From NCBI GenBank assembly GCA_017615125.1, contig JAGAAS010000014.1, positions 1 through 39,635 on the forward strand: a stretch of DNA of 39,635 nucleotides, given 5' to 3'. A program made the translations under genes and the position numbers. The notes under the pieces were generated by a model. The model was not told where the DNA came from and made no database searches. It saw only the letters and a program-made list of their open reading frames with translations. This document shows, piece by piece, positions 1 to 39,635 of this stretch. The stretch is from Bacteroidaceae bacterium. Its GTDB lineage: Bacteria; Bacteroidota; Bacteroidia; Bacteroidales; Bacteroidaceae. Position 1 is the stretch's first letter. Each line of letters opens with the position of its first letter.

Positions 1-170
1 AAGCAGCAAAAATGTCTTCTTCGCAATGAGGTAATCGTTGGGCAAATTGTGCGATAAGTCAGCAAGCCGATTCGCATAACAAACAATCCAAATTACCTCC
101 CTACACTCCGAAAGAATTTCTTTCTTTTTAAAAAAAGAAGGAAAAAGTTTTTTTTTCTCTTAATAAGTCT

Positions 171-178
171 TAACTTTG
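171..178 (+). promoter_or_regulatory. Bacteroidetes-type -7 box (TAACTTTG)
   Basis: The sequence matches the Bacteroidetes TAnnTTTG -7 consensus exactly and is followed by GC. A long T-run at 148-157 lies about where a TTTG -33 box would be. Transcription would start near 183-187, giving a leader of roughly 200 nt before the kinase start codon at 385. Seen: the motif. Inferred: promoter activity. Confidence 0.6.
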
Positions 179-183
179 CATTC

Positions 184-384
184 ACGAGGAACAACAGGAA
201 ATGCCCTTTCGGCCTCTTGCCGTTCCTTTAATTTTACTAAAAATTGCATAAACTCCTGAGAACTAGTGTCCTGTTGTTCCGGCGAGGAGCTAGGAATGTG
301 TGCAATCCATCAAAATGGCCTGATTAGAACCCCCTACTCCGCATGCAGTAAGTAAGCAGGAATTCACCGATAAAAATCCAAGTT
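184..384 (+). ncRNA. structured leader or small RNA candidate
   Basis: About 200 nt without a convincing reading frame separate the -7 box at 171 from the kinase gene. A 12-bp perfect inverted repeat pairs 188-199 with 269-280. The 5' arm (AGGAAC at 187-192) could instead pair with GTTCCT at 222-227, so two exclusive folds are possible. Further small hairpins are CGGC/GCCG around 210-222, AATTTT/AAAATT around 231-246, and CCAT/ATGG near 308-319. I do not recognise a known riboswitch, 4.5S, tmRNA or RNase P signature. There is no terminator before 385, so a 5' leader of the kinase gene is more likely than a free RNA, but a 6S-like RNA is not excluded. Bases 1-170 hold no supportable gene, only A/T-rich sequence with a small GAAAGAA/TTCTTTC hairpin near 110-125. 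Confidence 0.4.
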
Positions 385-1524
385 ATGACATTTCATATCT
401 TCAGCCCCTACCGCGTTTGCCCGCTAGGCGCGCACGTTGACCATCAGCATGGGTTAGTTACCGGTTTTGCTATCGACAAAGGCGTCGACCTGTGGTTCGA
501 CGTCACCGATGACGGAAGTGTAAGCCTCCACTCTCTCTCCTTCGACGGCGATGTGTCGTTCACGGTCCTCACGCCCTCGTTGGTAAAGCAAAACAACTGG
601 GGCGACTACGCTCGCGGAGCCAAATATGCGCTCCAGAAGCGCTTCCAGCTGCGCCGAGGCATCAAGGGAACCATCAAGGGCTCGTTGCCTGTCGGCGGAT
701 TGTCGTCGAGCGCCGCTGTGCTCATCGCGTATGTGATGGCCTTTGCCAAAGCTAACGACATCGCCCTGCAGCCCTTCGAGGTGATGAAGATTGCTTCCGA
801 GGCCGAGCGCGAATACATCGGGCTGAACAACGGCCTTCTCGACCAGGCCTGCATCGCTCTGGGCAAGAAAGACCACCTGCTCATGCTCGACTGCAGCAGC
901 GATGAGTACCGTCTCATCCCCCGTCATCCCGAGATGCCCGCCTTCGAGCTCGGCATATTCTTTTCCGGCCTCACCAGGAACCTTGTCAACAGCGACTACA
1001 ACCTGCGCGTGAGCGAGTGCAAGACAGCCGTCTGGAACATCCTCGCCTACGAAGAGCAGGAGCTCAAGCCCCTCGACAAGACCTTCCTTCGCGATGTGCC
1101 CCGCAGCACGTACGAGAAATACAAGGACAGAATCCCCGCCCGCTTCGCACGGCGCGCCGAGCATTTCTACAGCGAGTACCGCAGGGTGCGCGAAGGTGTA
1201 ACGGCCTGGGAGACAGGCGACCTGGAGTGGTTTGGCCGACTCAGCTTCGAGAGTTGCGAGAGCAGCATCCACAACTACGAGTGCGGCTCGCCCGAGCTTA
1301 TCGCCATCTATCAGGCTATGCGCGCCACGCCGGGAATCTACGGGGGGCGCTTCTCGGGCGCTGGCTTCAAGGGCGCATGCATTGCCCTCGTCGACCCGTC
1401 GCAGGAAGAGGCCATCCGCGAGTCTGTCACCGAACGTTACCTCGCCCAGTTCCCGCAGTATAAGCGGAGCTTCGCCGTGCACTTCGTTCATAGCGACGAC
1501 GGCGCACGCTTCGTTAATGATTAG
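385..1524 (+). CDS. GHMP-family sugar kinase, galacturonokinase-like
   Basis: A cytoplasmic GHMP kinase of 379 aa with all three family motifs. Motif 1 is at residues 8-23 (PYRVCPLGAHVDHQHG), the phosphate-binding loop is GGLSSSAA at 104-111, and motif 3 is GGRFSGAG at 320-327. Asp153 in LLDQ is the likely catalytic base. The galactokinase hallmark GEHTDY is replaced by GAHVDHQ, which is what plant galacturonokinase (GalAK) carries. From memory, further blocks such as WGDYARGAKYAL, YNLRVSEC and HNYECG also match the plant enzyme much better than GalK. The expected reaction is D-galacturonate plus ATP giving galacturonate-1-phosphate, which feeds UDP-GalA synthesis. It is followed after 80 bp by a small DUF4359-like gene. 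The family is certain; substrate assignment is by similarity only, and galactokinase is the alternative. Confidence 0.85.
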   Translation: MTFHIFSPYRVCPLGAHVDHQHGLVTGFAIDKGVDLWFDVTDDGSVSLHSLSFDGDVSFTVLTPSLVKQNNWGDYARGAKYALQKRFQLRRGIKGTIKGSLPVGGLSSSAAVLIAYVMAFAKANDIALQPFEVMKIASEAEREYIGLNNGLLDQACIALGKKDHLLMLDCSSDEYRLIPRHPEMPAFELGIFFSGLTRNLVNSDYNLRVSECKTAVWNILAYEEQELKPLDKTFLRDVPRSTYEKYKDRIPARFARRAEHFYSEYRRVREGVTAWETGDLEWFGRLSFESCESSIHNYECGSPELIAIYQAMRATPGIYGGRFSGAGFKGACIALVDPSQEEAIRESVTERYLAQFPQYKRSFAVHFVHSDDGARFVND

Positions 1525-1604
1525 TAGCAGAAAGACAGGTCAATAGCACCTCTTCATTGAATGGAAATCCATCCTATTTCAAACCAGATAATCAAGAAAG
1601 CCTT

Positions 1605-1994
1605 ATGAAAAAATTCATCATCACGCTCATAATCCTAGCTGCTATTGCAGGAGTTCTCATCGCCACATGCCCCGATGCACAGAAGCATCGTGATGTTGTC
1701 AACACCCGAGTAGAACAAGCCGTAACGAACTACATGAACGACAAGAACGACGCCGGCGACAGCTGGGCGGGCATCCTCTCCTCTACCATCGGCTCATTAG
1801 TCGGAAAGCTTAACATTGCCTCCGGGCTGAAGGTTCACGACTGCGCCCTCTTCAGCTACGGCACCGTTGACACCTCCGAGAAAGAGAATCAGCTTGTTAC
1901 GCTCGGCATTCTCAATCATGTCTTCTGCTTCATCTCCGAAGACGACGTCAAGGATTTCATCGGCGAGAGCGTTGAAAAGAGCGGGCTCTTCTAG
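1605..1994 (+). CDS. DUF4359-like small anchored protein
   Basis: A 129-aa protein beginning MKKFIITLIILAAIAG, with one N-terminal hydrophobic segment (about residues 3-20) that could be an uncleaved anchor or a signal peptide. After it comes a TCPDAQKHRDVV motif followed by a soluble alpha/beta region. This arrangement (TM, then a (T/N)P-x4-H motif near residue 20-30) resembles DUF4359 proteins, whose function is unknown. I chose the ATG at 1605 over an in-frame TTG at 1557 because it gives the proper lysine-plus-hydrophobic start. It lies 80 bp after the kinase gene on the same strand and may be co-transcribed. Confidence 0.7.
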   Translation: MKKFIITLIILAAIAGVLIATCPDAQKHRDVVNTRVEQAVTNYMNDKNDAGDSWAGILSSTIGSLVGKLNIASGLKVHDCALFSYGTVDTSEKENQLVTLGILNHVFCFISEDDVKDFIGESVEKSGLF

Positions 1995-2088
1995 CCGCAG
2001 CTCAAGCATGGCTTTTTCATTCTTGACAAGAAGAAGGGATCGGTTCACACGTTCAAAGGTGTTGCTCAAATTTTCGAAAAGGAATAAA

Positions 2089-2153
2089 AAATTATGAAGA
2101 AAGAAGCCGGCGAGATGTAGAAAGAAAAAAATTTTTTCCCTTCTTCATAATTT
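2089..2153. repeat. 13-bp inverted repeat enclosing a dispersed motif
   Basis: AAATTATGAAGAA at 2089-2101 is perfectly complementary to 2141-2153, with a 39-nt loop. Two blocks inside it recur near the right end of the window in opposite orientation: 2107-2126 matches 39430-39449 (20 bp, identical) and 2132-2148 matches 39450-39466 (17 bp, identical). Their order is swapped between the sites. It may end transcription from the upstream gene, but the stem is A/T-rich and it is better described as a dispersed repeat. Confidence 0.6.
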
Positions 2154-2211
2154 CACGAGGGAAAAAGAGCCTCCTGACATATTTAAAAAGGTTTCCTTGA
2201 TAAGCCACAAT

Positions 2212-5082
2212 ATGAAACGCTTCTTCACTCTTACATCCCTGCTGGTACTCATCCTGACAGGCACCTTTGCCCAACAGCCAAGCAAGCAAAAGCCTGCCGA
2301 GACGATAGCTGCAGCGCATTACCGCAACCCTATCGTGCAGACCTGCTACACCACCGACCCGGCTCCGCTCAACGTGGGCGACTCCGTGTTGTACGTCTTC
2401 ACAGGGCACGACGAGGAGGGCGCCGACTTCTTCTGGATGCAAGAGTGGCGCGTCTACAGCACGCGCGATATGGTGAACTGGCAAGATCACGGCTCGCCTC
2501 TGGCTCTCGAGAGCTTCTCTTGGGCCGACGATCGCGCTTGGGCTGCACAAGTCATCGAGCGAAACGGGAAATTCTACTGGTATGTCTGTGCTCACTCGAA
2601 GCTCTCGGGAGGAATGGCTATCGGCGTAGCTGTTGCCGACAAGCCCGAAGGTCCCTACCGCGATGCTCTGGGGCGCCCGCTCTACGAGAACGGATCGTGG
2701 GATCATATCGACCCAACGGTGTGGATTGACAAAGAGACAGGACAGGCTTGGCTGGCTTGGGGCAATCCCCAGCTTTATGTCCTTGAACTTGAAAACGATA
2801 TGATTCACATCAAGGGTGATGTCCATCTTGTCGATATGACTGAAGAAGGATTCGGCTCACCCCTCATGCGTAAGCGCGAAGAAGGAAAGACCTATCGTGA
2901 CTCTTACGTCGAGGGTCCTTGGCTGCTGCAGCGCGAAGGACGTTGGCTGCTGCTCTACGCTGCTGGAGGTGTTCCCGAGCATATCAGCTACAGTTCCGCG
3001 CCCTCACCTCTCGGTCCTTGGCATTACGAAGGCGAGGTGATGCCCCTCGGAGGTACCGACTCGTTTACGAATCATTGCGGCGTAGTTGACTTCCAAGGAC
3101 ATAGCTATTTCTTTTATCACACAGGACATCTGCCTAGCGGAGGAGGATTCGGAAGGAGCGCTGCCGTCGAGGAATTTCAGTACACCCCCGAGGGAGGACT
3201 TCCTACCATCCTCCCCACTCGCTCGGGCGTAGAGCCTATTGCCACCTTCAATCCCTATCGTCGTGTCGAAGCCGAGACGATGTCCTACTCCTATGGTTTG
3301 CGTACCGCGCAGTATGTCCAGCAATCTGAACGGGGAGCCTTCTCCCCCTCACGGAATCCCATTTCCGTCTATGTCACAGATACGCACGAAGGCGATTGGC
3401 TCAGGCTCGACAATGTGGACTTTGGCGTAAACGGTGCCCGAAAATTTACCGTCCGCGCTGCATCAGGACTGCGCGGAGGACGCATCGAGCTGTATGTCGA
3501 CAGCCTTCTTGGGCGCCACTTGGGCAGCATTGAGATTGGCGCTACGGGCGGCTGGGAACAATGGCAGACATTCAGCGTTTTCTTGCCTCGCATTGCTACA
3601 GGAGTCCACGATCTTTATCTCTGCTTTCACGGGAGGAAAGGACCGAAGCTTTTCAACCTCGACTGGTGGGAGATGGATGACGACGCCGACGTGAATTTGC
3701 CTATTCTGCAGACGCATTATACAGCTGATCCTGCCCCGATGGTAGTTGGCGATACGGTTTTCCTTTATGTCAGCCACGACTCGCATGCCGACGAGATTCT
3801 GGATGCTCGCGAGCGCAGCTCCGCAGGATTCTTCATGTACGACTGGCTCCTTTACACCTCTACCGATATGGTTAACTGGACCGATCATGGTGCTGTTGCT
3901 TCGCTGCGCGATTTCCAATGGCGCTCTCGCGACAACGGCGCATGGGCCATTCAGGTTGTCGAGCGCAACGGGCATTATTACCTCTATGCTCCCCTTCACG
4001 GGCACGGTATCGGCGTTCTTGTAGCCGATTCGCCCTATGGGCCTTTCCGCGATCCTCTGGGAAAGCCTCTCGTATGGCAACAAGAACACTGGGAAGACAT
4101 AGACCCGACTGTTTTCATCGACAAGGAAGGACAGGCTTGGATGTACTGGGGCAATCCCAATACCTATTATGTACGTCTCGGGGAAGATATGATCTCCACC
4201 GAGGGCGATATCGTCAAGATCGACTATCATATTGAGCACTATCAGGAAGGTCCCTGGCTCTATGAACGCAATGGACACTGGTATCTCGCTTATGCCTCCA
4301 CCTGTTGCCCTGAAGGCTTGGGGTATGCAATGTCCGATTCGCCCACAGGTCCTTGGGAAAGCAACGGATATATCATGAGCCCGACGCCGCGCGATAGAGG
4401 AAATCATCCGGGAGTCATCGACTTCAAAGGACGGAGCTATATCTTCGGGCAGGACTACGACCTGCTCCATCATGAGACACTCGAACACTTTGAGCGCCGA
4501 AGCGTCAGCCTGGCAGAGATGCACTATAAGGCAGATGGTACTATTCAGGAGGTGCCCTATTGGCTTGACCTTCGCCTGCCGGAAGCAGTAGCAATATTGA
4601 ATCCCTACAAGCGAGTGGAGGCAGAGACGATGGCTTGGGGCTACGGGCTTCGCACGGAGAAGATAGGCATTACTGGCACACGCGAGCTTGTTGCACGTGC
4701 ACACCGAAGCCGGGATAACAGTTCCATTATTGAGCAATTTCCGACAAGCACGGGGCGTAAGAACCTCTATGTCTACGACCTTGACGAAGGCGAGTATATC
4801 CGTTTGCGGGCTGTAGACTTCGGCAAGAAATCACCCCGCACCTTCCTCCTCTCCGCTGCAACTGCTCCAGATGCTGGTGCAACCATCACGCTCCATCTTG
4901 ATGCCCCTGGCGGCCCACTCCTCGGAACTCTTTCCGTCTCTTCCACAGGAGGCGTCGACACCTATAAGGAGTTTGTCACATCACTCACCCCCAAGCTTGC
5001 TACGGGCAAGCACGACCTTTTCTTCTGCATCGAGCAAGCCACAGGAAACGTGCGACTTGACTGGTGGCAATTCAAGAAGTAG
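2212..5082 (+). CDS. secreted double GH43 glycosidase with two CBM6 modules
   Basis: A 956-aa exported protein with signal peptide MKRFFTLTSLLVLILTGTFA. It is an internal duplication, GH43 (about 30-340), CBM6 (342-490), GH43 (498-785), CBM6 (792-956). Each five-bladed propeller keeps the three GH43 acids: general base Asp49 in TTDPAP, modulator Asp167 in HIDPTVW and general acid Glu234 in VEGPW in the first; Asp506 (TADPAP), Asp631 (DIDPTVF) and Glu679 (QEGPW) in the second. Both CBM6 modules start with NPY(R/K)RVEAETM and end in LDWW. GH43 enzymes with CBM6 are usually arabinofuranosidases or xylosidases acting on arabinoxylan; the exact specificity cannot be read here. The ATG at 2212 is preferred to an in-frame TTG at 2197 because of the signal peptide. 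No SusCD genes adjoin. Confidence 0.9.
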   Translation: MKRFFTLTSLLVLILTGTFAQQPSKQKPAETIAAAHYRNPIVQTCYTTDPAPLNVGDSVLYVFTGHDEEGADFFWMQEWRVYSTRDMVNWQDHGSPLALESFSWADDRAWAAQVIERNGKFYWYVCAHSKLSGGMAIGVAVADKPEGPYRDALGRPLYENGSWDHIDPTVWIDKETGQAWLAWGNPQLYVLELENDMIHIKGDVHLVDMTEEGFGSPLMRKREEGKTYRDSYVEGPWLLQREGRWLLLYAAGGVPEHISYSSAPSPLGPWHYEGEVMPLGGTDSFTNHCGVVDFQGHSYFFYHTGHLPSGGGFGRSAAVEEFQYTPEGGLPTILPTRSGVEPIATFNPYRRVEAETMSYSYGLRTAQYVQQSERGAFSPSRNPISVYVTDTHEGDWLRLDNVDFGVNGARKFTVRAASGLRGGRIELYVDSLLGRHLGSIEIGATGGWEQWQTFSVFLPRIATGVHDLYLCFHGRKGPKLFNLDWWEMDDDADVNLPILQTHYTADPAPMVVGDTVFLYVSHDSHADEILDARERSSAGFFMYDWLLYTSTDMVNWTDHGAVASLRDFQWRSRDNGAWAIQVVERNGHYYLYAPLHGHGIGVLVADSPYGPFRDPLGKPLVWQQEHWEDIDPTVFIDKEGQAWMYWGNPNTYYVRLGEDMISTEGDIVKIDYHIEHYQEGPWLYERNGHWYLAYASTCCPEGLGYAMSDSPTGPWESNGYIMSPTPRDRGNHPGVIDFKGRSYIFGQDYDLLHHETLEHFERRSVSLAEMHYKADGTIQEVPYWLDLRLPEAVAILNPYKRVEAETMAWGYGLRTEKIGITGTRELVARAHRSRDNSSIIEQFPTSTGRKNLYVYDLDEGEYIRLRAVDFGKKSPRTFLLSAATAPDAGATITLHLDAPGGPLLGTLSVSSTGGVDTYKEFVTSLTPKLATGKHDLFFCIEQATGNVRLDWWQFKK

Positions 5083-5161
5083 TGTACCATCTCACAATAC
5101 GAATAAGTCGAAAAGAATAATTGTTAGCTATTAATTCGATCACCCTGTAAACCCTCATACC

Positions 5162-7195
5162 ATGTCGTTCACTCAAAAACTGTTCAATTGGTACTTTACC
5201 AAACGTGCCCTTCCTTACTGGTGCATATTACTGTTAGACTGTCTTATCGTAGCATTCAGCATCTGCGCGGTATATGGTTTAGCGCACGGAGGGTATGCTA
5301 TGACCTTGCATGCCAAAGGACTGTTCCTTACTATTATCGGGTATCTTGTAGTGTTCGGCATATTCTTCCGGCTGTTCCACACCTACCAAGGGGTACTGCG
5401 TTACAGTTCTTTCACCGATCTATGGCATCTGGCAATTGCGAATTTTGGCGGTGCCACAGTCATCTTCATCCTTCGTTGGCTCTTTCACATCGACCGCTGG
5501 CTTGTCACCATCCGTTATCGAGAAGTTCTCGCTGCTGTCCTCTTCGCCACACTTCTAATGTGGATGTTGCGCATCCTTATTAAGACAATCTACGACAACA
5601 GTTTCCGCGAGCGAGGCATCCAGCGTGCCTTCATCTATGGCGTCAAGCAAGGAGGTGTCAGCCTTGCCAAGAGTATCACCTCCCAAAAGCCTTCACCCTA
5701 TAACCTCTGTGGATTCGTCTCCGACGATCGCAGTACGACACAGTACTACATCCTTGGGCGTCGCGTTTATGCCAACGACGATCATCTCATCGCCACTATG
5801 AAGCGTCGCAACGTCAAGGTTCTCATTGTGTCGCCTTTGAAGAGCGATGCTTTCCGTGAGAACAACGCTATGGTCGATGCCCTCATTAACTCCGGCATTC
5901 ACATCATGATGATGCCTCCAGAGTTCGAGTGGGATGGCAAGAGTGAGCTTACTGCCAATCAGCTTATCAACGTGAATGTTGAGAGCCTCCTTCCACGCGA
6001 AAAGATTGATGTTGACATGAATGCCATCGGAGCTCTGCTCCACGATCAATCCATACTCATCACTGGCGCTGCCGGCAGCATCGGAAGCGAGATAGTCAGG
6101 CAAGTGGCGCAACTATCACCCCGGTGCCTTATTCTTATAGACCAAGCAGAGACGCCCATGCACGACATTCGCATGGAGCTTTCCAAGAGCCATCCGGCGC
6201 TTAAGGCTCACACGATTGTCACCTCCATCACAAATCAAGGACGTATGGAAGAAATCTTCCGCACGCATCGCCCCGATTATGTTTTCCATGCCGCAGCCTA
6301 CAAGCATGTCCCCATGATGGAAGACAACCCCTGCGAAGCTGTTCTGAACAACTGCTACGGCACACGTGTGCTAGCCGACCTTGCTGTGAAGTATGGAGTC
6401 AAGAAGTTCGTCATGATCTCCACCGACAAGGCTGTCAACCCCACCAATGTCATGGGCTGCAGCAAACGTATCTGCGAGATATACGTTCAGAGCCTGAACG
6501 AGAAGCTCCGCAACGAGTACTACGCCCAACTTGTTGAGGACGGCTATGGCGACACTGCAGCAAAGTTCCGTCCCATCTTTACAGACCCCACATCCACACC
6601 CGAGACCATCCGCACGGCTCTCGACACACTCCGCGCCCTCCGACCCTTCCCCACCCAGTTCATCACCACCCGTTTCGGCAACGTTCTCGGCTCCAACGGA
6701 AGCGTCATTCCCCTATTCCGCCAGCAGATTGCCTCTGGTGGCCCCATCACCGTCACCCATCCCGACATTGTCCGCTACTTCATGCTCATCCCCGAAGCCT
6801 GCAAGCTCGTTCTCGAGGCCGGCACAATGGGACGAGGCGGAGAGATTTTCGTCTTCGACATGGGCCAGCCCGTCCGCATCGCCGATCTGGCCAGGCGCAT
6901 GATTAACCTTAGCGGACGTCCGGAAATTGAGATTCAGTTCACTGGTCTTCGTGATGGTGAGAAGCTCTACGAGGAAGTCCTCTCCGACGCGGAGCACACT
7001 CGGCCTACTGTGAATCCTAAAATCCGTATTGCCGCAGTTCGCGAATACGACTATGCCGAAGCTCTCCATAATGAGGAAGAGCTACAAGCTATCGCAGAAA
7101 CATGCGACGACATGGCTACCGTCCGCAAGATGAAGCAGATTGTTCCCGAATACAAATCCCAACAGTCCAAGTACGAGGTGTTAGATAAAAGTTAG
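5162..7195 (+). CDS. membrane nucleotide-sugar 4,6-dehydratase (CapD/WbpM/PglF type)
   Basis: A 677-aa inner-membrane protein. About four transmembrane segments (residues 15-145) precede a nucleotide-binding domain and a C-terminal extended SDR domain. The NAD-binding motif is TGAAGSIGSE from about residue 301. The catalytic set is Ser420, Met431 and Lys435 in STDKAVNPTNVMGCSKR, that is, the Ser-Met-Lys arrangement of the WbpM/PglF family instead of Ser-Tyr-Lys. Such enzymes convert UDP-GlcNAc (or similar) to the 4-keto-6-deoxy sugar that starts bacillosamine, QuiNAc or FucNAc synthesis for capsule, O-antigen or protein glycans. Length fits the full-size family. No glycosyltransferase genes adjoin, so it may serve a distant polysaccharide locus. 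Confidence 0.93.
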   Translation: MSFTQKLFNWYFTKRALPYWCILLLDCLIVAFSICAVYGLAHGGYAMTLHAKGLFLTIIGYLVVFGIFFRLFHTYQGVLRYSSFTDLWHLAIANFGGATVIFILRWLFHIDRWLVTIRYREVLAAVLFATLLMWMLRILIKTIYDNSFRERGIQRAFIYGVKQGGVSLAKSITSQKPSPYNLCGFVSDDRSTTQYYILGRRVYANDDHLIATMKRRNVKVLIVSPLKSDAFRENNAMVDALINSGIHIMMMPPEFEWDGKSELTANQLINVNVESLLPREKIDVDMNAIGALLHDQSILITGAAGSIGSEIVRQVAQLSPRCLILIDQAETPMHDIRMELSKSHPALKAHTIVTSITNQGRMEEIFRTHRPDYVFHAAAYKHVPMMEDNPCEAVLNNCYGTRVLADLAVKYGVKKFVMISTDKAVNPTNVMGCSKRICEIYVQSLNEKLRNEYYAQLVEDGYGDTAAKFRPIFTDPTSTPETIRTALDTLRALRPFPTQFITTRFGNVLGSNGSVIPLFRQQIASGGPITVTHPDIVRYFMLIPEACKLVLEAGTMGRGGEIFVFDMGQPVRIADLARRMINLSGRPEIEIQFTGLRDGEKLYEEVLSDAEHTRPTVNPKIRIAAVREYDYAEALHNEEELQAIAETCDDMATVRKMKQIVPEYKSQQSKYEVLDKS

Positions 7196-7255
7196 CAATC
7201 AGCTTTATCTATTTAGCACAGACAATGCAACAAATAGTTTGGTGAAAGAAAAGAT

Positions 7256-7570
7256 ATGGACCAGACAACACTTCTTACAAGAGTCATCTCGATGGAATAC
7301 CATTATGACGAAGTTTCGCGAGTGATGAACGCGTTGGAGAAGGCCGTCGGCGAGTACGAGGGTATCCGTAGCGAGATAGAGATATTGAAGGAGTATGTGG
7401 ATTCCGGGCTTTGGATAAAGGATTTTGAGGCAGATGAAGCTGGAGCCATCCCAGCTGCCATTAAGCGTGGTGTCTTGTCGGAAGACGGACTGTATGACCT
7501 GCTACAGGACATGAACAGAATCATTGAACATACAAGGGAGGTATTCAACGAAAAAAGCTCCGAGAAGTAA
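7256..7570 (+). CDS. DUF4298 domain protein
   Basis: A 104-aa soluble, acidic, mostly helical protein. The segment SGLWIKDFEADEAG (about residues 60-75) followed by KRGVLSEDGLYDLL is the signature of DUF4298, a family of unknown function. There is no signal peptide. It lies 60 bp after the dehydratase gene and 83 bp before a GNAT-YoaP gene, probably in one transcript. Confidence 0.85.
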   Translation: MDQTTLLTRVISMEYHYDEVSRVMNALEKAVGEYEGIRSEIEILKEYVDSGLWIKDFEADEAGAIPAAIKRGVLSEDGLYDLLQDMNRIIEHTREVFNEKSSEK

Positions 7571-7653
7571 TCTCCCTGATACCCATTCACGAAGGTCCGG
7601 ATTCAACAATTCTCATGAATACCTACACTTTATAGATCTAAGATTTCCAAAAG

Positions 7654-8400
7654 ATGGAATACATCAGAGTTACAAAAGACAATCTTGACAGCGAGCACAT
7701 TTGCTGTGCGATTTCCAACAACAACGACGTTCAGGTCTCTTCAAAAAAAGCATGGATGAGCCAGCGGTTTGACGACGGGCTTGTCTTTCTGAAGAGTACC
7801 GAGCGAGGGAAATGCTTTATTGAATATATCCCATCAGAGAATGCATGGAACCCGCTGATTGCTGACGGATACATGTACATCGACTGCCTATGGGTTTCAG
7901 GCTCGTTCAAAGGGCACGGCTACTCTAACGACCTTCTGGACGAATGCATCCTTGACAGCAAAAGGAAAAAGAAAAAGGGGCTCTGCATCTTGTCTTCCGC
8001 CAAGAAAAAGCCGTTCCTCGCCGACCCCACATACCTGAGACATAAAGGCTTCTGTGTTTGCGACGAAGCAGACAACGGCATCCAACTCTGGTACCTACCC
8101 TTCGAGAAGAACACAGAGAAGCCCATCTTCAAAGATTGCGCGAAGCACCCGCACATAGACGAAACAGGGTACGTGCTCTACTACACCAGCCAATGCCCGT
8201 TTAACGCAAAGTACGTGCCCATCCTCCAAGAGGTAGCCAAGGAACAAAACGTCCCATTCAAGGCTATTCATCTACAGGATAAGGAGGAAGCGCAAAACGC
8301 ACCGACACCCATCACTACATACGCATTGTTCTTTGACGGCAAGTACTTGACCAACGAGCAGATGAACGATAAGCGGTTCCTGAAGCTGTTGGCAAAGTAA
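7654..8400 (+). CDS. GNAT N-acetyltransferase with YoaP domain
   Basis: A 248-aa cytoplasmic protein with two parts. Residues 1-150 resemble a GNAT fold: a beta-strand with IDCLWVSGSFKGHGYSNDLLDECI carries the acetyl-CoA-binding G-H-G-Y turn. Residues 175-245 match the YoaP C-terminal domain, including a CPF motif (TSQCPFNAKYVPIL) and a thioredoxin-like end. The substrate of YoaP-type acetyltransferases is unknown to me. The gene ends 51 bp before a strong terminator hairpin. Confidence 0.8.
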   Translation: MEYIRVTKDNLDSEHICCAISNNNDVQVSSKKAWMSQRFDDGLVFLKSTERGKCFIEYIPSENAWNPLIADGYMYIDCLWVSGSFKGHGYSNDLLDECILDSKRKKKKGLCILSSAKKKPFLADPTYLRHKGFCVCDEADNGIQLWYLPFEKNTEKPIFKDCAKHPHIDETGYVLYYTSQCPFNAKYVPILQEVAKEQNVPFKAIHLQDKEEAQNAPTPITTYALFFDGKYLTNEQMNDKRFLKLLAK

Positions 8401-8450
8401 AAAACAGCCTCTCTCCCACTCCATCAGAAACCCAGTACGAAATGAATAGA

Positions 8451-8490
8451 AGAGCGTTCGGAAAAACTCCGAACGCTCTTTCTCTTTCTT
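8451..8490. terminator. intrinsic terminator between convergent genes
   Basis: A 12-bp perfect stem AGAGCGTTCGGA (8451-8462) with TCCGAACGCTCT (8468-8479), 5-nt loop, followed by a T-rich tail. It sits between the GNAT-YoaP gene (+) and the lipoprotein gene (-), and probably serves the plus-strand transcript, since the T-rich tail follows on that side. Confidence 0.85.
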
Positions 8491-8562
8491 ACACCACGTC
8501 TGCTTTACGAATAAAAGCGAGGATATAAAGACATGTTCTGTACCGCAGAGATGTCCAGAACG

Positions 8563-9417
8563 CTAACGAACAGTCTTCTTTTCTCCTCCGATGATATATA
8601 CGCCAGGCGCAAGTCCTTCGGTGGATGTACCATTGCGCAGGAGACGACCATCGATGCTATATACGAAATCGGGATTTTGCCTCGACAGTTCCTCAGCGGA
8701 TTCCGTTGCCTGTATGCCTGATGCTTCTTTGACCACGATAGTCCGTGATAGCCCGGGGGCGGCGTTGTCGGGTTTCTTGCCTCCGGAAAAAATGGAAATA
8801 GTAGCTGCATGGATGAGACGTGTTGACGAGGCTGCGCTGAAGGTGCTGTATTTCTCAACGCCCTCTTCAGCCTCCTCATCACCAGCAATGAAGTCTATAT
8901 GATAAGTTCCGGGCACGCCATTAGGCGTAATCTGGAACGTGATTGCGATACTGTCGCAACCGTTTCTCCAGCACGAAGCCATGTGCTTCGGCACCATTCT
9001 GTCTGTCACGAAAGCCCACCATTTGTAGCCCTGCAAAGGAGCTCCAGCGTTATAGAGGTCCGACAAATGGGCATTATACGACATATTCTGCCGACTGCTA
9101 ACCTTCGAGCCATCGCTGTAATAAACCCAATCTTCGGCATACTGTCTATGCCCTCCTCTTGGAATTGTCACCGTCCATCCATCAGGCACGCGCACAGCAG
9201 CCACAGACCAGTCAGTGGTAAAATTCTGCGTCGAGGATCCGTCGTCCGTCACCACGAGACGTGCTTCGAATGTCTCCGTACCCGTCACCTCGGTAGGAGC
9301 ATAAGTACGGATTATCTTATAACACGAAGTAACCACAGTCCCTATTATCACAATGGCGAGAGCCAGCTTAGCGACACGCAGGAGCCGGAAAGCAGTTCTT
9401 TTATCTAAATTGTTCAT
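8563..9417 (-). CDS. lipoprotein with C-terminal sorting-like motif
   Basis: A 284-aa protein from the ATG at 9417; an in-frame ATG two codons upstream (9423) is equally possible. After a positively charged start and hydrophobic stretch, GTVVTSC forms a lipobox, so export and lipidation are likely. The middle is a beta-rich domain I do not recognise (WVYYSDGSKVSS, YKWWAF). The last ~30 residues, VYSIDGRLLRNG...LAPGVYIIGGEKKTVR, resemble the type A C-terminal domain of Bacteroidetes type IX secretion cargo, also found as a bare tail in Prevotella proteins. It follows the propeller protein gene by 23 bp and is the last gene of a four-gene minus-strand unit. Confidence 0.7.
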   Translation of the reverse strand: MNNLDKRTAFRLLRVAKLALAIVIIGTVVTSCYKIIRTYAPTEVTGTETFEARLVVTDDGSSTQNFTTDWSVAAVRVPDGWTVTIPRGGHRQYAEDWVYYSDGSKVSSRQNMSYNAHLSDLYNAGAPLQGYKWWAFVTDRMVPKHMASCWRNGCDSIAITFQITPNGVPGTYHIDFIAGDEEAEEGVEKYSTFSAASSTRLIHAATISIFSGGKKPDNAAPGLSRTIVVKEASGIQATESAEELSRQNPDFVYSIDGRLLRNGTSTEGLAPGVYIIGGEKKTVR

Positions 9418-9440
9418 ATCCATAGTCTATAAGTCTGTTA

Positions 9441-10808
9441 TTACTTGTCGTCATCGGGATCATCAGCAAACAACGCTTGCCAATTGTAGACACGGAAGAA
9501 GAATGGACGATAGAAATCGGCACTTCCCGTCGAATGGAAGTTATCGTCCCAGTTTTTGGCATCGGTATTTGTGGAAAACACCAATTCACCTGAACGTGAA
9601 AGCCCCTGATGTAAGTGAGGCATATAGAAATTCTGATAGGTGCGCGTACCTTTCTTGTCAAGGACATACGGCAGTGTCCACAATTGATGACAATGCTCAA
9701 ACGGGCCCCACGGATAGCGACTGCGCATGATATAAACCTGCTTGCTGAACACATACCCTTGGGCTGTCATATAATACCAGTCACCTTCCTTGAACACCCA
9801 TGCTGTTGAGACAGAGCGCGAGCTGATGGCAGAACGATTAACCTCTTCCGTAGTCGGATAGGTATCCTGCCACGAAAAGTTACCCTTTTCGTCGGCCACA
9901 TAATACTCCCACTCACTACGCAAATCGTGTGTTTTTGAGCGAGCAACAACAGGGCTTGAAGTGTTCAGCAAGTCTCCTTCGTTCTTCTTGAACTGGTTGC
10001 ATGCATAGAGATAGGTATGTCCGTCTTCATCCTCCCACAATGTCTGTCCATAGCCAATGGGGTCTTTCTCAAAGAAATTGTGGTCAACAGAAATAATACT
10101 CAAGTAAGTGTCATCGCCGGGAGTTCCCTCAAGGCTGTAGATGGCAAGAGCACGGTTATCGCTCCGCATGAGATTCTGCGTACCATTGTAGACCCCTGCC
10201 CAGAGCACTTGAAGCTGACCGTCCACCACTGTACCGTCACCCGCCCAGTAAAGGTATTGCTGGTCGATGTCACCATTTGCAATCTGCGAAGCAGTCTTCT
10301 CCCCTTTTGGATGTCGGATATGGGTACGGGCAAAGTAATAATTCGACGAGGAGGCATTTTTCGTATTCACGAAGTCGGCCAACCAGATCAGGCTTGTGCT
10401 CTTACCTGCCGGCAGGCCATCTTCTCCTGGCAACTGCACCATGATGGTATTGCGTGGAAAGTTACAGTTTCCTCTCGCTCGGTTGCTTGCCGTCACTCTG
10501 CCGTAGAAGCTGTCGTTGAACGACCAAAAAAGGTATCCCCCAGGCAACTGAACGGTCTGCACGCCATCGCCTCCGTTCCAGCCCAGCGTGCGAGTGAACA
10601 ACTCATCGTAGAGCTTGTCCTTATAGACATACACGTTATGGTCCGAGCAGTTGTGAGGCAACCACACCAAGTTCCAGTTCTTCTCAACAACGGGAACAGG
10701 GAAGCGCACCGTATCGGCTTCCACCTCTCGTGTTAAATCGTCGCCAGCATTGATGTGTATTGCAGCCAACATCAGAAAGAGAGATAATAAAACATGTTGT
10801 TTCTTCAT
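9441..10808 (-). CDS. secreted propeller-like protein, possible glycosidase (DUF5005/DUF4185-like)
   Basis: A 455-aa exported protein with signal peptide MKKQHVLLSLFLMLAAIHINA. The repeated short strands with aromatic and acidic motifs (LFWSFNDSFYGR, YLYWAGDGTVVDGQLQVLWAG, GQTLWEDEDGHTYLYAC, WYYMTAQGYVFSKQVYIMRSRYPWGPFE) indicate a five-bladed beta-propeller of the GH43/GH183 kind. SRYPWGPFE resembles a loop often seen in GH43 enzymes, but the canonical GH43 acids are not evident. I judge it nearest to DUF5005 or DUF4185 (the latter includes GH183 D-arabinanases), with low certainty about which. It lies between an esterase gene and a lipoprotein gene in a glycan- or glycoprotein-degrading unit. 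Confidence 0.65.
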   Translation of the reverse strand: MKKQHVLLSLFLMLAAIHINAGDDLTREVEADTVRFPVPVVEKNWNLVWLPHNCSDHNVYVYKDKLYDELFTRTLGWNGGDGVQTVQLPGGYLFWSFNDSFYGRVTASNRARGNCNFPRNTIMVQLPGEDGLPAGKSTSLIWLADFVNTKNASSSNYYFARTHIRHPKGEKTASQIANGDIDQQYLYWAGDGTVVDGQLQVLWAGVYNGTQNLMRSDNRALAIYSLEGTPGDDTYLSIISVDHNFFEKDPIGYGQTLWEDEDGHTYLYACNQFKKNEGDLLNTSSPVVARSKTHDLRSEWEYYVADEKGNFSWQDTYPTTEEVNRSAISSRSVSTAWVFKEGDWYYMTAQGYVFSKQVYIMRSRYPWGPFEHCHQLWTLPYVLDKKGTRTYQNFYMPHLHQGLSRSGELVFSTNTDAKNWDDNFHSTGSADFYRPFFFRVYNWQALFADDPDDDK

Positions 10809-10829
10809 CCTTTTGAAATCATTTTCAAG

Positions 10830-10867
10830 CGGCTTCTAATAGAGGACTTGAAATGCCATAGAAGCCG
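10830..10867. promoter_or_regulatory. 9-bp inverted repeat in 5' region of the propeller gene
   Basis: CGGCTTCTA (10830-10838) pairs perfectly with TAGAAGCCG (10859-10867), loop 20 nt, 22 bp upstream of the ATG. It lies in the 163-bp gap after the esterase gene and could be a weak attenuator or an operator. There is no adjacent T-run, so a classical terminator is unlikely. Confidence 0.35.
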
Positions 10868-10971
10868 AACTATCCTTTTTTACTATATGATATAAACGAC
10901 CCAATTGGTAAAATCCAGCAAAACGAACTCAACAAATCTTTGCAAGTTACCCTTAATACTCCACCAGGGAA

Positions 10972-12162
10972 CTAGGGTATCATTACTTGAACCTGAGCTG
11001 AAAACATGTAAGACGGATCTCCACGCTCGCTGAGTGTTATTCTTAGAGTGCGAGCCTGACGTTGAACGGTTCCTTCAAATAGCATCACGTCGGTGCTTTC
11101 ATTAGGCTGACTTGAATCGCTATAAACAATTTTTAATGGCAAATCGAGATTCATCATCCTATCGTTGAGCGAAATAGTTAGAGCGGAATAATCGCATCGT
11201 GTAATGCGAATGGTGTTCCCATCCATTTCGGCACGTACCTCTTTTCCCCGCGACAATTCATCGGCAGGAGCGCTCAACCAATAGAAATGTTGACACAGCA
11301 CTTCCTCTTGCCGCCAAACAACACGTTTGGGATATGGATTACGCGTAAATTGAGCCATCCAGCTCACAGCTGCCGTATCAACACGATCCATCCAGTGTTC
11401 TTTGTCTGGAACAATGTGCCCCTCAAAAATGTAACCCTCAGGATCAGCACAATGGAGAGAGTCCATTTCTTTGATACGTTCTTGACATCTTACATTACGT
11501 TCATAGGCGGCATCTTTTTCTCCACACCAAACCATGAAAGGGGTATTACGAAGATTCACAAGTGAAACATCCCCGGGATGCCCAGCCATCATGGAAGCCG
11601 CAGCCCATGTGTCGGCCATACGAGGAGCTAAACGCCACACACCATCTCCTCCAGCGGAATACCCCATGATGTACACCTTATCGGGGTTGACATGAAGATG
11701 AGTGACAGCCATCCGGATAATTTCCCGATAAAAGGCATCCGACTCGGGGCGGAAATGAAGATCCCAGGTGTTGAAAGGAGCTCGAGGGCAAAGGTAGACT
11801 GCATGACGTGGGGCATAGAGCCTTTGCTGGTTATGCCACTGCTGATCGTTTACTTGAGCAGGTGCTCCCCCACCGCCATGAAGCGAGATGTAAAGCGCCA
11901 AATCCTCCTCACCAGACTTTGCAAAAATGGTCCAGGCAAGCGGCATGGTAAGCCCGTCTATTGTCAGTTTCTTAGTCCTATAAGTATCTGCTGTTGCTGC
12001 AGATACTGAATCCATCCATTCTCTTAAAACCATGTTTTCCTGCCGCGTTGACTGCTCAGCCGAAAGCGGCAATTCCTTTGATATGGACTTATTTATTGAG
12101 CATGAATGGAACAAAAGTATGGGCAGGATGACATACAGACTTACTCGTTTATTTCTTATCAT
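10972..12162 (-). CDS. lipoprotein alpha/beta-hydrolase (esterase)
   Basis: A 396-aa lipoprotein. The ATG at 12162 gives MIRNKRVSLYVILPILLFHSC, with lipobox LFHSC; longer in-frame starts would run into the upstream mannosidase gene and lack a signal. The hydrolase fold has an oxyanion-type HGGGGAP segment, the nucleophile Ser169 in GYSAGGDG, an Asp in WCGEKDAAY and a likely His in KEHWMD. The HGGGG plus GxSAGG pattern resembles PHB-depolymerase-like and acetylxylan- or feruloyl-esterase proteins. It lies 70 bp downstream of the GH92-protease fusion and probably removes acyl groups from the same substrate. Confidence 0.82.
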   Translation of the reverse strand: MIRNKRVSLYVILPILLFHSCSINKSISKELPLSAEQSTRQENMVLREWMDSVSAATADTYRTKKLTIDGLTMPLAWTIFAKSGEEDLALYISLHGGGGAPAQVNDQQWHNQQRLYAPRHAVYLCPRAPFNTWDLHFRPESDAFYREIIRMAVTHLHVNPDKVYIMGYSAGGDGVWRLAPRMADTWAAASMMAGHPGDVSLVNLRNTPFMVWCGEKDAAYERNVRCQERIKEMDSLHCADPEGYIFEGHIVPDKEHWMDRVDTAAVSWMAQFTRNPYPKRVVWRQEEVLCQHFYWLSAPADELSRGKEVRAEMDGNTIRITRCDYSALTISLNDRMMNLDLPLKIVYSDSSQPNESTDVMLFEGTVQRQARTLRITLSERGDPSYMFSAQVQVMIP

Positions 12163-12232
12163 CTTTTTATAGAAATCAACTTGACTATAATGCAAGTGGA
12201 TAGAGAAAGATATCAACTGATGGTTTTGCCTT

Positions 12233-15200
12233 TCATTCCTGCACATCACCCACGGCAAGCTGATACTCATGCCAAAGGGTGTCGATGGTGTAATCGGCTC
12301 CAAGGACATACTGCACAGCGCCATCCCAACTCCAAGGTACTACGGTAAGACATGAATGATTCATCTTTCGGATGAAGTCCTTGTCTTTGTTTTCCTTAAC
12401 CCAGTTGAAGAAATAACCCACATATCGGTAGCCGTCATGGTAGCTGCCGCCCTTAGGACGATCGGGTTCGCCATGAAAACCTCCGCAAGCCACTCGCACA
12501 GCATCGGCTGTTCCTTCCACCATCTCCCACACCGCTTTATTGGGGCCTCCATAAGGACCTATCCCTTGCGGCTCAAGCTGGAAGGCGTGAGTCAGTTCAT
12601 GTAACAGGACGCCACGTGTCTCGAAATCCACACGGGCTGTGTCGTTGTCGGCAAACGAACGTCTCACATGGTCCAAACTGTAGAAGATATTCACATAGCC
12701 ATTTCCGCCACCTTTTGCCGAAATCCCCCTATCGCGCCGGATGATATAGTCGAGCCGATGGAGCACGGGGATGCTGTCAGTAGGAGAATAATAGAGGCAT
12801 TGCATCACTTCGCGAGCCACACGACGGATGTAAGCGTCAGGATCGGGAATGATGGCATGATAGATTTTCGAGCCCTGACTCTCGGGATTAGCATCGATGA
12901 AGCAGATGTCCTCGAGATGCCTATCCCAAGCTTGATTCTCAGCAGAGACAGAGGCTGCAGGCGAGGTATACGGAGATGAGAGAGAATAGGGTTTGTCAGA
13001 AAGGGCAAGCCCCCGCTTCCGGTTCGGCTTCGAGGACATGTCAAACTCGATGACACAACCTTTCATGAGTTGTTCATGGGTGACGTAGAGTTTCGCATAC
13101 GGCTTTCCGTCGATGCGCACACTCTGCACATATCGGTTTCTGTCGCTGACACGGGGCGCTTTGATTTCCACGACGTTGCCGTTCTCGAGCGACACTTTCA
13201 TGTAAGGGAGATAAGGAGCACCCAGCACATACTGCCCTGAGCCGGGCGCAACAGGATAGAAGCCCATTGTCGAAAAGATATACCATGCCGACATCTGCCC
13301 GCAGTCGTCGTTGCCGCCCAATCCGCGAATATCATTGCGGTACATCTTGTTCATGATGGTACGCAGCCATTCCTGCGTCTTCCAGGGAGCCGAAGTCCAG
13401 GCATAGAGATACGGAACATGATGGCTTGGCTCGTTGCCGTGTACATATCCACCCACGAGGCAGTCGGCAGTGATGTCCTCGTTGTCGGCATAATACTTAG
13501 CCGGAAGATCCATGATGAAGAGCTTATCGAGTTTGTCAAGGAACTCCTTTTCACCGCCCATCTGACGTATCAGCCCGAAAACATCGTGGGGAACATGAAA
13601 CGAGAAGTTCCACGAGTTACCCTCAATGAAGCCTTCGCCATAAGTCTGGTAAGGATCGAGATCTTTCTTGAACTCTCCGTTCCTGTAGCGTGGCGATGCA
13701 AACCCGACAGACTTGTCGAACGTGTTGCGGTAGTTCAGGGCACGCGACAGGAAGCGGGAAGCCACCTGATCATTACCCACAGCACTGGCAGCTGCGTATA
13801 TAGCCCAGTCGTCATACGAATACTCCAACGTATTGGATGCCGCCGTGCCGTCTGTGTCGTAGGGAGCATAGCCCAGCCGCATATAGTCACGGACGCTGGG
13901 GAAATAGCGGTTGGTAGCCGTCTTCACCATCGCATCCAGCGCCTCCGCCTTGTCAATGTCAGCACCATTGACGATAGCATCTGCCACGACGCTCACCGCA
14001 TGATAGCCCGTCATGCACCATCCCTCGTTGCCCATCAGACTCCATACGGGAAGCATTCCCACAATGTTTTGCTGCTGGTGACGGATCATCGACTTCACCA
14101 TATCGGTATTCCTCGAAGGCTTCAGCAATCCCAGAAGAGGATGTTCAGCGCGGTAGGTGTCCCAGATGGAGAAAACCGTATAGTTGACAAAGTCGTCGGC
14201 CTTGTGGATGTTTCCGTCTACACCACGATACTGATGATCCACGTCCATATAGACAGAAGGATTGATCATCGTATGATAGAGCGACGTGTAGAGCATGGCC
14301 TTCTGATCGTCGGTACCCTGGCAGTCGATGACGGAGAGCTCCCGCTGCCAGGCGTCGTGCGTCTCGCGGCAGATGTCGTCGAACGACTTGCCGGCAGCCT
14401 CTGCCTGCAGGTTCTTCAGAGCGCCTTCAGTAGAAACCGCCGAAAGTGCCACTTTCACAACCAGTTCCTCAGCCGCCCTCCTTCCGAAGTTGAAGTAGGC
14501 AACGATGCTTCGCCCAGCCATATCCGGGAAGTTATGGTACTTGTCGAACTTGCCCCAGAATCCATTGTATTTCTCCTGTTTCATGTCCTTGTAGCCATAG
14601 CTCCTGACAGGACGTGAGAAGCTGATGGCAAAATAGGTGTAGTTTGCCCGTGCCCACCCGTTCGTGATGCGGTAGCCAGTGATGAGCGTGTCGTTCTCGA
14701 CGCGCAGCGACGCCCACAGCACTTTGCCGTCGTAGTTGTAGATGCCGTGCAGCAGGTCGACGACGATGCGGGGCTCTGTCCCCTCGGGGAAAGTATATCG
14801 GTGTACGCCTACGCGTTGTGTGGCTGTGAGCTGCGCCCTCACGCCATTGTCGGCAAGCGTCACCTCGTAGTAGCCCGCGCGTGCCGTCTCCGTGTCGTGA
14901 GAGAAGCGCTGCCGATACCCGCTGTCGGGATTGTCGCTCGTTCCTGGATTGAGTTGCAAAGCACCCGTCTGAGGCATGACGAGGATGTCGCCCAAGTCAG
15001 AATGCCCAGTGCCGCTCAGGTGCGTATGACTGAAGCCCACGATTGTGTTATCAGAGTACCTGTAGCCCGCGCAGTAATCATACACGCGAGGTTGGTAGCG
15101 TCCGTTGACGTTGTGAGGGATGGTATCTGTTTCGGGACTCAGCTGTACGATACCCATTGGCGCACACGCCCCAGGAAACGTATGTCCCATGCCGTCGGTA

Positions 15201-15304
15201 CCGATAAGGGGGTTCACATACTCTGTCACATCGGTAACAGGAGTACCCGTTGCAACCAGCGTACTCACTACAATAAAGAGAGTGAAAAATGATTTTCTTT
15301 TCAT
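12233..15304 (-). CDS. GH92 alpha-mannosidase fused to BSP-type zinc metalloprotease
   Basis: A 1023-aa exported protein with signal peptide MKRKSFFTLFIVVSTLVATG. Residues about 28-740 are a complete GH92 Ca2+-dependent exo-alpha-mannosidase: YVNPLIGTDGMGHTFPGA near the N-terminus, Glu561 in EGNSWNFSFHVPHDV (general acid region) and Asp666-Asp667 in GGNDDCGQMSAWY (base region). Residues about 790-1015 look like a plant basic secretory protein/peptidase (BSP) domain with zinc motif HELTH at 902-906 and EGTAD with Glu930 as probable third ligand region. GH92 enzymes trim alpha-mannose from N-glycans or yeast mannan; the added protease suggests attack on glycoproteins. The start at 15304 is preferred to an in-frame codon at 15319 because of the signal peptide. 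First gene of a four-gene unit with a -7 box at 15336-15343. Confidence 0.92.
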   Translation of the reverse strand: MKRKSFFTLFIVVSTLVATGTPVTDVTEYVNPLIGTDGMGHTFPGACAPMGIVQLSPETDTIPHNVNGRYQPRVYDYCAGYRYSDNTIVGFSHTHLSGTGHSDLGDILVMPQTGALQLNPGTSDNPDSGYRQRFSHDTETARAGYYEVTLADNGVRAQLTATQRVGVHRYTFPEGTEPRIVVDLLHGIYNYDGKVLWASLRVENDTLITGYRITNGWARANYTYFAISFSRPVRSYGYKDMKQEKYNGFWGKFDKYHNFPDMAGRSIVAYFNFGRRAAEELVVKVALSAVSTEGALKNLQAEAAGKSFDDICRETHDAWQRELSVIDCQGTDDQKAMLYTSLYHTMINPSVYMDVDHQYRGVDGNIHKADDFVNYTVFSIWDTYRAEHPLLGLLKPSRNTDMVKSMIRHQQQNIVGMLPVWSLMGNEGWCMTGYHAVSVVADAIVNGADIDKAEALDAMVKTATNRYFPSVRDYMRLGYAPYDTDGTAASNTLEYSYDDWAIYAAASAVGNDQVASRFLSRALNYRNTFDKSVGFASPRYRNGEFKKDLDPYQTYGEGFIEGNSWNFSFHVPHDVFGLIRQMGGEKEFLDKLDKLFIMDLPAKYYADNEDITADCLVGGYVHGNEPSHHVPYLYAWTSAPWKTQEWLRTIMNKMYRNDIRGLGGNDDCGQMSAWYIFSTMGFYPVAPGSGQYVLGAPYLPYMKVSLENGNVVEIKAPRVSDRNRYVQSVRIDGKPYAKLYVTHEQLMKGCVIEFDMSSKPNRKRGLALSDKPYSLSSPYTSPAASVSAENQAWDRHLEDICFIDANPESQGSKIYHAIIPDPDAYIRRVAREVMQCLYYSPTDSIPVLHRLDYIIRRDRGISAKGGGNGYVNIFYSLDHVRRSFADNDTARVDFETRGVLLHELTHAFQLEPQGIGPYGGPNKAVWEMVEGTADAVRVACGGFHGEPDRPKGGSYHDGYRYVGYFFNWVKENKDKDFIRKMNHSCLTVVPWSWDGAVQYVLGADYTIDTLWHEYQLAVGDVQE

Positions 15305-15335
15305 ATTCGTAGGAATCAATTATCTTTTGGGGGTA

Positions 15336-15343
15336 CAAAGCTA
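15336..15343 (-). promoter_or_regulatory. -7 box for the mannosidase-protease unit
   Basis: Read on the minus strand this is TAGCTTTG, matching TAnnTTTG, placed 32 bp before the ATG at 15304. No good -33 TTTG is visible at the usual spacing. Confidence 0.5.
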
Positions 15344-15434
15344 TACAAAAAACCTCAGACATTCTATTATTAGGCAAAAGAAATTGCTGCCAATTGTAGA
15401 TACAGCGCAAAAACGTTAAATAATATAGGAACAG

Positions 15435-15465
15435 TTTCGTTTTAGAAAAGTAACTCTTATCTTTG
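15435..15465 (+). promoter_or_regulatory. Bacteroidetes promoter for the endonuclease gene
   Basis: TATCTTTG at 15458-15465 is an exact -7 match. TTTC at 15435-15438 lies 19 bp upstream, at -33 spacing and 3 of 4 to TTTG. The ATG is at 15485, so the leader would be very short. Confidence 0.7.
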
Positions 15466-15484
15466 CAAAAAGAAAAGCTCTCCC

Positions 15485-18016
15485 ATGCATCGGTATCTCT
15501 GCATAGTCATCCTGTCTATTATCAGCCTTGCTGTCAAGGCAGACCCAACGAAGACCTATTACTCCAACGTGAATGGGCTGGTAGGCGATGCGCTAAAGAC
15601 CACATTGAAAGCGATTGTGAATGACCACAACTATATCGATTATTCCTTGCTTGACGATAAATACCCGAGCATCTATACCCTCACAGACCGCGGCACAGAC
15701 TATGTTTATGACATCTTCTCTCCCGAGCTCTACACTTATGCCAATGGCGGCTTTAACAAAGAGCATGTGGTGCCCAAGAGCTGGTGGGGCGGAAAACAAG
15801 ACATCGACTGTTTCCACGACATAATCAGCGTGATACCTGCCCACTCTGCCGCTAATCAGAAGAAGAGCAACTTTCCCCCAGGCATAGTGAAAACAGCCAA
15901 CTACGACAACGGGCGCCTCCGGGTAGGCACACCTACCAACGGGCTCGGCACATCATTCTCGTGGGTATTTGAGCCATACGATGAATTTAAGGGCGATTTC
16001 GCACGCATCTATATGTATGTAGCAATGTGTTACGACGATGCTCCTTGGGCTGAAGGGGAAGGCGCCAGCGAGTTCACAGCCGAGACTTGGCCCACTATGA
16101 GCGAATGGCTTTACAAATTGTTACTAAAATGGCACAATGATGACCCTGTGAGCGAGATGGAGCGCATCGTCAACGACAGGATATACGCCGTTCAGGGTAA
16201 CCGCAATCCGTTCATTGATTACCCTGTTCTTGCCGACTACATCTGGGGCGACTGGCGCGGAACAGCCTTCGTGCTGGCTGATGCCATTCTCTACCAACAT
16301 AGCACCATCCGATATCCAGGTACCGTCAACGGAACATCAACAGAGATGCCTATTGCCCTGTCGGCAACAACCATTCCTTGCTACTCGGTAGCAGTAGGAG
16401 AAACAGTCACAAAAACTATTGACGTTCGTCTTGCCAACCTCGACAGCGATGTGAGCGTGAGTGCTACCATTGGCACAGTAACGCCAACGACAATCGCAGC
16501 CTCGGCTTCTACAGCCACACTCACATGGACCTACTCTTCCACGGAAATAGGCTCATTCGACGGTATGGTAACGCTTACATCGGGTAGCAACACGGCATAC
16601 ACACGGATATATGGCTCCGTCTATGACCCCACGCCTCAAACGGGCGATGGTGTCATCTGGGAGCTTGTCACCAAAGCCGAGGATCTTGTAGAAGGCGATG
16701 AATACCTGCTCACAAGCCGTAAAAATGGGTGCGTGGCAGGAGTACTCAATAGCGGTTACCTCACACGCATTATCAGCGATAAATTATCTTCTACAACTTC
16801 TTCGTTCACAGATACTCCTGACGGAGCACTTGTCCTCACACTCGGCTCTTCGGGCAATTACTTCACCTTTGCCAATAGAGAGGGAAAATTGCTGGGGAGT
16901 ATGAGCTCGTTAAACCTATCGTTTGGGAATAGTAATGCCTCGAAGACTTGGACCATCAGCATAAACAACAGCACACACGATATAACTATAGCCAACACCT
17001 CCTCCAACTGCGGTACTATCTATTACAATTCTGGCACTCCTCGTTTCAAGACATACACATCTACTAACCAGGTACTTCCCCAGTTGTTCCATAAGACAGG
17101 CCAGGCTACCATTCATACGCTCACTTGGATGGTTGGCGAAGAGCTCTATGCTACTACAACCGCCATCAACGGGCAGCCGCTGTCGTTCCCTGCGATTTCG
17201 CCCTCGTTTGACGGATACACCTTCATGGGCTGGACTCCTGCAGAAAATGTCTCTGACGACGGCAGCGACATCACCTACGTCACCAGCAGCAACAAGGCAA
17301 TGTCCAGCGCAACCTATCATGCTGTTTTCGCTAAAGCCAGCGGAGGCGAAAACACATCCGAAGAACTTCTTAGCGAAAACTTCGGTAGCGTCACGACAGG
17401 AAACAATACAAGTACTGGCGGGTCAAATGTTGCATGGGCAGGCAACAATGTATTCCCAACAGTAAAAAACGCATATAATGCAGGAGGTTCCGTGCGAATC
17501 GGGAAAAGTGGAGAATCAGGCTCCATCACCAGCCGGACGTTGAATGCGACGGCAGGCTCCGAAGTTACCGTCACCTTCGATGTGAAGGGATGGACAAGCG
17601 TAGAGGGAAATATCATTGTTACACTCGGCAGCACGACACAGACAGTCAGCTACACGGCAACGATGAGCAGCAGCACCTATGACACGAAGAGCGTCATCAT
17701 CCAACTTACCGACGACAACCCCACCCTCACCCTTTCCACCTCCGCGAAGCGCGCCTTCATCGACAATGTAAGCGTCTTCATCACACGCAGCCCTATTATC
17801 TATAGCAGCTTTACGCTCAATCCCGAAGCGCAAAACTTGCCGGAGGGCGACATCAACGAAGACGGTAACGTAGACGTTTCTGATGTGACAGCCCTCGTGG
17901 CGCACATCCTCGGCAGCACGCAGCACGAGGCGGCAGCCTGCGACATCAACGGCGACGGCGAGGTGAACGTGTCAGACGTGACAGCGCTGGTAGCCATCAT
18001 CCTCGCCACGCAGTAA
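15485..18016 (+). CDS. secreted endonuclease I with beta-sandwich modules and dockerin-like tail
   Basis: An 843-aa exported protein with signal peptide MHRYLCIVILSIISLAVKA. Residues 20-275 are an endonuclease I (EndA/NucM, His-Me finger) domain with His94 in KEHVVPKSWWGG and the metal-site region around NQKKSNFPPG. It cleaves DNA and possibly RNA outside the cell for nutrient gain or matrix removal. Next come an Ig-like module (about 285-380), an unassigned region, a Listeria-Bacteroides InlB-like repeat (about 540-620, FDGYTFMGWTP) and a beta-sandwich domain (about 630-775). The C-terminus (785-843) carries two EF-hand-like segments, GDINEDGNVDVSDVTALV and DINGDGEVNVSDVTALV, as in type I dockerins. 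The plain Bacteroidetes nuclease is shorter; the extra modules suggest surface retention. Confidence 0.9.
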   Translation: MHRYLCIVILSIISLAVKADPTKTYYSNVNGLVGDALKTTLKAIVNDHNYIDYSLLDDKYPSIYTLTDRGTDYVYDIFSPELYTYANGGFNKEHVVPKSWWGGKQDIDCFHDIISVIPAHSAANQKKSNFPPGIVKTANYDNGRLRVGTPTNGLGTSFSWVFEPYDEFKGDFARIYMYVAMCYDDAPWAEGEGASEFTAETWPTMSEWLYKLLLKWHNDDPVSEMERIVNDRIYAVQGNRNPFIDYPVLADYIWGDWRGTAFVLADAILYQHSTIRYPGTVNGTSTEMPIALSATTIPCYSVAVGETVTKTIDVRLANLDSDVSVSATIGTVTPTTIAASASTATLTWTYSSTEIGSFDGMVTLTSGSNTAYTRIYGSVYDPTPQTGDGVIWELVTKAEDLVEGDEYLLTSRKNGCVAGVLNSGYLTRIISDKLSSTTSSFTDTPDGALVLTLGSSGNYFTFANREGKLLGSMSSLNLSFGNSNASKTWTISINNSTHDITIANTSSNCGTIYYNSGTPRFKTYTSTNQVLPQLFHKTGQATIHTLTWMVGEELYATTTAINGQPLSFPAISPSFDGYTFMGWTPAENVSDDGSDITYVTSSNKAMSSATYHAVFAKASGGENTSEELLSENFGSVTTGNNTSTGGSNVAWAGNNVFPTVKNAYNAGGSVRIGKSGESGSITSRTLNATAGSEVTVTFDVKGWTSVEGNIIVTLGSTTQTVSYTATMSSSTYDTKSVIIQLTDDNPTLTLSTSAKRAFIDNVSVFITRSPIIYSSFTLNPEAQNLPEGDINEDGNVDVSDVTALVAHILGSTQHEAAACDINGDGEVNVSDVTALVAIILATQ

Positions 18017-18095
18017 GGGCACAAAGAGGGGTTGAACAGGAGGTTCAGTCCGGCAATGTCAACTGCCGACATATCAGCAGATTATCGGAGAAAAG

Positions 18096-18130
18096 AAACA
18101 CTCCCTTCCGTCACTGGAAGGGAGTGTTTT
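18096..18130. terminator. bidirectional intrinsic terminator
   Basis: A 14-bp perfect stem, AAACACTCCCTTCC (18096-18109) with GGAAGGGAGTGTTT (18116-18129), 6-nt loop. It has TTTTG on the right and AAAAG on the left, so it can end both the endonuclease transcript (+) and the convergent HTH_42 transcript (-). Confidence 0.9.
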
Positions 18131-18151
18131 GTGTATGGGGTGCCGTGAGGG

Positions 18152-19186
18152 CTACTTCGTCTGGAAGGCCTTGTATCTCGCCCACTCCGCGGAGACATCG
18201 GCCTGATGGAGCGGGAGGAAGAAGTCGGCCTGCAGGGTGTCGCGGAAGGGAGCCCAGTTGCCGCTGATGACGCCTCCGTGGGCGATGACGGGCTGGAAGA
18301 TGCCACTGTTGTTGTGGGCGCGGTGCCTGTAGTCGGGGGGCAGCACGATGTCGCGGCTCTTGTAGCCGATGAGATACTCGTCGTAAGGGGGGATGAGGAG
18401 GCAGCTGTCGGCGCGGAAGCCGCGCGTGCGGCAGTCGTCGGTGAGGAAGAACTCACGGCCCTTCCACGTGAGCCTGCGGAGGGTGCTGCCCAGGAGGGCG
18501 ATGCCCTCGCGGCAGTCGCTGACATTGAGGCCCGTCCACCAGAGGAAATCGTCGAAGGTGGCAGGCTGCCGGCTCTGGAAGTACTTGCGGGCAAGCAGGG
18601 CGAGGGTTTCGGAGCGGCTCACATCGGGCTTGGGGCCTACCTTGACGGCTGTGAGGGCGTAGGAGGCCTTCATGGGCAGCAGATCGCCGCTGCAGAGGAC
18701 TCCCGAGAGCTCGGCCATGCGGATGTGGTACGAAAGGCGATGGTCGTCCATAGCGATGCCCCTCTCCTGCAGGGCAAGGGCGAAGTCGTCCTTCGTGGCG
18801 CTCCCCTTCGCGGCAGCAACCTCCGTGAGGATGTCGCGGATGAGGATGACCTCTGCCTCGGGAAGGGAGATCTTGTTGCGGCTCATCCAGCCCTTGATGA
18901 CAGCCAGCGCCTTGGGGGCGCAGAGCGTGAGGAAGGGCCAGTAGTCGCGGGCAGACACCAGCTGCCACGTGCCGCGCATGAGATGGAGGCGCAGGATGTC
19001 GCCCCGGTCGAAAGCGTTCTTGAAGGCTTTTAGAGAAGGTTTGCGCGTGCGCATAGCCACAGCCCAGCGCATGAGGCGGTACTCCTGCGCCTGAACGGCT
19101 CCCATGTGGCTCACTACATCGGCAGGGCTGCCGAAGCGGGGTGCCAGCAGCTGCTGATTGAGAAGGCGGAGGGCTATGGGGTTCAT
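18152..19186 (-). CDS. HTH_42/AlkX-family winged-helix protein, probable DNA glycosylase relative
   Basis: A 344-aa cytoplasmic protein that begins MNPIALRLLNQQLLAPRF, typical of the winged-helix DNA-binding family PF06224 (YcaQ/AlkX and AlkZ). Members AlkZ and YcaQ/AlkX unhook interstrand DNA crosslinks or excise alkylated bases using a Gln-x-Gln motif; here Q32-A-Q34 in VQAQEY lies at the expected place. The SGVLCSGD and the LPPYDEYLIGY-like (LIPPYDEYLIGYKSR) segments are also typical. It starts 30 bp after the SGNH/sialate esterase gene ends, so the two form a unit, an odd pairing of functions. Glycosylase activity is inferred from the motif. Confidence 0.85.
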   Translation of the reverse strand: MNPIALRLLNQQLLAPRFGSPADVVSHMGAVQAQEYRLMRWAVAMRTRKPSLKAFKNAFDRGDILRLHLMRGTWQLVSARDYWPFLTLCAPKALAVIKGWMSRNKISLPEAEVILIRDILTEVAAAKGSATKDDFALALQERGIAMDDHRLSYHIRMAELSGVLCSGDLLPMKASYALTAVKVGPKPDVSRSETLALLARKYFQSRQPATFDDFLWWTGLNVSDCREGIALLGSTLRRLTWKGREFFLTDDCRTRGFRADSCLLIPPYDEYLIGYKSRDIVLPPDYRHRAHNNSGIFQPVIAHGGVISGNWAPFRDTLQADFFLPLHQADVSAEWARYKAFQTK

Positions 19187-19216
19187 GTCAAGGAAGGACG
19201 ACGGAGGGAGGAAGCG

Positions 19217-21286
19217 CTATTCGTTGCGGAAGGTGGATGCGGGCAAGCCGGCACCGTTGACGAGATTGGCGCGGGTGAAGGGCTGCCAGCCGTAGCGCAC
19301 GAAGCGGGGATTGGGCACCTTCCTGCTGCTGACGCGCACCTCGTTGCCCACGACGACAGCCTCTGCCGGGAAGAACTCGCCCTCACGCTCGGCAACCTCG
19401 AAGGTGCGCAGAGGAGCGCCGTCGGAGGAGTGCAGGCCCTCGGAGTAGTCGAAGGAGACCCACGCGCTGCCGTCGCTGAAGCGCACGGAGCGGAACAGGG
19501 GGCCTGAGGGAACGATGCGGGAGAAGCCATAGCAGTCGTGGAGGGCCCACACGGCAAGCCTGTGCCCCACAGGGCGTTTGTTGCGCGGATGCACATCCAA
19601 CGAGTCGCCCACATCGCTGCTGACAGCCATCCCCGTGTGGGGCACCCGGGAGAGGAGCTTGTACTGGGAATACCTGAACCAAGGCCACGAGGGGCGGTTC
19701 AGGCTCGACAGCTGCACATAGTAGAAGGGCAGCGCGGGCTGGCTCCAGGCCTTGCGCCAGCTGGAGACGAGCAGGGGGAAGAGGATGTCGTGGGCATCCT
19801 TGTTGTGGGCGTTGCTCTCGCCCTGATACCAGACGACGCCGCTGATGGGCAGCGACGTGAGGGGTGCGATGCCAGCCTCGTAGAGATAGCAGGGCTGGTA
19901 GGGATGGCGCTGCAGGGCGTCGTGGTTCTCACCCATGTTCGTCTCGGCACGCCCCCGCACCCAGTCCTGGATGAAATCGTTGCGAGTCCAGTCGCGCAGG
20001 ATGGCAGGGAACTCATACTCCACTGTCGTGCGGTCTATCCAGGCCTCTATGCCGCTGCCTCCGATGGCGTTGTTGATGACGCCTATGGGGCACCGCAGGC
20101 TGTCGCGCAGCTCACGAGCGAAATAATAGCCTATGGCGCTGAAGCGCGGAGACGTCTGGGGGCTGCACACCTCCCACACGGCAGGGGTGAAATACTGGAG
20201 CTTGTTGATGGAGTCGAGGGCGCCCTCGCTCCACTGGATGTTATTCGTGAGCCCGCGCGCCTCAAGATTCAGGAGGCGTATGTCGGGGTTGTCGGAGAGG
20301 GGGATGTCGTCGGCAGCGGTGCTGCACTGCTGGAGCTGGAAGGTCATGTTCGACTGCCCCGAGCAGAGCCACAGCTCGCCAGCCATCACGTTATGCAGCT
20401 CTATCGTCTGCTTCTTCCCCTTCACGCTGAGGGTGTAGGGTCCTCCGCTGGGGAGGGGCTCAACGGTGACCTCCCACCTGCCGTCGATGCCCGTGAGGGC
20501 CGTATGCTTCTGTCCGTTGATGCGCACCACTACCCTGTCGCCCGCATCTGACACGCCCTGCAGGCTGAAAGGTCTCTCGCGCGGGAGCACCATGTTGTCA
20601 GTGAAATACGGGGGGAGCTGCAGCCCGCCATAGTCGCCCGTGATGGCGCTATAGACTATCTGAGCCATGATGCCGTAGCCCTCGCGGTTGGGGTGGATGG
20701 CATCGGGGAAGAGCTCGGGGCGGCAGCGGAGGGGCTCGTAGAACGATATCAGCTCGCAGCCGTTGCGCTCTGCCACCTGCTCGATGGCCTGCTGTATCTC
20801 GGCATGCCAGTCGCGTGTGCCGCTGAGGAAGCGGTAATGACGGTCGGAGAGCGGTGTCATGCGGGCAACGATGACGCGGCACTTCGGATTGGACTTGCGC
20901 ACCGAGTCGATGAGGGCCGAATAGTCGCCGATGAAATCGTCGCGATAGTTAGGCCACGCGCGGGGATCGGTATCGTTGACGCCAAGATGGATGACAGCAA
21001 TGTCGCCGTGAAAAGCCATAGCATCCTTGAACTCCTGCTGCTGCATATAGGGGCGGTAGGCCCTGTTCATGAGCGTGGCACCGGGCTTGCCGAAACGGCC
21101 TACCTCGTAGCCGTCGCCGAGGAGCACCTGCAGCTGTGAGGGATAGGAGTCAACCTCGGGCTGCTTCAAGCCCGAGCCATAGGTGATGCTGTTGCCTATG
21201 CAGCTTACGCGGATGGGCTTCTTCTCCCCCGACATGGCGGAGAGGACACACAAGCAGGCAAGGAAAAAAAGAAAAAACTTTTTCAT
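19217..21286 (-). CDS. secreted two-domain SGNH hydrolase / sialate O-acetylesterase
   Basis: A 689-aa exported protein; the ATG at 21286 gives signal peptide MKKFFLFFLACLCVLSAMSG, while upstream in-frame codons would overlap the promoter. Residues 22-225 form a GDSL/SGNH domain with Ser33 in GNSITYG, Asn in LGVND and Asp/His in DAIHPN. Residues about 235-689 form a sialate O-acetylesterase (SASA) domain with an Ig-like lead-in, Ser312 in SGQSNM, VVWYQGESNA, and His566 in DVHPRN. Both catalytic sets look intact, so the protein may remove acetyl groups at two kinds of site on host sialic acids or plant glycans. It is transcribed divergently from the subtilase gene and followed by the HTH_42 gene. 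Confidence 0.9.
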   Translation of the reverse strand: MKKFFLFFLACLCVLSAMSGEKKPIRVSCIGNSITYGSGLKQPEVDSYPSQLQVLLGDGYEVGRFGKPGATLMNRAYRPYMQQQEFKDAMAFHGDIAVIHLGVNDTDPRAWPNYRDDFIGDYSALIDSVRKSNPKCRVIVARMTPLSDRHYRFLSGTRDWHAEIQQAIEQVAERNGCELISFYEPLRCRPELFPDAIHPNREGYGIMAQIVYSAITGDYGGLQLPPYFTDNMVLPRERPFSLQGVSDAGDRVVVRINGQKHTALTGIDGRWEVTVEPLPSGGPYTLSVKGKKQTIELHNVMAGELWLCSGQSNMTFQLQQCSTAADDIPLSDNPDIRLLNLEARGLTNNIQWSEGALDSINKLQYFTPAVWEVCSPQTSPRFSAIGYYFARELRDSLRCPIGVINNAIGGSGIEAWIDRTTVEYEFPAILRDWTRNDFIQDWVRGRAETNMGENHDALQRHPYQPCYLYEAGIAPLTSLPISGVVWYQGESNAHNKDAHDILFPLLVSSWRKAWSQPALPFYYVQLSSLNRPSWPWFRYSQYKLLSRVPHTGMAVSSDVGDSLDVHPRNKRPVGHRLAVWALHDCYGFSRIVPSGPLFRSVRFSDGSAWVSFDYSEGLHSSDGAPLRTFEVAEREGEFFPAEAVVVGNEVRVSSRKVPNPRFVRYGWQPFTRANLVNGAGLPASTFRNE

Positions 21287-21316
21287 GGTGAGGACAAACA
21301 ATAATTCTTCTGCTGG

Positions 21317-21324
21317 CAAAGATA
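21317..21324 (-). promoter_or_regulatory. -7 box for the SGNH/SASA gene
   Basis: Minus-strand TATCTTTG, an exact match to TAnnTTTG, 31 bp upstream of the ATG at 21286. It supports that start. No clear -33 box. Confidence 0.6.
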
Positions 21325-21461
21325 GTGTTTTTTCTGCAAGAAGAACCAGCGGAAACATGAAAAAAAATGATGCCAAGAGGAACAGCAGCGGCAAAAGGAA
21401 AAGAATAATTACAATTTCAAATATTTTTCCACAATATTTTTTCCGTTTATAATAATTGTAC

Positions 21462-21469
21462 TATTTTTG
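21462..21469 (+). promoter_or_regulatory. -7 box for the subtilase gene
   Basis: TATTTTTG followed by C, an exact TAnnTTTG match, 52 bp upstream of the ATG at 21522. The -33 position falls in a T-rich run near 21437-21442. Confidence 0.55.
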
Positions 21470-21521
21470 CCGAGATTTTTTAAAAAATACAACCATACAT
21501 CTCACACGAAAGTAGCAAATC

Positions 21522-24500
21522 ATGAAGAAGACATTGCTCTTTAGCATCCTGATGGTAGCGGCATGCACCTTGTCAGTTGCCCAAGACGACATCAGCGGGA
21601 AACTGTCCATCACCACGCAGATGTTCTTGGATGAACGAGACGGAAAGATTGAAATCGGAGAAGAGACAAGTTCCACCAAAGCTCCAAGCGGAGAAATCAT
21701 CATCGGGAAGTGGGACCGACGCAAGAGGAACGACGACCGATTTTTCGCCTCTCCTGACACGTTGGACGGACAAGCATATATATCGGTATTCCTTCGCCTG
21801 AACGATACGAACAGCACCAGCGAACTGGAATCCAGAGGAACCATCGTACAGTGCACCTTCGACAAAGGGCTCGTTACTGCCCTCGTGCCCGTCGACTCCA
21901 TTGAGTCGGTAGCCCGAATAGCGAATGTCAGGCGCATCAACGTGGCGTCGCTCATGCAGGCTGCCACCGACGAGGCACGCCGAAAGACAAACGTCGACGA
22001 TGCTCTCACGCAGTCAGCCGACGCTATGGCAGCAGGCCTCTCATCCAAGTATGACGGCACGGGCGTTGTGCTTGGCGTTATCGACACAGGCATTGACTTT
22101 CAGCACATTGCCTTCAAGGATGCCAACGGTAACTCGCGCATCAAGCGCGCCTACGTCTACAACGGCTCGAAAGCCAACGAGTACACATCCATTACCAGCA
22201 GCAGCCCCACAACCGACGACAAGACGGCCGATCACGGCACGCACACCAGCTCCACAGCAGGCGGATCGAGCGTGAAAGTCAGCGGTAACAACGTTACTGT
22301 CACCAACGATCACGCCAATGCCACCTACGGAGGAATGGCTCCTGGCGCAGATCTGTACCTTGCAGGCATCAAGGACTTGTCGAGCACCTATATGGCCAAC
22401 GCCTTCAAGAAAATCTGCGACTATGCCGACGGCGTGGGCAAGCCTGTTGTCATAAGCAATAGTTGGGGTTCGCAGTTCGGCCCCCACGACGGCACGGGCG
22501 ACTTTGCCGATGTCACAGCCAAGTACTTTACCGACTCCAAGCCCAATCACATTTGCCTCTTCGCCGCATCCAACGACGGAGGCAAAAGCAAGGACAACGA
22601 AGGAGGCGGCTACCACGTGAGCGGAACAGCATCCAGCTCCAAGCCCCTCGGTAGCATCCTGCGAAGCGCTACCTATATCAATACTGATGCCGGATACTAC
22701 TATTACGGCATCATCGCCAATGCCTGGGCACGCTCCAGCAACGTCAGCAGCATGGCATGCAAGATTTTCGTGCTGGATGCAAGCACGGGAGCCGTGAAGA
22801 CTTCCGTCAGCGTCACCCCCACTACTAGCGGAGCCTCTGTGAGCGGGCTTAGCAGCTACTTCAGCGGCACGCTCTATGCTTACAAGGATTACGTCACTTC
22901 CAGCAAGACGCAAATTCTGCTCTACACCTCAGGACTGACGTCGAAGGGCACCAACACGACAACGAAGAACGGAGAGACCTACTACACCAGCAAGTACACC
23001 CTCGCCGTACAGTTCTATCCCACCAGCGGCAGCTGCATCGTTGATGCCTGGGGAGGCACCTACGGCTACTTCACCAACCACCTCACTACCAGCGGACAGA
23101 CTTGGACGGCAGGCTCGGACGATATGTGCGTGAGCGACGAGGCCACCGACCCGAACGTCATCTCCATCGGTGCCTACGTGACAAAGAACCGCACCACAAG
23201 CTATAGCGGCAACACGACAACCTTCAGCGAATACACGTTGGGCGACATCGCCTACTTCTCGAGCTACGCTACAGCCGAGCAGAGCCCCACGGGGAAGCAG
23301 TACCCTTGGATCTGTGCTCCCGGCGCACGCCTCGTTGCAGGCATCAACCACAATCATACCGCATCGGTTGACGACTACAGCTACTACGGCGACAGCTACT
23401 CGTCGGACCTTGTCGTCAACAGTTCAACCAACCCCTACGCTGCGATGGAGGGCACTTCTATGGCTACCCCCGTTGCCGCAGGCATCGTAGCCCTTTGGCT
23501 GCAGGCTGCCACAGAAGCGGGCAAGACGCTTACGACAAGCGAGGTGAAGGAGATCATGAAAGAGACTGCCATCAACGACAGCTACACCACCACAGGACCC
23601 AACGCCTCGCACTTCGGCAACGGGAAGATCGATGCCCTCACAGGCATCCAGAGCATCTTAGGAACCTCTTCCTCCACGCCCCGCATCACCGCCACTGCCA
23701 CAGAGCTGAGCTTCGAAACAACGCTTAACACCCCTGTTACGCAGACGTTCACTGTAACAGGTATCAATCTTACCGATAAGGTAAACGTTTCCGTGTCTGG
23801 TACGGACTTCAGCACCGATATAACCAGCATTTCAGCCAACGATGCCGCTGCAGGCAAGGTTGTCACCATCACCTTCTGTCCCACGACAGCAGGAAGTAAA
23901 ACGGGAACCGTCACCCTCAGCAGCACCGATGCCGAGCCCGTCACCATCACCTTGACAGGCATAGTGCATGCGCCCGCCATCAACGTCTCATCTTCACAGA
24001 TAGACTTCACTTCTTGCTACGAGACGCTTACCTATACCCAGCCCGTCACCGTCAGCGGCAACTATCTGACGGACGACATTACCGTCACTCTTACTGACGA
24101 GAGCGGAATGTTCAGCATATCGCAGACTGTCATTGCCCAGACAGGAGGAGCGGCAACTGCAGAGATTGTCATCACCTACGCCCCGACAGCTCCTGGCACT
24201 CATACTGCCGCTATTGTCCTCAGCAGCACCAATGCTGAGAGCACGACGATAAATGTCTCAGGCACCGCAGCTGCTGCGACTCCCTCCTTGAGCGTTAATC
24301 CTACGACACTCGCCTTCTCCACGCATGTTGATGAAATGGAAGGAAAGACGTTCGAGGTTAGCGGAATGTTCGTCACCGACGACGTCGCTATCACCCTTGC
24401 CGATGCCAGTGGCGTATTCAGTGTCAACCCCACCACCCTCACTGCTACCAGCGTAGCAGAAGGAAAGGCCGTCACCGTCACCTTCCTATCGGATGCCGAA

Positions 24501-25694
24501 GGAACCTACACGGGCACGGTCACGCTCACCAGTGGCACCGCCACTGCTACCGTCTTGCTCACAGCAGAGGCTACAGACGGAGGAACAGCTTCTGACAGCT
24601 ACCTGAACATACGGAAGTACAGCACTATGGGCGAAGCCGGATGGACCACAAGCTATCAGTACACCGAGTACGAAGCCGACGACGTGGCTTGGCTCACCTT
24701 CCCCGCCTACGATGCCTACAAGTCCGACAACAGTCAAGTCTGGCTCACTACCAGCGTAGCATCAACCACCAACGGAAGCTGGAACGCAACGGACATCTTC
24801 CTCGGAAGCAGCGCCTATGGTTGCTCCAACATCACATCCTACAGCTCGTCCATGTGGGGAGGCGGTTCAAGCACTACTACCGAGACATTCTACGTCACGG
24901 GGTGTACCGCTGTAAAAGTCTACGGGAAGAACAGCAACTCCAATGGTTTCTTCTCGTCAAGCACATCCACCACTATCGATGTCTTCAAATGCACCGAGAA
25001 AGCCGACGGCACGCTTTCGGCAGCCTCAAGCGCAAGCAAGTCAGACTCCAACTCATCAAAGAACGCTACGTTTACCCTCTCGTGCACAGGGCTCGACAAA
25101 TCGGATATCTATAAGGTTGTTGTCACGGCAAATCGTGCCAACCTCTACGAGATTGCCTTCCAGGCACCGCTTCCCACGCCCGTCATCACAGCTAGTGCGA
25201 GTGAGATAGCCCTTGAGACTACCGTCGGCACACCTGTCGTACAGTCGTTCGTCGTGTCAGGTTCCAAGTTGCGCGATGCAGTTGGCATTGCGCTGACAGA
25301 CGAGGACAACGTCTTTGATGTTGACTTAACCAATGTTTCTGCCGATGATGCTACCGCAGGAAAAGAAGTCACCATCACCTTTACTCCCACAGCAGAAGGT
25401 TCCTACAGCGGCATGCTTACGCTCACGAGCTCGAAAGCAGAAACCTTCACCGTCACGCTCACTGGCACGGCTACTATCCCCCATACCGACATTGTGGGAG
25501 ATGCCAACGACGACGGAGAACTCAACGTTTCCGACATCACCCTTATCGTTGCCTATATTCTCGGCAATGTGCCCGACAACAACAAGCTATCGCACAAGCA
25601 ACTTGATGTGAACGGCGACGGCATTGTCGACGTCAGCGATGTGACAGCACTCGTTGAGAGAGTTCTCGGAATTGACACTCAATCGGAAGAGTGA
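21522..25694 (+). CDS. secreted subtilisin-like (S8) protease with Ig-like repeats and dockerin-like tail
   Basis: A 1390-aa exported protein with signal peptide MKKTLLFSILMVAACTLSVA and a propeptide-like region to about residue 165. The S8 triad is Asp188 (GVIDTGID), His238 (DHGTHTSS) and Ser646 (GTSMATP), with oxyanion Asn351 (AASNDGG). The 300-residue stretch between Asn351 and Ser646 holds an inserted domain. Residues about 720-1025 contain three repeats of a ~95-aa beta-sandwich (starts PRITATATELSFETT, APAINVSSSQIDF, PSLSVNPTTLAFST); a fourth lies at about 1215-1315, after an unassigned module of ~170 aa. The C-terminus (1325-1390) has two dockerin-like EF-hand segments (GDANDDGELNVSDI, DVNGDGIVDVSDVTALV). 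It degrades extracellular protein; the tail may attach it to a surface partner. Confidence 0.93.
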   Translation: MKKTLLFSILMVAACTLSVAQDDISGKLSITTQMFLDERDGKIEIGEETSSTKAPSGEIIIGKWDRRKRNDDRFFASPDTLDGQAYISVFLRLNDTNSTSELESRGTIVQCTFDKGLVTALVPVDSIESVARIANVRRINVASLMQAATDEARRKTNVDDALTQSADAMAAGLSSKYDGTGVVLGVIDTGIDFQHIAFKDANGNSRIKRAYVYNGSKANEYTSITSSSPTTDDKTADHGTHTSSTAGGSSVKVSGNNVTVTNDHANATYGGMAPGADLYLAGIKDLSSTYMANAFKKICDYADGVGKPVVISNSWGSQFGPHDGTGDFADVTAKYFTDSKPNHICLFAASNDGGKSKDNEGGGYHVSGTASSSKPLGSILRSATYINTDAGYYYYGIIANAWARSSNVSSMACKIFVLDASTGAVKTSVSVTPTTSGASVSGLSSYFSGTLYAYKDYVTSSKTQILLYTSGLTSKGTNTTTKNGETYYTSKYTLAVQFYPTSGSCIVDAWGGTYGYFTNHLTTSGQTWTAGSDDMCVSDEATDPNVISIGAYVTKNRTTSYSGNTTTFSEYTLGDIAYFSSYATAEQSPTGKQYPWICAPGARLVAGINHNHTASVDDYSYYGDSYSSDLVVNSSTNPYAAMEGTSMATPVAAGIVALWLQAATEAGKTLTTSEVKEIMKETAINDSYTTTGPNASHFGNGKIDALTGIQSILGTSSSTPRITATATELSFETTLNTPVTQTFTVTGINLTDKVNVSVSGTDFSTDITSISANDAAAGKVVTITFCPTTAGSKTGTVTLSSTDAEPVTITLTGIVHAPAINVSSSQIDFTSCYETLTYTQPVTVSGNYLTDDITVTLTDESGMFSISQTVIAQTGGAATAEIVITYAPTAPGTHTAAIVLSSTNAESTTINVSGTAAAATPSLSVNPTTLAFSTHVDEMEGKTFEVSGMFVTDDVAITLADASGVFSVNPTTLTATSVAEGKAVTVTFLSDAEGTYTGTVTLTSGTATATVLLTAEATDGGTASDSYLNIRKYSTMGEAGWTTSYQYTEYEADDVAWLTFPAYDAYKSDNSQVWLTTSVASTTNGSWNATDIFLGSSAYGCSNITSYSSSMWGGGSSTTTETFYVTGCTAVKVYGKNSNSNGFFSSSTSTTIDVFKCTEKADGTLSAASSASKSDSNSSKNATFTLSCTGLDKSDIYKVVVTANRANLYEIAFQAPLPTPVITASASEIALETTVGTPVVQSFVVSGSKLRDAVGIALTDEDNVFDVDLTNVSADDATAGKEVTITFTPTAEGSYSGMLTLTSSKAETFTVTLTGTATIPHTDIVGDANDDGELNVSDITLIVAYILGNVPDNNKLSHKQLDVNGDGIVDVSDVTALVERVLGIDTQSEE

Positions 25695-25712
25695 CAAATC
25701 TTTTTCATACCT

Positions 25713-25743
25713 AAAAAGGGCATCCTACGGGGTGTCCTTTTTT
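25713..25743 (+). terminator. intrinsic terminator after the subtilase gene
   Basis: Stem AAAAAGG-G-CATCC with GGGTGTCCTTTTT around a TACG tetraloop, running into TTTTTT. It begins 18 bp after the stop codon region and cleanly separates the subtilase from the carbonic anhydrase gene. Confidence 0.85.
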
Positions 25744-25860
25744 GTCAACACCGTACCATGAGGCGACATAGTGAAAACCGCCGAAAGACGAAATCCAGAA
25801 ATATGAACGGCTTTCCGAAATAAATAACATGGAAAAAGCACAGCATTCAATTGAAAGACG

Positions 25861-25868
25861 TATATTTG
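25861..25868 (+). promoter_or_regulatory. -7 box for the carbonic anhydrase gene
   Basis: TATATTTG matches TAnnTTTG and lies 27 bp before the ATG at 25895. It falls inside the longer in-frame reading from 25829, which argues for the downstream start. No -33 box is clear. Confidence 0.45.
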
Positions 25869-25894
25869 TACCCCAGAAATCAATCTTTGCAACC

Positions 25895-26455
25895 ATGATA
25901 GACGAAATCGTTACCTATAATAAAGCCTTCGTCAGCTCAAAAGGCTACGAACCCTTTGTAACAGACAAATACCCCGACAAACGGCTAGCAGTGCTCAGCT
26001 GTATGGACACACGTCTTACCGAATTGCTGCCGGCAGCTCTTGGATTGAAGAACGGCGATGCAAAAATCATCAAGAATGCCGGTGGACTGATCATGAGTCC
26101 CTTCGACAGTGCCATGCGAAGCCTGCTCGTCGCCGTCTATGAGCTTGGCGTGGAAGAAATCATGGTTGTCGCCCACACCCAGTGCGGAGCCTGCCATATG
26201 AGTTTCAGCCATTTCCGTCACGAGATGACAGCCCGCGGCATCACAGATGAGACGCTCGACACCATACGTCAATGCGGCATAGACCTCGACAGCTGGCTTG
26301 AAGGATTCCACGATACCGAGGAGTCGGTGCGAAACACCGTCCACATTATCCAAAGCCATCCCCTGATGCCAAAGGAAATCATTGTCAGAGGCTTCATCAT
26401 CGACAGCACCACAGGCGAGCTGCAAGAAGTGGTGATGAAAAAAATAATCAGATAA
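25895..26455 (+). CDS. beta-class carbonic anhydrase
   Basis: A 186-aa cytoplasmic zinc enzyme interconverting CO2 and bicarbonate. The zinc site is Cys36 with Asp38-Arg40 (SCMDTR), His94 and Cys97 (HTQCGAC). Length and start (MIDEIVTYNKAFV) fit the Bacteroidetes members of the family. The in-frame ATG at 25829 would add 22 residues lacking any similarity and would include the -7 box, so I reject it. The last codons (KKIIR, stop) are made by an 8-bp tandem repeat that continues past the gene. It probably supplies bicarbonate for carboxylation reactions. Confidence 0.92.
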   Translation: MIDEIVTYNKAFVSSKGYEPFVTDKYPDKRLAVLSCMDTRLTELLPAALGLKNGDAKIIKNAGGLIMSPFDSAMRSLLVAVYELGVEEIMVVAHTQCGACHMSFSHFRHEMTARGITDETLDTIRQCGIDLDSWLEGFHDTEESVRNTVHIIQSHPLMPKEIIVRGFIIDSTTGELQEVVMKKIIR

Positions 26456-26483
26456 TCGGATGATCAAATAATCAAATAAAAGG
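26444..26483 (+). repeat. 8-bp tandem repeat across a stop codon
   Basis: Five consecutive 8-mers: ATAATCAG, ATAATCGG, ATGATCAA, ATAATCAA and the degenerate ATAAAAGG. The first unit codes the end of carbonic anhydrase and the stop codon TAA lies in the second (26453-26455). Copy-number change would alter the C-terminal frame or move the stop. Confidence 0.7.
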
Positions 26484-26580
26484 TGTAGGAACAAGAGATA
26501 GTTAGCCAGATGCAAAACACCGATGCACCGATTCAACAAAAAAAAATCAAATAAATAAATCCATTAACCACATTTATCGT

Positions 26581-28092
26581 ATGAAAAAACTGTTTTTGCT
26601 TTTGCCTTTCGTGGCATTGTTGGCTGGATGCACGTCCGGTGAACAGGAGGGCACTTGCCCCGTATTAAACGTTGAGGGAGGACAGATTCAAGGCATCGTT
26701 GCTGAAGCGCCCGGAGTCTATGTATTCAAAGGAATCCCTTACGCTGCAGCCCCTATCGGCGATCTGCGGTGGAAAGAGCCACAACCCGTGAAGCCTTGGG
26801 AGGGCGTGAGACTATGCGACAAGTTCGGACACCCAGGCTATCAAGCTGTGCACTACCCTGGAGGCTATGCTTCGGAATGGGGCTATGGCGACGAGGCTCC
26901 CTATAGCGAGGACTGCCTCTATCTGAACGTTTGGACGAAAGCCCCGGGAAAGACCGACAAGAAGTTACCCGTAGCTCTGTGGATACACGGTGGTGGCTAC
27001 TTCGAAGGATGGGGCTCGGAGCCCGAGTTCGAAGGAACGGAGTGGGCGCTGAAGGATGTGGTGCTCGTCTCCATCAACTACCGTCTGGGCATCTTCGGCT
27101 TTATGACCTACCCCGAGCTCTCTGCTGAAAGCGAGCATCATGTGTCGGGAAACTATGGCATCCTCGACCAGATACAGTCGCTGAAATGGATCAAGCAGAA
27201 CATCGCGCAGTTTGGCGGTGACCCCGATAACGTCACCATCTTCGGACAGAGCGCTGGAGCTGGTAGCGTACGCACCATCTGCGAGAGCCCGCTGGCACGA
27301 GGACTGTTCCACAAGGCTGTCATCATGAGTGGCGGAGGCATCGACATACCTGCCAAGGAAGGTGAGGATGCCAAGCCTGCTACTCCTGTGAACAAGTTCT
27401 TCTACTACAACCCCACGCTTGCCGAAAGCGAAGCCGAAACCAAGACCGTGATGGACTGGGCAGGGCTCACCGATCTGCAGAAGCTGCGTCAGGCCCCAAC
27501 GGAAATACTCTACACCGTAGGCAGAATGTACAACATGGTCAACAAGAGCGACCTTTTCCTCATGCAGCGCCCCATCGTCGACGGATACGTATCGCTGACG
27601 AACTTCAATCAAGCCACCCGCGAGGGTACAATTGCTGATGTTCCCTACATGATTGGCTATACCCTGAACGACATGGGATTCATGGGTCCTGGCATCGCCG
27701 AGTTCTGCAAGGTGCGCGCCGAGCAGGGCGGCAAGGCATGGGCATACCAGTTTGCCCGTCCTCTTCCCGACGACGGCAAGCACCCCGACATCACCAACCG
27801 CCTGAGCGGTGCCTTCCACAGCAGCGACCTCTGGTTCGTATTCAAGACTCTTAAGTACTGCTGGCGTCCCTGGACACAAGGCGACTGGGATCTCAGCGAG
27901 AAGATGCTGACTGCATGGACCAACTTTGCCAAGTATAGCGATCCCAACGGTGCCGAAGGCAGCGAAGGGCTTAAGTGGGCTCCCTGCACGGCCGAGAATC
28001 CTCAGTTCATGCTTTTCAAGCTTGACGCCAACGATGCAGAAGCCTCCGAGATGGGAGAGCCTGCCGCCAGCGAACCCATGAGAATGTTTTAA
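26581..28092 (+). CDS. type-B carboxylesterase lipoprotein
   Basis: A 503-aa exported lipoprotein (MKKLFLLLPFVALLAGC, lipobox LAGC). It belongs to the carboxylesterase type B family (PF00135): FKGIPYAAAPIGDLRW near the N-terminus, EDCLYLNVW, oxyanion HGGGYFEG, nucleophile Ser224 in FGQSAGAG and His413 in GAFHSSDLWFVF. The usual catalytic Glu in GxxxxEG appears to be Asp364 in GYTLNDMG, a substitution compatible with activity. Bacterial members cleave a range of carboxyl esters, including acyl groups on glycans. It is followed after 29 bp by a second alpha/beta-hydrolase gene, suggesting paired deacylation on the cell surface. Confidence 0.9.
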   Translation: MKKLFLLLPFVALLAGCTSGEQEGTCPVLNVEGGQIQGIVAEAPGVYVFKGIPYAAAPIGDLRWKEPQPVKPWEGVRLCDKFGHPGYQAVHYPGGYASEWGYGDEAPYSEDCLYLNVWTKAPGKTDKKLPVALWIHGGGYFEGWGSEPEFEGTEWALKDVVLVSINYRLGIFGFMTYPELSAESEHHVSGNYGILDQIQSLKWIKQNIAQFGGDPDNVTIFGQSAGAGSVRTICESPLARGLFHKAVIMSGGGIDIPAKEGEDAKPATPVNKFFYYNPTLAESEAETKTVMDWAGLTDLQKLRQAPTEILYTVGRMYNMVNKSDLFLMQRPIVDGYVSLTNFNQATREGTIADVPYMIGYTLNDMGFMGPGIAEFCKVRAEQGGKAWAYQFARPLPDDGKHPDITNRLSGAFHSSDLWFVFKTLKYCWRPWTQGDWDLSEKMLTAWTNFAKYSDPNGAEGSEGLKWAPCTAENPQFMLFKLDANDAEASEMGEPAASEPMRMF

Positions 28093-28121
28093 AAGAATCA
28101 CCCAAACAAATTGTCCATCCA

Positions 28122-29069
28122 ATGAAAAAGACTATTATTTCCCTGATAGCCCTGTGCTGCACGCTATCGATAGCAGCACAGCCAGCTGGCGGCTTCGGAG
28201 GATTCCAGATGCCGCAAGTAAAGTTAGACACATCCAAGGAATGGAAAGATGTCAACTATGCCGGTGACAACGATCCCTTCCACACCTGCGACATCTACCT
28301 GCCCAAGCAAAAGAAGAAAAGCTATCCTGTCGTCATCCACATCTACGGCAGCGCTTGGTTCAGCAACAGCAGCAAGGGAATGGCCGATCTGGGCACCATC
28401 GTCAACGCGCTTCTCGATGCCGGCTATGCCGTCGTATGTCCCAACCATCGCTCCAGCATGGATGCCAAGTGGCCCGCGCAGATCCACGACATCAAGGCCG
28501 TCGTGCGCTTCGTTCGCGGCAAGGCAAAGAAATACAAGTTCGACACGTCGTTCATCGCCACCAGCGGCTTCTCTTCCGGCGGACATCTTGCCTCTATCAC
28601 AGCTACCACCAGCGGCACCCGACAGGCTACCGTGGGCACTGTCGACATCGACCTTGAAGGCACCGTGGGCAAATACACGAAGAAGAGCAGCGCCGTCAAT
28701 GCCGCCTGCGACTGGTCAGGACCCATCGATCTTACCGCTATGGACTGCGGTGACCACATGCAGATGGGCGACAACAGCCCCGAGGATGTACTGCTTGGCT
28801 CAAAGCTGTCAGAGGAGCCCGACAAGTACCTGAGCCTTAGCGCCAACACCTATATCGACAAGAACGACCCGCCCGTCATCATCTTCCACGGTGAGAAAGA
28901 CAACGTGGTTCCCTGCTGTCAGGGCAAGAAGTTCTTCGAGGCGCTGAAGGCTGCCGGCGTTAAGACCGAAGCCACCTTCGTTCCCGAAGGAGGACACGGC
29001 ATGGGCATGTACGACGAAGCAAACCTCAAGAAGATGGTAAACTTCCTGAATGAAGTAAGAGGCAAATAA
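28122..29069 (+). CDS. secreted alpha/beta-hydrolase (BD-FAE-like esterase)
   Basis: A 315-aa exported protein with signal peptide MKKTIISLIALCCTLSIAA. It has an alpha/beta-hydrolase fold of the esterase/lipase (BD-FAE, acetyl- or feruloyl-esterase) type. Oxyanion segment HIYGSAWFSNS, nucleophile Ser151 in GFSSGGH, Asp260 in GEKDNVVP and His292 in GGHGMGMY form the site. The HGG motif is HIYG here, a modest deviation. It lies 29 bp after the carboxylesterase gene and 32 bp before the phosphatase gene, probably one operon. Substrate is not defined by the sequence; an acylated glycan is plausible. Confidence 0.88.
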   Translation: MKKTIISLIALCCTLSIAAQPAGGFGGFQMPQVKLDTSKEWKDVNYAGDNDPFHTCDIYLPKQKKKSYPVVIHIYGSAWFSNSSKGMADLGTIVNALLDAGYAVVCPNHRSSMDAKWPAQIHDIKAVVRFVRGKAKKYKFDTSFIATSGFSSGGHLASITATTSGTRQATVGTVDIDLEGTVGKYTKKSSAVNAACDWSGPIDLTAMDCGDHMQMGDNSPEDVLLGSKLSEEPDKYLSLSANTYIDKNDPPVIIFHGEKDNVVPCCQGKKFFEALKAAGVKTEATFVPEGGHGMGMYDEANLKKMVNFLNEVRGK

Positions 29070-29101
29070 CGTTATCGTCCTTTTCATTCATAGTGCGACG
29101 T

Positions 29102-29602
29102 ATGCCACACCGCGAGAAGATTCTCTTCGTCTGTCACGGCAACATCTGCCGCAGCCCTATGGCTGAGATGATGTTGAAGAAGATGACGCACGACAAAGGG
29201 CTGGAAGGGCAGCTAGAGATTGCCTCTGCTGCCACTTCCACCGAGGAGATAGGCAACGACATCTACCCTCCCGCCAAAGCCTGTCTGCGCCGTCACGGCA
29301 TACCTTTCACGCCCCGTGCCGCGCGGCAGATGACGGAGGAAGACTACCATTACTACGACCGCATCTATGTGATGGACCAGAACAACCTCCGTTATCTCCA
29401 CTGGCACATGCCCCACATCGTGCGCGACTATGGGCGCCAGCACTATGCCGACTCGCAGGGGAAGATTCAGCGACTCATGGAGCTCACCTCCCATCCGCGC
29501 GACGTTGCCGACCCCTGGTACACGGGCGATTTCGAGCAGACCTACGACGACATCTTCCAAGCCCTCCAACAGCTCTGCCGTCAGCTGGAAGAAAACGATT
29601 AG
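29102..29602 (+). CDS. low-molecular-weight protein tyrosine phosphatase
   Basis: A 166-aa cytoplasmic phosphatase. The CX5R signature is C11-HGNIC-R17 followed by SPMAE, and the general acid is Asp137 in ADPWYTG. Length is standard. Such enzymes dephosphorylate tyrosine kinases of polysaccharide export or other proteins. A GTG three codons upstream (29093) is in frame; I prefer the ATG at 29102, which leaves ten residues before Cys11 as in the family. It is embedded in an apparent operon with esterase, SDR and barrel genes. Confidence 0.93.
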   Translation: MPHREKILFVCHGNICRSPMAEMMLKKMTHDKGLEGQLEIASAATSTEEIGNDIYPPAKACLRRHGIPFTPRAARQMTEEDYHYYDRIYVMDQNNLRYLHWHMPHIVRDYGRQHYADSQGKIQRLMELTSHPRDVADPWYTGDFEQTYDDIFQALQQLCRQLEEND

Positions 29603-29607
29603 TCCCC

Positions 29608-29661
29608 CCCATTAGCCCCATTAAGCCCATCAACCCTATTAAACCCATTCACCCCATCCCC
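29608..29661 (+). repeat. 9-bp tandem repeat, six units, between phosphatase and SDR genes
   Basis: Six head-to-tail 9-mers: CCCATTAGC, CCCATTAAG, CCCATCAAC, CCTATTAAA, CCCATTCAC, CCCATCCCC. The consensus is CCCATTAAN. They fill nearly the whole gap from the phosphatase stop to 9 bp before the SDR start codon, where a ribosome site would normally be. The plus strand is C-rich and strikingly G-poor. Confidence 0.85.
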
Positions 29662-29670
29662 TCTTTCAAT

Positions 29671-30420
29671 ATGACAGCAATCATCATCGGCGGCACATCC
29701 GGTCTGGGCGAAGGAGTAGCCCAAGCCCTCGTCAGCAAAGGTTGGACTGTAGGCATCACAGGACGTCGCCTTGAGCGTCTGGAGTCGTTCCAGCAGACCT
29801 ACGGCCCGGAGAAGGTGTTCACACAGGTTATGGACGTCACCCAAGACGACGCTTGCGACGCTCTCGATGCCCTCCTACGGCAAACCGGTGCCCCCGACCT
29901 CTTCCTCCATGTCTCTGGCATCGGCTACCAGAACCCCACGCTTGAGCCCGACAAGGAGCTGCGTACCGTCAAAACCAACGCCGAAGGGATGGTTCGCATC
30001 GTCAATCACTTCATCCACTACGCCCTCTCCTGCGGTGCCTACACCCCCGAGCACAAGGCACACATCGCCGTTGTCACCTCCGTAGCTGCCACAGCCGCTC
30101 TTGGCTCTGCCCCTGCCTACTCAGCCACAAAGAAGATGGAGAGCACCTACGTCACCGCCCTTGTCCAGCTCACCCACATGCAGAAGTGGCCTCTGCTCTT
30201 CAGCGACATCCGCCCAGGCTTCGTTGCCACCGCCCTCCTCAACCCCGACAAGCACTACCCTCTCCTCATGACACGCGAGCAAGCCGTGCGCCACATCCTG
30301 CGCGGGCTCCGTCGCAGACGGCGTGTCATCGTCTTCGACTGGCGCTATAAGGTCCTCTGCTTCTTCTGGAAGCTCCTGCCGCGTGCCATCTGGGAACGCC
30401 TTACCTTTGTTAACAACTAA
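29671..30420 (+). CDS. short-chain dehydrogenase/reductase (SDR)
   Basis: A 249-aa NAD(P)-dependent oxidoreductase. It has the Rossmann motif GGTSGLGEG (residues 7-15) with TGRR just after the second strand, suggesting NADPH preference. The active site includes Ser (TSVAA) and Tyr150-x3-Lys154 in YSATKKM. The C-terminal segment (LRRRRRVIVFDWRYKVLCFFWKLLPRAIW) is basic then hydrophobic, as in SDRs that associate with membranes. The substrate is unknown. It lies downstream of the 9-bp repeats and 52 bp before the barrel gene. Confidence 0.88.
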   Translation: MTAIIIGGTSGLGEGVAQALVSKGWTVGITGRRLERLESFQQTYGPEKVFTQVMDVTQDDACDALDALLRQTGAPDLFLHVSGIGYQNPTLEPDKELRTVKTNAEGMVRIVNHFIHYALSCGAYTPEHKAHIAVVTSVAATAALGSAPAYSATKKMESTYVTALVQLTHMQKWPLLFSDIRPGFVATALLNPDKHYPLLMTREQAVRHILRGLRRRRRVIVFDWRYKVLCFFWKLLPRAIWERLTFVNN

Positions 30421-30472
30421 TAGGACTAACCTACCACCTTCAAGATTTCACTCCCGCAACACCCCTTCCACT

Positions 30473-31480
30473 ATGTCACTACGCAGTAAGCTAACCGTTT
30501 TCCTCCTCGTTTGCTCGTTCCGCGCCTTTGCTGTGCCTATCGTCTATCATGTCGAGAACTTCGGCTTCTTCGACAATCGCGAGGTGCGGAGCCCCTACCA
30601 GCACTCGCAGACGATGTTCGGCACGCGCTTGGGTGCCGAGCTGGGAGTGAGGCGAGGTCCCAGCCGTGTGTATGCGGGATATGCCGTTGTCAAGGAGTTC
30701 GGGCGCAAGGAGTTGGCAAACAAGGAGTGGACACTCTACTATCACTACCGCGAGGGAGGCGTGTCGGGAGCCTTCGGCGCTTTTCCGCGTCGGCTGCTCC
30801 TCAGGGAGCTGCCTCAGGCATTCATCGACGACTCCATCCGCTACTACTCGCCCAACCTCTACGGCGCTCTCATCCAGCACACGGGCGACAACGGCTTCGT
30901 CGAGCTCTACTGTAACTGGCGCGGAAGGCAGTCGTACACGCAACGCGAGATTTTCGACATTGCTGCCGACGGCGAGTATGTCATCCCCTTCATCCGCTCC
31001 GCCATCAGCACAGGCTTCAATGCCCAGCTCACCCACTTCTCCGTGCGCAAAGGGAAGACGCCCGACAAGGTCTACGACAAGATCATGCTCAACCCCTACA
31101 CCCGCTTTACGTTGAGCGGCAGCTTCATCGACACCTACACCTTCACTACCGGCGCCCTGCTCTCGTTCAACAGAGACCGCACCGATAACATCTGGAAGAC
31201 ACCCGCAGGCTTCATGGGCGACGCATCAGCAAGCAAGGGCTGGTTCACACTTGCCAACCACCTCTACGTCGGTGCTCCGCAGTTCAGCGACTTCGAGCTC
31301 TATGGCGCTGAACTCCATCAGGGCGACGCCTACTATCGCAGCAGCTTCTACGACCGTGTCGATGCCAGCATGAGCCTGCTCAACCGCAAGAACCTCCACT
31401 GCAGTTTCACCGCCTCCTTCCACTTCACCGAAGGCGTCACCGACTGCTCGCAGATGCTCTACGTCCACATCCTCTTCTGA
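30473..31480 (+). CDS. putative outer-membrane beta-barrel protein, hypothetical
   Basis: A 335-aa protein I cannot assign to a family. It has a signal peptide (MSLRSKLTVFLLVCSFRAFA), then alternating amphipathic strands rich in Tyr, Phe and Gly, and ends in VHILF with a terminal Phe, as in many outer-membrane barrels. The ATG at 30473 is chosen over a longer in-frame reading from 30323, which would overlap the SDR gene and lack a signal. It closes the run of plus-strand genes from 26581 and is followed by a repeat element. Confidence 0.65.
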   Translation: MSLRSKLTVFLLVCSFRAFAVPIVYHVENFGFFDNREVRSPYQHSQTMFGTRLGAELGVRRGPSRVYAGYAVVKEFGRKELANKEWTLYYHYREGGVSGAFGAFPRRLLLRELPQAFIDDSIRYYSPNLYGALIQHTGDNGFVELYCNWRGRQSYTQREIFDIAADGEYVIPFIRSAISTGFNAQLTHFSVRKGKTPDKVYDKIMLNPYTRFTLSGSFIDTYTFTTGALLSFNRDRTDNIWKTPAGFMGDASASKGWFTLANHLYVGAPQFSDFELYGAELHQGDAYYRSSFYDRVDASMSLLNRKNLHCSFTASFHFTEGVTDCSQMLYVHILF

Positions 31481-31532
31481 TTTCCCCTACAGCTGCTATC
31501 ATTTACTGTTTTTCGGCACCTCCGTTGGAGGT

Positions 31533-31942
31533 GGAAATCTCTCAAAAATCTAATTCAAAATCTTTCAATCTTCGTGCAGTTCGCAGGGCGGTTGTGAGTC
31601 CTTCGGACTCTTTGCCTATTGCTTGCCTGACCTCGTTCAAGCAAGCTTGACGTTGCCCTGCAAGCAGCAGGCGCATCCTCGCTTTGCGACGATTCTCCAC
31701 CGCCCTGCTGCCTGATTGCTATCGGCCTGCGGAAAGATTTTTCTACGTTTTAATGAACTCTCGCTTGCCGTGTTTGCATTCAGCCCGTCTGTCGTTTGCC
31801 AAGCCATCGGGCACCGATGGATGGTCGGCATGCTGCAGGGCAGAGCCAGGCTTGCATGAGCTAAGCCGTACAGGAGGCAGACAGAACGAAGTTCGACAAA
31901 CGACAGACGAGCTGCTCTGTGTTAGATTTTTGAAAGATTTCC
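31533..31942. mobile_element. MITE-like non-coding element A
   Basis: A 410-bp segment bounded by 19-bp inverted repeats: GGAAATCTCTCAAAAATCT (31533-31551) and its complement at 31924-31942 with one mismatch. A second, internal 13-bp perfect inverted repeat joins 31786-31798 (CGTCTGTCGTTTG) to 31897-31909. Small hairpins with 3-nt loops flank or fill it: CACCTCC-GTT-GGAGGTG just left (31517-31533), GAGTCC-TTC-GGACTC (31597-31611) and CCATCGG-GCA-CCGATGG (31804-31820). The left 200 bp recurs as element B at 39053-39256, roughly 80% alike by eye. No transposase. The short reading frames inside it look like chance. Confidence 0.65.
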
Positions 31943-31978
31943 GGTTCCCTTTGGGAGACGCCGTCAATTCTATTATTC

Positions 31979-32052
31979 TTTAACTCTACGGTGCTAGAGT
32001 TTAACTTCGCGGGATTATTGTTCGACGACAATACGTTGTCGTTTAACTCCGC
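31979..32052. repeat. three TTTAACT repeats with hairpins
   Basis: TTTAACTCTACGG (31979), TTTAACTTCGCGG (32000) and TTTAACTCCGC (32042) are imperfect direct repeats. Between them lie hairpins ACTCTA/TAGAGT (31983-32000) and ACGACAA-TACG-TTGTCGT (32025-32042). It fills the gap between element A and the terminator. Confidence 0.5.
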
Positions 32053-32102
32053 AACGTGAGGGAAATCATAGAGTGGGAACAGCTGCAAGAAGTATAGAAC
32101 AA

Positions 32103-32135
32103 GGAAAGGGCCGAATCTCTCGGCCCTTTCCCTTT
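32103..32135. terminator. intrinsic terminator downstream of the BspA-like gene
   Basis: A 12-bp perfect stem GGAAAGGGCCGA (32103-32114) with TCGGCCCTTTCC (32120-32131), 5-nt loop ATCTC. It lies 57 bp beyond the stop of the minus-strand LRR gene. Flanking T-runs are poor on both strands. Confidence 0.7.
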
Positions 32136-32187
32136 CAGCACGCCCTTTCTTGCGAAGCGCGTGTCAGCATGACATTCCCACCCTTTC

Positions 32188-35100
32188 TTATTGGTTGAGG
32201 ATGATGCTTACGAGTGCCGTCACGTCGGAAACGTTCACTACACCGTCGTTGTTCAAGTCGGCAGCCTTGCGCTGGCTCTCCGTGAAACTGCTGGCGTTTC
32301 CGAGGATGATGCTTACGAGAGCCGTGACATCCGTCACGTTGATTGCGCCATCGCCACTCACATCGCCTGGCTCAAGCTCTGTTCCGCCACCCTCTTCAAC
32401 GATTTCGCTGAAGGCGCCTTGTGTCCACCAGTCGCTTGCAGTATAAGCATCCTTACATCCCGCAGGAACATAGAGGGTACGCGTCTGATCGGTATCAAGT
32501 GGATCAAAGACATAATATATACTACTTTCATCATATTGCATGATAGGCAACTCTACGGGCGTCGTCATGTTTGCATAAACCGACTGCAATGCCAAGCAAC
32601 CACCAAATGCGATAGGATTAATGGAAGTGATGCCCTCAGGTAAGGTGATAGAGGTAATGCCACTCTCGCAGAATGCCCATTGCCCAATAGAGGTGACAGT
32701 ATTAGGAATATTAACCCCCGTAAGGTTTTCACAAACAGCAAAGGAAACATCCCCAATAGCTGTTACAGTATAGGTCACATCTTCGTGAACGACAGTTTCA
32801 GGAATAGTTACCGTACCTTCTGTATCAACTGGTATCGCAGGAACAGGATAACCGTTGCTGCCAAAACTTCCATACGTCTGAACGGTATAATTTCCTTCTT
32901 CAGCACTTGTTACCTTGAAGGTCATCGGTATACCATCCACATTTACTGTGAAGATGACTGGCTTCTGCGACATTCCCAAGATCTCGATGAAATAATTACT
33001 CCATGCGGATGCCTGATATGCTTCTACACTCTCATCGGGCACAAAGAGGGTAGCATCTTTTGCTAATGATAGGCTATATTCAGCAAGATCGGGAGGAGTT
33101 GTTGCATATACAGTCATTTTAGTAATGGCAGAACAGCAATCAAATGCATAACCACCAATACTAGTAATAGTACTTGGGAGGGTGACCTCTGTCAAGCTTA
33201 AATCCAAGTCATATGCGTCAAATGACTCATCTCCAATTGCGGTAACGGTATAAGTAACGCCATTGTACTCCACAGACTCGGGAATGGTGAGAGGACCGCT
33301 GTAGTCTGACGGTATCGCCGTAACAGCATAGTCATCATTCCAATATCCATATGTCTGAACGGTATTCTCTCCATTAGTCTTGAAGGTCATATTCACGCCA
33401 TTTACAGTTACGGTAAACTTCAATGCCATATCGTCAATCATCCCGAAACAGCTCCAACTACTTTTCCAATAATCATCCACACAACCGATAGGCACATAAA
33501 GAGTCGCCTCCGCAACACCGGAATTGAAAGAATATTCATCAATTGTCGGAGGTGTGGTGCTGTAGACATAAGCACTTTGCAGGTTCTCAATCCCCTGGAA
33601 CGCATAAGACCCGATAACCCAAACAGAAGCAGGTATTATCACTACAGAGACACCTTGTACATCATTCGTATTGAAAGCATTCTTGCCAATCTTTGTCACG
33701 GTATAGGTGTATGTTTGGCCATCTATTTCTCGTGTTACCGTTCCTGGAATGGTAAGCGTATCAGGAACGATTGCTAATGGTGACAGAGCTGTTTCTGTAC
33801 CGTTACCCACTTGAACCGTTCCTTTACCAATAATCTTATAGGTCACATTTTCGTATTCGAACCAGACGCTTTCATCTGCCATCTCTACGATATTATCACT
33901 ACTGAAATAGTTAATCCAAGCGCTGTTCTCGAAATCTGATTTACAACCATAGGGAACATAGAGTTTTGCCCCTTCTGGGAGATTTGTGAACGCCGAACTG
34001 CTGAGCGAAGGAGGTGTCTCTTCGTAACAATAAACGCGACTTAGAGACGAGCAATTATAAAACTCGGAATAACCTAACGACCTCAATCCTCTTGGCAATT
34101 TGACTTCTTCAAGACTTTCACAATTTCGGAACGTATAGCCTTGTAACTCTGTAATGCCCTCGCCAATTGTTGCCGATGTCAAAGAGGAACAGCCGTCAAA
34201 TGCATCCCATCCTAAACTGGTCACATTATCAGGAATTACGACTGTCTCTAGCGCACAACTCTGAAATGCGTAACTATCTATCGATGAGAATTTCTCCGTT
34301 TCCGGGAAGGACACAGAAGTGATACCACTTCCATAGAATGCCCCGCCATAGATACCGACCACGTCATATCCTTTTACTGTGTCAGGGATTGTAATCAGGC
34401 CAGAGTAACTATTGTCGATTGCGCAATTCCAATTTTCATCGCCCACCTTCACAGCCTTTTCTAACCGACTCACAATCGTGAACTTCATTTCGACATCTTC
34501 GACTGTCTTTTTATATATTACATTTGGAGCGATCTGCACGAACTTAGCATACTTTTGTTCCCAATCATCGCCATCATTCGACACCCACATTTGATATGAA
34601 CCATAGTAACCATAATCAAGATCAAGTGTTACGAAATACGGTCCATCACAATATGTATATTGAGTCTTGTAGTCATTCAAGTCAGATTCTACTGCCCCAA
34701 CATTTTCCAAATAGAAATAGGTCACACCCCAAAGAGCAGCATCGGCACCATTAAGCGTTAGCTCAGAACCTTCATGGATGTTGAGATATCCCGCATAGCC
34801 TACCGGGCCGTCTGGAGTGACTACCTTCTGAGGTGTCTCGCTCTTTATATATCTATTGTGGCCAATCGCCTTCTTCGGTGTATATGATTCAAAGAAGTAA
34901 TGAAGAGCATACGTAGGAGCATTGACATTGACTGCACAATTCTGCACATCTACACTTCCTCGATATACATAGATACCATCGCCCTTCGTACTACGGTTGT
35001 TATTGAGGGTAAGTGAAGGAAGGCTTCCACCTGTCTGCTCATCGTCGTTGAGAATAATCAGAGAGGTCCAACTGCTTGTATCGTTATTGCCTTTGGCCGT

Positions 35101-38100
35101 TCCGACAGAGATAACGTTCTTGGCATTCGTTGCGGTAATGGTATTCGAACCCTTCACACGGATAAAGAAGTAATTATACGTATTCACTTCGATAGCAGGA
35201 CCATTCCCTGTATAGCTGATATTGGCACCATTGAGTGTCAGCACGGGGTAACCGTAGTCATATAGGGTTTCTTCATCGCCCTTTGCGTCCGACTTGGAAG
35301 ACTTAGGACCATTTTCAAGTACTTCCCACGAGAGGACAGCCTTTCCTTCTTGGTCAAGGGCAATTGTGCCATCTGTACTATTCAAGAAGTCTGCTCTCGT
35401 AATATCTCTTCCAAATATAGTAATAATAGGTTTAAGTCCAAATCGAACCATTGTGGCATAATCGTAATAGTCACTGCTTTCGACACCCTTTATTGGTCCA
35501 TAAGATTGATTCTCTTTTATATAGGATCCAACATAGCTATTAAATACGGCATCCTCGGGATCAATTTCCAAAACTATACAATTTGAATCATCATTGCTCT
35601 CGGGAGCAACTGACAAACCATAGACAGCCGCCTCATCTCCACTGAATTTCGCAGACTGCACATTATTTATAACCAGTTGACCAATATAATAAGAACCAAC
35701 AGACTTCGTATTATCAGCAGCCTTATATACTTCCCCGCCGCCACCTGATGTACCGCTGACATTGTTGATATAGAATCCACATTCCGTTCCAGCTATATCC
35801 ACTGAAGTCAAATTCAAGATTTGTGCTGCGCCATCGTAATTGTAAATACCATATTGTGCCGAGTTCGGAATCGTCAGCGTAGCGGCATTTCCTTCATTAA
35901 CAATTATCAAGGCTGTTCCATCCCAATCATAACCACTGAGCGTACCCATAGAGATGGATGCAGCACCCGTGCCTTGTACGGTGTTGTCGCCTTCTACGAG
36001 AATGATGAAAGTGTTCAAACTATTTACCTCTATGGCTGGACCATTATTATTTATAAGAGATGCGTTTGTCAATATCAGCGTTGCTGCCTGAGCAGTCTCT
36101 TCAGTCACATCGGTTTCGCCTGGGTATCCCCAACTGAAAGCTACAGAGCCGCCATCGCCAAGCAAATCGTTCAGATTTGAATAGTCGTTGACATCCTGCC
36201 CCAAGAAGCTTACCTTAGGCATAGGAGCACCTTCTGGTTGAATAGTGATGGATTTGACGTAAGCCCGATAAGAATCGTTCACGCCAAGATTGATACCATA
36301 GATATAGGCCCATGAATCGTCAGCAACATCGTATTCGTATTCCCACTCGTTGCTATTGGTCAGACGCTTTTCGGCATTTCCAAAAACCCTGATACCCAAA
36401 ATGCTCTGAGAGTCATATAAGCTGCCCTCAACTGTAATAACGCCCTTCCCTGAAGGTACTTTGAAGCAGAGCAAGCCTCCGTAGTCGACACTTGCTACCA
36501 TTTCACTTACGCCTTCACTACCGTTAGCAGCATAAGCAGTCCGATAGGCAGCGCCGTAGTTGGGAGTAAGCAGCTCGGGACTGTTTCGCAGCATTAATCC
36601 TCCGTAGTAACTATCATAGTATTCGTTACTGCTCAGCGACACGTAGAGCTTGTTATCAGCTATCGTCATAGCAGACTGCTCGTATTCTTCATTATAGCTA
36701 TATAGCTCATCTTGCGTCAAATTAATCTTTGTAACTCCTGTCGAGGGGGTACCAACGGTGTTGTAGGAGTTATTGAGTGTCTGATCGCCACACAACGTTT
36801 CGCTTTTGCTAATCACCTTAACGGTACTCGTAAGTTCATCAAACACATCGTCGCCTGGATAATGGAACACGATGTTGGCTTCACCAGCGGCTTTCACATT
36901 ATACCAGACTACATTGTCACCATTGGAAGCTGTTCCTATCCTCGTAATTTCCACAATATCCTCATTTGTGCTTGAGAAATGTTCAAGGGCTACGGGTAAA
37001 CGGAATCGATCATTATACACAGTAAGTGAATACTCACCGGGCTCATAGTGCTTTTGGGTTCCTGAGATGTAAGCAACCCATGCCGGGTTCCATACAGGTT
37101 GAGTCGCAAGCTCTTGATGGTAAGTCCGATCACTACCAAGCGATATATGATTGCTCCACGCCTTGAATCCATTCCAACTGACATCACTGCCACAGTAGGC
37201 GTCAATGATGGACTGATTCACTCTCAGATAAACTTTCCTATTGTCATAATTCTTCCATCTGAAGTACTGGTTTGTACTAGTTTCATACCATGTTACGTTT
37301 GCATCACGGTGAAGGAAGTATACACTCATAACTCGATTGTCATCGCCAGTTCCATTCGATTCATCAGCAAAAATGTCGCTAGGAGATTTTCCAGCAGGAG
37401 AACCTAGTTGTTTTACCGAAGAGGGAATAACTACGTAATTCTGAAGATAAGAAAAGTTTTTCAAGGCTTCAGTTCCGAGATGAGTATATGTCTTTGGAAT
37501 CCTAATATCTTCAACTCCATAAAAACTACAATAATATGTAGCAAAAGCACCTAAACCTATCACAGTATAAATGTTTCCGTGACTGTCCTCGACTTTGGAC
37601 GGTAAGGTCAGTCGCATATTGCTATACGCTGTGGGAGTGCTAAGCTTCTCAAAAGCTCCACTATAATGAATACCCCACTGCGAAGTATACCCATGCCAAC
37701 ATGGATTCTCATCAAGATTATCGGTACTTGTGTAGTCGCCGCCATAGATAATGGCTTTGCGCTCACCATCAACAGAAATGTAAACAATACGAGCTGCATA
37801 ACGGGCTCCGACGGCACCTGTTGTCTTATCCACAGCCTCTACCAAGGCAAGTCCTCTATCGCCGACTTTTGCCATTGTATCAACAACCAGACGGGCACAG
37901 GGATTAACATCTGTTTCTTGACTTGTATAGAAAAACCACGATGTGAGTTTGTTCTTGAATGCCAAATATATTTCTTCCGAGACATGAATCCTTAGCGTTA
38001 CATTTGGTAAATTCCCGAAAAGAGTTTCAACTTGGTTTGTAAAAGTAGGACTATTAAAGACTGTAGTCTTCCAACTTGTGATATTAAAATACACATCCTC

Positions 38101-38658
38101 CATAGCCGTGCAACCAGAGAAGGTATTCTGGAGGAATGTTATCGTGGCAGGTATTGTAGCTCTTTTCAGTTGCTTGCAATCAGAGAATGTGCCCACAAGT
38201 TGCGTTACCGTGCTCGGAATTTCGGGCATCTCTATGATACCCGTATTCTGAAATGCAAGACCAATTTTTTCCACACCTTCACTAAGAGTTATCGTTTCAA
38301 GCGACGTACAATCCTTGAATGCATATTGACCAACTGTCTTTACCGTCGAAGGAACGAAAAGACCTTTAATCTTAGTGTTGCCCTCGCAAAAACGAGTGAT
38401 GATCTCCGTGACAGCATACTCCCGACTTTCGTATGTAATCGTAGCTGGAATGTTCAGCGTGTAGGTCTCATCTACGCCAATAGAATTGTCATTCAACCTG
38501 ATCAGCTGGCAATCGGTAGTGTCAATCTTCTCAATCTCGAAGGTGAGGATAACCCCGTTGTCTAACGTAAGGGTTGGATTGATATCCGCCCACGAACTTG
38601 CTCCCGTCATTGCTGCGATGACGAGGGCGAAAAGGAATTTGATGTGTTTCATACGCAT
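32188..38658 (-). CDS. giant BspA-like leucine-rich-repeat surface protein with dockerin-like tail
   Basis: A 2156-aa exported mosaic protein with signal peptide MRMKHIKFLFALVIAAMTGASSWA. BspA/LRR_5 repeats occupy about residues 60-230 and 350-450 (VPSTVKTVGQYAFKDCTSL pattern). A BIG2-like domain follows (about 555-615), then a beta-sandwich. Two copies of an NGPAIEVN(S/T)xN-F module near 870 and 1150 resemble Cthe_2159-type beta-helix carbohydrate-binding repeats (tentative). From about 1393, four ~150-200-aa modules repeat, each with TIP-x-TV, YTVTAIG-x-x-(A/S)F and a YATTPP...LYVP-GC segment. The end (2095-2156) is a dockerin-like pair, GDVSGDGAINVTDVTALV and DLNNDGVVNVSDVTALV. BspA proteins bind fibronectin, mucin or other cells. 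Base composition looks more A/T-rich than its neighbours. Start at 38658 or two codons later. Confidence 0.92.
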   Translation of the reverse strand: MRMKHIKFLFALVIAAMTGASSWADINPTLTLDNGVILTFEIEKIDTTDCQLIRLNDNSIGVDETYTLNIPATITYESREYAVTEIITRFCEGNTKIKGLFVPSTVKTVGQYAFKDCTSLETITLSEGVEKIGLAFQNTGIIEMPEIPSTVTQLVGTFSDCKQLKRATIPATITFLQNTFSGCTAMEDVYFNITSWKTTVFNSPTFTNQVETLFGNLPNVTLRIHVSEEIYLAFKNKLTSWFFYTSQETDVNPCARLVVDTMAKVGDRGLALVEAVDKTTGAVGARYAARIVYISVDGERKAIIYGGDYTSTDNLDENPCWHGYTSQWGIHYSGAFEKLSTPTAYSNMRLTLPSKVEDSHGNIYTVIGLGAFATYYCSFYGVEDIRIPKTYTHLGTEALKNFSYLQNYVVIPSSVKQLGSPAGKSPSDIFADESNGTGDDNRVMSVYFLHRDANVTWYETSTNQYFRWKNYDNRKVYLRVNQSIIDAYCGSDVSWNGFKAWSNHISLGSDRTYHQELATQPVWNPAWVAYISGTQKHYEPGEYSLTVYNDRFRLPVALEHFSSTNEDIVEITRIGTASNGDNVVWYNVKAAGEANIVFHYPGDDVFDELTSTVKVISKSETLCGDQTLNNSYNTVGTPSTGVTKINLTQDELYSYNEEYEQSAMTIADNKLYVSLSSNEYYDSYYGGLMLRNSPELLTPNYGAAYRTAYAANGSEGVSEMVASVDYGGLLCFKVPSGKGVITVEGSLYDSQSILGIRVFGNAEKRLTNSNEWEYEYDVADDSWAYIYGINLGVNDSYRAYVKSITIQPEGAPMPKVSFLGQDVNDYSNLNDLLGDGGSVAFSWGYPGETDVTEETAQAATLILTNASLINNNGPAIEVNSLNTFIILVEGDNTVQGTGAASISMGTLSGYDWDGTALIIVNEGNAATLTIPNSAQYGIYNYDGAAQILNLTSVDIAGTECGFYINNVSGTSGGGGEVYKAADNTKSVGSYYIGQLVINNVQSAKFSGDEAAVYGLSVAPESNDDSNCIVLEIDPEDAVFNSYVGSYIKENQSYGPIKGVESSDYYDYATMVRFGLKPIITIFGRDITRADFLNSTDGTIALDQEGKAVLSWEVLENGPKSSKSDAKGDEETLYDYGYPVLTLNGANISYTGNGPAIEVNTYNYFFIRVKGSNTITATNAKNVISVGTAKGNNDTSSWTSLIILNDDEQTGGSLPSLTLNNNRSTKGDGIYVYRGSVDVQNCAVNVNAPTYALHYFFESYTPKKAIGHNRYIKSETPQKVVTPDGPVGYAGYLNIHEGSELTLNGADAALWGVTYFYLENVGAVESDLNDYKTQYTYCDGPYFVTLDLDYGYYGSYQMWVSNDGDDWEQKYAKFVQIAPNVIYKKTVEDVEMKFTIVSRLEKAVKVGDENWNCAIDNSYSGLITIPDTVKGYDVVGIYGGAFYGSGITSVSFPETEKFSSIDSYAFQSCALETVVIPDNVTSLGWDAFDGCSSLTSATIGEGITELQGYTFRNCESLEEVKLPRGLRSLGYSEFYNCSSLSRVYCYEETPPSLSSSAFTNLPEGAKLYVPYGCKSDFENSAWINYFSSDNIVEMADESVWFEYENVTYKIIGKGTVQVGNGTETALSPLAIVPDTLTIPGTVTREIDGQTYTYTVTKIGKNAFNTNDVQGVSVVIIPASVWVIGSYAFQGIENLQSAYVYSTTPPTIDEYSFNSGVAEATLYVPIGCVDDYWKSSWSCFGMIDDMALKFTVTVNGVNMTFKTNGENTVQTYGYWNDDYAVTAIPSDYSGPLTIPESVEYNGVTYTVTAIGDESFDAYDLDLSLTEVTLPSTITSIGGYAFDCCSAITKMTVYATTPPDLAEYSLSLAKDATLFVPDESVEAYQASAWSNYFIEILGMSQKPVIFTVNVDGIPMTFKVTSAEEGNYTVQTYGSFGSNGYPVPAIPVDTEGTVTIPETVVHEDVTYTVTAIGDVSFAVCENLTGVNIPNTVTSIGQWAFCESGITSITLPEGITSINPIAFGGCLALQSVYANMTTPVELPIMQYDESSIYYVFDPLDTDQTRTLYVPAGCKDAYTASDWWTQGAFSEIVEEGGGTELEPGDVSGDGAINVTDVTALVSIILGNASSFTESQRKAADLNNDGVVNVSDVTALVSIILNQ

Positions 38659-38782
38659 TGATATTTTGGGTTTATATGTTGTTGCTAGTAGGGTTCAGGA
38701 TAGTGGTGTGTCATTCATTTTTTGCATAAGGTATCGTTTCGGGTAAATTCGCTTTTCCTTTGGAAAAAAACTATTCCATTTG

Positions 38783-38814
38783 CAAAGATAATACAACATT
38801 TTGCATATTGCAAG
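38783..38814 (-). promoter_or_regulatory. Bacteroidetes promoter for the BspA-like gene
   Basis: On the minus strand, TATCTTTG (38783-38790) is an exact -7 match and CTTG (38811-38814) lies 20 bp upstream as a -33 box (3 of 4 to TTTG). The resulting leader is about 115 nt. Confidence 0.65.
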
Positions 38815-38884
38815 TCCAAAAGCAAAAATTTTTAACACAAAAGCTCTTTTTTCTGTCATCATATTGATTCTCTCTTTTTCATTG

Positions 38885-38892
38885 CAAAGGTA
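38885..38892 (-). promoter_or_regulatory. second upstream -7 box (TACCTTTG)
   Basis: A further exact TAnnTTTG on the minus strand, about 100 bp upstream of the first, with no obvious -33. It may be an alternative start for the LRR gene. Confidence 0.35.
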
Positions 38893-38940
38893 CGACAATC
38901 GTTTTACCCCGGGACTGTTATATACGGTTACGGCATGTTA

Positions 38941-38973
38941 TTGCACGTTATTTTTTCAGGCACCCTTGCAACG
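38941..38973 (+). repeat. imperfect direct repeat flanking element B, left copy
   Basis: TTGCACGTTATTTTTTCAGG then CACCCTTGCAACG; a diverged copy, TTGCATGTTGTTTTTACACA then CCTATGCAACG, lies at 39565-39595. The pair encloses element B and the adjoining dispersed repeat. Confidence 0.45.
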
Positions 38974-39002
38974 CGCTGACAAACACTTCGTTGCGAGAGA
39001 AA

Positions 39003-39424
39003 TTTTTTCGAACACGAATTTCACGAATTCTTTTTTTGCATCCCTTTGGGATGGAAATCTATCAAAAATCTTATTCAAAATCTTTCAAATTCTCTTGTGC
39101 AGTTCGCAGAGCGGTTGTGAGCCCTTCGGACTCTTTGCCCGCTCCTCGTCAGTCATCACTCAAGCAAGCTTGGTGCTGCCATACAAGTAGCTTGCATCCT
39201 CGCGTTGCAACGATTTTCCACCGCCCTGCTGCCTGATTGCTACCAACCTGCGGAAGGACAACCCAATGCCCTTGCAAGGCATAGCTTGAACAAGTTCATC
39301 TCTGCGCTTGCTGCGAGCATCCGTTCCCCCGTTATCAGGGGGACAGAAACGCTGCTCCATCGGTGCCACACCTGAAAGGTGCCGTAAAAGATTTCGTTTA
39401 ATTCGAGAAATTCGTGGTTCAAAA
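39003..39424. mobile_element. MITE-like non-coding element B
   Basis: A ~420-bp segment bounded by inverted repeats of about 28 bp: the left end (39003-39030, containing CGAACACGAATTTCACGAAT) matches the complement of 39397-39424 with one mismatch and two single-base gaps. Inside the left end is hairpin CATCCC-TTT-GGGATG (39039-39053), then a 204-bp block (39053-39256) homologous to the left half of element A. The right half differs from A but also has small hairpins: CACCT-GAA-AGGTG (39369-39381) and a CCCCC/GGGGG stem near 39326-39343. No transposase. Confidence 0.6.
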
Positions 39425-39429
39425 AAATA

Positions 39430-39479
39430 TTCTTTCTACATCTCGCCGGATGAAGAAGGGAAAAAACTTTTTTCTCCTA
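39430..39479 (+). repeat. dispersed repeat shared with 2089-2153
   Basis: Two blocks of 20 bp (39430-39449) and 17 bp (39450-39466) are identical, in inverted orientation and swapped order, to blocks near 2107-2148. The second block begins ATGAAGAAGGGAAAAAA and resembles the A/T-rich stretch at 135-160. The rest to 39635 contains a 50-codon frame (39450-39602) that I do not accept as a gene, and nothing else recognisable. Confidence 0.6.
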
Positions 39480-39635
39480 GCAAAAAGCCGGGAAGGCAAA
39501 GCACGCCTTTCATCGCCCTCTTTCCGTCGTTTTCCTGAAAAGGTTGACATCCGCGTTGCGTTTGTTGCATGTTGTTTTTACACACCTATGCAACGAGAAT
39601 AGAAAGGGAGATTAAATGCTAATTATATATTATAA

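Follow-up and report, generated by a model that had tools for sequence, protein, structure and literature searches.

Does one gene of a Bacteroidaceae bacterium join a GH92 α-mannosidase to a zinc peptidase of the basic secretory protein (BSP) type, and what might the two do together? The question is raised by positions 12233..15304 of a 39,635-nucleotide stretch of DNA (referred to here as the window) from a relative of rumen and gut species, the genome of which is 87% complete with 4% contamination. The reading that we favour, at a probability of about 0.6, is that the gene encodes an exported two-enzyme polypeptide, derived from a GH92-BSP-GH92 operon, in which a GH92 mannosidase and a BSP zinc peptidase would act on the same mannosylated glycopeptides.

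Sequence analysis of the fusion gene

The gene (P0001) is one unbroken open reading frame of 1023 amino acids on the minus strand. It runs from an ATG start codon at 15304-15302 to a stop codon that ends at 12233, without an internal stop or frame break. The original prediction had described one exported polypeptide here without giving its strand; the single reading frame and the signal sequence were borne out. A type-I-like signal sequence lacking a lipobox Cys was recognized by inspection and with a simple script at approximately residues 1–23 (15236..15304, minus strand); the exported protein is most likely periplasmic. Pfam assigned a GH92 N-terminal domain (PF17678, residues 29–288, 14441..15220, minus strand, 263 bits), a GH92 catalytic domain (PF07971, residues 294–757, 13034..14425, minus strand, 568 bits) and a BSP domain (PF04450, residues 804–1014, 12263..12895, minus strand) with a gluzincin-like predicted fold. 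The PF04450 search, which had been suggested with the original prediction, gave a significant and nearly full-length match (E = 2.7e-41; 142 bits, cut-off 23.8; profile positions 10–207 of 207). The NCBIfam GH92 model also scored above its cut-off, and the M60 family was absent from the Pfam matches of the protein at E ≤ 0.001. The interdomain linker, approximately residues 778–795 (12920..12973, minus strand), varies in length and sequence among relatives.

An esterase-like gene with a lipoprotein-like start (10972..12162, minus strand; matches below curated cut-offs) lies downstream in the same orientation. Its probable ATG, placed by eye, is about 70 bp past the fusion stop, and the two genes form a possible operon. 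Beyond it are the genes for a DUF5005 protein (9441..10808, minus strand, Pfam) and for a 286-residue protein without a Pfam match (8563..9423, minus strand), a relative of which occupies the same place in locus L039. In L039 the fusion is followed by an extra GH92 and then by relatives of the esterase-like, DUF5005 and 286-residue genes in the same order. No SusC/D or other mannosidase was found among the window ORFs scanned, and the window copy lies outside any obvious PUL; the whole genome has eight GH92 matches. Pfam also placed Dockerin_1 matches at the ends of an endonuclease I (15485-18016, plus strand), a subtilase (21522-25694, plus strand) and a BspA-type LRR protein of 2156 residues (32188-38658, minus strand). 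Three such proteins on one Bacteroidota contig struck us as unusual.

The GH92 domain

The solved GH92 chains BT3965 (PDB entry 6f91), BT3130 (6f8z) and 7zgm, the last of which we take to be the Bacteroides massiliensis plant-N-glycan α-1,3-mannosidase, matched the window protein with 639, 551 and 530 bits, respectively. All three are two-domain GH92 enzymes whose acid, base and other aligned active-site residues, as inspected, agree with those of the window protein. The similarity is only moderate, however, and the chains match window residues 24–779 but not the BSP part. In the available part of PMC5930347 the acid and base of BT3965 are given as Glu531 and Asp633; these align with E561 (codon 13622..13624, minus strand) and D667 (codon 13304..13306, minus strand). 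The complete GH92 unit of the original prediction, with Glu561 and Asp666/667, therefore stands for both Pfam domains and for E561, whereas the base is D667 and not D666. E561 and D667 are unchanged in all 30 fused proteins aligned, one of which is the window protein, and the GH92 part is a predicted Ca-dependent exo-α-mannosidase with intact catalytic residues.

Transfer of the α-1,4 specificity of BT3965 to the window GH92 was not supported, because BT3965 is the ortholog of the downstream GH92 gene of L125, which belongs to another clade, and because the window protein lacks the seven-residue insert of BT3965 before the acid. NnGH92 and other multi-domain GH92 enzymes also carry appended domains, but in the excerpts of PMC10167667 at hand these are CBM-like, CBM32 and four-helix-bundle domains with no peptidase among them.

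The BSP domain

The C-terminal motifs HELTH (residues 902–906, 12587..12601, minus strand) and EGTAD (residues 930–934, 12503..12517, minus strand) were found exactly where they had been predicted. H902, E903, H906, E930 and Y959 (12428..12430, minus strand) are invariant in the 99 covering rows of an alignment of 100 BSP domains. E930 is likely to be the third zinc ligand and Y959 is a candidate catalytic Tyr. Among the 30 aligned fused proteins, again with the window protein counted, H902, E903, H906, E930 and D934 are unchanged in all. A degenerate peptidase was rejected as regards the zinc site, the residues of which are invariant in the 99 rows.

The predicted model of the BSP domain (pLDDT 95.6) resembles M1 and M30 gluzincins and, as in clan MA, has HExxH on one helix and the Glu on the next. 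M1 aminopeptidases, LTA4 hydrolase and M30 lugdulysin share this predicted fold and arrangement, but with only 6–13% identity among the matches listed. M1 aminopeptidases have the spacing HExxH-x18-E and the exopeptidase motif GxMEN. The BSP domain has 23 residues between H906 and E930 (HExxH-x23-E). An invariant Glu, such as GxMEN would supply, was not seen along its edge strand: the strand ahead of HELTH reads GYVNIFYS in the window protein, and S, R, G or E takes the place of the N in other rows (correspondence judged by eye). A search of the PDB with the BSP part gave a weak sequence match to 6ya1 (E = 0.0028), and a PHROGs search gave no match. A shared fold by itself shows no function; the domain is a putative gluzincin-type zinc peptidase.

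Plant basic secretory proteins of the PR-17 family (PRp27 and Hv-PR17) belong to PF04450 and share the HExxH motif with the fusion. They differ in being small secreted defence proteins, and the available parts of PMC9322406 and PMC11327054 describe this defence family without a substrate. The former states, citing older work, that barley Hv-PR17 cleaved neither casein nor gelatin, and in the latter, which is a review, PR17 appears as a putative aminopeptidase.

Recurrence of the fusion and linkage of BSP to GH92

PF04450 scored above its cut-off in eight of 19 genomes of the genus, counting that of the window, and in seven of the eight the match lies in an ORF of more than 1000 residues. In the family as a whole, 57 of 399 genomes drawn had such a match. 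Whole-protein scans of named genomes gave 199 relatives, of which the best 80 were classified. GH92 and BSP share one ORF in the same order in 33 of these 80 (three truncated at contig ends and one, L050, split by an in-frame stop), a further 12 (one at a contig end) have BSP in its own gene next to GH92, and in the remaining 35 no BSP was found within a flank of at most 6 kb. The recurrence of the domain order, for which a search had been proposed, is thus confirmed. The in-frame stop of L050 (L050:7432-7434) divides the ORF of this MAG and marks a pseudogene or a sequencing error. Most named fused loci are MAGs, many of them from ruminants; L043 is Xylanibacter brevis ATCC 19188, an isolate genome by title. 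A second fused copy in the window genome (L138:2-2776), cut off at the end of contig C75, is 80% identical over residues 25–896. An assembly join or frameshift artefact was rejected: the fusion recurs in many genomes, that isolate included, and both domains are constrained in relatives. In other classes, ORFs of about 1000–1200 residues (L158-L175) have weak PF04450 matches, mostly at about profile positions 97–151, and are possibly of another zincin family.

For the linkage count, BSP copies were gathered by PF04450 alone and were therefore not selected for GH92. The window's family, sampled through the genus and family genomes described above, yielded 60 copies, of which the 57 scoring above 240 bits with a purpose-built profile were counted; the three set aside are the fused copy at the edge of contig C75 and two larger second BSPs that share their stretch with a GH92 without adjoining it. 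The 57 strong copies comprise 24 GH92-BSP fusions, 18 genes directly beside GH92 (on both sides in 15 and on one side in three) and 15 that are neither, one of these cut by a contig end. The original prediction held that BSP domains are normally separate; in this bacterial family that statement fails. GH92 was found elsewhere in all 17 genomes searched, including the 14 with complete non-adjacent BSP copies. Other families provided 13 BSP copies: one reverse-order fusion (L205), three adjacent to GH92, three with a GH92 farther off in the stretch read and six with none there. As a rough control, 26 of 49 BSP genes versus 34 of 430 other genes were fused to GH92 or lay next to it (Fisher p ~1e-13) in stretches L119-L137 and L176-L205 only, which had been chosen around BSP, include all of the non-adjacent strong copies and part of the adjacent ones, and contain non-independent genes of the same operons. 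G loci and named loci share contigs under two identifiers, and their counts were not summed.

Eleven standalone BSPs (L119, L120, L131, L132, L179, L182, L184, L185, L187, L188 and L190) form a separate clade in which none lies beside GH92; L179 and L187 have a GH92 farther off. Among the members listed by the signal test, six were classed as type-I-like.

The GH92-BSP-GH92 cassette

In Bacteroides-type genomes, such as that of Bacteroides sp. 519 (L114), the gene order is GH92-A, BSP, GH92-B (the A and B labels were coined in this analysis). Dysgonomonas hofstadii (L109) and Hoylesella oralis (L052) share this order. By a simple and crude pattern test, 18 of 27 separate BSPs adjoining GH92 have a lipobox-like signal, and 35 fused proteins gave 30 type-I-like, two lipobox-like and three unclear signals. 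Neighbours were identified with Pfam on selected genes only. SusD lies near the cassette in L126, L128, L133 and L194, the last with the order SusD, BSP and then three GH92. Further neighbours are GH38 (L126), GH125 (L203), α-L-fucosidase (L133), GH20 (L128), GH123 (L198) and a calpain-like protease (L125). In another family of the same class, the reverse-order BSP-GH92 fusion (L205:7486-10449) is immediately preceded by the gene of a TonB receptor and one of the SusD cluster. Two loci with a small BSP carry a second, larger one (L128:1685-2890, 402 residues; L133:3375-4769, 465 residues), with a long N-terminal part and a lipobox-like signal.

GH92-B of L125 is the ortholog of BT3965 (1637 bits, ungapped across 751 residues), which points to the BT3962-BT3965 region of B. 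thetaiotaomicron. Unlike in the window protein, BSP has a gene of its own in the relatives analysed; by the numbering of the genes, BT3964 would be the B. thetaiotaomicron BSP gene. According to the accessible part of PMC5930347, BT3965 belongs to a 'PUL of unknown function' that is induced by mannose-containing glycans and by human milk oligosaccharides, and in that of PMC12834350 BT_3962 and BT_3963 are entered as GH92 enzymes whose activity is unknown. BT3527-BT3530, another candidate for the B. thetaiotaomicron operon, was dropped; the literature searched on BT3527, BT3528 and BT3530 gave nothing on a BSP gene.

Phylogenetic analysis

A GH92 tree of 142 rows was built with FastTree. All 34 fused GH92s are in clade A (92 rows), as are 20 of the 22 upstream genes, and clade B (22 rows) holds 19 of 23 downstream genes. 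Sister to clade A are two GH92s from other families, that of the L205 reverse fusion and that next to BSP in L198; the one adjoining BSP in L203 belongs to a different clade which is not sister to A. In 35 of the 92 rows of clade A there is no BSP nearby, and the GH92-A enzyme can therefore do without BSP. The fused state needs nine changes on this tree, six of them forced, with gains not distinguished from losses.

The BSP tree comprised 100 distinct domains after short or weak pieces were excluded. The GH92-BSP state needs five changes on it, four forced by starred branches; one of the five may be L193, which is cut by a contig end. With 83 rows (17 long-branch, truncated or other-family rows excluded) four changes are needed. 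L032 and L058 were counted as one because their BSP domains are identical and their contigs equally long (31849). The main fused clade has 35 rows and a support of 90, and is not starred. A single origin was rejected when all 40 fused rows were held together (p-AU 0.0009, quick tree; L080 is represented by a single genome).

Purifying selection acts on both domains. The dN/dS values were 0.038–0.077 for BSP (three of nine pairs with measurable dS), 0.028–0.148 for GH92 (four of nine) and 0.07–0.28 for the linker (five of nine). These figures are from relatives, because dS was saturated for both domains in every pair with the window protein.

Discussion

The GH92-BSP fusion is common in this group and is part of a recurrent cassette. 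In related bacteria the two occur repeatedly, either side by side or fused, and BSP therefore probably acts on sugar-coated proteins or peptides. In the reading that we favour, BSP would have merged into one reading frame with the upstream GH92 of an ancestral GH92-BSP-GH92 operon. The GH92 domain would remove terminal α-mannose from mannosylated glycopeptides and the BSP gluzincin-type zinc peptidase would cleave the peptide portion of these glycopeptides, in whichever order, presumably in the periplasm; in relatives, SusC/D-type systems would take up such glycopeptides from a eukaryotic glycoprotein or mannoprotein. The observations behind this reading are the domains, the intact catalytic residues, the predicted fold, the repeated fusion, the gene linkage and the purifying selection. 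Against it stand the 15 of 57 strong BSP copies not beside GH92, among them the clade of 11, the six of 13 copies of other families with no GH92 in the stretch, the 35 of 92 clade A rows with no BSP nearby, the GH92 of another clade that adjoins BSP in L203, the lack of SusC/D and of any other mannosidase among the window ORFs scanned, and the casein and gelatin left uncut by the plant BSP Hv-PR17 (PMC9322406, in part). Of the coupling of demannosylation to proteolysis that had been proposed, joint action is supported by the repeated fusion, both domain orders and operon linkage, whereas proteolysis is a prediction, and Hv-PR17 is reported not to cleave casein or gelatin. The proposed target, an N-glycosylated or mannan-bearing protein, is one candidate among others.

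That BSP is an active general peptidase or aminopeptidase, with fusion and linkage coupling only its expression and stoichiometry to α-mannoside degradation, is rather unlikely. The fold is nearest to M1 aminopeptidases and a BSP clade without GH92 neighbours exists, but the x23 spacing is unlike the x18 of M1, no invariant Glu was found on the strand where GxMEN was sought, and repeated fusion in both orders favours a shared substrate. The literature, as far as its available parts go, divides between the putative aminopeptidase of the review (PMC11327054) and the inactivity of Hv-PR17 on general protein substrates (PMC9322406). A structural or substrate-docking role for BSP here, in place of catalysis, appears improbable: its zinc-site residues are invariant in the 99 covering rows and the domain also occurs encoded by a gene of its own, in many cases with a lipoprotein signal, although the plant homologues in these sources are without proven catalysis and another GH92 requires its accessory domains for integrity (excerpts of PMC10167667).

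The source of the glycopeptides is a further point. Bacteroidota make mannose-bearing O-glycans, and the window copy lies outside any obvious PUL, as might be expected if the enzyme trimmed and cut the mannose-containing O-glycoproteins of its own or neighbouring Bacteroidota rather than eukaryotic ones. In relatives, however, the cassettes are accompanied by SusD and other genes of glycan degradation, and mannose-containing glycans as well as human milk oligosaccharides induce the PUL of BT3965 (PMC5930347, in part); we consider a bacterial target improbable.

No report of a GH92-BSP pairing was found among the papers listed in searches of the open-access literature. If the joint action of mannosidase and peptidase on glycopeptides holds, a glycoprotein or glycopeptide breakdown role is suggested for the BT3965-type PUL, and the fusion is a possible single-chain tool for trimming and cutting mannosylated proteins. 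Repeated fusion and linkage to GH92 point to mannosylated glycopeptides as the substrate of PF04450/PR-17, and bacterial BSPs would be tractable enzymes for probing this plant defence family. A bolder and doubtful extension is that BSP/PR-17 is a glycan-dependent peptidase family that cleaves peptides solely at mannosylated residues (N- or O-linked) or beside them. Such a family would account for the repeated tie to exo-α-mannosidases as well as for the failure of Hv-PR17 on casein and gelatin, a failure that argues against a general protease but would allow a glycan-dependent one. If it is true, the natural target of plant PR-17 would be the mannoproteins of fungi, oomycetes or other microbes.
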